Shown here: piece by piece, positions 1 to 58,362 of the stretch
Layout of the letters: each line of letters starts with the position of its first letter
Numbering within the stretch: the stretch's first letter is position 1
Notes under the pieces: generated by a model
What the model saw: the letters and a program-made list of their open reading frames with translations, nothing else
Database searches by the model: none
What the model was told of the DNA's origin: nothing
Made by a program: the position numbers and the translations under genes
Origin: a virus
Length of the DNA stretch: 58,362 nucleotides
Reading direction: 5' to 3' (one strand)
Virus record (IMG/VR): IMGVR_UViG_3300037882_000558
Location: 1-58,362 of that record

Positions 1-1392
1 ATCGTAATTAACAAGTTGCTGAGAGAGCGCAATCTTGATATCTGGGCTAAGCTTAAACTTGTTTTTCTCGATCCGGCGTTTACTAATCTATACGCAGCGA
101 TTAAGAGACACTACGATAGGTATAGCGAACTTCCATCATTTGATGACCTAGAAGTATCTCTAAGAGAAGGCCCTGCATTAACAACGTTAGCTACAATTAA
201 ATTAGCTGACGAACCAGATATCTCTGCCGAAATTGCACTAGATGCATTAATCGATCAGTATACTCAATCAGAGACAGTAAGACAGTTAGATAGGTTCCTT
301 GACAAATTACCTATTTATGATACTGCAGAAATTAAAGAAAATCTAGCTGGTATAGTACTAGCACTAGATGAAAAAACGCTTACTACCGAAGGCGTTTACC
401 ACATGGGCGACATTCTCTTATTCAAGAATGACGCTGAATTAGCACGTGACCGTGTACATTTAGGTCTAAATAATACTTTTGATGCAGTATTAGCAGGTGT
501 AGCACGTCAAGAATTAGTATTAATTGGCGGACCTCGCGGTTCAGGTAAGTCAATTATCTGTAGCAATATTGCAGTTAATCAGTACCAAGCTGGTAACGTA
601 TGCCCGTATTTCACAATCGAAATGATTGCACATGAAACTATGGAACGTAACTTCAGTATTTTAGCCGACGTACCTATTCAGAACCTAAAGCAGAATAAGT
701 TAACCAGTGAAGAACTATTGCGAGTTATTAAAGCTCGTGCAGGTATGTTTGACGACAGTGCAGACCTGGTTGCAGAATTCATGCGTACAGGCGATAAGTT
801 TGCGTTTGAAAGTAAGCTAATTCGCGAGAAGAAACTACGTGAAGATGGTCAAATGATCATTATTGACGATAGAGCGCTTACGCTAACAAATCTAGATTTA
901 CACCTAGGAAAAATTAAGTCAAAGTTTGGGGATAAATTCAAGGTAGCGGTAGTAGACTATTTGAATCAAATCCACGTAGAAGGAGCCAATCAGTTTGACT
1001 GGCAGCCTCAAGTTATCGTCTCTAAAAAGATGAAAGAACTTGCACGTAAGTACGATATTGTTATGTTCAGTCCTTATCAGATTGATGCAGTTGGTGAAGC
1101 CAGATTCGCAAAAGGTATTCTAGATGCAGCTGACATTGCATTGTTAATGAAGCCACATGATAAGGAAACTGGGGCTATTTCTTTTGAAACCACAAAAATT
1201 CGTGGCGGTAAAGAAATGAAGTTTACAAGCGGTATTAATTGGGATTCTCTGAGAATTAGCCCTATACCTATTGAGCAGCCTCAAGATAGTGAACAACCAA
1301 AAGAACAAAAAATCAAAAGAGCTGGAAAAGCAAAAACAACTAACATAGAGAAAACGGACGACTCAGCGTCAGATATACCACCATGGGCCTAA
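1..1392 (+). CDS. dnaB: Replicative DNA helicase, DnaB family (5' end missing)
   Basis: Ring-type 5'-3' helicase that would unwind the phage fork ahead of the polymerase. Counting from a TTG at 16, a Walker A motif GGPRGSGKS lies at residues 171-179, and a Walker B strand (VAVVDYLNQI) about 140 residues later, in the order of the SF4/RecA-fold C-terminal domain. The N-terminal 120 residues are helical, as in the DnaB N-terminal domain. The frame is open from base 1 with no stop before the TTG, so the gene very probably begins outside the window and TTG 16 is not the real start. The last 40 residues are charged linker. The stop overlaps the next start by 10 bases, and primase and polymerase follow, which fits a replisome operon. 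Confidence 0.9.
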   Translation: MVINKLLRERNLDIWAKLKLVFLDPAFTNLYAAIKRHYDRYSELPSFDDLEVSLREGPALTTLATIKLADEPDISAEIALDALIDQYTQSETVRQLDRFLDKLPIYDTAEIKENLAGIVLALDEKTLTTEGVYHMGDILLFKNDAELARDRVHLGLNNTFDAVLAGVARQELVLIGGPRGSGKSIICSNIAVNQYQAGNVCPYFTIEMIAHETMERNFSILADVPIQNLKQNKLTSEELLRVIKARAGMFDDSADLVAEFMRTGDKFAFESKLIREKKLREDGQMIIIDDRALTLTNLDLHLGKIKSKFGDKFKVAVVDYLNQIHVEGANQFDWQPQVIVSKKMKELARKYDIVMFSPYQIDAVGEARFAKGILDAADIALLMKPHDKETGAISFETTKIRGGKEMKFTSGINWDSLRISPIPIEQPQDSEQPKEQKIKRAGKAKTTNIEKTDDSASDIPPWA

Positions 1393-1823
1393 TTACACAA
1401 ATCAAACAAGATCAGCTAGCTGCTAGAAAGCTAAAAGTTAGTGTTATAGTTAATCTTCTTACTACCTTAATTGGCGAAGCTGAAATGGTTAGTAAGAATG
1501 CAGGTACACCCGCCCCTTCAGATGATGAAGTTCTAGCAGTAATTAAAAAGTTCCTAAAAGGAATTAATGAAACCTTAAAGCTTACTACAGATGCGGAGAA
1601 AATTAGAACTCTAGAACAAGAAGCTAAAATGCTCTCTAAGTACCTACCTGCTGAATTAACTGCAGAACAGTTAAAGGAAATCATTGGTGCGCAAATAGTT
1701 CTTAATCCAGGTATTAAGCAAAGCGGTTTAATGGCATTTTTAAAGACTGCATACGGTACTGCTGTAAACGGTAAAGTTGCCTCAACTATTGTAAAAGAGT
1801 TACTAGATGGATCACGTATTTGA
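1383..1823 (+). CDS. GatB/YqeY-like protein
   Basis: 146 residues, the usual size of stand-alone YqeY proteins, which share the tail domain of the GatB amidotransferase subunit. Visible signs are a helical N-terminal half, then LSKYLPAELTAEQLKEII followed by a helical tail with SGLMAFLKTAYG and VNGKVASTIVKELL. This matches the family pattern of a YLP segment, an acidic helix and a short G-rich turn. YqeY function is not settled even in bacteria (a tRNA amidation or tRNA-binding role has been proposed), and why a phage carries it is unknown. The gene overlaps the helicase by 10 bases and the primase by 17 bases, so it is translated with the replication genes. Assignment rests on pattern only. 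Confidence 0.65.
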   Translation: MGLITQIKQDQLAARKLKVSVIVNLLTTLIGEAEMVSKNAGTPAPSDDEVLAVIKKFLKGINETLKLTTDAEKIRTLEQEAKMLSKYLPAELTAEQLKEIIGAQIVLNPGIKQSGLMAFLKTAYGTAVNGKVASTIVKELLDGSRI

Positions 1824-2670
1824 GTTACTAAAGAAGAAAGGCGTTCCGTTCACAGTATCGGGACGTGACTTCGTAGTATCCTGTTTAAATCCAGAACATA
1901 CGGATAAGAATCCGTCTTGTCGTATTGATAAAGTAACAGGTGTAACTCACTGTCTATCCTGCGGTTTTAAAACTAACATCTTTAAGTTTTTTGGTATTAC
2001 GGGAGCGCAACGCTCTGTAAAAATTGCTAAACTTAAAGAGAAATTAGCAGATTTATACGCTAATACTAATGGATTAGACTTACCAGAAGGTTCTGTACCT
2101 TATACTAAAGTATTTAGAGGTATTAGCAAGAGTACTCTTGCTAAGTTTGGTGCTTTCTATAATAACCGAGAAGACTTAGCGGACCGTATATTTTTTCCTG
2201 TAGTTAATATTCGTGGAAAAACACAAGTATTTATTGGAAGACATTTAATGTCAGAAGGTAACCCACGTTACCTTTTTCATCCAGCACATACTGCGCCAAA
2301 TCTACTACCATGCGTATACCTTAAAAAGTATAGTTCCATGATCTTAGTAGAAGGTATCTTTGACATGTTAAATCTGCATGATAAAGGTATTGAGAATTGC
2401 TCATGTACTTTCGGTACTAGTACAATGCAGAATAATACATCTGAAAAGATGTTACCATTTAAAACAATGGGTATTACAAAAGTCTTTATCTTATATGATG
2501 GAGATAAAGCAGGCCGAGATGCAGCTAAAAAGATCAAGCCACTAATCGAAGAACTTGATTTTATAGTTGAAATCATAGATTTACCAGATGACAGCGATCC
2601 TGGCGATTTAAACCAAGAGGACGTAGATCAAATTAAAGCGTATATTAATGAAGAAAATAGCGATCATTGA
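1807..2670 (+). CDS. DNA primase (zinc finger plus Toprim)
   Basis: Makes RNA primers for lagging-strand synthesis. Residues 26-52 hold a CHC2-type zinc site (C26, H31, C49, C52), the DNA-recognition part of bacterial-type primases. The catalytic Toprim fold follows: E182 in ILVEGIFD and the metal-binding pair D231 and D233 in YDGDKAGRD. At 287 residues it is compact and lacks a helicase-interaction domain; the separate DnaB-type helicase two genes upstream would supply that activity. It overlaps the YqeY-like gene and is overlapped by the polymerase start by 23 bases, indicating coupled translation. Confidence 0.9.
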   Translation: MDHVFELLKKKGVPFTVSGRDFVVSCLNPEHTDKNPSCRIDKVTGVTHCLSCGFKTNIFKFFGITGAQRSVKIAKLKEKLADLYANTNGLDLPEGSVPYTKVFRGISKSTLAKFGAFYNNREDLADRIFFPVVNIRGKTQVFIGRHLMSEGNPRYLFHPAHTAPNLLPCVYLKKYSSMILVEGIFDMLNLHDKGIENCSCTFGTSTMQNNTSEKMLPFKTMGITKVFILYDGDKAGRDAAKKIKPLIEELDFIVEIIDLPDDSDPGDLNQEDVDQIKAYINEENSDH

Positions 2671-4951
2671 CAAACAACCTTCGAGAAATAACTATGCACA
2701 ATATTTCCCGTTTGAGTTTGATCACTACCATATGTCGAGTGTTCCAGTACCTAAGCTACTCAAGAAAGACGTTGACTTAGTAGTAGACCTAGACCCGTAT
2801 GATATGGTTATTCTAGTAGGTTCAGAGGCTGCTAAAGAGTACGCTAAGATTACCTCGGTAACCAATTATGCAGGACAGCTAGTAAACGGTAAATTTATAG
2901 CGATTACTAATCCCGCTATGTTGCATTTTAAACCTGAAGGTAAACCTGATTTTGAGCGAGCTGTAGGTAAGATTCTTAAGTATTATGAAGGTGTACTTAC
3001 AAATAGTAGTGAATCAGGTGACTTCAAAGGTATTAATAATTCCGAAGAAGCACTAGAGTACTTACTAGAAATCTTAAACTCAGAAGCTAAATATGTGGCT
3101 GCTGACACGGAAACCACATCACTTTATCCTCGCGATGGTTATGTACTAGGGTTATCTCTTAGTTATAAATTAAAGCACGGTAGATATATCCTTACGGATA
3201 TTCTAGACGAGCGTCATATTGATCTGTTACAGCGAATCTTTAAAGAAAAAGTTATCGTATTCCATAACTTAAAGTTCGATTATAAAATGATTCATTACCA
3301 TCTTGGATTAGAGTTTAATCGCTCAGATATTCACGATACAATGGTAATGCATTATGTACTAGATGAAAACGACTCACATGGCTTGAAAGAGTTGGCTTTA
3401 AAGTATACCGACTACGGTGACTATGACGCAGAACTAGATACATTTAAAAAGCAATACTGTGCAGATCACGGTATTAAGCAAGAAGACTTCACATACGATC
3501 TCATCCCTTATCATATTATGTGTAAGTATGCTAGTATAGATACTGCTGTAACTTTAGAGTTATTCTTTAAGTTCCACCCTATTATTGAAAAGAGCGATAA
3601 GTTTAGATTTGTATACCGTGATATCTTAATCAGAGGTACTCTATTCCTAATGGATATGGAGGAAGTAGGTATCCCTATCCATAGAGAACGTATGGAAGCC
3701 ACGGGTATTTACTTAGATACTCAAATCGAAGAAGCTAAACAAGAAGTTTTTGCCTTCGAAGCTATTAAGCAATTTGAAGCAGATAGCGGAAAGATTTTTA
3801 ATCCAAATTCAGTACCTATGTTACGTACGATACTGTTTGATTATTTAAATCTTACTCCCACAGGAAAACTAACTAAGACAGGAGCATTATCTACTGATGT
3901 AGAAGTGCTAGAAGAACTTAGTAGTGAACACCCACTTCCTGCGGCAATTTTAAAAGTAAGGCAATTAGGTAAGATTCGTAGCTCTTATGTTGCCAAAATT
4001 CTACCGGAGCTTGACAGAGATGGACGTATTCGTACTAACTTTAATCTCATTTTTACCACATCTGGGCGTTTATCTAGCTCAGGTAAGTTTAATGCTCAAC
4101 AAATTCCTAGAGATTCTCCAATTAAAGGATGTATTCACGCACCGGCAGGATACAAGATTGTTTCTCAAGACTTAGCAACAGCTGAAATGTATTATGCAGC
4201 CGTCCTAAGTAAAGATAAGAATCTGCAGAAAGTATTTATTGACGGTGGGGACTTCCACTCTAGTATTGCTAAGATGGTTTTCAAATTGGAAGCTGCTGTA
4301 GAACATATTAAGGAGTTACATAAGTTAGAACGGCAAAGTAGTAAAGCTGTTTCTTTCGGTATTCTATTCGGTTCAGGGCCTGCAAAGGTTATGGAAAGCG
4401 TGAATAAAGAAGGTGGTAATATGACTCTCTTTGAAGCTAAAGAAGTCATTGCAGATTACTACAATACATTTAAGCAACTAAAGCGTTGGCTTAATGATCG
4501 TAAGACATTTATTGAAACAAATGGGTACACTTACTCTCATTTCGGACGTAAGCGTCGCCTAGTAAATGTATTTAGCTCAGATAAGGGCATTGCCGCCCAC
4601 GAAGTACGTTCAGGTATTAATGCAGAAATCCAATCACTAGCATCTGATATGAATCTACTAGGTGCTATGGATACTCATGATGAGTGCAAAAAGAAAGGCA
4701 TAGATGCTAAAATCTTCATGCTAGTGCATGACTCCATTGTAGCACTAGTAAAAGATGAAGATGTAGAGTGTTATTGTGAAATCTTGAAGAGGAATACTCA
4801 GAAAGATCGCGGATGTAATATTCCACTATGCCCTATTGGGGTAGACCAAGAAATTGGTAATGATTACTCCTTCGGCGGTTTCGACAAAAAATACGATATT
4901 ATAGATTCAGAACAAGGACCTATGCTACGTGTCAAACCTAAGTCTAAGTGA
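2648..4951 (+). CDS. polA: DNA polymerase, family A, with 3'-5' exonuclease
   Basis: Replicative polymerase. The proofreading domain begins near residue 150 (D153-T-E155, then FHNLKFDYK and the YASIDTAVTLE block with its YxxxD). The polymerase domain carries motif A with D508 and E513 (QDLATAEMYY), motif B around K566 (KAVSFGILFGSG) and motif C as H694-D695-S696. The usual HDE of motif C is HDS here, and the arginine after motif A is a tyrosine. Both are departures from PolI but the two metal-binding aspartates remain. Residues 1-115 are an extra domain with VILVGSEAAKEY and ITNPAMLHFKP, reminiscent of a uracil-DNA-glycosylase-type fold (inference). No 5'-3' exonuclease domain is present; that activity is encoded separately at 16419-17276. 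Confidence 0.93.
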   Translation: MKKIAIIDKQPSRNNYAQYFPFEFDHYHMSSVPVPKLLKKDVDLVVDLDPYDMVILVGSEAAKEYAKITSVTNYAGQLVNGKFIAITNPAMLHFKPEGKPDFERAVGKILKYYEGVLTNSSESGDFKGINNSEEALEYLLEILNSEAKYVAADTETTSLYPRDGYVLGLSLSYKLKHGRYILTDILDERHIDLLQRIFKEKVIVFHNLKFDYKMIHYHLGLEFNRSDIHDTMVMHYVLDENDSHGLKELALKYTDYGDYDAELDTFKKQYCADHGIKQEDFTYDLIPYHIMCKYASIDTAVTLELFFKFHPIIEKSDKFRFVYRDILIRGTLFLMDMEEVGIPIHRERMEATGIYLDTQIEEAKQEVFAFEAIKQFEADSGKIFNPNSVPMLRTILFDYLNLTPTGKLTKTGALSTDVEVLEELSSEHPLPAAILKVRQLGKIRSSYVAKILPELDRDGRIRTNFNLIFTTSGRLSSSGKFNAQQIPRDSPIKGCIHAPAGYKIVSQDLATAEMYYAAVLSKDKNLQKVFIDGGDFHSSIAKMVFKLEAAVEHIKELHKLERQSSKAVSFGILFGSGPAKVMESVNKEGGNMTLFEAKEVIADYYNTFKQLKRWLNDRKTFIETNGYTYSHFGRKRRLVNVFSSDKGIAAHEVRSGINAEIQSLASDMNLLGAMDTHDECKKKGIDAKIFMLVHDSIVALVKDEDVECYCEILKRNTQKDRGCNIPLCPIGVDQEIGNDYSFGGFDKKYDIIDSEQGPMLRVKPKSK

Positions 4952-5462
4952 AATAACATTTCCTGTATTTAGATTAGGGGAAGTAGAGCCTATAGTTGAA
5001 AATGGTGCTACTTTTTATATGTCCTTAACTGAAGACGGAGATGAAAGAACATATCATCTCCGTCTTATAGACGATAAAAAGATAAAAGGCAAAAGTTTAG
5101 CAACTAGACGTATAGCTCTAATAACTAATGGACGTAAAGTTCAAAGGATTAGTAGAGCTTTTTTCTTTATAGGTGATTTTCTTAAATCAAGTAAAAGTAC
5201 TACTTGGTTTATAGACTATAAAGGTATATTATTCAACTATAAAAAATCTAAATACGTACCCTTAATCTACAAAAAGATAGACAAAATCATACGTTTACCT
5301 AGTGGTGGTGCAATCATTGAAGTGGCCGGTACTAGGTATAAAGTATTATTCGCCCCTAAACTGGACGAGTTGTACGTAGGTTTACTAATAATAGGTACAG
5401 GACAAAGTTTATTATATGGCGTATACAAAGAAAAGCATAAAGACTCTAGGCGTATGATATAA
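4929..5462 (+). CDS. Conserved-looking hypothetical protein
   Basis: 177 residues, not recognised. It starts at GTG 4929 inside the end of the polymerase gene (23-base overlap). The predicted protein is rich in beta-strand-like stretches and lysine, without membrane segments, cysteine clusters or a nucleotide-binding loop. The stop touches the helicase start (TAA at 5460-5462, ATG at 5463), so it sits in the middle of the replication operon and is probably co-translated. A DNA-binding or accessory role is possible from position alone. Confidence 0.7.
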   Translation: MSNLSLSEITFPVFRLGEVEPIVENGATFYMSLTEDGDERTYHLRLIDDKKIKGKSLATRRIALITNGRKVQRISRAFFFIGDFLKSSKSTTWFIDYKGILFNYKKSKYVPLIYKKIDKIIRLPSGGAIIEVAGTRYKVLFAPKLDELYVGLLIIGTGQSLLYGVYKEKHKDSRRMI

Positions 5463-6758
5463 ATGGGCAGAGCAATAATTTCAAATAGAATCTTTATACA
5501 GGTACCTCCTGATGGCCCTAAAGAGCTTATGGAGGCTCTTACTTATAAGATTGAACAAAAAGCACATGGAAGAAACGGTAAATCTAAAACTGTAGAAGTT
5601 ATACGTAATTATAAAGTTGTAAAAGCCGGAGTACTATCTTTACCTCAAGGTAGACAAGATTTAATCCCTGAAGACTATGTAGTAGACGATAGGCGTATTT
5701 TTAATGAAGTACCCTGGCCAGAAGCTAAATACCCATTAAGAGAGGGTCAGCAAGAAGTATACGATAAGGCAGATGATACACTATTCTTAAATGCTAAAGT
5801 TGGTTGGGGTAAGACATTTACTGCATTACATATTGCTAAAAAATTCAGCCAAAAGACACTAGTAATTACACATACCACTGCTCTTCGCGATCAGTGGGTT
5901 AAAGAAATAGAAACACTTTTCGGCTGCAAGCCGGGAATTATAGGTTCGGGTAAATTTGATATTGAAGATCATTTTATCGTAGTAGGTAATGTACAAACAG
6001 TAGTTAAAATGCTAGATGTTTTAGCAAAAGAATTTGGTACTGTTATAATGGATGAAGCCCACCATTGTCCTGCTACTACATTTACTGCGGTAATTGATAG
6101 TTTTCATGCACGTTATCGTATTGCTCTAAGCGGCACAATGCTTCGTAAAGATGGTAAGCACATTGTATTCCCAGATTACTTTGGAAATACAGTATTCAAA
6201 CCAGCTCAAAGTCATACACTTAACCCCAAAGTTAAATTATTGAAGACCGGAGTAGTTTTACGTGGCGCCAATTGGGCTGAAAAAATCAATAATCTTTTAT
6301 ACGATCCAGACTATCAAGAGTTAATAGCCACTACGGCTTTGTTTTATCTAAATCATGGACATAAAGTACTTATTACAGGTAGTAGAGTCGAATTCTTACA
6401 ACGAATCCAGGAGTTAATTGGTGACACATGCGTACTTATTACTGGGGAGGTTGGTTTCGAAGAGCGAACGCGACTCCTTGAAAAAATCGAAGCAGGAGAA
6501 GCCACTTGCATATCTGCTAGTCGGCAAATCTTCACAGAAGGTATTTCCTGTAATCCGCTCAGTTGCGTAATACTAGCAGAACCTACTAGTAACCCTATAT
6601 TACTAGAACAGTTAATAGGTCGTATTCAGCGTTTATGGCCTGACAAGCTATATCCGCTAGTAGTAGACCTACAATTTAACGGACCTGCAGAACGTAGACA
6701 GAATAATATGCGAGTAGCATTTTACAACCAACAAAATTGGGAAATTGACATAGTATGA
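5463..6758 (+). CDS. DEAD/DEAH-box DNA helicase (SF2, UvsW-like)
   Basis: Superfamily 2 helicase or translocase. Walker A is VGWGKT near residue 115, motif Ia-like ITHTTALRDQW follows, motif II is DEAHH near residue 198, motif III is SGT, and the C-terminal RecA-like half ends with the motif VI block LIGRIQRLWP. The N-terminal 100 residues are a small domain seen in phage helicases of the type III restriction-helicase class. T4 UvsW is the best-known functional analogue, acting in branch migration and replication restart. It begins directly after the preceding gene and its TGA overlaps the next ATG. Confidence 0.88.
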   Translation: MGRAIISNRIFIQVPPDGPKELMEALTYKIEQKAHGRNGKSKTVEVIRNYKVVKAGVLSLPQGRQDLIPEDYVVDDRRIFNEVPWPEAKYPLREGQQEVYDKADDTLFLNAKVGWGKTFTALHIAKKFSQKTLVITHTTALRDQWVKEIETLFGCKPGIIGSGKFDIEDHFIVVGNVQTVVKMLDVLAKEFGTVIMDEAHHCPATTFTAVIDSFHARYRIALSGTMLRKDGKHIVFPDYFGNTVFKPAQSHTLNPKVKLLKTGVVLRGANWAEKINNLLYDPDYQELIATTALFYLNHGHKVLITGSRVEFLQRIQELIGDTCVLITGEVGFEERTRLLEKIEAGEATCISASRQIFTEGISCNPLSCVILAEPTSNPILLEQLIGRIQRLWPDKLYPLVVDLQFNGPAERRQNNMRVAFYNQQNWEIDIV

Positions 6759-7054
6759 CAGTATTAGAGCTTTTAATTATAGTTTATATATTATCTCTAA
6801 CAGTGACGTTAATAGCACATATTAGAGATAATATTGATAGTATTAAATCAGATATTAGTAGATGTCGTGATACCTGGTACTCTCCACGAGTAACAATAGG
6901 TAGTTTATTAAGAGACCTACTTGTAATTATATGTCCTATAGTAAATACTGTAGCAGCTATTATATATTTACTTATGTTTATGGAATGGACCTGGAATAGT
7001 TTCTTCCCGAATTTATTTCGTATTCCCTTAATACCTCCAAAAACAAAGACTTGA
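6755..7054 (+). CDS. Small membrane protein
   Basis: 99 residues with two hydrophobic segments, roughly 4-23 and 52-75, separated by a charged loop with several Arg and Asp residues. Start ATG 6755 overlaps the helicase stop (ATGA), so expression is coupled to it. There is no lipobox or cleavable signal. The function is not recognisable; small inner-membrane proteins in phage early operons often interfere with host processes or superinfection, but nothing here proves that. The gene ends just after the -35 box of the next promoter. Confidence 0.65.
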   Translation: MTVLELLIIVYILSLTVTLIAHIRDNIDSIKSDISRCRDTWYSPRVTIGSLLRDLLVIICPIVNTVAAIIYLLMFMEWTWNSFFPNLFRIPLIPPKTKT

Positions 7055-7079
7055 TTAAAACTTTCTGATTTGCTATAAT
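7051..7079 (+). promoter_or_regulatory. Sigma70-type promoter with extended -10
   Basis: TTGATT at 7051-7056, a 17-base spacer, and a perfect TATAAT at 7074-7079 preceded by TGC (extended -10). Transcription would start near 7086 and reach the small genes at 7110 and 7279, then the NAD module. The spacing and the perfect -10 make it convincing although the -35 matches only 4 of 6. Confidence 0.75.
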
Positions 7080-7099
7080 GTTTACATCGAATCAGAAAG
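7061..7099. repeat. Inverted repeat straddling the -10 box
   Basis: CTTTCTGATT at 7061-7070 and its exact reverse complement AATCAGAAAG at 7090-7099, separated by 19 bases that contain the TATAAT and the probable transcription start. The left arm lies upstream of the start, so it cannot form an RNA hairpin in a transcript from this promoter. An operator is more likely. Confidence 0.6.
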
Positions 7100-7109
7100 C
7101 AATTAAGGA

Positions 7110-7298
7110 ATGAAGTACCGTTATTATATTACCGATACCTTTGATGGAGAAATTAAAGGTACTAATGAAACTGCATTAGTCAATCAACTTCGCGGGTGTC
7201 AGGAATATTTTATCCTTGATACTGAAATTGATTGCTGGCTGCAAATGGACAGAAATCTACCTATTAAGAATTATAGAGATGCGCATTTACATAATTAA
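7110..7298 (+). CDS. Small hypothetical protein
   Basis: 62 residues, not recognised. ATG 7110 follows an AAGGA ribosome site. The protein begins with an aromatic-rich strand (KYRYYITDTF) and is soluble and mildly acidic. It is the first gene after the promoter at 7051-7079 and its end overlaps the next gene by 20 bases. Nothing suggests a catalytic role. Confidence 0.6.
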   Translation: MKYRYYITDTFDGEIKGTNETALVNQLRGCQEYFILDTEIDCWLQMDRNLPIKNYRDAHLHN

Positions 7299-7530
7299 AA
7301 TCTATAATCTTAATAACGGATTGGTACCGCCTATTAAGATTTCGTCCCGTTTTAAGTCTTGGTTGTATTTACGTTTAGCATACTTAGTAGTAGATACTTA
7401 CGGTAGAGTTACAGCTGCAAAATCAGATCAGTTTGATTTTGAAGTAGTAGATTCAGAAGGTATTCACATACTAGGTATTACCGAGGAGGAATTCATACAT
7501 GATGGGTTCCTATTATCAACACAACATTAA
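7279..7530 (+). CDS. Small hypothetical protein
   Basis: 83 residues from ATG 7279. A longer frame reaching back to 7216 is open, but it would run through the middle of the preceding gene, and the start at 7279 gives a more natural N-terminus (MRIYIIKIYN). The protein has a basic, aromatic first half and an acidic second half. No family recognised. It is followed 15 bases later by the NMN adenylyltransferase-Nudix gene, which has a strong AGGAG site. Confidence 0.55.
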   Translation: MRIYIIKIYNLNNGLVPPIKISSRFKSWLYLRLAYLVVDTYGRVTAAKSDQFDFEVVDSEGIHILGITEEEFIHDGFLLSTQH

Positions 7531-7545
7531 TTAGCAGGAGCTGCT

Positions 7546-8553
7546 ATGAAGAAAATTTTAGGTGTAGTTATTGGCCGTTTCCAAGTCCCTGGTGGGCTTC
7601 ACGAAGGCCATAAATTCCTATTTAACAGCATTTTAGATAATTGCGATGAGCTACTAGTCTTACTAGGCTCAGCAAATCGGCCACGTTCCGTGGCAAATCC
7701 GTTCACTTATCTAGAGCGCGAAATTAATATCCGGGTTACACTAACCGAAGAGCAAAATGCCCGTACTACCTTTCTCCCACTGAACGATTACAAGTATAGT
7801 AATACGCAATGGATGGCAGACGTAGATGCTAGTATTAAGAAGTATAAGAAGTTTAGGGATTTGGACGTTAACCTATTTGGACACTTTAAAGAAGGTAATA
7901 ACTACCTAAAGTGGTTTCCTCAATATAAGTACCAAAATGTCGAATCTAGTCTGGAAATTACAGGTACAGCAATTCGTGGCCAATTTAAGCACTTACTACC
8001 GGCTAGTGTGGTTAATGATATGGACTATTTTGAAGCAGAAACCGCACGCTTTCAAAACTATCCGTATCCTGAATCTTTAAACTTTAATTGCGCTGATGCA
8101 ATCCTAGAATGTCAAGGGCATATCCTACTTATTAAGCGAGGGCACCCTCCTGGTGTAGGAAACTGGGCACTTCCAGGCGGTTTCAAGAACCGTAACGAGA
8201 CCTTCCAAGATGCTGCTATTCGTGAATTAATGGAAGAAACCAATGTACGTGTACCTAAAAAGGTGCTACTAGGTAGTATTAAGTCAACTACCTTATTTGA
8301 TAGCCCTCATCGTGCTGCAGCTGGTATTCCTCGTAATACTTTAGCAGTACATATTGTAGTAGAACCTGATCCTGATGGAAGCCTTCCCCGCGCTAACGGG
8401 TCGGATGATGCAGCTGAGGCTAAGTGGGTTCCTATTGCAGCCATTCTTAACGATTACCCGCTACACGATGACCACGCAGATATTATTTCTGTAGTCACAA
8501 AGTCAATGCCAGTTATTGCTTTTGCTAACGCAAGGATCATGAATGGCTATTGA
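7546..8553 (+). CDS. nadM: Bifunctional NMN adenylyltransferase / Nudix hydrolase
   Basis: The N-terminal half is a nucleotidyltransferase of the NadM type: IGRFQVPGG then LHEGH (the phosphate-binding HxGH) and the later ISSTAIRG-like element ITGTAIRGQ, which would join NMN and ATP to give NAD. The C-terminal half, from about residue 185, has a full Nudix box (GGFKNRNETF then RELMEETNV), the class that includes ADP-ribose pyrophosphatases. This fusion is known in cyanobacteria (Synechocystis slr0787) and in phages. ATG 7546 has a perfect AGGAG site. With the gene at 8752 it forms a two-step route from nicotinamide to NAD. It overlaps the following gene by 11 bases. Confidence 0.92.
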   Translation: MKKILGVVIGRFQVPGGLHEGHKFLFNSILDNCDELLVLLGSANRPRSVANPFTYLEREINIRVTLTEEQNARTTFLPLNDYKYSNTQWMADVDASIKKYKKFRDLDVNLFGHFKEGNNYLKWFPQYKYQNVESSLEITGTAIRGQFKHLLPASVVNDMDYFEAETARFQNYPYPESLNFNCADAILECQGHILLIKRGHPPGVGNWALPGGFKNRNETFQDAAIRELMEETNVRVPKKVLLGSIKSTTLFDSPHRAAAGIPRNTLAVHIVVEPDPDGSLPRANGSDDAAEAKWVPIAAILNDYPLHDDHADIISVVTKSMPVIAFANARIMNGY

Positions 8554-8740
8554 AATTATCCGGCGCGGGTCTTTACCAGAAGAAAAGAAGTATACATGTA
8601 CCTGCGCTAAGTGTAATACAATTTTTAATTTTCTACAGAAAGATGCAGAATACCACAAAGGTTCTGACGACTTGGATTCACCATCGTTAAGAATTCTATG
8701 TCCGCTTTGCCTTTCTACTCAACACATTTACGATATTTGA
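8543..8740 (+). CDS. Small zinc-ribbon protein
   Basis: 65 residues with two Cys pairs, CAKC near residue 20 and CPLC near residue 52 (an extra Cys precedes the first), which would bind one zinc ion. The loop between them is acidic. It begins inside the end of the NadM gene and ends 11 bases before the NAMPT gene, so it is co-translated with both. Such ribbons bind nucleic acid or protein partners; a link to NAD metabolism is only positional. Confidence 0.65.
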   Translation: MAIEIIRRGSLPEEKKYTCTCAKCNTIFNFLQKDAEYHKGSDDLDSPSLRILCPLCLSTQHIYDI

Positions 8741-8751
8741 AGGAGTTTCAA

Positions 8752-10131
8752 ATGAACCTTATTAATTCTATTTTATTCAACGTTGACAGCTATAAAGTTT
8801 CCATGTGGAAGCAGTATCCGGAAGGTACTGAAGTTGTTTATAGTTACATCGAAGCCCGTGGTGGTGATCTAAGTACCGAAGTTCTTTTCTTTGGTCTGCA
8901 AGCCTTTATTAAAGATTATCTCTTAAAGCCTGTTACAGCAGCCGAAGTTGCACTAGCTGACAAGTATTGGACTGCTCACGGTGAGCCTTTCAATCGTGCT
9001 GGTTGGGATTATATTGTTGAAAAGCATAATGGTCTACTTCCTATCCGTATTAAAGCGGCTAAGGAAGGTCTAGTAATTCCTAGTAAGAATGTACTGGCTA
9101 CTATTGAAAATACTGACCCTAATGTACCGTGGCTTACCACTTGGGTTGAAACAGCGATGCTACGCGGCATCTGGTATCCTTCTAGTGTAGCTACTATTAG
9201 TTACAAAATTAAGAAGTTAATCGCACACTATCTTGAAAAGACGGGTGATCCTAGTTTACTACCATTCAAGCTACATGACTTCGGTGCTCGCGGTTGTAGT
9301 TCAAATGAAACCGCATCACTAGGCGGGATGGCTCACCTAGTTAACTTTATGGGGACTGATACTTATGTTGCAGTACTTAAGGCAGTTGAAACTTACGGTG
9401 CTGATGTGGCTAGTACGGGTTTCAGTATTCCAGCTGCGGAACACTCTACTATCACAAGCTGGGGGCGCGATTCCGAAGCTGACGCTTACCTTAACATGGT
9501 ACGACAATTCAGTAAGCCAGGAAGTATCTATGCCGTCGTCTCAGATAGCTACGACATCTACAACGCCTGCAAGCTCTGGGGGGGCGATCTTAAAGATAGC
9601 GTTATCCAATCGGGCGGAACACTTGTAATTCGCCCGGATAGTGGAGAACCTACTGAAGTTCTACCTAAGATGCTAACCATTCTAGATGAGCAATTTGGTA
9701 GCGAAGTCAATAGCAAGGGCTTTAAAGTACTTAACAATGTTCGCCTAATCTGGGGTGATGGTATTAACCACAAGAGCATTTGGGCTATCCTAAGTTGTTT
9801 CTTCCAACTAGGATGGTCCGTAGATAATATTGTGTTTGGTATGGGTGGTGCCCTACTTGGTCGCGTGCAACGCGACGACCTTGGGTGGGCAATGAAGTGT
9901 TCTGCTATTCGTGTAAACGGTGAATGGCGCGACGTATTCAAGGATCCAATTACCGCTCGTGGTAAGGCTAGCAAGAAGGGTCGTGTTACACTCTATAAAG
10001 AGGCTGCAAATAGTGCCTACTACTCAGGTGTAGAAGATTGGCCGCCTAGTGAATTAGAACTAGTTTTTCAGGACGGTATTCTAGTTCGTGATATGACTTT
10101 TACTGAAGTGAGGGCAAATGCCACAATCTAA
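8752..10131 (+). CDS. nadV: Nicotinamide phosphoribosyltransferase (NAMPT)
   Basis: Converts nicotinamide and PRPP to NMN. The family signatures are clear: HDFGARG, the catalytic-histidine block PAAEHSTITSWG (H231 here), VVSDSYDIYN, RPDSGEP for phosphoribosyl binding, and IWGDGI. The length of 459 residues fits the bacterial/phage NadV group. I placed the start at ATG 8752 behind an AAGGAG site; an upstream in-frame ATG at 8698 would overlap the previous gene by 43 bases and has no good ribosome site. Paired with the NadM-type enzyme upstream it completes a salvage route that bypasses nicotinate. The stop overlaps the next gene by 14 bases. Confidence 0.95.
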   Translation: MNLINSILFNVDSYKVSMWKQYPEGTEVVYSYIEARGGDLSTEVLFFGLQAFIKDYLLKPVTAAEVALADKYWTAHGEPFNRAGWDYIVEKHNGLLPIRIKAAKEGLVIPSKNVLATIENTDPNVPWLTTWVETAMLRGIWYPSSVATISYKIKKLIAHYLEKTGDPSLLPFKLHDFGARGCSSNETASLGGMAHLVNFMGTDTYVAVLKAVETYGADVASTGFSIPAAEHSTITSWGRDSEADAYLNMVRQFSKPGSIYAVVSDSYDIYNACKLWGGDLKDSVIQSGGTLVIRPDSGEPTEVLPKMLTILDEQFGSEVNSKGFKVLNNVRLIWGDGINHKSIWAILSCFFQLGWSVDNIVFGMGGALLGRVQRDDLGWAMKCSAIRVNGEWRDVFKDPITARGKASKKGRVTLYKEAANSAYYSGVEDWPPSELELVFQDGILVRDMTFTEVRANATI

Positions 10132-10561
10132 AACTGGTGTAGCTTTTTTACTACCTGCATATTATATCCATGATTCGAAAGTAGCCGACCATCTTTTTCT
10201 AGCTATTTCACGTAGGAACGATCCTGAATTATTTGGTATTCCCGGCGGGAAGGTAGATCCTGGCGAATCTGAGTTAGAGGCAGTCCAACGAGAAACTGAT
10301 GAAGAAGTAGCTTTACTAGGCTCCTCAGATCAGTTTCAGACTATCTATTCAGGACTATGTGTTGATTATTGGGTTACAGGGTACCTATGGGTAGGTACTA
10401 AAATCAATCTAAATCATCTAGCAGCAGAGCCAGGTCTAGAATTAAAGTGGCTCTCTAGAGAAGAGCTTTGCGATCCACTTATCTCTCCATTCTCTGAATA
10501 TAACAAGAAAATCTTTAAAGCATACGATGATTGGTTAAAGCATAATGCCACACTTCACTAG
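10118..10561 (+). CDS. Nudix hydrolase
   Basis: 147 residues with a complete Nudix box, GGKVDPGESELEAV then RETDEEVAL near residues 45-68, so it should cleave a nucleoside diphosphate linked to another group. It is separate from the Nudix half of the NadM fusion. Substrate cannot be read from the box; candidates by context are ADP-ribose, NADH, dinucleotide alarmones or oxidised dNTPs. It starts inside the NAMPT gene and its last bases overlap the next gene, so all four genes from 7546 to 10561 form one translational block. Confidence 0.88.
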   Translation: MPQSKTGVAFLLPAYYIHDSKVADHLFLAISRRNDPELFGIPGGKVDPGESELEAVQRETDEEVALLGSSDQFQTIYSGLCVDYWVTGYLWVGTKINLNHLAAEPGLELKWLSREELCDPLISPFSEYNKKIFKAYDDWLKHNATLH

Positions 10562-10832
10562 AACTATGATGCTGGAGGCTTTAGACGAGCTTCCTAATGC
10601 GGAATATTTTGCCGTACTTGATTTAGTAGGTGCTATGGCTACAAAGCTAATGGATTCAGGGCGTAAAGGTTTCCAAGAAATTGATGCCAGAACCTTGAGT
10701 TTACAACTACAAGATTGCGTAGCAAAAGGTGATCCAGTAGACGTAGCTAATTACTGTGCTTTTCTACAGTTCAAAGAACAAAAGATTGACCTACCCTCAG
10801 CCGATGAAATATTACAAGACTGGTTAAAGTAA
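10545..10832 (+). CDS. Hypothetical protein
   Basis: 95 residues, mostly helical, acidic, ending in DEILQDWLK. It begins 17 bases inside the Nudix gene and closes this transcription block. Two helix-rich halves around a GFQEIDARTLSLQL segment suggest a small all-alpha regulator or binding partner, but no family is recognised. Confidence 0.6.
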   Translation: MPHFTRTMMLEALDELPNAEYFAVLDLVGAMATKLMDSGRKGFQEIDARTLSLQLQDCVAKGDPVDVANYCAFLQFKEQKIDLPSADEILQDWLK

Positions 10833-10855
10833 TAATCACGAACACTAATAAAATT

Positions 10856-10882
10856 GCACTTGCGTAGACAATACGCAAGTGC
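10856..10882. repeat. 11-base inverted repeat filling the promoter spacer
   Basis: GCACTTGCGTA (10856-10866) and TACGCAAGTGC (10872-10882) are exact reverse complements around a 5-base centre. The right arm ends on the base before TATAAT and the left arm overlaps the -35 region, an ideal place for a repressor or activator. A bound protein would exclude or position RNA polymerase. Confidence 0.65.
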
Positions 10883-10888
10883 TATAAT
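10860..10888 (+). promoter_or_regulatory. Sigma70-type promoter with extended -10
   Basis: TATAAT at 10883-10888 directly preceded by TGC (extended -10). The hexamer 17 bases upstream is TTGCGT (10860-10865), a 3 of 6 match. A start near 10895 gives a short leader to ATG 10907. It would drive the 121-residue protein and the DNA-binding protein up to the terminator at 11934. Confidence 0.65.
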
Positions 10889-10906
10889 AACTACTTACTT
10901 TCAAGA

Positions 10907-11272
10907 ATGATTCTATTATTCAATCTCCAGCAATTAGAGACACAAGCAGAAAATAATTCACGAAAGTTTTTACAACTCTTTGGACAGGTAGTAACAGGTC
11001 CAAAGAGTTTACTTGCGCCAAAAACACGCAAGATACTTGCAGGAACTAATTTTATTCTAAACCCTGTACCGTTATTGACTACTACCGTCGATCCTAACTT
11101 TGTTATACAGTACATTAAATTAGCGGGAATGCGAGACTATGCTCTTTATAAATTGTTTGGTAGTAAATCACTACCCCTCTCTTATTTCCCTGATGTGGAT
11201 TTAAATAAGTTAAAAAACAACACGTTATTAGATATAACAGCAACAGATATAAATTTTAAATACGAAAGATAA
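10907..11272 (+). CDS. Hypothetical protein
   Basis: 121 residues, not recognised. The N-terminal third is helical and polar, followed by a Pro-containing middle and a C-terminus rich in Asn, Asp and Leu (DLNKLKNNTLLDITATDINF). It is the first gene behind the promoter at 10860-10888 and lies 6 bases before the single-strand DNA-binding protein, so a role in DNA replication or recombination is plausible from position. Confidence 0.6.
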   Translation: MILLFNLQQLETQAENNSRKFLQLFGQVVTGPKSLLAPKTRKILAGTNFILNPVPLLTTTVDPNFVIQYIKLAGMRDYALYKLFGSKSLPLSYFPDVDLNKLKNNTLLDITATDINFKYER

Positions 11273-11278
11273 GACAAA

Positions 11279-11926
11279 ATGGCTTTAAGTTTTTCAAACA
11301 CCAAGGGTAAGGCAGTTTCCAACAAGGTTGAGTCCTATGAATATAAGGACGGCGAACAGACACTACGCTTAGTAGGCGGCATTCTACCCAAGTATGTGTA
11401 CTGGGTAAAGGGTACTAATAATAAAGATATCCCTATTGAATGCCTAGCATTTGATCGTGAACTAGAAAAGTTCACTAATACTGAAGTAGACCACGTTACT
11501 AGCTTCTACCCAGATAAGAAGTGTTCATGGGCTTATGTTATTAACTGTATCGATCCTAAGGACGGTAAGGTTAAGGCGCTAAACCTAAAGAAGAAGTTAT
11601 TCGAACAGATTATTGGCGCTGCCGAGAATCTAGGCGATCCTACCGATCCAGATACTGGTTGGGATATTGTATTCAAGAAGGTTAAGACAGGTCCTCTAGC
11701 TTTCAACGTTGAATACACTCTTAATGCTTTCAAGCTAAAGCCACGTGCTCTAAACGAAGCAGAACGTGAAGCAGTAGCTGCTGCCAAGAGTATTGACGAA
11801 AAGTTCCCTCGTGCTACTCCTGCTGAAGTTCTAGCTCTATTAGAGAAGCTAGCTCGCGGAGCCTCTGAGGAAGAAGAAGGTGGAGAAGGTGCTCCAGCTA
11901 CTCCTGAAGAAGCTAAAGACCTATAA
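11279..11926 (+). CDS. Single-stranded DNA-binding protein (gp32-like)
   Basis: 215 residues. The core has beta-rich segments with aromatic and basic residues (KYVYWVKG, KKCSWAYVINCIDPKDGK, LNLKKKLFEQI), similar to phage gp32-type OB-fold proteins, and the last 25 residues are a Glu-rich flexible tail that ends EEAKDL. An acidic tail that recruits replication partners is the hallmark of SSB, T7 gp2.5 and T4 gp32. It coats single strands during replication and recombination. The codons used look optimised (GCT, CTA, AAG), consistent with high expression. A terminator follows directly. Confidence 0.75.
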   Translation: MALSFSNTKGKAVSNKVESYEYKDGEQTLRLVGGILPKYVYWVKGTNNKDIPIECLAFDRELEKFTNTEVDHVTSFYPDKKCSWAYVINCIDPKDGKVKALNLKKKLFEQIIGAAENLGDPTDPDTGWDIVFKKVKTGPLAFNVEYTLNAFKLKPRALNEAEREAVAAAKSIDEKFPRATPAEVLALLEKLARGASEEEEGGEGAPATPEEAKDL

Positions 11927-11933
11927 TTAAATT

Positions 11934-11968
11934 AGCCGCTATAGTTGAAAAGCTATAGCGGCTTTTCT
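11934..11968 (+). terminator. Rho-independent terminator after the SSB gene
   Basis: Exact 11-base stem AGCCGCTATAG (11934-11944) and CTATAGCGGCT (11953-11963) with an 8-base loop, followed by TTTTCT. It closes the unit that began at 10860-10888, 8 bases after the SSB stop. Confidence 0.85.
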
Positions 11969-11982
11969 CACTGGAAATATTA

Positions 11983-12930
11983 ATGAAAGTATTAGTTAGC
12001 GCAGATTGGCACATTAAACTAGGGACAAAGAATATTCCCGATGCCTGGGCTGTTAATCGTTATAGAATATTATTTGCAGAATTACATAGGTTAGAGCAAA
12101 GCGTAGATAGACATTTGATCTTAGGTGACGTATTTGATCGTTTACCTAAAATGGAAGAGTTAGAGCTGTTCTTAGACTACGTTATAGGCTGTAGAGTAAA
12201 AACTATAATTATTCCTGGTAATCATGAAGCCTTAAAGCGTAATACAACGTTTTTAACTCACTTAAAATCCACGGTTACAAAGCTCAACCCACTAGTAAGA
12301 ATTATTGATGAATATCATTCTGAAGACGGTATTGACTATATTCCTTATAATCGCTTAAAAGAATATAGACCGGATGATATTGATTTTCATAATCGTATTT
12401 TATGCACACACGTTCGTGGGGAAATCCCCCCACATGTAAAACCTGAAATAAATCTAAACTTATTTAGTCGCTGGGATGTAGTACTAGCAGGTGACTTACA
12501 TTCTTATGAAAATTCTCAGTTAAATATCCTTTATCCGGGCTCTCCTGTATCGACTAGTTTCCATAGAAGTCATGTTGATACAGGAGTTATCTATTTTGAT
12601 ACGGAAACTTTAGAACATTCATGGATTAAATTAGAAGTACCTCAGCTTATCCGTAAGACTTTAAAAGCAGGAGATGAGGCATTAGCTACACCCTACCATC
12701 ATACCATTTATGAGGTGGAAGGTAACTTAGCAGAACTTTCCTCACTAGAAGATAATGAACTAGTAGAAAAGAAAGTCACAAAACGAACAACAGATACAGC
12801 TCTTATCTTAGACTCAGAAATGAGTATTGAAACGGAATTAGCTGAATATTTAACTTATATTCTTGAACTCGGTGAGACTGAGGTTCAAGAAGTTTTAATG
12901 GAATATGCCAATCATGCAAATAAAATCTAG
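11983..12930 (+). CDS. SbcD/gp47-like nuclease subunit
   Basis: Metallophosphoesterase that with the SbcC-like ATPase at 13477 forms a Mre11-Rad50-type end-processing nuclease, as T4 gp47 does with gp46. The metal-binding blocks appear in order: SADWH near residue 6, LILGDVFDR, IIPGNHEAL, then CTHVRG and AGDLHS, followed by YPGSPVS. The last 100 residues are the helical capping and partner-binding part. Its length of 315 fits phage members, which are shorter than bacterial SbcD. It starts 15 bases after the terminator and overlaps the glutaredoxin gene. Confidence 0.88.
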   Translation: MKVLVSADWHIKLGTKNIPDAWAVNRYRILFAELHRLEQSVDRHLILGDVFDRLPKMEELELFLDYVIGCRVKTIIIPGNHEALKRNTTFLTHLKSTVTKLNPLVRIIDEYHSEDGIDYIPYNRLKEYRPDDIDFHNRILCTHVRGEIPPHVKPEINLNLFSRWDVVLAGDLHSYENSQLNILYPGSPVSTSFHRSHVDTGVIYFDTETLEHSWIKLEVPQLIRKTLKAGDEALATPYHHTIYEVEGNLAELSSLEDNELVEKKVTKRTTDTALILDSEMSIETELAEYLTYILELGETEVQEVLMEYANHANKI

Positions 12931-13153
12931 TATTGTATACTCACAACCTAATTGTGTTGCCTGTGTAGCAGCTAAGCACCTTTTAGCTTCTAAAGGTTAC
13001 TCAATTGAGGAACGCCTAATTGATGGTAAAACCTGGACGCTGCAGGATGTTCAGAAGGAATTTGGGCATGTACGTAGTGTTCCACAAGTATCTATCAATG
13101 GCCGCATTATTGGCGGATTAGATATGTTAAGAAAGTATCTGGAACGTGGATGA
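12905..13153 (+). CDS. Glutaredoxin
   Basis: 82 residues with the redox motif C16-V-A-C19, the family VPQV element (RSVPQVSINGRIIGG) and a short C-terminal helix, the complete glutaredoxin fold. It can donate electrons to ribonucleotide reductase, whose C-terminal cysteine pair lies about 5 kb downstream in the same orientation. ATG 12905 is 26 bases inside the nuclease gene; a second in-frame ATG at 12911 is also possible. It overlaps the next gene by 4 bases. Confidence 0.85.
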   Translation: MPIMQIKSSIVYSQPNCVACVAAKHLLASKGYSIEERLIDGKTWTLQDVQKEFGHVRSVPQVSINGRIIGGLDMLRKYLERG

Positions 13154-13480
13154 AAACAGCAGTTGTAGGTTCTAGAGACTTTTATAACTACCCTGACTTA
13201 TTCTTAGAACTAGAAAAGCATGATATTACAGAGATAGTATCTGGTGGTGCTAGAGGTGCTGATCAGTTAGCACAGCAATATGCTGCAGAACGTCTTATAC
13301 CTATGACTGTATTTTTACCTGATTGGGATAGGTACGGTAAAGCAGCTGGCATGATTAGAAATAAAGCTATAAGATGCCGAGCATGTTATAGCTTTCTGGA
13401 ACGGATTCAGTAAAGGTACTGCTAATTCTATTCAATTAGCTAAAAAACTAAATAAAAGGCTTACAATAATCGTAACATGA
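13150..13480 (+). CDS. SLOG/DUF2493-type nucleotide-binding protein, frame interrupted
   Basis: The first 75 residues have the Rossmann-like SLOG pattern of DUF2493 proteins: TAVVGSRDF, then VSGGARGADQLA, then MIRNKAI. Read straight, the frame stops at 13413 with an unrelated tail. Shifting frame near 13371-13373 gives DAEHVIAFWNGFSKGTANS and a tail to TGA at 13478-13480, which is the family's expected second half. That TGA overlaps the ATG of the next gene (ATGA), as for its neighbours. So one indel (one base too many or two too few) interrupts a gene of about 109-110 residues. SLOG domains bind nucleotides or nucleotide signals; the ligand is unknown. Confidence 0.75.
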
Positions 13481-15279
13481 TTAATATTGAAACACTAGAA
13501 TGGTCCTATGCTTTTTCGTATGGGCCTAATAATAAGATTGACTTCTCAGAAAATCCATTACTTCAATTAGTGGGTAAAAATGGTCATGGGAAGACTAGTA
13601 TAGCCTCTATCTTAGAAGAAGGTATATACAATAAGAACTCCAAAGGTATCAAGAAATCAGATATCTTAAACAGATATACAACAGAGAAAGCTTATACCAT
13701 TTCGGTAGGTTTTACTAAAGATACCGATGTCTATAGAATTGAAACTAGACGAGGTTCTACACAGACTGTTAAGTTATTTAAGAATAATCTAGATGTTTCA
13801 GCGCATACTTCTACAGCTACATATAGGCTGATTGAAGAAACTATGGGTATGGATCATAGAACATTCGCTCAGATTATTTATCAATCTTCTGCATCTAGTT
13901 TAGAGTTTTTAACTGCTACTGACTCTAACCGTAAGAAATTTTTAATTGATCTACTTGATCTAAGTATTTATCCGGAGACTTGTGAAGTATTTAAAGCTAC
14001 AGCTAAACAGTTGGAAACTGAAGTTACATCTGTTAATGCTAAAATTGATTCTGCGAATTCGTGGCTAAAGAAAAACGCAACAATAGATTTAACCCCAAAA
14101 CCAGTAGTTAAGGTAAAAGAAGCCCCTAGAAGTTTATACGATCAGATCGGTGAATTGAAAGCTCAGCTAAGTAATATCACTAATTTAAATAAGCGTACTA
14201 TTCAGAACAATGAATATGCCAAGCTTATGCGTAACATTGATGTAGTACCTCCAGGCCCTAAGCCAGTACATCCAATGTTACAAGCTTTAAAGGGCGAGAA
14301 ATTAAGTTTATCTGGCATACAGCAGTCTTCTAAAGCTTTACTTAGTAAGTTAGGTGCCATTGCTTCCTCTACTACATGTCCTACATGTTTACAGGATATA
14401 GATGCTTGCAAACGAGATGCAATTATCCTACAAAGTCAAACTAGTAAAGACGTAACTACATCTCGTATTGCAGAAATAGATAAACTATTTGCAGAAATGC
14501 AACGTGAAGATAGTCAGTGGGCAGCTAGAGTAGCTGTATTAGAAGAATACGAGCGTTACAATGCTTTATTCGATCCTGAAATGTCTTCAGAATTGCTAGA
14601 TCGTGAAGCAATCGTGAATCAAATTTCAGCACTTGAGGCAGAGGTTAAAAAGATTGAATTAGAGATTTCTTTTGCACAAACCGCAAATAGGTCAGCTGAG
14701 GCACATAATGCCAAGATTTCTGTTATTACTGAACAGATTGCTGAATTTAACGAAGAATTAGTTACTTTAAACGCTAGACTTAAAGTATTATTAAAAGAAT
14801 TAAATAATACTCAGGTTCTTGTTAAAGCATTCGGACCTAATGGTATAGTAGCGTATAAGATCGAGTGTTTAGTTAAAGACCTAGAAGAACAGACTAACTT
14901 ATACCTAACTGAGCTATCTGATGGCAGATTTCAGTTGCGTTTTGAAGTATCTACTAGTGATAAATTAAATGTAGTTATTACAGACAATGGTAACGATATT
15001 GATATTTTAGCATTGTCCAGTGGTGAGCGCGCACGAGTAAACGTAGCTACACTACTAGGTATTCGTAAGCTATTACAGTCTCTATCCAATAACAGAATTA
15101 ATTTGTTATTCCTAGATGAAACCATTGAGAATCTAGACGTGGACGGTAAGGAAAAACTAGTAGAAGTTCTACTACAAGAAGAGCATTTAAATACTGTATT
15201 AATCTCTCATTCCTTCACACATCCGCTCATTGAGAAATTGAATATAATTAAAACAAATAACATTTCGAGGATTGAATGA
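13477..15279 (+). CDS. SbcC/Rad50/gp46-like ATPase
   Basis: SMC-like ATPase partner of the nuclease at 11983. Walker A is GKNGHGKTS at residues 33-41. The centre is two coiled-coil arms around a zinc hook C301-P-T-C304, and the ABC signature LSSGERARV and Walker B FLDETIENLD (D547) follow. At 600 residues the arms are short compared with bacterial SbcC (about 1000). The complex processes DNA ends and hairpins and feeds recombination-dependent replication. Start ATG 13477 is coupled to the preceding gene and the stop TGA overlaps the next ATG. Confidence 0.92.
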   Translation: MINIETLEWSYAFSYGPNNKIDFSENPLLQLVGKNGHGKTSIASILEEGIYNKNSKGIKKSDILNRYTTEKAYTISVGFTKDTDVYRIETRRGSTQTVKLFKNNLDVSAHTSTATYRLIEETMGMDHRTFAQIIYQSSASSLEFLTATDSNRKKFLIDLLDLSIYPETCEVFKATAKQLETEVTSVNAKIDSANSWLKKNATIDLTPKPVVKVKEAPRSLYDQIGELKAQLSNITNLNKRTIQNNEYAKLMRNIDVVPPGPKPVHPMLQALKGEKLSLSGIQQSSKALLSKLGAIASSTTCPTCLQDIDACKRDAIILQSQTSKDVTTSRIAEIDKLFAEMQREDSQWAARVAVLEEYERYNALFDPEMSSELLDREAIVNQISALEAEVKKIELEISFAQTANRSAEAHNAKISVITEQIAEFNEELVTLNARLKVLLKELNNTQVLVKAFGPNGIVAYKIECLVKDLEEQTNLYLTELSDGRFQLRFEVSTSDKLNVVITDNGNDIDILALSSGERARVNVATLLGIRKLLQSLSNNRINLLFLDETIENLDVDGKEKLVEVLLQEEHLNTVLISHSFTHPLIEKLNIIKTNNISRIE

Positions 15280-15974
15280 GAAGTATAGAAGCTAGATACG
15301 GCAAGATTTGGTATTACGGCAAAGACGAATACGTAGGTAGAAGCCTTCACAATTATGGTGAATTTAGTGGCGAAGAGTGTGAAATAATTAACTCACTAGC
15401 CACAGGAACATGCTTAGACATTGGTGCCAACATAGGAGTTATGTCTCAGATGTTAACTTACTACGGTAAAGAATGTGTTGCCTTTGAGCCTCAACCGGAA
15501 ATATTTAAGCTATTAGAACTAAACTTTGAAGGTTTAAAATTTAACGTTGCCTTAGGTTCGGAATCCGGTACTGCAAAAATGCCTAGGCTTCGTTATGGTA
15601 CTAAGTGCAATTATGGCGGTATTTCGCTAAATACTCGTAGCGAACTAGGTAGCTACGATGTACCAGTAATGACTCTGGATTCTTTACAAATAGCTAGCGT
15701 TGGTTTTATCAAGATTGACGTAGAAGGTTGGGAACAAGAGGTACTTAAAGGTGCCTCCGAAACTATTTCCCAGTACAAGCCTGTTATGTACATCGAAGAT
15801 GACAGACTCGAAAAACGAGCAAGCTTGCGCCAGTACATAAACTACCTAGGCTACGATATTGAAGTTAGCGAGCCCCCACTATTCCGCCCTAACAACTTCT
15901 TTAATAATCCTAAAAATATTTGGGATAAGAATTACGTAAGTTGTAATTTGATTTGTAGGCCTCGCCATGGTTAA
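15276..15974 (+). CDS. FkbM-family methyltransferase
   Basis: 232 residues. The SAM-binding motif I is CLDIGANIGVMS, followed by VAFEPQPE (acidic ribose-binding residue) and the FkbM hallmark FIKIDVEGWEQEVLKGA. FkbM enzymes mostly O-methylate sugars, polyketides or other small groups, not DNA bases. It sits within recombination genes, overlapping SbcC by 4 bases and the resolvase-like gene by 8. A substrate cannot be deduced; the other glycan-type enzyme in the window, the glycosyltransferase at 53645, is a possible partner. Confidence 0.85.
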   Translation: MRSIEARYGKIWYYGKDEYVGRSLHNYGEFSGEECEIINSLATGTCLDIGANIGVMSQMLTYYGKECVAFEPQPEIFKLLELNFEGLKFNVALGSESGTAKMPRLRYGTKCNYGGISLNTRSELGSYDVPVMTLDSLQIASVGFIKIDVEGWEQEVLKGASETISQYKPVMYIEDDRLEKRASLRQYINYLGYDIEVSEPPLFRPNNFFNNPKNIWDKNYVSCNLICRPRHG

Positions 15975-16419
15975 TCCAAGAGATAAAGGAGCTAGAGGTG
16001 AAACTCTGGCTCGTGATTTGTTAAGAAAACATACAGGATTAAACTGGGAGCGTGTTCCAGGTTCCGGTGCTTTAGATGAAAAACACGGAATGAAAGGGGA
16101 CTTGTATGTTCCTAACGAAAAAAATTACTATGCAGTCGAAGTTAAGAACTATGAAGAAGATCACCTTAATAGCACGCTTCTCACTAGTAAGACTCCTCAG
16201 CTTATTGAATTCTGGCAGCAAGCGGTTAGACAGGGGATTCAGACTAATAAAAAACCACTCTTGATCTTTAAGTTTAATCGTAGTAAAATGTTTGTTGCAT
16301 TTGAAGAAATGCCTTCTGCAAACTACCGAAACTTATTCGTAAACATTAATGGTTACGAGTTTTATACGTCATTACTAGAAGACTATCTAGTAAATGAAAA
16401 ACCTAAATTTATAGCCTAA
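15967..16419 (+). CDS. Holliday-junction resolvase-like nuclease (Hjc/PD-(D/E)XK)
   Basis: 150 residues with the PD-(D/E)XK core in Hjc order: a basic N-terminus with KGARGETLARDLL, a Gly-rich VPGSGA segment, GDLYVP with the metal-binding Asp, then VEVKNYEE. A later IFKFNRSK strand fits the fold. It would cut branched DNA and joins the SbcCD-like pair, helicase and 5' nuclease in a recombination set. General recombination endonucleases of this fold can also be Cas4- or VRR-like, but no cysteine cluster is present. It abuts the next gene (TAATG). Confidence 0.78.
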   Translation: MVNPRDKGARGETLARDLLRKHTGLNWERVPGSGALDEKHGMKGDLYVPNEKNYYAVEVKNYEEDHLNSTLLTSKTPQLIEFWQQAVRQGIQTNKKPLLIFKFNRSKMFVAFEEMPSANYRNLFVNINGYEFYTSLLEDYLVNEKPKFIA

Positions 16420-17276
16420 TGTCAAAAACATTCCAAAATATAGCAGAACTAGAGCCCGGTACACTAATGATAGTAGATGCTCTTAACTTAGCTTTCCGTT
16501 ATAAACATTCACGACAGCTAAACTTTAAAGACGACTATATGAAGACTGTAGAAAGTCTTCGTAAATCTTATAAAGCTAAATATGTAATTATAGCTTGTGA
16601 TCAAGGTAGTAGTAGCTACCGTAAAGAATTATTCCCGGATTACAAGGGTAACCGAGAAGAGCTACGTGCCAATCAAACAGCTGAAGAAGCTTTAGAATTT
16701 AAACTATTCTTTGAAGAATTCAATGCTACTATGCAAGCGTATAGAGATATGGAAAAATTCCCTCTATTACGTTTCCCAGGCGTAGAAGCTGACGATATCG
16801 CCGGATACATTGTTAAGACAGTACCAGATCATTTCCCTATTGATAATATTTGGCTGATTTCCTCAGACCGAGACTGGGACTTGTTAGTGGCCTTAGGCGT
16901 AGCTAATCGGTTTAGTTATGTAACCCGTAAAGAAGTTACATACGATAATTGGAATACTCATTACGATTGTGAGCCCGACCAATATATCAGCATTAAATGT
17001 CTACAGGGCGATAGTGGCGATAATGTGCCTGGAGTTGACGGCTTAGGTCCTGTACGCTCTGCTGCATTAGTTAAACAATATGGTACTACTTACGATATTA
17101 TTGCTAATCTACCCCTACCTGGTAAAGCTAAGTATATTCAAAACTTAAATCAATTCGGTGCAGATGCACTCTTATTAAACTATAAATTAATGGATCTAGT
17201 AGAATTCTCGGAAGAAGCTGTTGGAGCTGAAAACTGTGAATTCATAGATCAAGTATTAAAGGATTACATTAAATGA
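16419..17276 (+). CDS. 5'-3' exonuclease / flap endonuclease
   Basis: Stand-alone version of the PolI 5' nuclease, comparable in size (285 residues) to the T5 enzyme. Acidic clusters bind two metal ions: MIVDALNLAFR near the start, IIACDQGSSSYRK, the GVEADDIAGY block, SSDRDWDLL, and the helix-hairpin-helix region LQGDSGDNVPGVDGLGP. It removes RNA primers and 5' flaps, supplying the activity the polymerase at 2648 lacks. The start overlaps the previous stop and its TGA overlaps the dUTPase ATG. Confidence 0.92.
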   Translation: MSKTFQNIAELEPGTLMIVDALNLAFRYKHSRQLNFKDDYMKTVESLRKSYKAKYVIIACDQGSSSYRKELFPDYKGNREELRANQTAEEALEFKLFFEEFNATMQAYRDMEKFPLLRFPGVEADDIAGYIVKTVPDHFPIDNIWLISSDRDWDLLVALGVANRFSYVTRKEVTYDNWNTHYDCEPDQYISIKCLQGDSGDNVPGVDGLGPVRSAALVKQYGTTYDIIANLPLPGKAKYIQNLNQFGADALLLNYKLMDLVEFSEEAVGAENCEFIDQVLKDYIK

Positions 17277-17704
17277 AATTAGACATTAGAGTAAATGATT
17301 TACGTCTAATACCTACTAGAGCTAACCCAACCGATGCTGGTTGGGATTTATATTGCAGAGCTGATCGTACATTTGCTCCCGGCGAAAAACATTTAGTAGA
17401 TACAGGTTTACAGATACGTATTCCAAAATACTTTGTGGGTCTATTAGTACCTCGTTCTAGTTTGCAAAAGAAAGGTCTAATACTAGCCAATAGTGTAGGT
17501 ATTATTGATGCAGATTATCGTGGTAATATCTTTGCAGCCTTAAAGAATATTGGTGATAAGACCGTTACCATTGAAGCTAACGAACGATTTGTACAGCTGC
17601 TAATCGTACCAGTTGTACTAGCTGAAGCTAACGTTGTTATTGAAACAGATGATGTGTGGAACGATACTTCCCGCGGAGTGGGTGGCTTTGGGAGTACTGG
17701 ATGA
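17273..17704 (+). CDS. dut: dUTP diphosphatase
   Basis: 143 residues, the normal trimeric dUTPase length. All five motifs are present: PTDAGWDLYC, PRSSLQKKGL, GIIDADYRGN with the catalytic Asp, RFVQLLI, and the C-terminal flexible arm RGVGGFGSTG. It hydrolyses dUTP to dUMP, keeping uracil out of DNA and supplying dTMP precursor. No thymidylate synthase is in the window. The coupled position after the exonuclease and before the reductase places it in a nucleotide-supply unit. Confidence 0.95.
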   Translation: MKLDIRVNDLRLIPTRANPTDAGWDLYCRADRTFAPGEKHLVDTGLQIRIPKYFVGLLVPRSSLQKKGLILANSVGIIDADYRGNIFAALKNIGDKTVTIEANERFVQLLIVPVVLAEANVVIETDDVWNDTSRGVGGFGSTG

Positions 17705-17829
17705 GAGCATACTGGTATTGGCCTGCTAAATTGAGCCTTTGGGTATTTCCTACACTAAAGGCGTTGAGATACGTAGAGTATGTAGAAAAGAACCTAGTAT
17801 GCGATAATTGTGGAAGAAAATATGACTAA
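17701..17829 (+). CDS. Very small protein with a C-terminal Cys pair
   Basis: 42 residues from ATG 17701, whose bases overlap the dUTPase TGA (ATGA). The protein is aromatic and hydrophobic at the start (MRAYWYWPAKLSLWVFP) and ends VCDNCGRKYD, half of a zinc ribbon. It fills what would otherwise be a 120-base gap and its stop overlaps the next gene. The tight coupling on both sides is the main evidence; function unknown. Confidence 0.55.
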   Translation: MRAYWYWPAKLSLWVFPTLKALRYVEYVEKNLVCDNCGRKYD

Positions 17830-18037
17830 AACTGTCCGAATTGAAAATGCAGACACAGGTACTGCATACCACGTAAGAGTTACGACGCAAGAACGTCTGT
17901 ATAACCATGAAACTCAGGCGCTATCGCCTGAATGGACTGATACAAATACTAGAATTCTAAGTTACCCTACCGAAATGCTTAGTGATTACTTAACTAACTC
18001 TAAGCGTTTCCTTATTGAAGAAGTGAGCAAAGATTAA
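17822..18037 (+). CDS. Small hypothetical protein
   Basis: 71 residues starting at ATG 17822 (MTKTVRIENADTG), 6 bases after a GGAAG ribosome site. An in-frame GTG at 17810 is possible but would use that site as coding sequence. The protein is soluble and beta-rich; no family recognised. Its TAATG junction with the reductase gene at 18037 suggests it is co-translated with that enzyme, so a regulatory role on nucleotide supply is conceivable. Confidence 0.6.
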   Translation: MTKTVRIENADTGTAYHVRVTTQERLYNHETQALSPEWTDTNTRILSYPTEMLSDYLTNSKRFLIEEVSKD

Positions 18038-19938
18038 TGCAAGATACCATTTACGAAACATTTATTTCCAAATCACGATACGCTCGCTACCTTGAGATTG
18101 AACAACGTAGAGAAAACTGGACTGAATCAGTTGATCGTTACTTTACGTTTATGGAAGAGCATCTACTAGAACAGTACGACTACTTAGTAGACCTAGATAA
18201 AATCGAAGCACTAAAGCAGCTAGTAAAAGATAAAGAAATCTTACCTAGTATGCGCTCTATTATGACTGCAGGAGAAGCACTTGAGCGTGATAACACAGCA
18301 GGATATAACTGTTCCTACTTGCCTGTCGACAATCCAGTTGCGTTTGACGAAGCAATGTTTATCCTCCTATGCGGAACGGGAGTTGGATTCTCTGTTGAGC
18401 GACAATACGTTAACCAGCTACCAGAAGTCCCAAGTAGAATCTACCCCTCTGACACTTTTATCGTTGTACACGACTCTAAAGAAGGTTGGGCTAAGTCGCT
18501 TCGTCAGCTGGTGGCCTTACTATATAGTGGAGAAGCAGCCAAGTGGGATGTATCCAATGTACGAAGAGCCGGAGAAAGACTTAAAACCTTCGGTGGTCGT
18601 GCTTCCGGACCCGCGCCGCTGGAAGATTTATTCCGCTTCGTCACTCGCATTTTTAAGGGTGCACAAGGTAGAAAGCTTACTTCCCTTGAATGCCATGACA
18701 TAATGTGTAAGATTGGTGAAGTTGTAGTAGTAGGCGGCGTACGCCGCTCAGCTATGATTTCGCTATCAAACCTAAGCGATGACCGTATGCGTCACGCTAA
18801 GAGTGGTGCATGGTGGGAGCAGAATGGTCAACGTGCTCTTGCCAATAACTCTGCTTGTTACACCGAACGTCCTGACGTAGGAGTTTTTATGCAAGAGTGG
18901 CTTTCCCTTTACGAGTCTAAATCGGGCGAACGCGGTATCTTTAATAGAGAAGCGGCTAAGAAGATTGCTGCAAAGAACGGTCGCCGTGATATAAATTATG
19001 ATTTCGGTACCAATCCATGCTCAGAGATTATTCTTCGACCATACCAATTCTGTAATTTAAGTACAGTTATCGTGCGTGCTAATGATACAGTAGAGTATCT
19101 AACTTACAAGTCTAAGATGGCTGCTATCTTAGGGACTTGGCAATCTACTTTAACTAATTTCCCCTACCTACGTAAAGTTTGGGAAACTAATACTAAAGAA
19201 GAGCGCTTACTAGGTGTGTCTATGACAGGTATTCTAGACAATCACTTATTTAACGATCCCGAGGATAAGGAACTACCTGGTCGTTTAGAAGCAATTAGAG
19301 ATAGTGCTATTGCTTCTAATGCTGATGAAGCTACACTAATTGGTATTAACGCTTCAGTAGCTGTTACAGCTATTAAGCCAGAAGGTACTACTTCGCAGCT
19401 AACCGATTCAGCTAGTGGTATGCATACTCGTCATAGTGAATTCTATATTCGTAGAATTCGTGGGGACGTAAAAGACCCACTTACACAATTTATGATCAAG
19501 GCAGGCGTTCCTGCTGAACCTTGTGTAATGAAGCCAGATACTACTGTTGTATTTAGTTTCGCTAAGAAAGCCCCCCACGGCGCGTTAGTACGAGAGGATC
19601 TAACTGCTATTGAGCACTTAAAACTTTGGCTACTATTCCAACGTCATTACTGTGAGCACAAGCCTTCAGTTACTATTTCTGTAAGTGAAAAAGAGTGGCC
19701 AGCAGTAGGCGCGTTCGTCTGGGAATACTTTGATGAAATGAGTGGAGTAAGCTTCTTACCTTATGATGGTGGTAGCTACCGTCAAGCTCCTTATGAAGAA
19801 TGTACTGAAGAAGAGTACTTAGCCCTACTAGCTAAAATTCCTGCGGATGTTGATTGGGATGCACTAGTAGAAGAAACCGATAACGTTGAAGGTACGCAAA
19901 CTTTGGCATGTAGTGCCAACGGCTGCGAAATCCAGTAA
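18037..19938 (+). CDS. nrdJ: Adenosylcobalamin-dependent ribonucleoside-triphosphate reductase (class II)
   Basis: Reduces ribonucleotides to deoxyribonucleotides with a B12 radical, so it works with or without oxygen but needs cobalamin from the host. The pattern matches monomeric RTPR of Lactobacillus leichmannii: active-site pair C92 (NCSYLPV) and C339, radical cysteine C328 and E330 in NPCSEI, and a C-terminal redox pair C625 and C630 (CSANGC). The intervals C328-E330-C339 and C625-C630 equal those of RTPR. It is 633 residues, about 100 shorter than RTPR's 739. There is no separate radical-generating or small-subunit gene nearby, as expected for class II. The glutaredoxin at 12905 may re-reduce it. 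Confidence 0.9.
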   Translation: MQDTIYETFISKSRYARYLEIEQRRENWTESVDRYFTFMEEHLLEQYDYLVDLDKIEALKQLVKDKEILPSMRSIMTAGEALERDNTAGYNCSYLPVDNPVAFDEAMFILLCGTGVGFSVERQYVNQLPEVPSRIYPSDTFIVVHDSKEGWAKSLRQLVALLYSGEAAKWDVSNVRRAGERLKTFGGRASGPAPLEDLFRFVTRIFKGAQGRKLTSLECHDIMCKIGEVVVVGGVRRSAMISLSNLSDDRMRHAKSGAWWEQNGQRALANNSACYTERPDVGVFMQEWLSLYESKSGERGIFNREAAKKIAAKNGRRDINYDFGTNPCSEIILRPYQFCNLSTVIVRANDTVEYLTYKSKMAAILGTWQSTLTNFPYLRKVWETNTKEERLLGVSMTGILDNHLFNDPEDKELPGRLEAIRDSAIASNADEATLIGINASVAVTAIKPEGTTSQLTDSASGMHTRHSEFYIRRIRGDVKDPLTQFMIKAGVPAEPCVMKPDTTVVFSFAKKAPHGALVREDLTAIEHLKLWLLFQRHYCEHKPSVTISVSEKEWPAVGAFVWEYFDEMSGVSFLPYDGGSYRQAPYEECTEEEYLALLAKIPADVDWDALVEETDNVEGTQTLACSANGCEIQ

Positions 19939-19948
19939 AGGAAAACAA

Positions 19949-20242
19949 ATGGAAGAAAAAGAGTTAGAGACATTAATCCAATCTAAAGGATTGAATGCCC
20001 CGAGGTTAACACCTGAAGATATTGATGCTGTTATTGTAGGTGAAACATACACTATTCTACCTAGTGGTAAAGTTATGGTATGTGAACTAACACTACGAAA
20101 TGGATTCACTGTAAGAGGTGAGTCCGCTACTGTTAGTAAAGCTAACTTCGATGAAGAAATCGGACGACGACTTTCCCGAGGGAATGCACGTAACAAGATT
20201 TGGGAGTTAGAAGGTTATCTGTTACAAGAAATAACTCGTTAA
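19949..20242 (+). CDS. N4 gp49 / Sf6 gene 66 family protein
   Basis: 97 residues from ATG 19949 behind AAAGGAAAA; an open frame upstream of it runs through the end of the reductase gene and is not coding. The sequence follows the phage family known from N4 gp49 and Sf6 gene 66: a DIDAVIVGETY helix, then VCELTLRNGFTV, GESATVSKANFDEEIG, and a closing IWELEGYLLQEI. Members are common in phages of many types; their biochemical role is unknown. It is the last gene of the rightward unit, ending 6 bases before the terminator. Confidence 0.8.
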   Translation: MEEKELETLIQSKGLNAPRLTPEDIDAVIVGETYTILPSGKVMVCELTLRNGFTVRGESATVSKANFDEEIGRRLSRGNARNKIWELEGYLLQEITR

Positions 20243-20247
20243 GACGT

Positions 20248-20282
20248 AAAAAAGCCCCTAAGATTGCTCTTAGGGGCTTTTT
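20248..20282. terminator. Bidirectional terminator between convergent units
   Basis: AAAAAGCCCCTAAGA and TCTTAGGGGCTTTTT form a long perfect stem with a 4-base loop, with A-tract and T-tract on either side, so it can stop transcripts from both directions. It separates the replication genes (+) from the tail and lysis genes (-). Confidence 0.92.
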
Positions 20283-20284
20283 GT

Positions 20285-20461
20285 TTATTCCTTAATAGGA
20301 AATGGTGCTTTTAAACAATATAGCAAACGAGTAGTTGAAGGCATCCTTATAGTACCCGATTCATTACTAGGACCACAAAATCTTAATAACACTGCAGGTC
20401 TTGGAGGTGGTGTAATATTTAAATTACCTGTTATCTGTTTAATAGCAGATTGTATATTCAT
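20285..20461 (-). CDS. Small hypothetical protein
   Basis: 58 residues starting at ATG 20461, which overlaps the stop of the SGNH gene upstream (TAATG). It ends three bases before the terminator stem. The protein is basic with a Pro-rich centre (NITPPPRPAVLLRF). No family recognised; coupling to the tail protein suggests a tail-related or chaperone role, but it could also be a spurious frame. Confidence 0.5.
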   Translation of the reverse strand: MNIQSAIKQITGNLNITPPPRPAVLLRFCGPSNESGTIRMPSTTRLLYCLKAPFPIKE

Positions 20462-21777
20462 TACCAAGCACCAGAAGAAGTTAATTTATTGAACCACTCT
20501 TTAGCAAATGCAGGGTATTGGCTAGCCTGTACGTGAGGAGCATTACTACCTGAGATAGCGGTAGCAGGAGGCTCTGGGTATGTTACAACATTTCGGCCCC
20601 ATAGTTCGTATAAGTCACCACCACGAATAACATTGGCAGGAGTAACAAAACCACTAGCAAATGCATCTGAAATACCTAACTGTAAGGTACGATAAGTATC
20701 TACGTATACAGGATCGTCAAATACAGCAGCATTTGGACTAAAGCAAGTGAAACCTAATGCTACTTTGTAACCTTGAGCAGTAAAATAGTTAACCATGTTA
20801 CGTATAGCAACTGCGTACCATCCACGCACCGTAGGTTGACTAACTAATGCTCCTTGAGCATCCGATTGACCGTTTGCCATAAATACCCAACGTTCTCGAA
20901 CGAAAGGTATAGCATCTAGAGCTGCTTTAGTTCTTGCAAGTAAACCTAGTGGATCGAAACCAAACTCACCTGAAGCAAGAGGCTTGAATAGTGTAAGTGC
21001 TCCTACAGAAGTAGCTATACAAGTCCAAGTAACAGTGTTATCAGGGATTACATCATTAAGGGCCGCTGTTGACATAGTACTAGGTTGTGTAGCTCCTGTT
21101 ACTTGTGAGCCTACAGGGATGATGTAGTCAATATTAATAGCACCACCGCCAGAAGGAATAGCTACGCCACTATTATTACAAGCATAACGAGCACGACCTG
21201 TAGTACAACGGAATACTCGTGTACCAACTAAAATAACGTCACCATAATCTCCGGAATCCCCGGTACCAATACTAGCGCGTTGACCGAAATATGCGGTAGA
21301 GGCAGACCACTGACCTACTTGGCCTGTCCACTGTTTAATAAAGCTACTACCACCAATAGCGCAATTAGCCCATTTAATATTCCAACCCCTCTGACTTAAA
21401 AAATCATCAAGTAAAGGAATTACAGAACCTAGTGCTGTAACTGCAGGTGCTATAGGATCTGTTAGGCCGTTAACATTAAATGCAGTAGTCCAAGCTACAG
21501 TACCGGGACCTTCCCAAGTACGTGCAGATCCACGTTCATTACTTTGACCTACCATAGCTACTGCTCGCATCCCGTTAATTCCGGGAGTAGCTTTAAGCTT
21601 GTACTTGGATACAACTGGTACACCATTTACATATTTCTGTAAAGTTACACCATCATTAAAAGCATCTAGTACGCTTATAGGCGAACCATTACTAACAATA
21701 TCCCCGTAAGGAGCTATCGTATAACCACTAATAGTTAGAGTATTAGCGGTTAGGTTATCATAATTATATACATCCAT
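20461..21777 (-). CDS. Tail protein with SGNH/GDSL-type hydrolase domain
   Basis: 438 residues. The first 60 residues (MDVYNYDNL... to about KYKL) are nearly the same as the start of the protein at 22785-24673 and probably attach both to the tail. The esterase domain starts with AMVGQSNERGSA near residue 75 (Ser nucleophile, GQSN-type), includes a second MANGQSD segment and has SNAPHVQ near the C-terminus as a possible catalytic His. A Trp/Tyr-rich insert around residues 170-250 resembles a carbohydrate-binding segment. A likely role is deacetylation of a surface polysaccharide during adsorption (inference). Upstream lies an interrupted small gene and then PhoH. Confidence 0.8.
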   Translation of the reverse strand: MDVYNYDNLTANTLTISGYTIAPYGDIVSNGSPISVLDAFNDGVTLQKYVNGVPVVSKYKLKATPGINGMRAVAMVGQSNERGSARTWEGPGTVAWTTAFNVNGLTDPIAPAVTALGSVIPLLDDFLSQRGWNIKWANCAIGGSSFIKQWTGQVGQWSASTAYFGQRASIGTGDSGDYGDVILVGTRVFRCTTGRARYACNNSGVAIPSGGGAINIDYIIPVGSQVTGATQPSTMSTAALNDVIPDNTVTWTCIATSVGALTLFKPLASGEFGFDPLGLLARTKAALDAIPFVRERWVFMANGQSDAQGALVSQPTVRGWYAVAIRNMVNYFTAQGYKVALGFTCFSPNAAVFDDPVYVDTYRTLQLGISDAFASGFVTPANVIRGGDLYELWGRNVVTYPEPPATAISGSNAPHVQASQYPAFAKEWFNKLTSSGAW

Positions 21778-21789
21778 TTTATTTCTTTC

Positions 21790-22058
21790 TTAATCAGACA
21801 CAAAGCTCTTAAGTAGGCCATGTCTATCTGCAGTTATTTCTTTTACCCCAAAGCCGTCTCTAAGCAGCTTATTTAAATTTAACCAATCTCTTTTGGTTAT
21901 AGTTGCCGAATTGGACTTTAGGAACGAGTGTACAAATACTACACCTGGGGATAGGAACTCTACTTGAGCAATAGCAACAAAAGGAGATGATTCTCGAAAG
22001 AACCATCTCCTTCGTATCCGCGTATTGTTAAGCTAGTTATCTGGGCATGCCAGTTCAT
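21790..22058 (-). pseudogene. Small gene interrupted by a frameshift
   Basis: From ATG 22058, overlapping the PhoH stop (TAATG), one frame reads MNWHAQITSLTIRGYEGDGSF and then degenerates into leucines and a stop. The -1 frame from about 22000 to TAA at 21790-21792 reads smoothly (SPFVAIAQVEFLSPGVV, then TKRDWLNLNKLLRDGFG and ADRHG) but has no start codon. The span is one base short of a whole number of codons, so a single-base deletion in an approximately 89-residue gene explains both. No family named. A hairpin (21981-22012) lies at the junction. Confidence 0.55.
21981..22012 (-). terminator. Hairpin downstream of PhoH, possible terminator
   Basis: On the - strand AAGGAGATG pairs with CATCTCCTT, with an inner TTCT/AGAA stem closed by TTCG, followed by TTTTGTTG. 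That is terminator-like and 46 bases after the PhoH stop. It also overlaps the interrupted small gene, so it could equally be a chance or regulatory structure within coding sequence. Confidence 0.5.
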
Positions 22059-22750
22059 TAATTTCTATATGCCATAATTACGGCCTTACACATTTTGCTA
22101 CGTACGATATCAGAATCTAAGAACTCTACAATTTCAACACCTTCGATATTTTCTAATCTATCGATAGCGTCTTCGAATCCCGAATCATGGATATCGGATT
22201 GGTCTTGATCTCCTGAAAAGATCATTTTGCAATTCTTTCCAATTCTGGAAAGCATCATTTTCATTTCTTCTTTTGTAGCGTTCTGCATTTCATCAGCTAG
22301 AACAATACAATTCTCAAAGGTCATACCTCTCATAAATCCTAGAGGTACTGGCTCAATTGTTTTATCTTTTAAACAATAATCGTAGAAACCAGGTCCTAAA
22401 GCCTTTTTAAAGATATTGTCAAATGGTTGTAAGTATGGGGCGTACTTTTCACTTAGTTCACCCGGTAAAAATCCTAAACCTTTACCCGTTTCTACGTTAG
22501 GGCGAGTAAGTACTATTTTACTTACTCGCTTGTGATATAACTCACTAGCAGCATACTGGGCTGCGATATATGTTTTCCCTGTTCCGGCACTGCCCATACC
22601 AAAAATTATCGAATTGTTTTTTAGGGCATTAAGATAAGCTTCTTGTATGTAATTTAAAGGTACTACTTCCTTAAATTGTTGACTATAATAAGAATTAGTA
22701 ACAACAGTTTGTTGTTCTCTACGAGCGCGTTTACCGGAGTTTCTTGCCAT
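22058..22750 (-). CDS. phoH: PhoH-like ATPase
   Basis: 230 residues, the single-domain phage form. Walker A is GMGSAGTGKTYIAAQ near residue 50; Walker B is CIVLADEMQNATKEEM near residue 148; ISGDQ-type sensor residues follow as MIFSGDQDQSD. PhoH proteins are widespread in phages and resemble RNA helicase or RNase-associated ATPases; their role in infection is unclear. It is unusual here in lying between two tail-hydrolase genes in the late block and not with the replication genes. Confidence 0.92.
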   Translation of the reverse strand: MARNSGKRARREQQTVVTNSYYSQQFKEVVPLNYIQEAYLNALKNNSIIFGMGSAGTGKTYIAAQYAASELYHKRVSKIVLTRPNVETGKGLGFLPGELSEKYAPYLQPFDNIFKKALGPGFYDYCLKDKTIEPVPLGFMRGMTFENCIVLADEMQNATKEEMKMMLSRIGKNCKMIFSGDQDQSDIHDSGFEDAIDRLENIEGVEIVEFLDSDIVRSKMCKAVIMAYRN

Positions 22751-22784
22751 GTATGCCTTTGTTAGTTAATAAGAAACGTACTCT

Positions 22785-24673
22785 TTAAGCACGTTTTTCA
22801 ATACGTGCTTCACTCATTAACACTCTAATGATAGAATTCTCGGATCCAGTACCTAAACCACCTTCAAGATAGGCTAAGAGACTAGTTTGACCTGCAGGAA
22901 TTTTCCACCAAGGTGTTCTCATAATACCCGTTTTATTGCTATATACTTGTGAGGCGGGAGTAATAAAAGAACTCTTCCCGCCGTCTGCTGTAAAGGAAAA
23001 TAAACTATCAATGGTAGCACCGGGACGTAGGGCTAGCATAATACTACGCCAATTAGAATCTAAGGCGTGTACCCTCATAGATAAGCGAACCCAATCACCT
23101 GCCACTAAACCTACAGATGCTAGTGTAACTGTTTGTTGAAAAGTTATACGTTCTTGAGTTGTAACTGTACCGCCTACAGTACCCTGTAAGTACTGCCAGT
23201 CTGATCGTGACTCTAGATTTGGTAAAGGTAGTATACCTAACCATGCCGCAGCATTATCGCTTGTAGAGGCCCAAGGTACTGTATTCCATGTAGGCGCTGC
23301 AGTTCCTGCTGTGCCCGCTGTAGTACAAACATAATGTAAACCAGTACGATAAGTAGGTAATACAATATCTCCAAGTGCATATGTTGTATTCGCTCTCCAA
23401 ATCTTAGGAACACCAGAAATTTTGCGAGCAGTACAAGTAACGTTTGCACCCGGTGTATTAACTGTCCAGCTAGAGGCTACTTGTCCTTGCGGTAGTCCGG
23501 CAGTAGAACCTGCAGATGTATGAGTACCACTAGAACCAGCCATAGCTCCGTTAGTAATATAATTATCAGTACTCAAAGAAGTAGCGCTATAAGGACGTAA
23601 TTTTATGTAAGGTCTAATTAGTTCAGCTGCTTTTCTAGCAATTTTATCAGCACCGATAGCGGTCCAGTGAGTGCCGTCCACTAGATCAGTGGCACTGCCT
23701 GTATCAGTAGCAGGGTCATTAATAAGACTATAAACAGGTACTAAAACTACAGAACCCCTATTAGCCACGGCATTTCTAAGTCCGGTATTATATACGCGTA
23801 AAAATGTCTGTCTAGTAGAATCCATTGATCCTTGTGGGTGTTCTTCATTAATAATAACGAATATACCTGCTGCTGCTAAGATATCTAATATAGCTATAGT
23901 ATTGGCTAAAGATACATTAGGATCTCTACCTTGAGCCATATCATTAATGCCTATAGTTACTTTAGCATGTGAATAAGGGGCTAGATTTAAAGTACGTAAT
24001 AAAGCTAAAGTGCTTGAAGTTTCATGACCTGGCACACATAGATTAACAACATCCGACCAAGGCTGTTCAAGACTTGAACAGAATTCACTAACACTACCTG
24101 CAGCTCCTTGAATTGCGTCAATAGTAACGCATAAGCTGCTTCCGCTATATCCTGTGGTAGCTACAACAGCATTAACAAGATAATCATAGTCTGGTGCATC
24201 TAAAGGTACTGAAATGGTACCTGTAGATGTAGTAACACTAGTGAAGTCAAACCAACGATTACGCAATGGGGCCTGCACTGGTGCATCTGGATCAATTAAT
24301 ATTCGCTGACCTGCAGGAATATTATGAGGAGCTGTAAAGGTGATTAGCGCTGTACCAGCAGGAGTACCTGCGGAAATAGCAGAAATAGTTTTTACCCAAC
24401 CACCTAAAGCCGGGAAAGGTACAGGAGATCTAGCATCTCTAGAATCTCCTATTACAAGTAATTTAGTACCTACTTGTATAACGCTTTTATTATTAAGCTC
24501 TATTGCTTTAGCAGGTACACCATTTAAATATTTTTGTAAGGAAATACCATCATTATAACTATCTAATATTCCAATAGTTACCCCATTGCTTACTATCTCT
24601 CCATAAGGTGGAATATTATACCCACCTATACCAGTGTATTACTGGTTAAATTATCATAACTATATACATCCAT
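22785..24673 (-). CDS. Tail protein with SGNH/GDSL hydrolase domain, frame interrupted near 24632
   Basis: The long frame 22785-24278 lacks a natural start (GTG inside a strand). Upstream it stays open to about 24630, reading GYNIPPYGEIVSNG and DSYNDGISLQKYLNGVP, which aligns with the N-terminus of the 438-residue protein. Its ATG at 24673 (MDVYSYDNLTSNTL), behind AAGGA, is in another frame, and one base is missing between them at about 24631-24634. Restored length is 629 residues. Hydrolase blocks: LLVIGDSRD (Ser), GINDM, and DGTHWTAIGADK (Asp-His), a complete GDSL set. A WRANTTYALGDIV segment resembles a carbohydrate-binding module. It probably trims a surface glycan during adsorption. Confidence 0.8.
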
Positions 24674-24675
24674 TT

Positions 24676-25119
24676 TTATTCCTTAAACAGTTTTTGTTCT
24701 GCTAATCTTCGGCGAGTTAAGCCAGCTACTACCTTACCACCAGCTTTATTCCATTTAGGGAATTCGTTAGCTGCGCCAACATAATCTTTAGCATTTAATT
24801 TTTTTAATAACGTACTAGATGCGAATGCTGTAACACCTAGGTTATACGCAAAGCTTGTTAAAGCATCAAATTGATTTTGAGTAAGAGGTACTTTGGCTAG
24901 TTGATTTACACCGTTCTCATATTCCACTAGAGTAGCTTGCAACAATGCGATTGCTTGTCCTTCGCTAATAGCAGGATCATTAATGGTGACTCTCTTACCA
25001 CTAGGATATCTAGTGGACCCATAACCAATAGTAGGTACACCTACAATATCTAGATAAGGTTTGCTTTCGAAACCTTCAAAATCAGTAATTAGGCCGATGC
25101 CGTTAAGACTTGTCTTCAT
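24676..25119 (-). CDS. Endolysin, T4-type lysozyme (GH24)
   Basis: 147 residues. The catalytic triad E15-D24-T30 (DFEGF, PYLDIVG, PTIGYG) has the same spacing as E11-D20-T26 of T4 lysozyme, and the family's later YNLGV and GLTRRRLAEQ elements are present. It cleaves peptidoglycan between MurNAc and GlcNAc. There is no signal sequence or membrane anchor, so export through holin lesions is expected. It overlaps the holin gene by 17 bases, giving a compact spanin-holin-endolysin lysis cassette. Confidence 0.95.
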   Translation of the reverse strand: MKTSLNGIGLITDFEGFESKPYLDIVGVPTIGYGSTRYPSGKRVTINDPAISEGQAIALLQATLVEYENGVNQLAKVPLTQNQFDALTSFAYNLGVTAFASSTLLKKLNAKDYVGAANEFPKWNKAGGKVVAGLTRRRLAEQKLFKE

Positions 25120-25327
25120 TTACTTCTACACTCGGTTGGGTTACTACTCGACCTAAAATACCTAACCCTAGCAGTACTAGGGTTATAGTAGTTACTAGGG
25201 TAGGGTTAATACTAGCAAGCATTGCTGGAGGTAGTGTTTGCCAAGCTCCTTGAATAGCTAGTGCTAAAGTCATTGCTTGAACACTTATCATCTTGTAAGC
25301 TTTTTTCCAATTTGGGATAAGTTTCAT
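25103..25327 (-). CDS. Holin
   Basis: 74 residues with a short basic N-terminus (MKLIPNWKKAYK), then two hydrophobic segments, about 14-33 and 43-60, and a charged C-terminal tail. This layout is that of small phage holins with two membrane spans. It times lysis by permeabilising the inner membrane for the endolysin encoded immediately downstream. Its start overlaps the o-spanin gene by 4 bases (ATGA). Confidence 0.82.
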   Translation of the reverse strand: MKLIPNWKKAYKMISVQAMTLALAIQGAWQTLPPAMLASINPTLVTTITLVLLGLGILGRVVTQPSVEVNEDKS

Positions 25328-25611
25328 TTGGAATCCTTATTTGAGAACTTTTTCAGTAGTTCTACAGAGCCTTGCTGCTTGTTAAAGCACTCGGCATAAA
25401 TTTTTACGTCTTCGGCTTTATTAGCCAAAATTTGTTCAAAACTAGCCCCTTCTAACAATGAGGAAAGACCTGGTTTACACAATTCAAACGCCTTAGGGTC
25501 TAAAACTACGACTCTATCGGGCGGAACTACTGGCGGAACTTTTTTAGCAAATAAGCTACATCCGTTTAATAGGGATAAACTAATTACAATGCTTAGAACT
25601 AGTTTTTTCAT
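25324..25611 (-). CDS. Outer-membrane lipoprotein spanin (Rz1-type)
   Basis: 95 residues with a lipoprotein signal: KK, hydrophobic stretch, and LLNGC (acylated C18), then a Pro-rich segment KKVPPVVPPD as in other o-spanins. It would be anchored in the outer membrane and pair with the inner-membrane protein encoded just upstream to fuse the two membranes at the last step of lysis. The gene is separate from and only 4 bases overlapping the Rz-like gene, not nested. Confidence 0.82.
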   Translation of the reverse strand: MKKLVLSIVISLSLLNGCSLFAKKVPPVVPPDRVVVLDPKAFELCKPGLSSLLEGASFEQILANKAEDVKIYAECFNKQQGSVELLKKFSNKDSK

Positions 25612-25973
25612 TGTTTGGTCCCTGCAGAAACAAGGGAGTTATAACTATTTATAAAATTCTCAGATAAGGTACACTCACCATTTTTTACAATGACAAGGGG
25701 CTTATCTTTAGATAATACTAAGATTTGATTTATCTTACCATCTAGTAGTTTGGCTTTACTATCATTAAGTTCTATTAATTTAGTACTGCTAATCTGTAGA
25801 TCTACTATATGAGTATCTATTGTTTTGGTATACTCTGCCCATCTTTGCTCATAGCGTTGAGATACATCTCGTTCTGCACGAGTATAAACCGCATTATATG
25901 CAAAATAAAGAATTGAAGTAAGGCATATAGCTATTACTATCTGTTTAGAGTATTTAAGAAACCAAATAAGCAT
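25608..25973 (-). CDS. Inner-membrane spanin (Rz-type)
   Basis: 121 residues. Residues 8-27 are a transmembrane segment (KQIVIAICLTSILYFAYNAV) preceded by few charges, and the rest is a predicted periplasmic helical region of alternating charged and hydrophobic residues, the normal i-spanin plan. A single Cys near the C-terminus is present. With the lipoprotein it forms the two-component spanin, which implies a Gram-negative host. Confidence 0.8.
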   Translation of the reverse strand: MLIWFLKYSKQIVIAICLTSILYFAYNAVYTRAERDVSQRYEQRWAEYTKTIDTHIVDLQISSTKLIELNDSKAKLLDGKINQILVLSKDKPLVIVKNGECTLSENFINSYNSLVSAGTKQ

Positions 25974-26376
25974 CTGTTGTCGTCTGTGTAATATAGACGT
26001 CCGTTTTAGTGAGGGTTATTACTTTGTCAAGTAAAAGTAATAGGTTACCTTTATGGACAACAGGTTCAGAGCCTACATTGTATTGATAAGAGGTAGAAAT
26101 AGTTATATTATTCATCTGATATATAGCTCCTACACTACTTTGACTAAGCTGACTTAATATAGCGCTTAATAATTGATGTAATTGTGTTATTATAGCAGTA
26201 CTACTGCTACTAAGTCTAACACTGGCTGCACATACTAAATTAAGCACCTTAACAATAGTCGAGGTGCTTGAAATAGCAGATTGGTTATTAGAAGATAGCC
26301 CCAGAGTGTGTACTAATGTAATTGCTCTAGGACTACTAGTATTAGTTTGACTACATGGGGCTACGATTAAATCCAT
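25954..26376 (-). CDS. Hypothetical protein, Ser/Thr-rich
   Basis: 140 residues, rich in Ser, Thr and Leu with no clear membrane span or lipobox. It overlaps the i-spanin start by 20 bases and lies 2 bases after the preceding gene. Repeated SSST-type segments and hydrophobic heptads would suit a tail-associated or lysis-associated structural protein. Not recognised. Confidence 0.55.
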   Translation of the reverse strand: MDLIVAPCSQTNTSSPRAITLVHTLGLSSNNQSAISSTSTIVKVLNLVCAASVRLSSSSTAIITQLHQLLSAILSQLSQSSVGAIYQMNNITISTSYQYNVGSEPVVHKGNLLLLLDKVITLTKTDVYITQTTTDAYLVS

Positions 26377-26378
26377 AA

Positions 26379-26759
26379 TTAGGTAGGCTGATTAGCTGTA
26401 TACGTAATTGCAGGGAAATTAACACCATTACCTGAAGTAACTACCTGGTCACTTGTTTCATCAGTTACCCAGATTACATTAGCAGTACCATCTGTAAAAG
26501 CTACGTGAAGATTAGGAGTAGCTCCCGAATTTGCTATAGCTGTACCGCTTTTTGCACCTGAGGTTAGTACCCTATTACTACCACTTGAGGATAAGGTGTA
26601 ATCACCGTTAACCATAGTAATACTAGCAATTATATTTGAAACTACTGTGGCGTAGGAATCACCTGCAGCATACGCTTTTATTAAAAGCATACGTGTAGCA
26701 TTATTTTTAATATCATTCAGGCCGTTATCTAATACGCCTGATCTTACCCATTTTGCCAT
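26379..26759 (-). CDS. Probable structural/tail protein
   Basis: 126 residues, mainly Ala, Ser, Thr, Val and Asn, with beta-strand-like segments (TMVNGDYTLSSSG, LHVAFTDGTANVIWVTDE). That composition is typical of phage decoration or tail-fibre accessory proteins. It is in the tail-protein unit, nine bases after the FCCH-domain gene. No specific family recognised. Confidence 0.6.
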   Translation of the reverse strand: MAKWVRSGVLDNGLNDIKNNATRMLLIKAYAAGDSYATVVSNIIASITMVNGDYTLSSSGSNRVLTSGAKSGTAIANSGATPNLHVAFTDGTANVIWVTDETSDQVVTSGNGVNFPAITYTANQPT

Positions 26760-26768
26760 TATGCTTCC

Positions 26769-27359
26769 TTATCTAGTAACTTCTTTTACTAAGGTAACAT
26801 TACCTACTAGTAATTCCGAAACATTAGGGCCACTTATTACTTCTAAGCTATATACCGCTGTTTTAAAGTCGTAAGCTGCGGTTACTGTAGCGGAGATTAG
26901 AATAGTAATAGTACTAGTAGCTGAATCAATAACTATCTTACCATTTTCAGTAGTAAGTTCATCGATTACTGTAGTAGAATCTGCTGTAGCACGTATTTGC
27001 ATTCTAGCTGTAAGACCTACTACACTTACAGGTTGCTTGTATACTAGCTGACCACCAGTAGTATAAGCAGGATAGCTAATACTATTTTCAGAATTTATAG
27101 TAACAGTATTCGTATCTGTAGCATATGCTGTATAATATTCCTCAGCATCGCTATTTATATTCTTCATTCCGTTTACATTAACTATCTGAAATCTCCAACC
27201 ACGTGGAATACCGTGTGACGGGGCAGTTACTACAACTGGCGCAGCTTGAGTAATCGCAGTGATAGCAACATAAACAAAGTCAGCACTTTCCCAACGTAAT
27301 ATTTGCTGAAAAGTGCTGCCTTGATATATCTTCAAGTTTAATTTGGTAGGTATTTGCAT
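26769..27359 (-). CDS. Tail-associated protein with FCCH-like beta domain
   Basis: 196 residues from ATG 27359 (MQIPTKLNLK), with GAGGAA 10 bases upstream. The reading frame stays open to 27386, but that codon lies in the -10 box of the promoter at 27386-27414 and upstream of the predicted start of transcription, so it is rejected. Residues 30-105 follow the repeat pattern ITQAAPVVVTAPSHG, then VNGMKNINSD, known from ubiquitin E1 FCCH-like domains in phage structural proteins. The C-terminal half resembles a baseplate or tail immunoglobulin-like fold (inference). Confidence 0.65.
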   Translation of the reverse strand: MQIPTKLNLKIYQGSTFQQILRWESADFVYVAITAITQAAPVVVTAPSHGIPRGWRFQIVNVNGMKNINSDAEEYYTAYATDTNTVTINSENSISYPAYTTGGQLVYKQPVSVVGLTARMQIRATADSTTVIDELTTENGKIVIDSATSTITILISATVTAAYDFKTAVYSLEVISGPNVSELLVGNVTLVKEVTR

Positions 27360-27369
27360 AAAGATAGTT

Positions 27370-27407
27370 CCTCTATTTTGTACCAATTATAACATAGAGG
27401 TACAAAA
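27370..27407. repeat. Two interlocked inverted repeats across the -10 box
   Basis: TTTTGTACC (27376-27384) pairs with GGTACAAAA (27399-27407), and CCTCTAT (27370-27376) pairs with ATAGAGG (27394-27400). The pairs are interleaved, so only one can form at a time. All four arms surround or overlap the -10 element and the start point. Confidence 0.6.
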
Positions 27408-27414
27408 CAGTCAA
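27386..27414 (-). promoter_or_regulatory. Sigma70-type promoter with extended -10
   Basis: On the - strand: TTGACT (27409-27414), a 17-base spacer, TATAAT (27386-27391) preceded by TGT. Five of six -35 bases match and the -10 is perfect. It would start transcription near 27379 and drive the FCCH-domain gene, spanins, holin, endolysin and the SGNH proteins. Confidence 0.85.
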
Positions 27415-27431
27415 GCATTTTATTATACCTA

Positions 27432-28337
27432 CTATAGTTCTTCTATTTCTACCGTAGAGCTATAGAAATTTAAAGTAGGATGGGTGATAGCATTCAAGTT
27501 TTTAAATTTACCGTAGATTTGATAACTACGTTCTTTTTCGTAATCTAAAATATTATTAGGAAATAAGCTTACAAATACTGGTTTTCTGAGACCTACTCTC
27601 TTACAGATTTTTTCCATAATCTGCCTATCGCTATCAGTTAACCAAGTAAGATCAAATTTTAACGAATTATAGGTAACACCGTACTTAGTGATTAAGTCCC
27701 CAGATTCCGTTCTATTATTTGTACTAGAATCGCTAGTTTGTAGACTTATACCGTAGCCGGTATTATAAATTGGGGTCCAGGAAGCTCCTACTATTAAATG
27801 AGACATGGAAATATTCTGATTAGTATTGCCAGTATCGTTTATTTGTATAATTAGACAGGTAACAGATGTAGGTACTGGTTCAGGTAAGAATACTCTTATA
27901 GTATCAGCAGATAGGCCGTAACTAGTAGATAGCGTAGTATAATTTACACTGTCTTTATTAGAACTATACGGTCTGCAGCTAATAGGCCCACTTGACCACA
28001 ATGGTGTACCAGTTGCAGTTCCGTCTATAGTAGGACTACCTACTGTACCGTCTAGTACAGGAGTAAAAGTGTAACCCAATACTGTTATAGTAGCATTAAC
28101 AGTTAAATTAGTAAATGTACCTACAATAGTATCTATACCGGAAGGTAGAGTAGGTATATCGTCCAATCTTAAATTAACCCGTACGGTACTAGAGCCAGCA
28201 GGAGCACTTCTCCATATATAAGATCGCTGCTCTTTCTTTAAATTAGAAACATTTAAAGAGCCTATAGTACTAGAAGCTGCTAGTGTGGCTAGTTCTACTA
28301 CATTTTGATATACAATTTTTAAGTTATTTTGTGCCAT
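27432..28337 (-). CDS. Probable tail protein
   Basis: 301 residues, rich in Thr, Ser, Ile and Asn with long beta-strand-like stretches, which fits a beta-sandwich structural protein. ATG 28337 has a CAGGAGTAAT ribosome site. The C-terminal third (DRQIMEKICKRVGLRKPVFV, DYEKERSYQIYGKF) is different in composition and may contact the tail tip. It ends about 20 bases before the promoter at 27414. No family could be named, but the neighbours on both sides are tail proteins. Confidence 0.6.
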   Translation of the reverse strand: MAQNNLKIVYQNVVELATLAASSTIGSLNVSNLKKEQRSYIWRSAPAGSSTVRVNLRLDDIPTLPSGIDTIVGTFTNLTVNATITVLGYTFTPVLDGTVGSPTIDGTATGTPLWSSGPISCRPYSSNKDSVNYTTLSTSYGLSADTIRVFLPEPVPTSVTCLIIQINDTGNTNQNISMSHLIVGASWTPIYNTGYGISLQTSDSSTNNRTESGDLITKYGVTYNSLKFDLTWLTDSDRQIMEKICKRVGLRKPVFVSLFPNNILDYEKERSYQIYGKFKNLNAITHPTLNFYSSTVEIEEL

Positions 28338-28338
28338 A

Positions 28339-28878
28339 TTACTCCTGCGGCCAGGTTATAGCATCTACCTTTTCAGTAGTATCTGTAGTTTCTGCCATTA
28401 ATTGTTGGTACAGTGTATCTGATATCTCTATTAAACTTTGACGCCTATTCGAAATATCTAAACCTATTTGAGCTAAATCCTGAAAGGATAAGGTTCGCAT
28501 TACATTATCGTAACAGCGCCAAAGCTTAGTAGTTTCACCACTTATCTGCATACCCATTACTGATCCAATAATATTAATAATACTATCTCCGTCAGTATTT
28601 ATAAAGAAATCGCTGAAAGCAATAGGTTTAGAATCTAATTCTTGACGTTTTGCTTTCAACTGCTCCCATTTCTTTTCTTTATAGGTATGTAAAGATACAG
28701 GATCTTTCCATACTACAAGATTATTTATATAGTGAGGTTGCCAACCTGGAAAAGGTTTAGTTTCTAAACCAGCCCAATAAGGTACATTGACCCACCCGGG
28801 AGCTAACATATCAGGGTCAATGTCTGAATTTAAGACACCTATAATTAAGGTGCCTTCTAATTTAATGTATGTTGCCAT
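28339..28878 (-). CDS. Tail-associated protein with DUF4376-like domain
   Basis: 179 residues. The C-terminal 100 residues (PIAFSDFFINTDGDSI, then LWRCYDNVMRTLSFQDLAQIG) match the same region of the protein at 29131-29757 closely, and have the DUF4376 look seen in phage tail-fibre or tail-fibre assembly proteins. The N-terminal 75 residues are unrelated to the paralogue. It abuts the gene before it and the lipoprotein gene lies on its other side. Confidence 0.65.
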   Translation of the reverse strand: MATYIKLEGTLIIGVLNSDIDPDMLAPGWVNVPYWAGLETKPFPGWQPHYINNLVVWKDPVSLHTYKEKKWEQLKAKRQELDSKPIAFSDFFINTDGDSIINIIGSVMGMQISGETTKLWRCYDNVMRTLSFQDLAQIGLDISNRRQSLIEISDTLYQQLMAETTDTTEKVDAITWPQE

Positions 28879-28880
28879 TT

Positions 28881-29111
28881 TTATTCTGCTTGAGCTTTAG
28901 TTACTGCTTCACGAATGCCGGAAAATTCAGCTTCTAGCTCCGCATCCGTTTTACCTTTAGGGGAGAAAGTAGTTAAATAAGGATTTTTACTAACTCCTGG
29001 CACATATTTAACTACAGGAGTTTTATCTTTAACGGAAGTAGTAGCTACAGTAGTGCAGGCACTAGATAATACTAGAAGGGCGGATAGAAATAATAAACGA
29101 ATATGTTTCAT
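28881..29111 (-). CDS. Lipoprotein
   Basis: 76 residues from ATG 29111 (MKHIRLLFLSALLVLSSAC): basic start, hydrophobic stretch and an LSSAC lipobox with C19 as the acylated residue. A TTG at 29123 is a possible but weaker start. The mature part is about 58 residues and hydrophilic, so it would be a small periplasmic or surface lipoprotein. Lipoproteins of this sort from phages (for example T5 Llp) block the receptor against a second phage; that role is an inference here. It lies between the two DUF4376-domain genes. Confidence 0.7.
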   Translation of the reverse strand: MKHIRLLFLSALLVLSSACTTVATTSVKDKTPVVKYVPGVSKNPYLTTFSPKGKTDAELEAEFSGIREAVTKAQAE

Positions 29112-29130
29112 TGAATTGTCCAAGTTAAAA

Positions 29131-29757
29131 TTAAGGGATAGGCCAAATAAATTCAGGGAAATTAATGGCGTTTACTTCTTGTTCTGTAGTAGCAGCTTCT
29201 ATATCGTCAACTAATTCGCCATTAATGCGTATTAAAGCAGCGCGACGATCAGCCATACTAGAGCCGATCTCAATTAGATCCTGTATAGTGAGTGTTCTCC
29301 ATACATTGTCTGAACATCTCCAATCTATCGTAGTTAGGTTTTTAGCCTGCATTTTCATTACAGAGCCCATAATATCAATAACACTACGTTCAGTACTATC
29401 TATAAAAAAATCCGCATAAGAAATAGGAGCGTAATCATATTGATCTCGAATAGCTTTAAAAGACATAACTTTTCTGGCTTTTAAAGAATCTAACTGATTT
29501 CCTGTATCTAATATTGATATAGCCCCAATAAATGCTTCGTTATTTTGAATAACCGCTTCAAAACCTACTAATAAATTAGTAGCATCTAATGGTATGTACC
29601 ATGTCCATTGTGCTGCTTTGCCCTCTAAAAATTTCTCAGAACTTATGTAGCTGCGAACACATATAACTAAATCAGGGAATTTCCCCTCTAGATTTTCTAC
29701 ACGATGGTAAGTAGTTGTCACCCCATTAGGTGTGGTTATATTTTTTATTAATGCCAT
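29131..29757 (-). CDS. Tail-associated protein with DUF4376-like domain
   Basis: 208 residues. The C-terminal half (PISYADFFIDSTERSV, then DWRCSDNVWRTLTIQDLIEIG) is homologous to the gene at 28339-28878. The N-terminal half (about 1-95) carries a Trp-rich beta segment (AAQWTWYIPLDATNLLVGF). The region around 29100 is a duplication with the lipoprotein in the middle. It follows the 271-residue tail protein by 9 bases. Confidence 0.65.
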   Translation of the reverse strand: MALIKNITTPNGVTTTYHRVENLEGKFPDLVICVRSYISSEKFLEGKAAQWTWYIPLDATNLLVGFEAVIQNNEAFIGAISILDTGNQLDSLKARKVMSFKAIRDQYDYAPISYADFFIDSTERSVIDIMGSVMKMQAKNLTTIDWRCSDNVWRTLTIQDLIEIGSSMADRRAALIRINGELVDDIEAATTEQEVNAINFPEFIWPIP

Positions 29758-29766
29758 TATTGTACC

Positions 29767-30582
29767 TTAAGAAAGACGAGTACCGTCTAGAACCAGAACA
29801 TTTCCTGGTTCTAGGTATGTTTCATAATAATCGTAAAGATTGTCATAATCGCGCGGATAGCGATTTACTATGAATCTACGACGTCGAATCCTTCCAGATA
29901 CTAAGGAAAGACCCCAGGAATCTTGCCATATATCTTCTAGACTACCTTCTGCAGTAGCAGTACCTCCTCCATACGTATTAGATATAATAACAGGTCTTGC
30001 TACGGGCGAAGCTCCTAAATCTTCGCCATCATATATTAAATCTAAAGCATTACTAGGTGTCCAAGCTCCTGAGGGTGGGAAGCTAAGTGTTTGAGCGCTA
30101 CCTATACTTATAACGCTTTTAATTGTCATAGCCTCTTGAGAAGTACTAAAAGCTACTTTATTATCGGCAGTATAAAGTACAAGACCATATTCACCTGCCG
30201 TCGGTGCAGAGTAAGGCCCAAACACATGAATTTTAGGAGTCTGCAAACTTAAATGGGATATATCATCTAAATTAGTGGCGGCATCTTGGACTGAAAATAA
30301 AGAAAACTCCCATCTGTTACTACCAGCATATCTAGCATAGTTAGCTACTACTATTCCACTTTGTAGTTCTATACCAAAAACGGGGGCGTCTGTTGAATTA
30401 GACATAGTATACTCGTAAATCCAATTATCTAAGAACCCGTAAGTATAACCACCCCCATCATAAGTTAGTAACGTAGCAGAAGTATTTAGTGTGGCTAACC
30501 CTAAATATCTATAGCCTTGCGTAGCATCACTAACTGTTAGTTCATTACCTTGGTTTACACAAGTAAAGCCATAATTTGCCAT
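29767..30582 (-). CDS. Probable tail protein
   Basis: 271 residues. It begins MANYGFTCVNQGNELTVSD and is rich in Tyr, Gly and Ser strands, similar in style to small phage tail proteins found after central tail fibres. A YRYLGLATLN strand and a C-terminal basic patch (SGRIRRRRFIVNRYPRDYDN) stand out. The stop-start junction with the 92-residue gene above is one base. No exact family is recognised. Confidence 0.6.
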   Translation of the reverse strand: MANYGFTCVNQGNELTVSDATQGYRYLGLATLNTSATLLTYDGGGYTYGFLDNWIYEYTMSNSTDAPVFGIELQSGIVVANYARYAGSNRWEFSLFSVQDAATNLDDISHLSLQTPKIHVFGPYSAPTAGEYGLVLYTADNKVAFSTSQEAMTIKSVISIGSAQTLSFPPSGAWTPSNALDLIYDGEDLGASPVARPVIISNTYGGGTATAEGSLEDIWQDSWGLSLVSGRIRRRRFIVNRYPRDYDNLYDYYETYLEPGNVLVLDGTRLS

Positions 30583-30861
30583 TTATTTAACCATATTAAT
30601 GTAAGTTGCACGAAAGTCATCAGCATAAGGAAAGGCAGGAATAGTAACACGAGGATAGCCTAGAGCGTAATCCCAGTAGGGAATTACGCTACCCCCTTGT
30701 TGGAAGGTCATACCAGTTAACCCAGCAAACATAGGGAATGAAAATACTTGTTCAGTAGTCTGACCTTGTACAACATTACAAACCCAGCCACCTTGTCTGG
30801 TTAAAGAATTGTATATTTCATTACCTGCACTATCCCATACTTGTAAGCCATAATCGCTCAT
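30583..30861 (-). CDS. Small tail-associated protein
   Basis: 92 residues (MSDYGLQVWDSAGNEIYNS...), a compact beta-rich protein whose opening resembles that of the adjacent 271-residue protein. It overlaps the large fibre gene by 4 bases and is likely made with it. A role as tail-tip accessory protein is suggested by position only. Confidence 0.6.
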   Translation of the reverse strand: MSDYGLQVWDSAGNEIYNSLTRQGGWVCNVVQGQTTEQVFSFPMFAGLTGMTFQQGGSVIPYWDYALGYPRVTIPAFPYADDFRATYINMVK

Positions 30862-33800
30862 AGTAACCCTAATCTAACACGTCTATTATTAAAATCATCA
30901 TAAACTTCAATTCTATTTGAAGTTACTTGAACACGCCCTGTAGAAGTAGCTCCATCCTTAATAACATCTGTTAAAGCAGCAACTGTTAGATTACTAGCTG
31001 TTAACTGACCTATATGAGCGGAACGAATTAAAGCGGAAGTCATAACAACATCCCAGGTAGTCTGATTAAAACTACCATTTAAATTAGTACCGATAGTAGC
31101 ACCTACAGTAGCCCCATTGGCAGGTCTATTACCGTCGTTGTTAGCAACGCTTGACCAGTTAGCAGTTGTAGCTGCAGTATTAATTGAAGGTACTAATGCT
31201 GAATTAGCGACTTCTGTACCACTACCACTACCTATACCTGTAATAACGTTGTCTGAAATTGCGATGCTATCATTTCTAAGTATACTAGGAGCATTGGTAG
31301 CGTCTGTTTTAACGGCTCCGATACCAACAGGGGTTACACCCCCGACGGCGGAAGGTCCTCCGGATGTAGATATAGTACCATCAGCATTAACTGTAATACC
31401 AATATTATCATTTCGAAGTATAGTATCACTAGGCTTACCTGCAATATTAGTATTCCAATTAGCCCCTAAGGTAGCATCTAAATCACCTGCATAACCTAGT
31501 TGTCTAGTAGAAAGTGCCGGGCCTGGAGCATAAGGCGAAGGCCCTTCTTGGTTTACAGACACACGCTCAAATTGAGGAGCAGCCATCCATATCCAGCTCT
31601 CGGCGGAACCTCCTGACCAGGTATTATATTTACGAATATAAGGACAAGCTACAGTGGCCCCTGAAGGTACTGTAGCTATTGCAAATATTCTTGCATAGGA
31701 ACCTAAAGTATCTGCAGAGCCTTGCAATCCAGGAGTATTAGGTAATTCTGTAGTAGTAATTAAGTTACCTGAGGTGTCAAACCAGCTAATACCCCCACCA
31801 GTATTACTTCTATGTGCTTGAGCATAGTAAGAAAAACAATACTTTGATCCTGCAACTACAGGGATACCATAATTTCTACCCCAGCTACCCATTGGGTAGA
31901 AGTCAATAACAGGTGTATTGTTATCCCCACTAGCAATATTATTTTGGTGCATAACTAAATTTCTAGTAGTTATACCATATAATGTGTAGCTACTACTAAA
32001 TATATTACTAGACCATTGTAGCCCTACGTCTATTGCTATATCTCCTGCTTGGATACCTGAGCCCCAGGTCATTGCAGATTGTTGATCACTATTAGGTATT
32101 AGGTTCTGACCTACAACTTGATAAGTATTATCAACCTGTACACCTGAGGTTCCTATATTGCTTAACACACCTCCATTTACTGTAATAGTTTGGTTTAATA
32201 AAGCACTTTGTTCAAAGTACTCACGTAAACTAGGTTCTGTACCGTCTACTACGTTAATAAATGGTATACCAAATACAGCATTATTATTATAACTAGTGTA
32301 AAACTGGTAAGCTCTATGACCTACAGCTTGAATATCTCCACCACCAGAAGTAAAGCAGTAATTTGTACCTCCAGATATTTTTATACCGGTTCTGCAATCC
32401 CAAACACCGGCACTTTCACTAGTATTAGCTCCTGAACCTGCTGGAAATATATAACCTACAAATAAGTACCAGCGATCTGTACTCATTGAGCTTTTACCTA
32501 ATGTTGCAAAATATGGGTTACCATTAGGATTAGTAGTATTTAAATCTGATACATTACTAGTACCCCAATACATAGTACCGTCAGATCCCCCAGTATTACG
32601 AATAGGTACAGCAAATCTATAGGTACGATTTGCATTTAGAGATATGCCATAAGCACCCCAGCCACCGCCAGAATTACTGTCTCCAGTAGTTTCTTGACAG
32701 TACCATACAATATCATTATTACCTTTAGGGCCTGTAAATGATCCACCTAAATCAAGAGTACTAACTATTCGGTTATACTCACCATTTTGTGACCAAGGAA
32801 TAGCCGCATCTCGTTTCCACCAGCTAGTATCAATTAAATTATTCTTAATTGAATCGTCTGAAGGTCGTCCGTTTACATAAGTCCATGCTAAACCGGCACT
32901 ACCACCGCTAGCATCTAAGATTACGGTACCGTCAGGTTTGCGAATAGTTAAACCATTAGCATTAATCTGTGAAGCAGTTAACTGACCACGAATAATAGCG
33001 GCATCAAATTCAGCTGCACCATTCCCTGAAATCATCCAACCTAAAGCACCTGCTAGATAATTAGAACTGCTTAATGTATTACCTACTTGTAAGGACCCTG
33101 TAGTAACCTTACTTCCTGTTACACTATCGATCTTTGCATTAGTAATGGCCGCATCTGCTATAATAGCACTACCTGCAGTAATAGTACCTACAGCCATTTT
33201 AGCGGCAGTAACAGTACCGTCAACAATTAAACTTGCATCATTTAATTTTTCAACTGAAAAATCAGCATACCAGGCCTCACCAGTATAGGCACTTCTATCA
33301 GCCCAAGGTCCGAATACTAAACTAGTAGCTCCGGTAACTATTGTTGTAGTTACTGTTATACGTTGCCATCCTGCAGTATTAGTAGAACCTACATCGGTAT
33401 GTAAAGAGGCACCACCAGAAGGAGAAAATTGTAAGGATACTAACCCTAAACTACCTGAACCTGCTCCTTTATTAACCAATACAGATATTTTATACTGTTC
33501 ACCTGCTACTACAGGTATAGGGATTGCAAAAGTATTATCCCTAGAGTTGAACTCCGAAGCATATGAGACAGGGCAACCACCAGGAACTGCCGGGTCTGTA
33601 AAAACTAATCTACGTACAAAACCCGCCCAGCCAGTAGTACCTGATTCAAAAGAAGGGTCTACTGCTAATGATTTAGGTGAAATTAATACATGTTGAGCTC
33701 TTACAGCGCCAGCAGCTAATTCACTAACGCCAATAGCGGCTGCAGCTACTTTACCAAATACTACACTGTTATTTTTTAAGTCACCACCGTCTACTTCTAA

Positions 33801-34721
33801 AGTCCAGGCTGATCCCGTATATCTATATAATTTATTATCTGTAGTTAGGAATACCATTCTACCTTGCACATTACCTGTACTAGGTAGTTCTGCAAAAATT
33901 TCGGGAGGGCGAATACCTGCGGCAAATTTAGCAATAGTTAACGAACCATCCGCTATATCACCTACTCTGGCTTTACTAATAGTATAAGACCTATTAGCGA
34001 CATAAGCTGTAGCCCCATTAACATCTCTAATAGTGATAGTAAATACAATAGTACCAGTATCTACAGCTAGAGGCATAGCTGTAACATTAGCCATGAGGAA
34101 CTCGGTAGCGTTGTTAGAAACACTACCTAAAGTTATAGAGTTAGTAGGAGATACAACATAAGCAACTGAGAAAGTATTTGCACCTGAGGCACCATAATTA
34201 AGAGAGGTATTACCTAACTTGGCACTAATAGTAGTATCTGTACCTGCAAAAGATGCTACTGTTCCATCACCCGAGGCATTTATAACTGCGAATATTCTTG
34301 AAATATCAATAGTGTAAGGGTCATTAGCTTCTACAGTATAAGCAATATCTACTGTAGATACTGCACTACCTTTAATACCTCCATCTGCAATACAACGTAC
34401 TTTAAGACTTGTACTACTAGTAGGGCTTAATAATGCAATAAAATTAGCACTACTAAGAGTAACCACATTAGTAGAAACATAACCACTAGGCATTGTTGTC
34501 CACGTAGTAGGGTTTCTATTAACACTATATTCCCAGGTATATGTTGGGCTACTACCTAGGTTAGTAACAACCGCAGTAATTGTGCCTGAAGTAGGCGTTA
34601 CTGCTGCGTTATTTTTTGGTTGCGTAAATAGCGCTGTACTAAGTGAAAGACCTAAAAGAGGTGTGGTAACTCTGGTACCATTAGCTAGAGCTAAGTCTCT
34701 TTCATTTTGAATTATAGCCAT
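30858..34721 (-). CDS. Large tail fibre / central tail protein
   Basis: 1287 residues, Ser/Thr/Asn/Gly-rich and almost without cysteine or lysine clusters, as for extended phage fibres. Residues 60-130 resemble an immunoglobulin-like repeat. From about 350 to 480 there is a segment starting SLAVDPSFESGTTGW that has the pattern of carbohydrate-binding modules of the CBM4/9 type, and AGALGWMISGNGAAEFDAA followed by LTASQINANGLTI is typical of the C-terminal part of lambda J-like host-specificity proteins. A role in receptor binding is likely. It is preceded by the tail-tip protein and followed by accessory genes. Confidence 0.75.
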   Translation of the reverse strand: MAIIQNERDLALANGTRVTTPLLGLSLSTALFTQPKNNAAVTPTSGTITAVVTNLGSSPTYTWEYSVNRNPTTWTTMPSGYVSTNVVTLSSANFIALLSPTSSTSLKVRCIADGGIKGSAVSTVDIAYTVEANDPYTIDISRIFAVINASGDGTVASFAGTDTTISAKLGNTSLNYGASGANTFSVAYVVSPTNSITLGSVSNNATEFLMANVTAMPLAVDTGTIVFTITIRDVNGATAYVANRSYTISKARVGDIADGSLTIAKFAAGIRPPEIFAELPSTGNVQGRMVFLTTDNKLYRYTGSAWTLEVDGGDLKNNSVVFGKVAAAAIGVSELAAGAVRAQHVLISPKSLAVDPSFESGTTGWAGFVRRLVFTDPAVPGGCPVSYASEFNSRDNTFAIPIPVVAGEQYKISVLVNKGAGSGSLGLVSLQFSPSGGASLHTDVGSTNTAGWQRITVTTTIVTGATSLVFGPWADRSAYTGEAWYADFSVEKLNDASLIVDGTVTAAKMAVGTITAGSAIIADAAITNAKIDSVTGSKVTTGSLQVGNTLSSSNYLAGALGWMISGNGAAEFDAAIIRGQLTASQINANGLTIRKPDGTVILDASGGSAGLAWTYVNGRPSDDSIKNNLIDTSWWKRDAAIPWSQNGEYNRIVSTLDLGGSFTGPKGNNDIVWYCQETTGDSNSGGGWGAYGISLNANRTYRFAVPIRNTGGSDGTMYWGTSNVSDLNTTNPNGNPYFATLGKSSMSTDRWYLFVGYIFPAGSGANTSESAGVWDCRTGIKISGGTNYCFTSGGGDIQAVGHRAYQFYTSYNNNAVFGIPFINVVDGTEPSLREYFEQSALLNQTITVNGGVLSNIGTSGVQVDNTYQVVGQNLIPNSDQQSAMTWGSGIQAGDIAIDVGLQWSSNIFSSSYTLYGITTRNLVMHQNNIASGDNNTPVIDFYPMGSWGRNYGIPVVAGSKYCFSYYAQAHRSNTGGGISWFDTSGNLITTTELPNTPGLQGSADTLGSYARIFAIATVPSGATVACPYIRKYNTWSGGSAESWIWMAAPQFERVSVNQEGPSPYAPGPALSTRQLGYAGDLDATLGANWNTNIAGKPSDTILRNDNIGITVNADGTISTSGGPSAVGGVTPVGIGAVKTDATNAPSILRNDSIAISDNVITGIGSGSGTEVANSALVPSINTAATTANWSSVANNDGNRPANGATVGATIGTNLNGSFNQTTWDVVMTSALIRSAHIGQLTASNLTVAALTDVIKDGATSTGRVQVTSNRIEVYDDFNNRRVRLGLL

Positions 34722-36287
34722 TTATACCTCTATTAATTCTACGTATACCGTGCCTTGCGACCAGTTAGGGCTTAAGGATACAACTTGAGTGTCCTTGCCA
34801 TTGGCTAGGCCAAATTTATTACTTAAAGATTCAAGATATACGTATTGTCCTAATTGTAAGGACATCATTTTTGTTGTACAGGTCATTCCGTACACATTTC
34901 TAGGAACTTTGGAGAAATTATTCAATCTTAGTGCTTCTGCCTGGGCACTAGATTTTTGAATAAGATAAGTGTTTTTCTCTGTAGGTTCAATATTTAGCAA
35001 ATACTGGGATTGTACTGTAGAATCTGTAGCTACATCAGTAGTTAACCACTCTAATCCAAATAACTCTTTATGGGCCTCTGGTATGTCTGTTACTAAACCT
35101 TCCTGTACTGTCCAGTTTTTAGAATAACCTAATTTAGTAGAGGCCTTAACTTCTGTCCTTCTAACAATATTTAGAGTATTATTAAGTATGTCTGCATCGC
35201 TAATAGTAGTATCACTAGCAAGTGCATCACCTATTCTTAGTATTTGTAATTTACCTGCACGTGTAAAATAAACCTGAGCACCTACACTAGCACAGATACT
35301 CTGTATTAATTCTAATTTATTTATTTTACTGGTGATGTAAATACCTATAGGCTGACTGTTAGCTACTTCGAAAGCTCTTAAATTTACTAAATCTAATTCG
35401 AAAGAGTTTAATAACGAATCTACTTTACCGTATTGTGTAGCTATTACAGTAATAATATTTGCAATATTATTAATATAACTAGTAGCGGAAAAACCAGTAG
35501 TTAAATCTATAGACTTTTTAGTACCTTGTACACTAACAGTGCAAGTACCCACAAGAGGCCTATATAGTCTAAACGTACCTGTTGTTAAATTAATAGTGGC
35601 GCCATTTATAGTACCATCGTATCTATGAATTGGTACTCCATTATCTCTTATTTCTGTTATCTGCTCATTACCATCATAGCTATATAAATACTCTAAAGTA
35701 GCAGGGTCTATTAATATAGGAGTTATATTATGGGCTTCTCCGAATACTAACGGTTTTAGAGAAGCTTTATTAGTCTGACCTCCTGCCCAAGTACCGTAAG
35801 TACCTATAATAACTTCACTAACAGGAGTATTAAGTTTGGCGGCTTTATCTGCTATTTTAATATTTATAACTGAAGAATTAGAACTATCAATACCTGAAAC
35901 CATACCATTTAGTATTAGGCTAAAATTAGCATCTATATCCTCTAAAATATCAGATACCCAAGAAGGGTCACCATAGTATATTTTTATAGGTCTATTGTTC
36001 CAAATATATTTAGACGGGTCTAGCCAACTGTCGTATTCGTGATTAGAGTTATTTAACTCTATATCCCCAAATCTTAAGGATAAGGATCCGTCTAAGCTAA
36101 TAGACTCATCTAATTGAGGACTTGCGTTAATAATAGGGTTAAAGACAACCTGCCCATCCTGAGTATTATATCCAGCATTAGATAGATATACTGAAATATC
36201 TGCGTTAGCGACTAAATCAAATACTGTTACTACTGCTAGAATACATCTAGCTGCCGGTGATTCCAGCCAATCTTGGGAATATGCCAT
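34722..36287 (-). CDS. Tail tip / baseplate hub protein
   Basis: 521 residues from ATG 36287 (MAYSQDWLESPAARCIL). The frame stays open to a GTG at 36314, but that codon is inside the terminator stem of the tape measure gene; the inner ATG has a purine-rich site. The protein has beta-rich hub-like segments (LDESISLDGSLSLRFGDIEL, YDSWLDPSKYIWNNRPIKIY) and a C-terminal domain with many aligned strands. Its place between tape measure and the central fibre is where phages encode the tail-tip hub, so this is likely the hub that closes the tail tube. Confidence 0.7.
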   Translation of the reverse strand: MAYSQDWLESPAARCILAVVTVFDLVANADISVYLSNAGYNTQDGQVVFNPIINASPQLDESISLDGSLSLRFGDIELNNSNHEYDSWLDPSKYIWNNRPIKIYYGDPSWVSDILEDIDANFSLILNGMVSGIDSSNSSVINIKIADKAAKLNTPVSEVIIGTYGTWAGGQTNKASLKPLVFGEAHNITPILIDPATLEYLYSYDGNEQITEIRDNGVPIHRYDGTINGATINLTTGTFRLYRPLVGTCTVSVQGTKKSIDLTTGFSATSYINNIANIITVIATQYGKVDSLLNSFELDLVNLRAFEVANSQPIGIYITSKINKLELIQSICASVGAQVYFTRAGKLQILRIGDALASDTTISDADILNNTLNIVRRTEVKASTKLGYSKNWTVQEGLVTDIPEAHKELFGLEWLTTDVATDSTVQSQYLLNIEPTEKNTYLIQKSSAQAEALRLNNFSKVPRNVYGMTCTTKMMSLQLGQYVYLESLSNKFGLANGKDTQVVSLSPNWSQGTVYVELIEV

Positions 36288-36300
36288 TCTCTCTTTAATC

Positions 36301-36339
36301 CTATAGAAAAGCACGGTATAGGTTTTATACCGTGCTTTT
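36301..36339 (-). terminator. Terminator after the tape measure gene
   Basis: On the - strand AAAAGCACGGTATA and TATACCGTGCTTTT form a perfect stem with a 5-base loop, followed by a T-rich TTTTCTATAG. It begins 3 bases after the tape measure stop. Readthrough must occur, or the tail-tip gene needs its own promoter, since none is visible between. Confidence 0.85.
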
Positions 36340-36341
36340 TG

Positions 36342-39300
36342 TTACACTAATTTAAAGTTACTACGTTCTTTCCAAATTGTAGTATCTTTTGACGAAGTAG
36401 TTACTGCTTCTGTCATTTTGTCTGAATTTTCAATAGACGTAGCTATCAAATCTCCAGTTTGTATATTTTGCTCTGCTCTAAGCTGCGCAACTTCTTTACG
36501 TAGGTTCACTAGTTCGGAAACTATTGAATTAGTAAAGTTATCAAATGCGGAACCAGATGAATTAGCTGATATTGCTCTATCGATATCCTTGAAATTAGTG
36601 ATTTCAGGACCACCTTCTACAGCAGAACTATAAGTGCCCATGTATCCGTCAGGTACAAAAGCCGCTTGAGCTCTAGGAGGTTCAACATATCCTGGTACGT
36701 TAGGTCCTGCTAAGGCCCCTACAGGTAAGGAAACGTCGGAAGGTAGGCCTACTTTTGCACCTGCCGCTACGGCGGCCAATTGTAGGTATTGTTGCAGCAA
36801 TTGAGCGGTTGTTTCAGTATTAGTATTAATTAGGTTTAAGAATGAAACTGAACTATCTAATGCAGCTAACTGCAATTCTGCAGTTGTTTTATCATTAGTA
36901 AGTGCTCCCGTTACTCCGTCTAATATAGAGTTAACTAAATTAAAGTCGGCGGAATACTTATCAGAGCTAGCAAATATGATTCTAGAAGCCTCTAAGAAAG
37001 CTGAAGAAGCATTAGGTAAGTCTCCAAGAGCCTTATCTTTTGCTGCCTTCTGCTCATCCGTATTAGCTACGGATGAGGCTATTCTTGCAGTTTCTTGTAA
37101 TGCTTTCTTTACCTCATTATACTTATCTTGAGGAGACAGTATAGATGTAGCACCAGTAAGTAATGAACCCTTAAAATCTTTTAGTGATGTAATAAAAGAA
37201 CCTACATTACTAATAGTTGTCTTTAGTGCTGCTGACTCATTTTCGTAAGCTGTTTTTAGTTTATCTTTAGCATCTGCTTCATCTTGTAAAGCGTATATAT
37301 ATTTCTGCATAGGACGTAATAGTTCGTCCATAGCGTCTAGTTCTATTTGTCTACTTAGTGCGATAGCTTCTACAGTTCTTCCTTCTAATTCAAGGATTTG
37401 AATGTATAGTCTTAGAGATTCTTCTCTTCTTTCTTCTAGAGACAGTGCTTTCGAAGTAGAAGCATATACTTCTGCGAAAGCTGGCGCTAGTTGAATTAAT
37501 GAAGCATATAGTTCTTGCTGTTTAGGAATAGTAAGATCAAGACCTTTTATAAAGGCTTTAAACTCGTCCCTACTATCTATTAGAGGTATACTCATATCCC
37601 CGAACTCAGCACCTAATGCAGCTAATGTATCTGTTACATTCTTCTGTACAGGAGCTAAACGTTCTGCTTCAGTTAAGAATTCTTCTCTAAAGAATTTTAC
37701 CTGATCTGTGAAAGAGGATAAACCTCCAGTAAGAGTTAATAATGATTCAGAGGCTTCGAAAGATAGGCTAGTTAAGGAAATACCTATACTATCCAACGCC
37801 ACTTTTACTTTGTCATTACTATCTACTACTCTAACTACAGTTTCGAATAATCCTTCACCAAATTTTTGATATTCTTTTAAGCTACTAAATAGAGCTGTTG
37901 ATGCACCATCTAGAATATTACTTATTATTGCGTCAAATTCTTTTTCTAAGTCTTCCCCCGTTAAACCTCTTAGACTAGCCAATTGGTCAACCTTAACATT
38001 ACTTAAGGTTCCTAATACTTGGTCTACAGATAAACCTATTTTGCTACCTATTTGAATAAATGCTGCTCCAGCATTTGCAAAGATATCAGTAATCTGCCCT
38101 GTTATCTTACTATCTAAACCAGCATAGTTGGTAACAATAGCTTCTGAAGTCTTCTTTACTAATCCGAATAGGGCTTTAGAAGTAGTAGTAACTTTTAGAG
38201 TTTCATAAGCCTGGACGCTATTAGTAATACCATCCATTAGGTCTTTGAAAGTACCAGATAATTTAATACCTGAATCTAGTATTTCAGTACTAACTTTCTT
38301 GGAACCAAAAATACTACCTAATAAACTACCAGTTAATCCACCAAAGAATTTATCTAAAGGATTAAGAATACTATTAATCGAGGCTGCTAATCCAGAAGTA
38401 GTTTTAGTAGAACTAAAGTCTTCTTTTAATCCTGAAATGCTTCCTGAACGAATACCCGAAATACTATATAAACTAATAGCGGCTTTGTTAATACCTTGAT
38501 CAATACTCTGTAAGGTTTCAAGAATGCTTTTATCATACCCTAACCCATCAATAATATTATCTTTAATTAACTTTAAGGAGTTGTCAATACTAGCTGATTT
38601 AGCTGAAGCATCTCCAAGTACTCCGCCACCGTTTTCTACTTTTTTACCGTTTACGAAAGAGTAGCCTGTACCTTGTACTTCTTGACGATCTTTAGAAGTC
38701 ATACCAGCTAAGCTAATAGATTTAGTGTTCCCACCTCCTATTTGACTTATTAGACCACCTACTAGTGCGGCTACTGCAGCTCCAGCTGCAATATTTGCAG
38801 GGAAAGGTAAGCTTGCTATAGTTTTAACAACAGCAGCAATACCGTCAGCAGTTGCTCTAATACCACTATTTATAACAGAAGACTTAGTTCCTACAGCATC
38901 GGCTATAAGTGCTTCTACTTTCATAGCTAGTGAAGCTAAATGTAGTGCTTGTTCAATTGCGTGAAAAGCTTTATAAGCAGCAGTCTTCTCAGAGAACATA
39001 CTAGCTGCAGCGCCAGCAGTACTACCGTAGTAGTCAAGATCTGATTCTAGCTTTTTATCGTTTTCTTGTTGAGTTAAGCGTGTTTGTTCTTTTTCGAAAT
39101 CTGCAGCAGAACCACCCTTCTTCAAGGCGTCAACTCGTTTCTTATTAAACTCTTCTTCAATTTTTGCTCGCTTAGATGCATTGTCTTTAGTAGCTTTTAA
39201 TATGGATTGCATAGCAGTACCGAAGTTTTTACCTACAGTACCAAATACACCGGAAAGAGTATCAGTAAGTTCTACTAACTTCTCCATTTGGTCGTTGTAT

Positions 39301-42300
39301 TTAGCTTGCTCCATTCTAGCGTCTTTAGTAATATCTAAACCGCGTAATTTTGCGGCATTAGCATTATTAGCTAGTTCTACTTGTTTAGATGCTTCTAAGT
39401 TAATTTGCTGTGATTGGCTTAAGGCTTGTGAATCAATATCCAAAGATATTTGCTTTATTTGACTAGGATCTGTAACACCTGCTGTGGCTTGTGTTTTTTG
39501 TACTTCTGTTTGAGCTTTAAGGGCGATAAGCTTAGATTCTGATTCGAATCTTATCGCTGTCAGTTTATTATTTAGTTCTAAAGAAGCGGCTTCTCTATCT
39601 AGATAACCTTGTTGTTCTACTGCTAAAGTCTCAGAAATATTACCTAACTGTTGTTTAGCAGTTAGTCTTGCTGTTTCTATAGATAATAGATTTTGTTGTT
39701 GCTCTTGACTTATTTGAGCATCTAACTTTTCATTAGAAAGTCTTTGCTGAGCAATGGCTTCTTCATTCTTAATTAGGCGTATCTTATCTTCTGCACCAAG
39801 TAAAGCATTTCTTAATCTCAATTGTTCTTGAGCTAAGACATTTTGCTTTTGTTGTACTGAAATACCTTCTTTTAACTTATTAGCAGCCTCAATTTGACCT
39901 TCGGCTATAAGTTGCGATATTCTAGTATTTTTCTGATTTAGATCGAATACTTGTTGTGAAGTTAATTTTTCTACTTCTCTAGCTCTAATAGACGCTCTTG
40001 CTTCTAATTCTCTATTTAAAAGGGACTTATCCGCTATTATAGCTCCTGCTGTAGCTAATTTTAGCCTATCTGCTTCTATTGTTTTTAATTCAATGCCAGA
40101 TTGAATTAACTTCTGAGTATTATCAAAACCTTCTTGGGCAGTACCACGAGCTGCAGTAATATCTGAAGATCTTCTATCCCCAGCTAAACCTGCTTTCTGT
40201 GCTTTAAACCCTAGAGTAGCTTCGAAAAGACCTCTTAAGATTTTTTGTGATTCAGGAGCAAGACTTAGGAAGCCTTCAGAAGTTTCTAATTTACCTGAAC
40301 GGAAGTCGTCTAAAGCTCTAGCTAAGCTAGCACTAATCTTAGGTAGACCAGCTAATTCTTTATTCTCAGCTTCGGTTCTTGAAGATCCTTTTTCTGTTAA
40401 AGTTCTTTCTCTGGACTCTATAGAACTTTGTTCAATAGCAATCGCTGCTTTTTCTTGAACTTCGATTAGTTTAAGGTTAGTATTAATTAAGCGTTCTTGA
40501 ACGTCAATCTCTTGCTTACGTAGAATATTAGTAGCTGCCGCAGTACCAGTTCCACTAGAGCCGGCTAGAACAGTCTTAGATACTTCTACACCTGCCTTGG
40601 CAATAGCGTCGTTAATACCTTGTGCCAAAAGCATTACACCCTTAGTTAAGGTTGCCTCACCCAAGCTTTGGAACTGAGATACTAGTTCTTTGGCTCTTTC
40701 TTCTAGTACACGTTTTTCTGCAGAAGCCCATTCCATAATACGCTTAGAGTCTAGACGTACTTGAGGATTGTAAGGATTTGCATTTAGTGCTTTTTCAGCT
40801 CTTTGACGTGCCTGATCAATTACACCTGTTTGTTCTTTATTCTTATTTAGTTCTGCAGTAATACTTAAAAGACGCTCAGCAGTTGCAGGATCTAATAGTT
40901 TTAGTTTATCAACTTTACCAGCTATGCTGTTTAACTGCACTAGTGCATTCTTTGTACTAGTAAAACTAGAGGTTAAGGTGTTGCCTAAACCTACTAAAGA
41001 AGAACCTAGTTTGCTTAAGGGACTATTAGGAGATAGTGAAGTAGTTAAGTCACCATACGCCTTACTTACAGCAGAGAAAGAATCTTCAACAGATTTTAAC
41101 TCTCTGGCTGCCTTTATACTACCTTCGGCTAACTGTTCCTGTGCCTTTGCAATAGCTTGAATGTTACTAATTATCTTTTCCGGATCGGCACTCTTTGTAA
41201 TAGCTTTAGCTATACCGCCCTGACTTAGGTCTAAAGTACCTAGTATACTTGTTAACTTAGTCTGGAAAGCTGTTCTGGCCTGTTCGTCATCTATTGCACG
41301 AATAGATTCTACAACGCTGGAAGCAATTTCTTTAGAAGCTACATCTGCAATACCCCTACCTACACCAGACTTAAACCCGTCAATAAAACGATCGAATCCA
41401 CTAGAGGCTGCGTCTAATTTAACAAGACTACTGACTAGGTTTTTAGTATTGCTTACTAAATCTTCCATAGCATTTGCTGAAGCAATTACTGATTCTGAAC
41501 TTAGTATTTTACCAACTTCCTTAGCTGCGATAGCATCTAATGTTCTATTAAGGGAGGCAGTACTTTCTTCTAAAGAACTTACTGCAGCAGAGAACTTTGC
41601 AGCTTCTTTAGCATTTTTGCTAAAGGCGAAACTTAGTAGTTCATAAGCAACAACTGCTAAGCCTACGTAAACTAATACATTCTGTAGGCTAGAAGCTAAA
41701 CCGATAAATCCTGTGGTTAAGATACTAGCAGTAGCACTGGCCTTTGCTAGTCCTGCTTGTAATGGTGTAAAGGTACCTGCTTGTTGGGCCTTCTTAATAG
41801 ACTCACCCATTTCAGTATACGCAACACGTAGCCCTAAAGCCTGCGTTGTTTCGATAGCCATACTCTTAATATTACGTTCAGTAGCTTCTCTTTGCGCTTT
41901 ATCACGTAGTTCAATTTGTCTACGTACTGCAGCGTTAGAGTTTAATAGTTCGTTTAGTCTTTGGGTTTCTCTTGCGGCATTATTTGCTTTTGCAGAGTCC
42001 ACTTTAGCTTGCTGTTCTTCGAAAGCCTTTTCAGCTCTTTGTGACTCAATAATAGCATTAGCAATGTTAGCATAGCCTTGAGCTACTTTAGTTTGCTTAC
42101 TACCTAGTTCTTGTAGTTTAGCTATTTGATCTTTTGTTATTTCTTGAGGTGCTACATTCTTAATCTCGTCAAGAATTTTTGCACCACCTTTACCTTTGCG
42201 ACTAGCTAGTAGAGTTTGTAGCTTACCTTCGGCTTTGTCAACTACGTCTACTCTTGCTTGTGCTTGTTCTTCTAAGGCCTTTAACTCATTTGATAGACGG

Positions 42301-43409
42301 GTTCTTATATTTGCCAACTCTATCTTAGCTAACTTCTTTGCACCTTCTTCAGCTCGGGCTACACGTACTTCGGCTACTTTACCTGCTTCTTCAGCAGCTT
42401 TAGCGGCGTTTTCTCTTATAGCGCCAATAGCCGGTAGAGCTTGCTTTAGTAGAGTTACACCAATTAGACCCACGGCTGCGCTTAGAGCAGTAGGACTTTG
42501 TGCAAGTAGTCCAACTAAGGGTCCGAATACTTTGTTAACAGCTTCTAAACCTACTTGAATTATGTCCTTTAAAGAACCAAGTAGCTTAGAGTAAGGGTTA
42601 GCATCGATCTTGATTGAACCGAACTTAGCTTCACCTTCTGAAAGAACAGCATTAGCAAATGCTTGTCTCTTTTCAAAGTCTGTTACACTTGCAGCAGTTT
42701 TACCTACTGATCTAGCATAGTTTCTAGTAGCTTCGTCAACTTTAACTAAGATACCAAGTTCGTCTAGTAATTCTGGTTCTATCTTTGTAATACCACGGGT
42801 TAGACGACTTACTGAATCAGTAAGATCTCTACCTAGTGCTAAAGATGCTTGCTTAGCTACTGTGGTTAGGCGTAAGATTTGGTCTGAAGCAATACCTGCA
42901 CTACTAGCTTGGGCTACTACTTGCATAGACTCTGCTAGTGATAGTGCGTTATCTGATAGTTGTTGGACCTGCTTTGAAAGTGAAGTTAAGTTTTTACCTG
43001 ATTGAGCACCAATTTGCTCAAGACCTTTAAGCATGTTGGTAGTATCAGAGGCTTTTGATAGCGCTGTAAATGCAGCACTTACAGCGAATACGTTAGCTGC
43101 AAATGTAGCGTATAATCTTACTAAACCGCCTAAACCTTGGGCCTGCTGCGCGAAGTCGCGAGCAGCCGCACCTGTTCCACCTGCGGAGCGTTGCTTACCG
43201 TAGTCAATGTTTTCCTGAGTTGTAGTAGCTCTAGACTTTCCTGCTGCTAAAAGTGCTTGGCCGCCCCCTTGGGCCGCCTTACCTGCACCAGTAGCTGCGA
43301 TAGCTACTCTATTTAGAGCAGCGGCTGCTTTGTCTGCATCTGTGGTAACCTGCTTTAAGGTACTGCCATCATCTACATTAACAATATGGTTCGTAATTGA
43401 ACTTGCCAT
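36342..43409 (-). CDS. Tail tape measure protein
   Basis: 2355 residues, the largest protein in the window, and it sets tail length. Residues about 100-290 follow the TP901-1-type core pattern (LTSLSKQVQQLSD, AQASSAGIASDQIL, LTRGITKIEPELLDELGI). Long coiled-coil blocks rich in Glu, Gln, Lys and Ala fill most of the rest, and hydrophobic segments occur near residues 568-597 and 1536-1556, likely for membrane insertion during DNA entry. No peptidase domain was recognised. It has its own promoter (43477-43505) with two palindromes in the leader, a GGGAG ribosome site, and its own terminator. Confidence 0.95.
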   Translation of the reverse strand: MASSITNHIVNVDDGSTLKQVTTDADKAAAALNRVAIAATGAGKAAQGGGQALLAAGKSRATTTQENIDYGKQRSAGGTGAAARDFAQQAQGLGGLVRLYATFAANVFAVSAAFTALSKASDTTNMLKGLEQIGAQSGKNLTSLSKQVQQLSDNALSLAESMQVVAQASSAGIASDQILRLTTVAKQASLALGRDLTDSVSRLTRGITKIEPELLDELGILVKVDEATRNYARSVGKTAASVTDFEKRQAFANAVLSEGEAKFGSIKIDANPYSKLLGSLKDIIQVGLEAVNKVFGPLVGLLAQSPTALSAAVGLIGVTLLKQALPAIGAIRENAAKAAEEAGKVAEVRVARAEEGAKKLAKIELANIRTRLSNELKALEEQAQARVDVVDKAEGKLQTLLASRKGKGGAKILDEIKNVAPQEITKDQIAKLQELGSKQTKVAQGYANIANAIIESQRAEKAFEEQQAKVDSAKANNAARETQRLNELLNSNAAVRRQIELRDKAQREATERNIKSMAIETTQALGLRVAYTEMGESIKKAQQAGTFTPLQAGLAKASATASILTTGFIGLASSLQNVLVYVGLAVVAYELLSFAFSKNAKEAAKFSAAVSSLEESTASLNRTLDAIAAKEVGKILSSESVIASANAMEDLVSNTKNLVSSLVKLDAASSGFDRFIDGFKSGVGRGIADVASKEIASSVVESIRAIDDEQARTAFQTKLTSILGTLDLSQGGIAKAITKSADPEKIISNIQAIAKAQEQLAEGSIKAARELKSVEDSFSAVSKAYGDLTTSLSPNSPLSKLGSSLVGLGNTLTSSFTSTKNALVQLNSIAGKVDKLKLLDPATAERLLSITAELNKNKEQTGVIDQARQRAEKALNANPYNPQVRLDSKRIMEWASAEKRVLEERAKELVSQFQSLGEATLTKGVMLLAQGINDAIAKAGVEVSKTVLAGSSGTGTAAATNILRKQEIDVQERLINTNLKLIEVQEKAAIAIEQSSIESRERTLTEKGSSRTEAENKELAGLPKISASLARALDDFRSGKLETSEGFLSLAPESQKILRGLFEATLGFKAQKAGLAGDRRSSDITAARGTAQEGFDNTQKLIQSGIELKTIEADRLKLATAGAIIADKSLLNRELEARASIRAREVEKLTSQQVFDLNQKNTRISQLIAEGQIEAANKLKEGISVQQKQNVLAQEQLRLRNALLGAEDKIRLIKNEEAIAQQRLSNEKLDAQISQEQQQNLLSIETARLTAKQQLGNISETLAVEQQGYLDREAASLELNNKLTAIRFESESKLIALKAQTEVQKTQATAGVTDPSQIKQISLDIDSQALSQSQQINLEASKQVELANNANAAKLRGLDITKDARMEQAKYNDQMEKLVELTDTLSGVFGTVGKNFGTAMQSILKATKDNASKRAKIEEEFNKKRVDALKKGGSAADFEKEQTRLTQQENDKKLESDLDYYGSTAGAAASMFSEKTAAYKAFHAIEQALHLASLAMKVEALIADAVGTKSSVINSGIRATADGIAAVVKTIASLPFPANIAAGAAVAALVGGLISQIGGGNTKSISLAGMTSKDRQEVQGTGYSFVNGKKVENGGGVLGDASAKSASIDNSLKLIKDNIIDGLGYDKSILETLQSIDQGINKAAISLYSISGIRSGSISGLKEDFSSTKTTSGLAASINSILNPLDKFFGGLTGSLLGSIFGSKKVSTEILDSGIKLSGTFKDLMDGITNSVQAYETLKVTTTSKALFGLVKKTSEAIVTNYAGLDSKITGQITDIFANAGAAFIQIGSKIGLSVDQVLGTLSNVKVDQLASLRGLTGEDLEKEFDAIISNILDGASTALFSSLKEYQKFGEGLFETVVRVVDSNDKVKVALDSIGISLTSLSFEASESLLTLTGGLSSFTDQVKFFREEFLTEAERLAPVQKNVTDTLAALGAEFGDMSIPLIDSRDEFKAFIKGLDLTIPKQQELYASLIQLAPAFAEVYASTSKALSLEERREESLRLYIQILELEGRTVEAIALSRQIELDAMDELLRPMQKYIYALQDEADAKDKLKTAYENESAALKTTISNVGSFITSLKDFKGSLLTGATSILSPQDKYNEVKKALQETARIASSVANTDEQKAAKDKALGDLPNASSAFLEASRIIFASSDKYSADFNLVNSILDGVTGALTNDKTTAELQLAALDSSVSFLNLINTNTETTAQLLQQYLQLAAVAAGAKVGLPSDVSLPVGALAGPNVPGYVEPPRAQAAFVPDGYMGTYSSAVEGGPEITNFKDIDRAISANSSGSAFDNFTNSIVSELVNLRKEVAQLRAEQNIQTGDLIATSIENSDKMTEAVTTSSKDTTIWKERSNFKLV

Positions 43410-43419
43410 GCTTTCTCCC

Positions 43420-43440
43420 TACGAAAGGATTTCTTTCGTA
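43420..43440 (-). promoter_or_regulatory. Hairpin in the tape measure leader
   Basis: TACGAAAG (43433-43440 on the - strand) and CTTTCGTA (43420-43427) form a perfect 8-base stem with a 5-base loop in the mRNA leader. Its last base touches the GGGAG ribosome site (43416-43420), so folding could reduce access to the start codon at 43409. Confidence 0.5.
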
Positions 43441-43453
43441 CTTAAATTCTATA

Positions 43454-43467
43454 GATGCACTTGCATC
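43454..43467. repeat. Palindrome at the start of the tape measure transcript
   Basis: GATGCACTTGCATC, nearly a perfect palindrome (GATGCA-CT-TGCATC), at about +3 to +16 from the predicted start. The 9-mer TGCACTTGC also occurs in the left arm of the repeat at 10856-10882, which makes a shared operator plausible. Confidence 0.5.
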
Positions 43468-43476
43468 GACCTAGTG

Positions 43477-43505
43477 ATTATACCTTAAAGGGTAATATAT
43501 GTCAA
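43477..43505 (-). promoter_or_regulatory. Consensus sigma70 promoter for the tape measure gene
   Basis: On the - strand TTGACA (43500-43505), 17-base spacer and TATAAT (43477-43482): a perfect match to the sigma70 consensus. It sits right after the terminator of the chaperone gene, so tape measure expression is set independently. There is no TGn before this -10. Confidence 0.92.
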
Positions 43506-43529
43506 GTATATATTTTTCTGAGGAGGTGC

Positions 43530-43562
43530 AGACGTAAAAAAGCCTCCTTTAAGGAGGCTTTT
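43530..43562 (-). terminator. Terminator after the tail chaperone genes
   Basis: On the - strand AAAAGCCTCC and GGAGGCTTTT around a 5-base loop, followed by TTTTTTACG. It overlaps the last bases of the chaperone T frame and ends the tail-tube and chaperone transcript before the tape measure promoter. Confidence 0.88.
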
Positions 43563-43866
43563 ACTTATTCGGTTTAGCATTTTTTATCGCTTCTGCACGA
43601 ATCCTATCAATTTCAAGTATTGTTTGAAACATGTACTTTCTTTCGTCCGTAGCAACATCAAACATCTCAAATATATCTTTAATACCTGTAAGATTTTTTC
43701 CAATATACTTACCAGACATATAGTCCCAATTATCTTGTAGATAGCGGTATATACGTAAAGCTTCTTGAATCTCAGTAGGCAAGTCATCGAACTCTATAGG
43801 TATTTCAGAATCTATAGGTTCGCTACCCAATGCTTCACACATTTCAAAATACTGATCACGAGTCAT
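43561..43866 (-). CDS. Tail assembly chaperone, T frame (expressed by frameshift)
   Basis: This frame has 101 residues after its first ATG (MTRDQYFEMCEALG) and is acidic and helical (EIPIEFDDLPTEIQEAL), like the gpT part of lambda gpG-GT. It is open upstream without a stop to the slip site at 43932-43938, reading SEQQQVEVIRQLESYY and on into MTRDQYF. So it is probably translated as the C-terminal part of a fusion of about 257 residues (134 from G, 22 linker, 101 here) and not from its own ATG. It binds the tape measure protein during tail assembly. Confidence 0.8.
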   Translation of the reverse strand: MTRDQYFEMCEALGSEPIDSEIPIEFDDLPTEIQEALRIYRYLQDNWDYMSGKYIGKNLTGIKDIFEMFDVATDERKYMFQTILEIDRIRAEAIKNAKPNK

Positions 43867-43907
43867 ACTAACAGTGGAATTCTGGTAGTATGACTCGAGT
43901 TGTCTAA

Positions 43908-44333
43908 TTACTTCGACTTGCTGCTGTTCGGAAAATTTGCTAGGTCGCCTGCTTGTTCAGTTACCCAAGCATCAAAATTACCGGAGGCCTTCATTAAGTA
44001 CAGAGCATTATCTTCTGTATAGTCTAGTTCGGAGTTTAGATCCGCAGCACCTAGGTCTACAGGAGCTAGTTGTTCTAGATAGGCTAGTTTTAAGCCGGAC
44101 CATCCCTTAATAGTAGCACCTACATATAGAGATAAGAATAGATCATCGTTGATTTCTTCAACTGGCTGTCTATTCTTGAAAGTCGTCTTAGTAGCTTTCT
44201 TACGAATATTTTGTAGAGTATCGCGAGCTAGGAAAGATAGTTGCACCTTAAATCCGGGGAATCCTGGGAATTCGGCTTCAACAGTCTTACTAGGTACTAG
44301 AAGTTGCTTTAGGGAAAGAGTTACTGTACTCAT
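43908..44333 (-). CDS. Tail assembly chaperone, G frame
   Basis: 141 residues, with a helical domain and acidic second half (LDLGAADLNSELDYTEDNALYL), the usual gpG-like composition. It is the shorter product of the frameshift pair and would outnumber the fusion. It lies between the tail tube and tape measure genes, the conserved place of the chaperone in siphophages. Near its end the heptamer A AAT TTT provides the -1 slip to the T frame. Confidence 0.82.
   Translation of the reverse strand: MSTVTLSLKQLLVPSKTVEAEFPGFPGFKVQLSFLARDTLQNIRKKATKTTFKNRQPVEEINDDLFLSLYVGATIKGWSGLKLAYLEQLAPVDLGAADLNSELDYTEDNALYLMKASGNFDAWVTEQAGDLANFPNSSKSK
43932..43938 (-). promoter_or_regulatory. Programmed -1 frameshift site
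   Basis: On the - strand the zero-frame codons read GCA AAT TTT CCG, giving the slippery heptamer A AAT TTT of the X XXY YYZ type. A -1 slip enters a frame that is open through 22 codons and joins the ATG frame of the T part without a stop. Tail chaperones of long-tailed phages commonly use such a shift. Confidence 0.8.
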
Positions 44334-44360
44334 GAAATTGGTATCCTTAATTTTTATAAT

Positions 44361-44401
44361 TACCGTTTTTAAAAAGAGGATACGGGTGCTACCCGTATCC
44401 T
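44361..44401 (-). terminator. Terminator after the tail tube gene
   Basis: On the - strand AGGATACGGGT and ACCCGTATCCT form an 11-base stem with a 3-base loop, followed by CTTTTTAAAAA. It starts 13 bases after the tail tube stop. Partial readthrough would let the very abundant tube protein exceed the chaperones that follow. Confidence 0.88.
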
Positions 44402-44414
44402 GTAAACTCAGCTA

Positions 44415-45860
44415 TTAAGTCGCTGAGATATTTGTAAAGTAACGAATCTGTAGATCGTTAGCCTTAGTCAAGTCGAATGATTGGCTACCCTGTGTATCAG
44501 GTGTGAAGCCTTGCGCGTTGAAGTTAATTGTGGTAGCAACAACGTCAGCGATATTAACTTGAGGAACTTGTAGGGAAGCTCCAGGCATTTCGAACTCAAC
44601 GCGTACTGCGTTTGATCCGCCACCTAATTCAAGCTGTACACGGAACTTAGGTTCAACAGAGTTAGCGTTAATAATATCTGATAGTAGTTTACCGGTATTG
44701 TTACCTTCCGAAGCGCCAGTACGTAGATAAGCAGTTACGTTACCTGAAACAGCTCTATTACCTGGGAAGTAACCAATCGCTTGATTAATAACACCTAGGT
44801 TACTAGGTACAAGGTAAGTTACGTTATTAGCGATGGTTAGGTTACCACCAGTAATAGCGATTGTGTAAGTTGTTGCAGAAGTAAAGTCTGAACCACCAAT
44901 GTTACTTTGTAGTGACATTGTTGATAGCTTATTAGTAATATAAGGTGCATTAGCAATGCTAGGAGCTGCTGTAGTAGAACTTAGTAGTGCGGTTGCAAGA
45001 GCAGGACCGTTAGTAGTTAGTTCTTTAAGCTTAGTACCCTTACCAGTCCATGCTACAGTAGCAATAGCATCTAGACCGAAGTCGATTGATGCTTGGTCTA
45101 AGAAGCAATTGTCTACTGCATAAACTACGCTGTCAACAACGAATAGTAGACCGAACTTTTGGAATGCGTTTCTGTTAGAACCCATGGTGCTAACATAGCT
45201 AAATTGTCCGCTTGCGGTTCCTACAGGACCTGGAGCCCATTGACCTGTGTAGGCCTTTGAGGTACCAACAGTAGCGGTTGTTCCAGCTGCTGCAGCTGGG
45301 GCACGTGCATATTCTACAGTATAAGTACTACCTGAAGGAATAGCTGTAATTTTAACTGCGTTGTTGAAGGTACTCTGACCTGCTGCAGTAATACCTGCAA
45401 TACTGAAAGTATCACCAACACCTAGAGTGTAAGTACCGTTAACTAGTGCACTAGGAGATACAATAGTTGCTACTGAAGTAGCTGTAGTACTACGAACGAT
45501 AGAAGTAGGTGTAACACCTGCATCAATTGCGTAAGCACCTAGTAGTGCATTGAATAGGACCTTTTCTTGCGGAGCTACTAGACTGCTTACACCGTTAGGA
45601 CGAATATAAGTAGAGAAAGTAAAGTCTACAGGATCTAGCTGTGTATTGAAAGAACGTTGACCTCGAACGGGGATGTTACCACCTTCCGAAATCGTAATTG
45701 TTTGTTGTTGAGTACCTTGACTGAATGAATATCCGTCAAGTACCGCGATTTCCCAAGTATTTGTATTTGTGAAACCTGTTAACGAATCGGAAATAGCACC
45801 AGTGCTATCAACGTTTGTGGTGAAATATACCTTAGTATTTCTACTTAGATTAATAGCCAT
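44415..45860 (-). CDS. Major tail tube protein
   Basis: 481 residues. It starts MAINLSRNTKVYFTTN, has a SEGGNIPVRGQRSFNTQLDPVDF region typical of tail tube subunits, and is beta-rich with Thr, Ala and Asn. The size is like the tail tube of T5 (464 residues) and larger than lambda's. Strong AGGAG site and codons suggest high expression. It lies between tail terminator and chaperone genes. An additional beta domain in the second half could decorate the outer tail surface. Confidence 0.82.
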   Translation of the reverse strand: MAINLSRNTKVYFTTNVDSTGAISDSLTGFTNTNTWEIAVLDGYSFSQGTQQQTITISEGGNIPVRGQRSFNTQLDPVDFTFSTYIRPNGVSSLVAPQEKVLFNALLGAYAIDAGVTPTSIVRSTTATSVATIVSPSALVNGTYTLGVGDTFSIAGITAAGQSTFNNAVKITAIPSGSTYTVEYARAPAAAAGTTATVGTSKAYTGQWAPGPVGTASGQFSYVSTMGSNRNAFQKFGLLFVVDSVVYAVDNCFLDQASIDFGLDAIATVAWTGKGTKLKELTTNGPALATALLSSTTAAPSIANAPYITNKLSTMSLQSNIGGSDFTSATTYTIAITGGNLTIANNVTYLVPSNLGVINQAIGYFPGNRAVSGNVTAYLRTGASEGNNTGKLLSDIINANSVEPKFRVQLELGGGSNAVRVEFEMPGASLQVPQVNIADVVATTINFNAQGFTPDTQGSQSFDLTKANDLQIRYFTNISAT

Positions 45861-45927
45861 ATCTTCTCCTAAAAGAGATTTTTGGTATTATTAGGTGTTG
45901 CTAGATATTTATCTGCGTAACCATTTT

Positions 45928-46371
45928 TTACCGTTGCATAATTGGGTATCTTACTTGAAGGTTTATCTCACCTACACCGTAGGGGGCAAGTAAACCTTCG
46001 TCTGTTGTAATAGAGGTTATTAACATTTCAGTAGTTTCGTATGCTTTAGTGGCATCGTATACTAAATCTCTATTTTCATTGATTACATTCTCAACATCTT
46101 CTAGAAGACCTTCTAAGAGTTGTTGTGCATCTTCTCCTTTAACATATACCTTTACAGATACAGCTAGGAAGCCCCATGTTTGATTGGAGGGCAAATATTG
46201 TCTTGACTCACCACCTGCTACTACATATATACAAGGAAAATTATTAACTTCATCCCAAAACTTAAGAAAGGGATAAGAAGCTTCGTATAAATTGGAGTTG
46301 AAACCAGTAGAGCCGTCAATACTTTTAAACTTTTCAGCTAGTGCCTTTACTATAGAAGTACGACGACTCAT
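45928..46371 (-). CDS. Tail terminator protein
   Basis: 147 residues: helical start, FLKFWDEVNNFPCIYVVAGGES, WGFLAVSVKVYVKGEDAQQL, and INLQVRYPI at the end, the plan of gpU-type tail terminators that cap the tail tube and join it to the head. It overlaps the neck gene by 4 bases and precedes the tail tube gene. The order head connector, neck, terminator, tube is the usual one. Confidence 0.78.
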   Translation of the reverse strand: MSRRTSIVKALAEKFKSIDGSTGFNSNLYEASYPFLKFWDEVNNFPCIYVVAGGESRQYLPSNQTWGFLAVSVKVYVKGEDAQQLLEGLLEDVENVINENRDLVYDATKAYETTEMLITSITTDEGLLAPYGVGEINLQVRYPIMQR

Positions 46372-47672
46372 ATTGGAACTGCCTTTAATCTATTTTTAAC
46401 AACCTCGCCAGCTACTTCTCGTATACTTCTAGCAATTAGCAGCTTAGGGTCGCGTGATCTTGGAAACTGTTGGGCGCCGCCTCCAGAAAAGGTAGCGTAA
46501 GGGTTTTTCATATAAGTATAGAAGGCAGTAATCATACCTTCACGAGATAAAGATAGCCTTTTTACTTGAACTGACGTTGCGAAACGTCCGGTTCTGTAGT
46601 TAAGTATATCTTTTCTATTACCGTTACCCATATTAGCGGCTACCACATTAACTAAATGTGCTTGCAGTAGCGACTGTAAATTAACTAAATTATAAGTACT
46701 AGCTCTATTAACTACACTTCTGTAGAGGGGGCTGGCTTTATCAATTATTACATCCAGCTTACCTTGAATAGTATCTTTAATAGTAGGTATCTTAATAACA
46801 CCTACTGAGTTCGTTACTTTAAGATTCTTAAAAGGAGCAAGTACTTGATGAGCTATTTCCTCTTGCATACTGCGAGAGAAGTGAATATCTGCCAGTATGC
46901 CTGTTAAATCTTTGGATATCTTTTCAGCTGCTGTTTTAGTCCAGGCAGCATTTTCGCCACCTTCCTGAATAATTACTATGTTAGCACCAACGCTTACCAA
47001 ACCCTTTTTAAAGGAAGCAGTAAGTTGCCCGCCTATTTGAGTACTGTATTCAGTATTTACAGTAAAGTCTTCGTAACTGCTTACAGCATCTTGAACTTCT
47101 TGTAGAACTTTAATTTGCTCTAGTGTTAGATTGCTTTGTGCTGAATTTAAATAAGCACCGACTGTTTTGGCACTTTGTTCAATCTGTATTGAAGTAGGGC
47201 TAGTACCTATTGATTTATTATTGAAATCAATATCTGTGTAGCCTAGGTCAAATCCAGAGGTAGAATCTTTTAAGTAACTAGCTATCTGAATATTTAAAAA
47301 ATCCTTGAATAGGTAATTACGAATACTTTGGTAACTATTAGCACTTGAGGCTAGAACACCTATTAGTTTATTTCTTGAATATACTAATGCAGGAACATAT
47401 TGATATAAATTACTAGTATCTAGTTTAATAGCTCCATAATAGAGCTTACCATAACGAGAATCTATTCTTCGTTTGGTTTTACTGACTGCGTATTTTTCTA
47501 TATCCTGAGCAACCCGTTCAACTGAGATACCTGGTTTCAGTTTACCTTTAAGACTAACACTAAGCGCATCTACATTAAGAGGTAAAAAGAAAGCTTTACT
47601 ATTTAAGTTAGTAATAGCTCTATTAACAGTATTTTTTCTCAATAAGTTTTGAACAGTGCTTAATTCACTCAT
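46368..47672 (-). CDS. Neck / head-tail joining protein
   Basis: 434 residues, much larger than the usual 100-150-residue head-tail joining proteins. The last third (LNYRTGRFATSVQVKRLSLSR, then ARSIREVAGEVVKNRL) resembles the gp10-type neck proteins of HK97-like phages; the long N-terminal two thirds are a helical and strand mixture without a recognised domain. It lies between connector and tail terminator. The extra part may form part of a larger collar or neck. Assignment rests on gene order and the C-terminal pattern. Confidence 0.6.
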   Translation of the reverse strand: MSELSTVQNLLRKNTVNRAITNLNSKAFFLPLNVDALSVSLKGKLKPGISVERVAQDIEKYAVSKTKRRIDSRYGKLYYGAIKLDTSNLYQYVPALVYSRNKLIGVLASSANSYQSIRNYLFKDFLNIQIASYLKDSTSGFDLGYTDIDFNNKSIGTSPTSIQIEQSAKTVGAYLNSAQSNLTLEQIKVLQEVQDAVSSYEDFTVNTEYSTQIGGQLTASFKKGLVSVGANIVIIQEGGENAAWTKTAAEKISKDLTGILADIHFSRSMQEEIAHQVLAPFKNLKVTNSVGVIKIPTIKDTIQGKLDVIIDKASPLYRSVVNRASTYNLVNLQSLLQAHLVNVVAANMGNGNRKDILNYRTGRFATSVQVKRLSLSREGMITAFYTYMKNPYATFSGGGAQQFPRSRDPKLLIARSIREVAGEVVKNRLKAVPI

Positions 47673-47673
47673 G

Positions 47674-48249
47674 TTATAACCAATGTGCTGTATACGCGTT
47701 CAAGGTACGCTGAATAGCTGAAGGTAGTTTTGAACTTGTTACGAATTCGACTTTACTTCCGTTAGTACCGGGAGACTTATCAGAATGTACTGCACTATCA
47801 TTCTTTAGGTAGAATGAAATAGTATCAAAAACAGCTAGCTTTAGATCAGCAGGTAATTCCGTATAACCAGCGTTATAAGTTACTCTATAACCATTAGGCA
47901 TTCTAGTGAATGAAGGGTATGTTTCTAGAGAAATAGGCTTAACAGACTGCGATTCGATATCAAATACGTAATCAGTATATTCTACTAATTCAGTATAAGT
48001 ATTACCATAATCTGCTGATTTTTCTACCGAGAGTACAGCAATAACTGGTGCTTCTAATAAGATTAGCTCTGCTCCGCCACTATATATCTGAGTGTAGGGA
48101 TCATCTACATAATCAATTAGTCTACTCTTACATACTGTCTTTATTACTTCGCTAACCTTAGGGATTAATGACTTTAATATAGTATCCTGAGCAGGACTTA
48201 GTATACCAGCATATGCTTTATACTCTGTAAGAGTTACAAGATCTGCCAT
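47674..48249 (-). CDS. Head-tail connector (gp6-like)
   Basis: 191 residues with the family order: helical N-terminus (LTEYKAYAGILSPAQDTILKS), a strand region VIAVLSVEKSAD, and YNAGYTELPADLKLAVFDTISF, the characteristic ELPADLK segment of HK97 gp6-like adaptors. It extends the portal ring to accept the neck. ATG 48249 has an AAGGATAAATA site. Located immediately downstream of the capsid gene and its terminator. Confidence 0.82.
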   Translation of the reverse strand: MADLVTLTEYKAYAGILSPAQDTILKSLIPKVSEVIKTVCKSRLIDYVDDPYTQIYSGGAELILLEAPVIAVLSVEKSADYGNTYTELVEYTDYVFDIESQSVKPISLETYPSFTRMPNGYRVTYNAGYTELPADLKLAVFDTISFYLKNDSAVHSDKSPGTNGSKVEFVTSSKLPSAIQRTLNAYTAHWL

Positions 48250-48270
48250 TATTTATCCTTATCTTTTAGA

Positions 48271-48316
48271 AACCCACACAAAATGGGTTTGTAAAAGATG
48301 GGGCCGAAGCCCCATC
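48271..48316 (-). terminator. Terminator after the capsid gene
   Basis: On the - strand GATGGGGC-TTCG-GCCCCATC (48297-48316) is a strong hairpin with a UUCG loop followed by TTTTAC. A second stem AAACCCA/TGGGTTT follows at 48271-48291. It starts 9 bases after the capsid stop. Confidence 0.92.
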
Positions 48317-48325
48317 AGTGTTAGA

Positions 48326-50254
48326 TTAACTCCAACGGAAGGTTGATACGCCTTGACCAAGGTTAGTGGTAACCTGGGTTAGACCAGTACGTAGCGAAGC
48401 TACTAGTACCTTGCGTTGTGTTTCAACCATGTCTTGAGTATCGAAACGTAGACCACGTTGGTTACCTGCTAGGAAGTTACCAGGAGCTACAGCGATAGCA
48501 CCAATGTTAGTAGATGCAGTATTTGCACCACCGGCCTTAGTTGGGAACTCAGCTGATACGATTACAGGTGAATTACCGATGCTACCTACTTGACCAGTTA
48601 GTAGGGTCGCTGAGGTACCAACCTTATCCATTGTCTGGAATAGGGTATCGTCTAATAGATCGTAATAGATTTCAGTAGAAACGATATAGGTTAGTTCAGC
48701 AGGATCAAGACCCCAAGCACCTAGGTCCTTACGTAGTGAACGTAAGTTAGCAACAGAAGCAGCACCAGTGTTGGTAGCTACAACGGCTGAAGTGGTGTCA
48801 TATAGCGCAAGACCCTTAACAGGATCAGCACCAGAACCAGCACCTAATAGGTATGCTTTGTCCATTGAACGTGCTACACGGCGAACCATAGCATCACGAA
48901 CGATAGGTAGTAGAACGATTAGTGAGTCTTCTTCTTCTTCAAAGTTCATGTACTCTAGGGTAGCTAGTTTGTAAGCATTTAGAGTAATTTCCTTCAATTG
49001 GTGAGTTTGTGCTGCACCAGGAGAAGCGGTAGTACCGAACTGAGCGTTAGTAACCCAAGTAGCTAGACCAGCTTCAGGGTTTACTGGAATTGTCATTACG
49101 TTGGTCTGCATAGCGATGTTGCGTAATAGAGGCGCAACAACTAAACGACGACGTACTTCAGCTTCCATATTTAGCGAAACTTGTAGTTCCCAAGTTGCTG
49201 ATGCAACGTGAGGACCAACCTTTTCTACTAGACTACGTCCGAACTTGGTGTCAGTAACAGCCTTGCCGGTAATCTTTGATAGTAGAACAGCCTTTTCGAT
49301 TTCGGCGTAGGTTAGTTCGCCGTTCTTGTTGTCGCTGAATTGCATCTTACTCTTTTGAATAGTAGCAATTTCAGCAGCTTTTTCAGCTAGTTGTGCTTGT
49401 AGGCCTTCGAGCATGCTCTTGGCACCAGCAGTTTGTTCTTCGATACGCTTGGTAGCTTCAGCTAATAGCTTTTCGGCTCCGGTATCTAGAGTTTCAATAC
49501 GTGCTGCAACAGCTTTTTCGACCTTAGTATTAAAGTCTTTTTCTGCCTGAGCAACAGCAGCAGCTTCAGCGGTAGCCTTAGCTTGAGCAGCCATAATAGC
49601 TTCTGCAGTCTTGCGAGCGGTTTCAGCTAGCATTTTTTCGATTTCTTCTGGATTCATATTCCATTCCTTGGGTGAGTTGCCTTTTTTCACTACTGCTGAA
49701 GATTCTAGCCCTTTAGCTGCTTCGTCATTAGTTGTAAATTGGGTCTTAAATTGCTTATAATCATCAGCACTTTCAAATGCTTTTGATAAACTAAAAAGAG
49801 TATTTTGATTACAAGGAACTGATACTACTGAGATTTCTACTAGTTCTAGTTCTTTAATAACAAACAACTCTGTTGCTGAATTGTACTCAGCATCAATGAT
49901 TCGGAATCCGATGCTAAATGCTGTAATAATTCCATCTTTGATAAGATTGAACACTTCTGCTGCTGCAGAAATTCTTGCTTTTATCCAAAGACCTCTGCTA
50001 TCTACCTTGCTCTCGACCATTCGTCCAATAGGATGATCGTAGTCGTGCTGAGATAGGATAATAGGGTTCTTTAAATAATTTACCATGCCTGCTTCCCAAA
50101 CTCCGGGAGGTACAACATCACCGGCTCTATCTACATCGTTAGTACTTGCGTAACCTTCAATGAAAATATTCTCGATCTTGCCGTCTGCAGTAGGTAAATC
50201 TTCTTTGGTAATAAAAGCACTATTTAAATGTAGTACTTTTGTTTTAGCTACCAT
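48326..50254 (-). CDS. Fused prohead protease - scaffold - major capsid protein
   Basis: 642 residues holding three functions usually split over two or three genes. Residues 1-165 are an HK97-type prohead protease with H70 (LSQHDYDHPIG) and S114 (TAFSIGFRI). Residues 200-320 are a long Ala/Glu-rich coiled coil like a scaffold or delta domain. The remainder is an HK97-fold capsid protein (MEAEVRRRLVVAPLLRNIA, TIPVNPEAG). An internal ATG at 49657 (residue 200) is preceded by AAGGAATGGAAT, a good ribosome site, so a 443-residue capsid precursor without protease could be produced at a higher level. Cleavage sites cannot be read from sequence. The strong terminator follows. Confidence 0.9.
   Translation of the reverse strand: MVAKTKVLHLNSAFITKEDLPTADGKIENIFIEGYASTNDVDRAGDVVPPGVWEAGMVNYLKNPIILSQHDYDHPIGRMVESKVDSRGLWIKARISAAAEVFNLIKDGIITAFSIGFRIIDAEYNSATELFVIKELELVEISVVSVPCNQNTLFSLSKAFESADDYKQFKTQFTTNDEAAKGLESSAVVKKGNSPKEWNMNPEEIEKMLAETARKTAEAIMAAQAKATAEAAAVAQAEKDFNTKVEKAVAARIETLDTGAEKLLAEATKRIEEQTAGAKSMLEGLQAQLAEKAAEIATIQKSKMQFSDNKNGELTYAEIEKAVLLSKITGKAVTDTKFGRSLVEKVGPHVASATWELQVSLNMEAEVRRRLVVAPLLRNIAMQTNVMTIPVNPEAGLATWVTNAQFGTTASPGAAQTHQLKEITLNAYKLATLEYMNFEEEEDSLIVLLPIVRDAMVRRVARSMDKAYLLGAGSGADPVKGLALYDTTSAVVATNTGAASVANLRSLRKDLGAWGLDPAELTYIVSTEIYYDLLDDTLFQTMDKVGTSATLLTGQVGSIGNSPVIVSAEFPTKAGGANTASTNIGAIAVAPGNFLAGNQRGLRFDTQDMVETQRKVLVASLRTGLTQVTTNLGQGVSTFRWS
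49649..49672 (-). promoter_or_regulatory. Internal ribosome site for the capsid part
   Basis: On the - strand AAGGA is followed by 8 bases and an in-frame ATG at 49657, between protease and scaffold domains. It supports internal initiation giving capsid protein in excess over protease. Confidence 0.55.
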
Positions 50255-50255
50255 G

Positions 50256-51455
50256 TCACTCCTTTGGTGTTGCTTTAGGAGCCCCGCCTTGGCTAGGGTC
50301 CGCTGCAGAACCTGCTATATTAGCAGGTATACGAAGTTTGTCAGAACTAGGATCTTTATCTTTTTCGTATCTTAATTCTACTCTAGCTTCATTTGGTGTT
50401 AACACACCACCGTTGACTAAGGTAGTAAAATATTGGGATATTTCTCTTAGTTCAGGTTGTAACGCCGAAACGTTACTTGTAATTGCCGAAATATCGTAAC
50501 CAAAATAACGTTCCATTGCTGAAACAAAATTAGTTACAATTGGCATTACTGTTTCTAAATAGAACAGTCTTAAATTAGGGGAAATATTTGCGTTATTACC
50601 ACCATCAAGTAAGATAGGTGGAACGCCTAAAGCTTTAAGTATTTTCTCATCGTGAGCAACAATACTAGCAGCAAAATCCATTTCCTGGAAGTTCATGTTA
50701 GATAGTGGGTGAGGCTTCAATCCACTATCTAAAATCATAGGACGACGAGCGCCAGACTTATGACTATATCTCTGTACCCAACCAGCTATTGTTTTCTCTT
50801 TAGCAATAGGGCTAAGTGTATTATCTGTTGTAAGTATTAGACCACCGGTGGCGCCATTCTCAAAGAACTGTTCTTGGAATGACTGCATTTTGTACAGTGT
50901 ATCAATACTTCTATTTGCTGACTCTAATCTGCTAGAACCTCTATATACAGAGCTAGAACTCAAGTCGCGAATATGAATTACTTCGTCAGGCCTAAAGGTT
51001 ATAGTACCGTTATATGTATAACTAGCAATAAAAGTCTTTTGGTCTGTATTTATAAATACGTTGTGGGCTGGTAGATGGTATAAGAATGCACCATCGTAAT
51101 ATATGAATATATTACCCTCAAGTAGGAAATCTGTGAATAGACTCATCTTAAAGTCTATTGATGATTGATAAGGATTGGGTCTGTGGTTTAATAGATTAAA
51201 CAAAGCTTTTTGCTTTGTTCCATTAACTGTACCTTCGATTACCTTATCTTTAATATCGTAATCTAAACTGGCTGCAGCGTTAACAATCATGCTAACACCG
51301 CGGTTTACGCTTTCTAATTTCTCGAATGCTGCAAGGTACGACAGTTTCGCATCTGACCCAATATTAACACCTTGTTCAAAAGATATTAATTGTTGCGCAG
51401 GATTTAACTTCGACTCACTATCCGAGAACCATGATACTGGATTATACCATTTCAT
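50256..51455 (-). CDS. Portal protein (HK97 family)
   Basis: 399 residues with the family segments VSMIVNAAASLDYDI, LNHRPNPYQSSIDFK, LEGNIFIYYDG, the stem-region FQEQFFENGATGG, and KALGVPPILLDGG. The portal dodecamer forms the DNA channel and binds terminase and connector. The last 25 residues are flexible and Pro/Ala-rich. It precedes the protease-capsid gene by one base, and the HNH gene is upstream by 8 bases. Confidence 0.93.
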   Translation of the reverse strand: MKWYNPVSWFSDSESKLNPAQQLISFEQGVNIGSDAKLSYLAAFEKLESVNRGVSMIVNAAASLDYDIKDKVIEGTVNGTKQKALFNLLNHRPNPYQSSIDFKMSLFTDFLLEGNIFIYYDGAFLYHLPAHNVFINTDQKTFIASYTYNGTITFRPDEVIHIRDLSSSSVYRGSSRLESANRSIDTLYKMQSFQEQFFENGATGGLILTTDNTLSPIAKEKTIAGWVQRYSHKSGARRPMILDSGLKPHPLSNMNFQEMDFAASIVAHDEKILKALGVPPILLDGGNNANISPNLRLFYLETVMPIVTNFVSAMERYFGYDISAITSNVSALQPELREISQYFTTLVNGGVLTPNEARVELRYEKDKDPSSDKLRIPANIAGSAADPSQGGAPKATPKE

Positions 51456-51463
51456 GTTGTTCC

Positions 51464-51898
51464 TTAATAGAATTTAGCAAAACTAGATAAGGATGTTACC
51501 TGTTTGGCAGGTTCTTCACCAGATTCAATTTTAGCTTTTTGTAGGTCAATCCATCTCTGCTGTTTAGGTACAGAACTAGGGGTGGGTGCTTTACCGTAAA
51601 TACCGTGTAGCTTTACGTGATGCCTATTACATAGTGTATAAACAAGATCGTAAATCTCCGTGTGATGCTCCGCGATAAAATCATCTCTAACTGCTAAAAT
51701 ACCTTCGTCTGTAGAAATATCAAATTGATTTCTATCAGCCCAGTTATTTAAAAGCAAAGTAATGGAGTGAAGGTGATGTAGTTCCAGATCTTGGTCTGAA
51801 CCACAGATAAAACAATGGGACTGTTTTTCATAGGCTTTTTTAGCCTTATCTCTAACCCACTTAACTGGTATGCGATTATTATTGGTATTCTTTGCCAT
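51464..51898 (-). CDS. HNH endonuclease
   Basis: 144 residues. CFICG (first zinc pair) is followed by LELHHLHS and then LCNRHHVKLHGIYG, which make a ββα-metal HNH core. In many HK97-like phages an HNH nuclease such as HK97 gp74 is encoded beside terminase or portal and helps terminase cutting. The position, first gene behind its own promoter and just upstream of portal, agrees with a packaging role; a homing role is also possible. Confidence 0.87.
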   Translation of the reverse strand: MAKNTNNNRIPVKWVRDKAKKAYEKQSHCFICGSDQDLELHHLHSITLLLNNWADRNQFDISTDEGILAVRDDFIAEHHTEIYDLVYTLCNRHHVKLHGIYGKAPTPSSVPKQQRWIDLQKAKIESGEEPAKQVTSLSSFAKFY

Positions 51899-51925
51899 TC
51901 TGGGACCGAATTTTCGAATTTCCTT

Positions 51926-51954
51926 ATTATAGCACTCACCCCACCAGTTGTCAA
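51926..51954 (-). promoter_or_regulatory. Consensus sigma70 promoter for HNH, portal and capsid
   Basis: On the - strand TTGACA (51949-51954), 17-base spacer, TATAAT (51926-51931) with TGC before it: full consensus plus extended -10, the strongest-looking promoter in the window. It drives the capsid unit that ends at 48271-48316. Confidence 0.92.
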
Positions 51955-51980
51955 TACCTAAATTTTCTCACCCTGCAAAA

Positions 51981-52015
51981 GAAAACCTCCTAAGCGGCAA
52001 AGCTTAGGAGGTTTG
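51981..52015 (-). terminator. Terminator after the GIY-YIG gene
   Basis: On the - strand AAACCTCCTAAGC and GCTTAGGAGGTTT pair perfectly around a 6-base loop, followed by TCTTTTGC. The gene's stop codon lies inside the stem, and the next promoter starts about 30 bases later. Confidence 0.88.
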
Positions 52016-52369
52016 TAGTGCTAAGGTAATATCTATTAAAGAGCAGTGCCTATATTCGAGTATCTTTTCTATCTGAGCAGGGCTGAGCCTAGATAGCTCG
52101 TTAAAAGGCGTGGTAGTATTTAAACAAATGTCCTTAGGGTAATTGTGTATCGAAGCAGTTTCTAGAGTATTTAAGAAATCCTTATGACACTCTAGGAGTA
52201 CAAATGTTTCGGGATCACCGAATTTATTCCACTCATTTTGCAAACACTTGGCAGCTCTATAAAACCTGAAGTCTTTAAAGTGTTGAGCCCAGCGTGCTTC
52301 GATATCTACACTTTGACCTATATAAACTTTACCCGAATAGAACTTTAGAAGATAAATTCCACAGGTCAT
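52004..52369 (-). CDS. GIY-YIG endonuclease
   Basis: 121 residues with a single nuclease domain: GIYLLKF, then YIGQSVDIEARWAQH (Arg of the catalytic core), and a conserved Glu in LNTLETASIH. There is no clear DNA-binding extension, unlike many homing nucleases. It overlaps the large terminase stop by 4 bases, thus is translationally coupled to packaging. It could be a stand-alone nuclease that attacks competitor DNA, a homing enzyme, or a packaging accessory. Confidence 0.85.
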   Translation of the reverse strand: MTCGIYLLKFYSGKVYIGQSVDIEARWAQHFKDFRFYRAAKCLQNEWNKFGDPETFVLLECHKDFLNTLETASIHNYPKDICLNTTTPFNELSRLSPAQIEKILEYRHCSLIDITLALQTS

Positions 52370-53664
52370 ATAGTGTAGCTATATAGGGCATAACGAATTG
52401 CGTCACCGATGTCAGAGAAGTCATGTTTTGGTTTTTCTTTAGTTAAGGTTTCACGGGTATCCCAAGCATACTGGTCAAACATGGTGAGTACATGTTTGCA
52501 GTGCGGGGCAACTTTCAAACGACCCTGTTCTACTAGGGTCTGTACATAAGCAATACCTGGTAATACATCTTTTTTAGCTTTAATTGTAGCGATATCGTAG
52601 GTATAGGCTAAGTCAGCACCAAACTGAGCCGCGGCCGAGTCGATGAATAATGCGTCAACTTTATACTTATGTAACATTTCAGCAATGCGATCAGCATGTT
52701 TAGCTGTTACAGTATTGGATTCCAAGTACTCATCTACGATATGGAAAGTATCATCATAGTCATCATAAGCAATTACAGCAAAGGCTGTAGGGTCTTTATA
52801 TCCGGGGTCTAGCCCAGCTATAAATTCTATTCGGCCCTTAGGTTCAAATTCGCAAATGCTAGACTGTGGAAGCTGATAGATCTGCCCTTCGAACACTGTA
52901 AACGAAGCCATGTATTCTTGTTCAAAGTGGTTGCGTGACATAGTCTTACGAGCTTCGTTGACGTCTTTTTCCGACATACGCTCGTTTTCAGTATAGTCAG
53001 CATGTAGAGATACCCATTCAGGGTATTCGTCACTAAAACCACGTTGGTAGTATTCACTAAACCAGTTATTTTTACCGCGAGGTGTAGAAATAAAGATGGC
53101 CTTTGAGTTAGGACGGTCTAGAGTAGGGCGTAGCGCAACTTCAAACGCCTCTCGGGCATCTGCCCCAAGCGCAGCTTCGTCGAAGATAATCAAGTCATAC
53201 GAACGTCCAACGCAACTATCTACAGTTCCAATAGAACCCATACGAATGGTCGAACCATTCTCTAGTTCAATTACACGATCTTTAAGATTGTCTTTTGCTA
53301 CTTCTAGGTCAAAAGTACGGATTAACTTACGTTGTAATTCAAACGAGATAGACGATAACGAAAAGTTAGGCGACATGATTAAAACATTACAGCCAGGCAT
53401 TAAGTCAACTAATTGACCAATAATGTTAGCAATGAATGTTTTACCAAGACGCCTACTTAACGCAGCTACAACAAATCGAAAAAGAGGGTTGTTAACTGCG
53501 TTAATTAGCGCAATTTGGGGTCGGTTGATTTCTTCCCATGCGTTCTTACCATTAAAGTTTAATAGCTTAAGATAAGGAACAATCGGAAGTTTTATGAATC
53601 GTTCAGTAACAGGAAACTCAGTTACAAAATCTCTATCAATGCCTTCACGTGATATGGTCAACAT
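52366..53664 (-). CDS. terL: Terminase large subunit
   Basis: 432 residues, the packaging motor and nuclease. Walker A is SRRLGKT at residues 70-76, Walker B LIIFDEA with D162-E163, and the coupling motif STPRGKNN follows. The C-terminal RNase H-like nuclease has D286 (AGLDPGYKDP), LFIDSAAAQ and a DIGDAIRYAL metal-binding end. Start ATG 53664 is 20 bases inside the glycosyltransferase gene, behind an AGGAG site. Packaging series (cos or pac) cannot be told from it. Confidence 0.95.
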   Translation of the reverse strand: MLTISREGIDRDFVTEFPVTERFIKLPIVPYLKLLNFNGKNAWEEINRPQIALINAVNNPLFRFVVAALSRRLGKTFIANIIGQLVDLMPGCNVLIMSPNFSLSSISFELQRKLIRTFDLEVAKDNLKDRVIELENGSTIRMGSIGTVDSCVGRSYDLIIFDEAALGADAREAFEVALRPTLDRPNSKAIFISTPRGKNNWFSEYYQRGFSDEYPEWVSLHADYTENERMSEKDVNEARKTMSRNHFEQEYMASFTVFEGQIYQLPQSSICEFEPKGRIEFIAGLDPGYKDPTAFAVIAYDDYDDTFHIVDEYLESNTVTAKHADRIAEMLHKYKVDALFIDSAAAQFGADLAYTYDIATIKAKKDVLPGIAYVQTLVEQGRLKVAPHCKHVLTMFDQYAWDTRETLTKEKPKHDFSDIGDAIRYALYSYTI

Positions 53665-54964
53665 GTATTACACTCTCCTGTACTTCCGTTAGCGTAGCCC
53701 AAGGAGCTAGAGGTTTAACTAACACTATCTTTTCCTGCGTTAGTAATTCTTTGTAAACTGCAATCATGGGTGCTTCTAGGACTCGCTGACGATATAATTC
53801 AACCACGTGATCCATGGTTTTCTCCCATGAACCTAAATTGCGGATAATTCTTACCGAAGGATACCACGGAGTGGTAGATCCACTATTACCCCAACGGAAG
53901 TCGGTTTCTAGCAAAGGCTGAATCATCCAGCATTCTACACCTAGAGAACCACAAAGGTGAACAATGGAGGTATCCACAGTTATTACTAAATCTAGCTGCG
54001 AAACCAAGCGAATGGTTTGATCCCAATCTGTAATTTTGTGATTTCTAATATAACTAGGATGAGTATTATTAAGAGACAGGTTATGCAAAGTAGCAAGATT
54101 AGAGAGGCCCCTAAAATAGCCAGCAGACATAGAACGATTTGCATTATTAGCATGAGTGGCAGAACCAGCCCATACAATACCAACGCCTTCAAGAGGAACA
54201 TGTTTAGGCTTTCTTAAATGGGCTAACCAAGTAGCTGGCGCACTACTAATACCAAATATCTGTGCTAGTGAGCAAATTGGCACACCGTATCCACTAGGCA
54301 CACGCACACATTCCCAACGACTAAAAAATATATCTAACGAAGGGTCGCACATTACTGTGACTTTATCGCAAAAGGCTTCAAGCAAGTGTATATAGCGACC
54401 AAACATTAACTTATCACCAATGCCTTGTTCTGCTAGTACGCAAATTTCGTGGACATGACTAACACCATCCCAGCGCAGTGTATACTTTAAGTCAATGGGA
54501 TTACTATTACGGCGAAAACGATATTCGTAGTCAGCCCATGCACTAGGCCAATCAATCTCACCACGGTCGAACCCCATGCGCAAAGTTGCATTACCTCGAT
54601 TCCATACGGCATCATAGTGTAGTGGATCAGCCTGTAAACATTGATTATAATGTTGAATAGCCAGAGCATCGCGACCATAACGATAGTGCATTAAGCCAAT
54701 GTTATTTTCAGCTAGACTATAAGACTCTACACGACGACCGTTTAAAAATGGTAAATCGGGACTATTAGCTTTGACATAACATTCAATAGCCTTACGATCA
54801 TCACCAGCTAGGCGATAAGCATTACCCATGTTTAAGTACAATTCCTTAAACAGCATAGTACCGCTATGCTGAAATGCACTTTCGCACTTCTTAAAATAAA
54901 CTAGAGCTTTTTGGCCTTTATTGGCTTCTAGTAATCTGGTTGCTCTGTTATAGTGTTCTAGCAT
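53645..54964 (-). CDS. TPR-domain glycosyltransferase
   Basis: 439 residues. Residues about 1-150 are tetratricopeptide repeats (LNMGNAYRLAGDDRKAIECY, ENNIGLMHYRYGRDALAIQHY, AVWNRGNATLRMG). The rest follows the pattern of TPR-linked glycosyltransferases related to heptosyltransferases: EQGIGDKLMFGRY, GIVWAGSATHANNANRS, DLVITVDTSIVHLCGSLGV and a WRWGNSG...PWYPSVR block (here FRWGNSG). It would transfer a sugar to a protein, lipid or other acceptor; the TPR part may present the target. It is unexpected between the two terminase genes, overlapping the small subunit by 17 bases and the large by 20, so it is integral to the unit and not a loose insertion. Confidence 0.82.
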   Translation of the reverse strand: MLEHYNRATRLLEANKGQKALVYFKKCESAFQHSGTMLFKELYLNMGNAYRLAGDDRKAIECYVKANSPDLPFLNGRRVESYSLAENNIGLMHYRYGRDALAIQHYNQCLQADPLHYDAVWNRGNATLRMGFDRGEIDWPSAWADYEYRFRRNSNPIDLKYTLRWDGVSHVHEICVLAEQGIGDKLMFGRYIHLLEAFCDKVTVMCDPSLDIFFSRWECVRVPSGYGVPICSLAQIFGISSAPATWLAHLRKPKHVPLEGVGIVWAGSATHANNANRSMSAGYFRGLSNLATLHNLSLNNTHPSYIRNHKITDWDQTIRLVSQLDLVITVDTSIVHLCGSLGVECWMIQPLLETDFRWGNSGSTTPWYPSVRIIRNLGSWEKTMDHVVELYRQRVLEAPMIAVYKELLTQEKIVLVKPLAPWATLTEVQESVIHVDHIT

Positions 54965-55442
54965 CGGGGTTTAGTAATCTTTCTACAAGGGAGGCGTAGT
55001 TGCTACCATCGCCATTTATTTGAATATTGTTTTGGGTCTTGATTTCGCGCTTATCAGTTTCTTTTTCCAGTGCTAGTTTCTTAATTTCTAGCTCTAGCAA
55101 TTCTTTGGTAAACTTGTGCGATAGGGTAAGGATTTCTAAGATATCTTTGTTTGACCCAATATCTGCTTCGTCCATTTCCTGGAACTTCTTTTCAATAATA
55201 GCGTCTAAAGCCTGTCGCATCTTAAACCGGTTATTGAATCCGGCATTAAAGAATACGTTGTCTACATAGGCTCGGACCTCGCGGCGGTTCAAGATTTTAG
55301 TAACTATATCTGGGGTAGTATCTAATTCTTGGGCTACCTTGGCAATATCTGGAGTTAGCAAATAGCAGTTGGCTATTTCTAAGGCTTCTGGGCTGATCTC
55401 GATGGCTTCAGCAGGATGAGCAGTGGGTAAGTTTTCAGACAT
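54948..55442 (-). CDS. terS: Terminase small subunit
   Basis: 164 residues. A helix-turn-helix near residues 35-55 (PDIAKVAQELDTTPDIVTKIL), a central helix set (RQALDAIIEKKFQEMDE) for oligomerisation, and a polar C-terminus (NIQINGDGSNYASLVERLL) give the usual small terminase plan, which recognises the packaging site. It is the first gene of the leftward late unit, directly behind the promoter at 55465-55493 and next to the gene-free region. No sequence match by name, hence moderate confidence. Confidence 0.75.
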   Translation of the reverse strand: MSENLPTAHPAEAIEISPEALEIANCYLLTPDIAKVAQELDTTPDIVTKILNRREVRAYVDNVFFNAGFNNRFKMRQALDAIIEKKFQEMDEADIGSNKDILEILTLSHKFTKELLELEIKKLALEKETDKREIKTQNNIQINGDGSNYASLVERLLNPDARTL

Positions 55443-55464
55443 AAGATTCCTGTAATTTGTTCAA

Positions 55465-55493
55465 ATTATAGCACGAGGGGACGTGAGGGGCAA
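55465..55493 (-). promoter_or_regulatory. Sigma70-type promoter for the terminase unit
   Basis: On the - strand TTGCCC (55488-55493), 17-base spacer, TATAAT (55465-55470) preceded by TGC (extended -10). A CACG/CGTG repeat lies across the spacer. The start would fall about 15 bases before the small terminase start codon. Confidence 0.75.
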
Positions 55494-55560
55494 GGGGGAA
55501 ATTTTGGACGCTTGGGAAGTTTTTGATAACTAATGGAAACTGTGTAAACTGCTATGTAGA

Positions 55561-55647
55561 ATGGCACCTAAAGTTGTGTGTTAATTGCTATGGCACCTAA
55601 AGTTGTGTGTTAATTGCTATGTGCAATGGCACCTAAAGTTGTGTGTT
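55561..55647. repeat. Three direct repeats of 22 bases
   Basis: ATGGCACCTAAAGTTGTGTG plus TT occurs exactly at 55561-55582, 55590-55611 and 55626-55647, with AATTGCTATG-type spacers; the first two are 29 bases apart and the third 36. They resemble iterons and might bind a replication or packaging initiator. Confidence 0.85.
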
Positions 55648-55967
55648 GAAATACCTGTAATTAGGCCGTGAAGATGGGTTGGCCTCCGGGGGTTGTAACC
55701 AAGTCTCGGAACCGGCCCTATTGTCTCATACCTGGCCGGCGGCGTCAACCTGGGATAAACCCTAAGATGCAAAAATAATACACTACTGTATAAAACATCA
55801 GTAGCTCTAAAACGCACTAGAACGGCCTCTAAGGCGTTTAAACCTTTTTGGCCACTACCTCCTAGGAGACATGTTATCTGCCAAGCCTGCGGCCGTTAAC
55901 ACATTATCCACACCCCATTTCATAGGAGAATTTGGGGTTGCAAACAAGTTATCAAGCCTGTGGATAA
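55561..55967. other. Candidate replication origin
   Basis: Two perfect DnaA boxes, TTATCCACA at 55904-55912 (+) and its reverse complement TGTGGATAA at 55959-55967, lie 46 bases apart in opposite orientation. Each lies near a related AAGCCTGYGG element (55883 and 55954), making an 18-base imperfect direct repeat. The iteron-like repeats are 250 bases away and transcription diverges here. Together these suggest an origin that uses host DnaA; this is inference, as no unwinding element was defined. Confidence 0.55.
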
Positions 55968-56128
55968 CACACATCTTGTTACAATATAGGGTAAGTACCA
56001 GGAACAGGGTAAACCCCTATGGTTTGGGAAATTTGGCATGGTAGGCAATACCCCTGCTTGCTGTAAGGCTTTTATCTAACATATTGGGCAAGTATAGGCA
56101 AGTAGGGACATACCCTATACTAATGAAA

Positions 56129-56194
56129 CCTGGCACACCATAAGCTTTGGCTATACTATCAACACCTGGCAGACCATAGGCCTGGGCTATCGGC
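56129..56194. repeat. Imperfect tandem repeat
   Basis: CCTGGCACACCATAAGCTTT at 56129 and CCTGGCAGACCATAGGCCTG at 56165 are related units, both running on into GGGCTAT or TGGCTAT, 36 bases apart. They lie between the DnaA boxes and the early promoter-like element and could bind a regulator. Confidence 0.6.
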
Positions 56195-56234
56195 GTGCTA
56201 TACCATCAGCGGCTTAGGGTCAAGTAGGGATAAA

Positions 56235-56268
56235 CACCTATACCGCCTGGCGCTGGTCGCGGTATGCT
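56235..56268 (+). promoter_or_regulatory. Early promoter-like element, copy 1
   Basis: CACCTATACCGCCTGGCGC at 56235-56253, then 9 bases and TATGCT at 56263-56268. The same 19-mer (one difference), spacing and hexamer recur at 57001-57034 just before a gene. TATGCT may act as the -10. No clear sigma70 -35 is present. Confidence 0.55.
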
Positions 56269-56298
56269 GTTTACTCAACTTCTGGAATTGGACTCTAT

Positions 56299-56385
56299 AT
56301 GTTGCTCCGCTCCTCCCTCCTAGTTACCCGCGCCATGCTGGAAGCCCTCGCCGAAAAGCGCGCATTCTCTAAGGTGACAGCATGA
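56299..56385 (+). CDS. Very small possible protein
   Basis: 28 residues (MLLRSSLLVTRAMLEALAEK...), beginning about 30 bases after the early promoter-like element. The stop TGA overlaps the ATG of the next gene. The ribosome site is weak, and a short leader with no function is as likely as a peptide. Listed because of the coupling. Confidence 0.3.
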   Translation: MLLRSSLLVTRAMLEALAEKRAFSKVTA

Positions 56386-56540
56386 GACAAGAACGCAAAG
56401 CAGAGTATTTCCCGCAGTACCATCAAACAACCCACATAGGCGAACATTTCGCAACCCCTGCAAAGCCTCGCCGGCAAAAGCAGAAACAAAAGCGCGGTTT
56501 TTCCTTTCGCAACCTTTTCAAAACTGGGGCCATCAAATGA
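56382..56540 (+). CDS. Small basic protein
   Basis: 52 residues, strongly basic in the second half (AKPRRQKQKQKRGFSFRNLF), with AAGGTG seven bases before ATG 56382. Such small basic proteins from early phage regions often bind nucleic acid or host proteins, but no family is known. It is coupled by ATGA to the next small gene. Confidence 0.5.
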   Translation: MRQERKAEYFPQYHQTTHIGEHFATPAKPRRQKQKQKRGFSFRNLFKTGAIK

Positions 56541-56656
56541 ATTTCATTCTTTGGATTCTGGCATTCGCTGCACTCTGCTGGATTGGTAGCGTAGTTTGGG
56601 GCGAGATTCTGGACGGTCTGGAAGAACTCGCGCAATATATGCGCAATAGACGCTAA
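56537..56656 (+). CDS. Small membrane protein
   Basis: 39 residues: a hydrophobic N-terminal helix, MNFILWILAFAALCWIGSVV, then an acidic amphipathic tail with GLEELAQYMRNRR. A single-span membrane peptide, coupled by overlapping ATGA to the preceding gene, with GGGG upstream. Function unknown; a membrane-acting early peptide is possible. Confidence 0.45.
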   Translation: MNFILWILAFAALCWIGSVVWGEILDGLEELAQYMRNRR

Positions 56657-56657
56657 A

Positions 56658-56858
56658 ATGGAAACGCTGGCGGTTATACTGTTAGCGTTTTCACCTATGC
56701 TAATCATCGGTTATTTAAATGACCCGCTATTTATTTCTAGCCGGTGCGTGGTTATGCGCTACTGGCTTTGTTGTGTTTGGGTTGCTTGCATTCTGTGTCG
56801 GCACAATCCCGGACATACTCAAGCGCGACCGATTCGCGTATGGGTTTCTTTGCGCTAA
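56658..56858 (+). CDS. Small membrane protein, alternative frame
   Basis: 66 residues (METLAVILLAFSPMLIIGY...). The first 20 residues form a membrane span, the second half is Cys- and Trp-rich and then basic. It starts 2 bases after the previous stop. The +1 frame holds a second candidate (56719-56889). One of these may be spurious, or the pair may be nested; neither is recognised. Confidence 0.35.
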   Translation: METLAVILLAFSPMLIIGYLNDPLFISSRCVVMRYWLCCVWVACILCRHNPGHTQARPIRVWVSLR

Positions 56859-56889
56859 CATTGTGGGACTAATCCGGCTTTGCATTTAA
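56719..56889 (+). CDS. Small membrane protein
   Basis: 56 residues (MTRYLFLAGAWLCATGFVVF...), with a hydrophobic segment to residue 28, then DILKRDRFAYG and a second hydrophobic end. It ends right at the terminator 56889-56912, which favours this frame as the real last gene of the unit. It overlaps the 56658 frame for 140 bases. Function unknown. Confidence 0.45.
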   Translation: MTRYLFLAGAWLCATGFVVFGLLAFCVGTIPDILKRDRFAYGFLCANIVGLIRLCI

Positions 56890-56912
56890 AAATCGGCGCA
56901 AGCCGATTTTTT
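56889..56912 (+). terminator. Terminator of the small-gene unit
   Basis: AAAATCGGC (56889-56897) and GCCGATTTT (56902-56910) form a perfect stem with a GCAA loop, ending in six T bases. It directly follows the stop of the 56-residue frame. Confidence 0.85.
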
Positions 56913-57000
56913 GTTGTTTTTGCGCAACATGCGCCAAAATGAGGCGCACTCCGCCGAACTAATTATAACATGGAAACCCTGGGCCTAGACTAGGTGTTTT

Positions 57001-57034
57001 CACCTATAACGCCTGGCGCGTTGTGTGATATGCT
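57001..57034 (+). promoter_or_regulatory. Early promoter-like element, copy 2
   Basis: CACCTATAACGCCTGGCGC at 57001-57019, then 9 bases and TATGCT at 57029-57034. Position 26 bases before ATG 57060 (with AGGGG) is right for a promoter. It is almost identical to copy 1. Confidence 0.6.
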
Positions 57035-57059
57035 TGCGATTCACGGACTAGGGGCATAA

Positions 57060-57275
57060 ATGCAAACCCTTGAATATGTAAAATCGTGCGTGCAATTCGC
57101 GCGGCAAGCGCGACGCGATGCACGGCGAGCTAAAGCCGCGCGCTGCTGGTTGCAAGCGTTCGAGCTTAACAAAAAATGCGCAAGCTGGTTAAACGAAGCA
57201 CGCGAAGTTAAGCAATACGGTATTCACGGCAAGCCGGAAAACGTATATAATCCGGCCGATTCTCTCAACTTTTAA
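57060..57275 (+). CDS. Hypothetical basic helical protein
   Basis: 71 residues, mainly helical, with two Arg/Ala-rich segments (FARQARRDARRAKAARCWL) and a Lys/Glu second half. AGGGG lies at 8 bases before ATG 57060. It could bind nucleic acid. Use of GCG, CGC and GCC codons contrasts with genes to the left. It is followed 12 bases later by the HAD-type gene. Confidence 0.6.
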   Translation: MQTLEYVKSCVQFARQARRDARRAKAARCWLQAFELNKKCASWLNEAREVKQYGIHGKPENVYNPADSLNF

Positions 57276-57287
57276 AGGTTTTATATT

Positions 57288-57770
57288 ATGCCCGCAATTC
57301 GCAAACTTCGCATTTATGACATGGACGGAACAATTGTTTGTTCACTCCACCGATATAAAACAGTTACCCATGCTGACGGTATCGAACGCATAGATTTGAC
57401 ATACTGGCGCGAAAATGAATACCGCGCGCTTGATGATAGTTTGTTGCCCGCTGCCGAACAATATAAAGCCGATTTGTTGGCGGACGATACTTTTGTCGTC
57501 ATTGCTACGGCGCGGGTATTGAATGCACCGGATAGGCAATTTATCCGGGATATTCTCGGGCAACCAGATCATATTATCTCGCGTGCTGCAAATGATACTC
57601 GCAGCGGCGGATTACTTAAAGTTTTGGGCCTGAAAAAGTTACTTAACTTGAAACAGTTTGCCGATATTCGTGACGTGTTGTTTTATGAAGACAACGTTAC
57701 TTATCTCAAAACTGTTTGCGATTTTTTCGGCATTACTGGCGTTTATGTCCCTAGCAAACAAGGACACTAG
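57288..57770 (+). CDS. HAD-superfamily phosphatase
   Basis: 160 residues with all HAD motifs: motif I Y-D11-M-D13-G-T, motif II ATAR (Thr), a basic helix with KKLLNLKQF, and motif IV LFYEDN. It lacks a large cap insert, so a small or macromolecular substrate fits, such as 3'-phosphate or 5'-nucleotides; polynucleotide-kinase-3'-phosphatase and phage deoxynucleotidase relatives share this plan. Located in the G+C-rich module, with no obvious partner kinase. Confidence 0.8.
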   Translation: MPAIRKLRIYDMDGTIVCSLHRYKTVTHADGIERIDLTYWRENEYRALDDSLLPAAEQYKADLLADDTFVVIATARVLNAPDRQFIRDILGQPDHIISRAANDTRSGGLLKVLGLKKLLNLKQFADIRDVLFYEDNVTYLKTVCDFFGITGVYVPSKQGH

Positions 57771-57844
57771 AAAAACGTGGTACACTGTCGCTAGGCTTTG
57801 GCGCGTGGCCTAGAATACGCGCTCACACCTTAAAAGGTTAAAAA

Positions 57845-58362
57845 ATGCTTGACAAAAACGCAATCCTGATTTTGGCGGCCGAACTGGGCTATTTCAAAAG
57901 CAAAAGCGCGGAAAAGAAAACCGCCATTGCTGAAGAACTGGTAACGAATTGGAACCAAGAAAACGCGGAAGAACAAACCGATTTCCCGGCCGTGCTGGCC
58001 GTGCTGAATGAGGAAAGCGAAAAGCGCAGCGCGGCAAGCCGTAGGCGTGAAGCCGCGCGACTCAAGCGCGAAGAACAAAAGGCAAATAAGCCGGTTTCTG
58101 GCGGTTTCGATGATATCGACGGGCATATCCAAAAACTGGAAATGCCCGCATCCGGTGTTTTTGTCGTTAGCACGGCGCAAAACAATACGGACGTGAACCC
58201 GCAATTTTGGGCCGCGCTGCAAAACTATTGCGAAGCGCGCGGCGCGACTCTGCTGGTTGCCAAAACCACCTACAACAAAAACGGGTTTCTGCAACCTGAC
58301 GTAGAAGCCACGGGCGAAGAACTTTGGTATGCCCCCGAGGTCAAGCCGTACCTGATTCAAGG
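57845..58362 (+). CDS. Hypothetical protein, C-terminal part cut by the window end
   Basis: The frame from ATG 57845 (MLDKNAILILAAELGYFKSK) is open to the end, at least 172 residues. The first 85 residues are helical and strongly charged (EKRSAASRRREAARLKREEQ), the rest is a strand-helix domain beginning FVVSTAQNNTDVNPQFW and including LLVAKTTYNKNG and a WYAPEVKPYL end. The latter recalls a phage family with SAQNNTPVHKGF-type motifs, but I cannot name a function. AAGG precedes the start. Base and codon use match the other genes of this module. Confidence 0.7.
   Translation, partial: MLDKNAILILAAELGYFKSKSAEKKTAIAEELVTNWNQENAEEQTDFPAVLAVLNEESEKRSAASRRREAARLKREEQKANKPVSGGFDDIDGHIQKLEMPASGVFVVSTAQNNTDVNPQFWAALQNYCEARGATLLVAKTTYNKNGFLQPDVEATGEELWYAPEVKPYLIQ

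Follow-up and report, generated by a model that had tools for sequence, protein, structure and literature searches.

A putative two-step NAD salvage cassette at a phage helicase-SSB junction that is empty in related phages

The virus record IMGVR_UViG_3300037882_000558 from IMG/VR (58,362 nucleotides, analyzed here over its full length and referred to as the window) carries a self-promoted pair of NAD genes. The site that they take up is vacant in related phages and has been occupied on more than one occasion. We consider it quite likely that these genes form a cassette of the NARP2 (NadV-NadM) type for two-step NAD salvage, which would restore NAD against host defense. Phage NadV-NadM pathways are widespread and published, so the biochemistry itself is not new. 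What is new here is the setting, which also adds a compact siphovirus lineage to the carriers of a full NadV-NadM pair. Since the window is linear and its first gene (DnaB-like) continues past the record end, the genome size is a lower bound.

The cassette extends from a promoter at positions 7050-7079 to a second promoter at 10859-10888. It lies between a helicase gene (5463-6758, + strand) and a 121-aa ORF followed by the gene for a single-strand binding protein (SSB; 10907-11926 together, + strand). The three ORFs claimed in the first-pass annotation are present, all on the + strand: a NadM-type bifunctional NMN adenylyltransferase-Nudix hydrolase (7546-8553, 335 aa), a nicotinamide phosphoribosyltransferase (NAMPT/NadV; 8752-10131, 459 aa), and, as a separate gene, a stand-alone Nudix hydrolase (10118-10561, 147 aa). 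Their description as one coupled block agrees with the overlapping or nearly touching genes but is incomplete, as two further + strand genes belong to it, namely a 65-aa CxxC...CxxC zinc-ribbon-like ORF (8543-8740, phrog_2834) between NadM and NAMPT and, last in the cassette, a 95-aa ORF without a Pfam match (10545-10832). The 65-aa ORF overlaps the NadM stop, the Nudix gene the NAMPT stop, and the 95-aa ORF the Nudix stop, while 12 bases separate the 65-aa ORF from the NAMPT start. An alternative NAMPT start is possible at 8698, but we favor 8752 because AAGGAG lies just 5' of it and because the upstream ORF occupies 8543-8740. Small ORFs fill 7110-7530, between the first promoter and the NadM gene, and the first of them is a predicted ORF of 62 aa (7110-7298, + strand).

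The NadM-type product matches PHROG 395 (E=1e-53) and Pfam NUDIX (E=2e-19). Its NMN adenylyltransferase (NMNAT) half is weak in Pfam (CTP_transf_like, 16.8 bits, under the cut-off of 21) but clearly matches solved NadM structures. The best NCBIfam bifunctional NadM equivalog model scores 220.9 bits and does not reach its cut-off of 397, these models being built for close cellular groups. An AF2 model from 39 phage homologs (mean pLDDT 93.4) superposes on 2qjo with a TM score of 0.85 over 344 columns and on the Francisella enzymes 2r5w and 2qjt with TM scores of 0.82-0.84 (0.84 for 2r5w), and the match spans both domains in the order of bifunctional NadM. Residues R11, H19, H22, and R144, as well as the Nudix residues G211, G212, E227, E230, and E231, are invariant across the 39 homologs. 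Cellular NadM NMN adenylyltransferase/ADP-ribose pyrophosphatases (2QJO; 2R5W/2QJT of Francisella tularensis) have the same domain order and fold (TM 0.82-0.85) and share HxGH, the Nudix glutamates, and an F-D-x-P-x-R segment that follows the Nudix box. However, the window protein is 25-30% identical to them, with a three-residue insertion in the ATP loop and a Nudix box carrying EETN instead of EExG.

That insertion qualifies the earlier description of a NadM-type fusion with GRFQ and HxGH motifs and a Nudix box: the domains, residues, and fold match bear it out, but GRFQ and HxGH stand three residues farther apart than in the nearest kin. Residues 9-22 (7546-7620) read GRFQVPGGLHEGH, that is, GRFQ-VPGG-LHEGH, whereas those kin (L009, L012, and L007) have GRFQPLHxGH, with P where the window has VPGG. 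Similarly long loops before HxGH occur in the distant phage homologs L054, L062, L063, and L070. Because of this insertion and an identity of only about 40% between the NMNAT half and its kin, altered NMNAT activity is possible. Of 1365 homolog pairs, 96% show stronger conservation in the Nudix half than in the NMNAT half (means of 0.52 versus 0.39), and the Nudix half is thus unlikely to be vestigial. This suggests that the Nudix activity of NadM is under selection, with the caveat that folds differ in their natural rate of change, and by analogy with its 2QJO/2R5W kin the fused Nudix half probably acts on ADP-ribose.

The identification of the second enzyme as a NAMPT holds. It exceeds the cut-off of NF006629 (588.9 bits against 405), matches PHROG 448 (E=5e-157) and the NAMPT_N and NAPRTase families, and conserves every catalytic residue checked. 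Aligned with human NAMPT (chain 2gvl), it keeps Y18, F193, R196, D219, H247, R311, and D313, along with G353, D354, G383, G384, R392, and K415, whose roles we take to be those generally ascribed to them in NAMPT structures. Both bacterial NAMPT (Xanthomonas, 7YQO) and human NAMPT match over the whole length, although the phage protein lacks the human insertion near residues 45-55.

Given host PRPP and ATP, a NAMPT and an NMNAT make up a complete route from nicotinamide to NAD, as the first-pass annotation proposed, and the pairing is that of the published NARP2-type module. The two adjacent genes in one coupled block place the cassette within phage NARP2/NadV-NadM salvage. Among 50,697 phage records, NAMPT-type genes occur in 1911 and NadM in 460, and the two are adjacent in Acidovorax phage ACP17 and in Rhizobium phages. 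These phages and the Vibrio T4-like phages share with the window the same two adjacent enzymes and the same NadM-Nudix fusion, and the ACP17 proteins are 51% (NadM) and 59% (NAMPT) identical to those of the window. The window differs from the known phage pairs by the coupled Nudix gene, the 65-aa and 95-aa ORFs, and the long loop before HxGH. It also differs in its compact siphovirus backbone, nearly all sampled phage records with a full-length NadM being larger than 110 kb. A 2022 survey that described the NadV-NadM pathway found NadV in every NadM phage and NadV to be rare among small phages (PMC9503650).

An extended -10 promoter motif, CTTG-N17-TGCTATAAT, stands at the head of the cassette (7050-7079, + strand) and overlaps a 10-bp inverted repeat (CTTTCTGATT/AATCAGAAAG). 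A second copy (10859-10888, + strand) lies 5' of the 121-aa ORF that precedes SSB. The window contains exactly four copies of CTTG-N17-TGNTATAAT, where 0.03 would be expected: the sites at 7050 and 10859 flank the NAD genes, and those at 27386 and 55465 are on the opposite strand. Scanned with a generic sigma-70 model, the region gave 27 sites against 24.9 expected, which is not above chance. The block had been credited with its own promoter, and the motif is real, but it precedes the small ORFs instead of lying directly before 7546. Comparable motifs are found 5' of NadM in the relatives L096/L073 and L012.

A perfect inverted repeat of 11 bp (10856-10882), with a fold z of -6.3, encloses the spacer of the 10859-10888 promoter. 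Within the window, stem-loops accompany three of the four exact motif copies; they also occur at a few sites of relatives but are weak otherwise, so we rejected the stem-loop as a general trait of these promoters. The units at 10856-10888, 7050-7079, and 27386-27415 nonetheless recall the PeSLs of T4-like phages, in which a promoter with a stem-loop borders an exchangeable module (PMC4503421). Here, too, a promoter and a stem-loop occur together beside a module that would be exchangeable. However, the window belongs to a different phage group, and only some of its promoters carry a stem-loop.

The block is an optional insert, and relatives exist in which its site is empty. The syntenic relatives L074, L075/L076, L077, L078, and L081-L084 have an empty junction in the order helicase, short gap, promoter of this kind, 121-aa ORF, and SSB, the promoter standing at the position that matches 10859-10888. 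A further relative, L080, has a few hundred bases at the junction. NAMPT and NadM are absent throughout the 52.8-kb record of L084, the only record for which NAD genes elsewhere in the genome are excluded, as the empty-site relatives are mostly short contigs. The window terminase has no match in the relatives' records. NadM and NAMPT do occupy this junction in L073 (the contig of L096; L009 is alike) and L012 (the contig of L097), where a promoter lies 5' of NadM and both the second Nudix gene and the 65-aa ORF are missing. None of the relatives examined has the second Nudix gene at this junction. In a separate observation, the contig of L007, which also encodes NadM and NAMPT, carries a NadR-like protein (2769-3857; nucleotidyltransferase plus AAA_28 kinase) and thus brings three NAD salvage enzymes together.

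The carriers of the cassette do not form a single clade. A core tree of five concatenated proteins groups the window with L074, L076, and L078, all with an empty site, and L073 and L012 with the empty L077, and a single carrier clade is rejected (AU p=5e-6). Single-gene trees of the polymerase, helicase, and SSB agree with the core tree, and the SbcCD tree also separates the window from L073/L012. In the NAMPT tree, the window falls with L004 and Acidovorax phage ACP17, and L073/L012 with L007; here, too, the test rejects a single carrier clade (AU p=4e-4), although the long window branch calls for caution. The core and NAMPT trees thus point to at least two events of filling or of content exchange at the site. 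The GC contents of NadM (0.42) and NAMPT (0.44) exceed those of the helicase gene (0.38) and the flanking ORFs (0.30-0.33). We dropped base composition as proof of a foreign origin, since SSB and the ribonucleotide reductase gene are just as GC-rich.

In the mechanism that we propose, the cassette genes would be co-transcribed from their own promoter at 7050-7079. NAMPT would convert nicotinamide and host PRPP to NMN, and the NMNAT half of NadM would use NMN and ATP to make NAD. The fused Nudix half would probably split ADP-ribose into AMP and ribose-5-phosphate, which would clear the other NADase product and return material towards PRPP. The likeliest selected benefit is the restoration of NAD when a host defense enzyme of the TIR, SIR2, or SPARSA type depletes it. 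Phage rebuilding of NAD as a counter to such defenses, on which the first-pass annotation had drawn, is documented (also in PMC12774641): it was proposed for the NadV-NadM pathway in the 2022 survey (PMC9503650), a further paper names NARP1 and NARP2 as counter-defense systems that replenish NAD (PMC11984713), and NARP2 belongs to the core genome of Vibrio phages (PMC12028318). By analogy with these systems, we regard counter-defense against NAD depletion as the likeliest role of the cassette.

Phage NAD salvage is often termed auxiliary metabolism, and the pair could instead act as a general booster that enlarges the NAD supply available to replication and energy metabolism during infection, independently of host defense. 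The location fits such a role, in that the neighborhood is a replication module with the helicase, SSB, and SbcCD genes adjacent and those for ribonucleotide reductase and dUTPase farther along. However, closely related phages share these replication genes yet live without the cassette, more than one acquisition or exchange of it has occurred, and neither an NAD-dependent ligase nor an ADP-ribosyltransferase was found among the window genes scanned. A function in conflict fits an accessory, repeatedly gained cassette better than core metabolism does, and we therefore judge the booster reading unlikely, though deserving of some weight. The natural pairs of phages with and without the cassette offer a means to test counter-defense against a general metabolic role. 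The same module includes an FkbM-type methyltransferase gene (15276-15974) among its recombination and replication genes, and a YqeY/GatB-like gene (tRNA amidotransferase related; 1383-1823) lies between the DnaB and primase genes.

The stand-alone Nudix protein is one of a small set of proteins that share a C-terminal SPFxEYN motif and occur in Acinetobacter phages and large uncultured phages. Its AF2 model (pLDDT 89) gives generic Nudix fold matches, and profile and fold matches are tied among NudJ, MutT, RppH, Ap4A hydrolase, and ADPRase. No substrate can therefore be assigned, and the earlier idea of an action on alarmones finds no support. The protein probably removes some nucleotide by-product. 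Single-sequence search recovered no relatives, and an alignment-based search recovered six, in large phages, none of them adjoining NadM-NAMPT. Near one of these, on a 320-kb phage contig, are an NAD-kinase-like protein (L091, 4489-5361) and a further Nudix gene. We rejected a kinship with T4 NudE, as no BLAST hit rose beyond chance. A link of the 65-aa ORF to NAD genes was likewise rejected, its BLAST hits lying in a few phages, at positions where the matches showed no NAD gene.

It is improbable, in our estimate, that the Nudix domains are the main weapon, aimed at ADP-ribose-derived immune signals or at capped or alarmone nucleotides, with NAD synthesis secondary. The Nudix half is the most conserved part of NadM, and a second Nudix gene is coupled to the operon. 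Set against this, that second enzyme has no assignable substrate and stands beside NadM-NAMPT in no relative examined, and no Nudix ADP-ribose pyrophosphatase is known to open cyclic ADPR signals. The survey does propose a role of phage Nudix domains in countering ADPr signals (PMC9503650), but according to a recent preprint no enzyme hydrolyzing 2'/3'cADPR was known before RyDEP (PMC13232231). A defense-model scan returned a generic Nudix hit (PDC-S07) for both Nudix proteins and nothing more for the NAD cassette. It also gave a weak PsyrA hit for a short SLOG-type ORF (YAcAr, PF10686) near the cassette, at 13150-13413; an action on ADP-ribose derivatives has been suggested for phage SLOG proteins (PMC9503650).

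NARP1 (Adps-Namat) likewise rebuilds NAD from nicotinamide but uses ADPR-PP directly, and its Namat has a related transferase fold, of the same family and with the same catalytic core as NAMPT, marked by the motif GSX..X..X.TRD with aromatic selectivity-clamp residues, as given in a 2026 paper (PMC12774641). That the window protein is a Namat joining ADPR-PP to nicotinamide is very improbable, and we rejected this identity on the clamp residues: Namat Phe392 and Tyr396 correspond to Ala and Arg, and the motif reads GMGGALLGRVQRD, not GSX..X..TRD. In addition, phmmer favors bacterial (511 bits) and human (393 bits) Nampt over the more distant PDB chains 9w5x/9ke8 (about 234), no Adps was recognized in the window, and it is NadM that adjoins NAMPT. 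The protein therefore appears, from its sequence, to be of the PRPP-using Nampt type.

Beyond NAD salvage itself, we tentatively raise a broader reading, which is possible but falls well short of the likelihood that we attach to the salvage cassette. The helicase-SSB junction may be a docking site for counter-defense or auxiliary genes, bounded by promoter units (partly with stem-loops) and exchanging NAD-rebuilding cassettes, the one in the window having been extended by the second Nudix and two small proteins into an NAD/ADP-ribose repair unit. Uncharacterized neighbor genes at this site may be further counter-defense factors.

Elsewhere in the window, a 439-aa protein without a PHROG match (53645-54964, minus strand) overlaps the start of the terminase large subunit gene and has apparent TPR-like repeats. 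Also on the minus strand, between PhoH and the early genes, a GDSL-lipase-like gene with a head-decoration-like segment sits beside one for an unmatched 438-aa protein (22785-24278 and 20461-21777).
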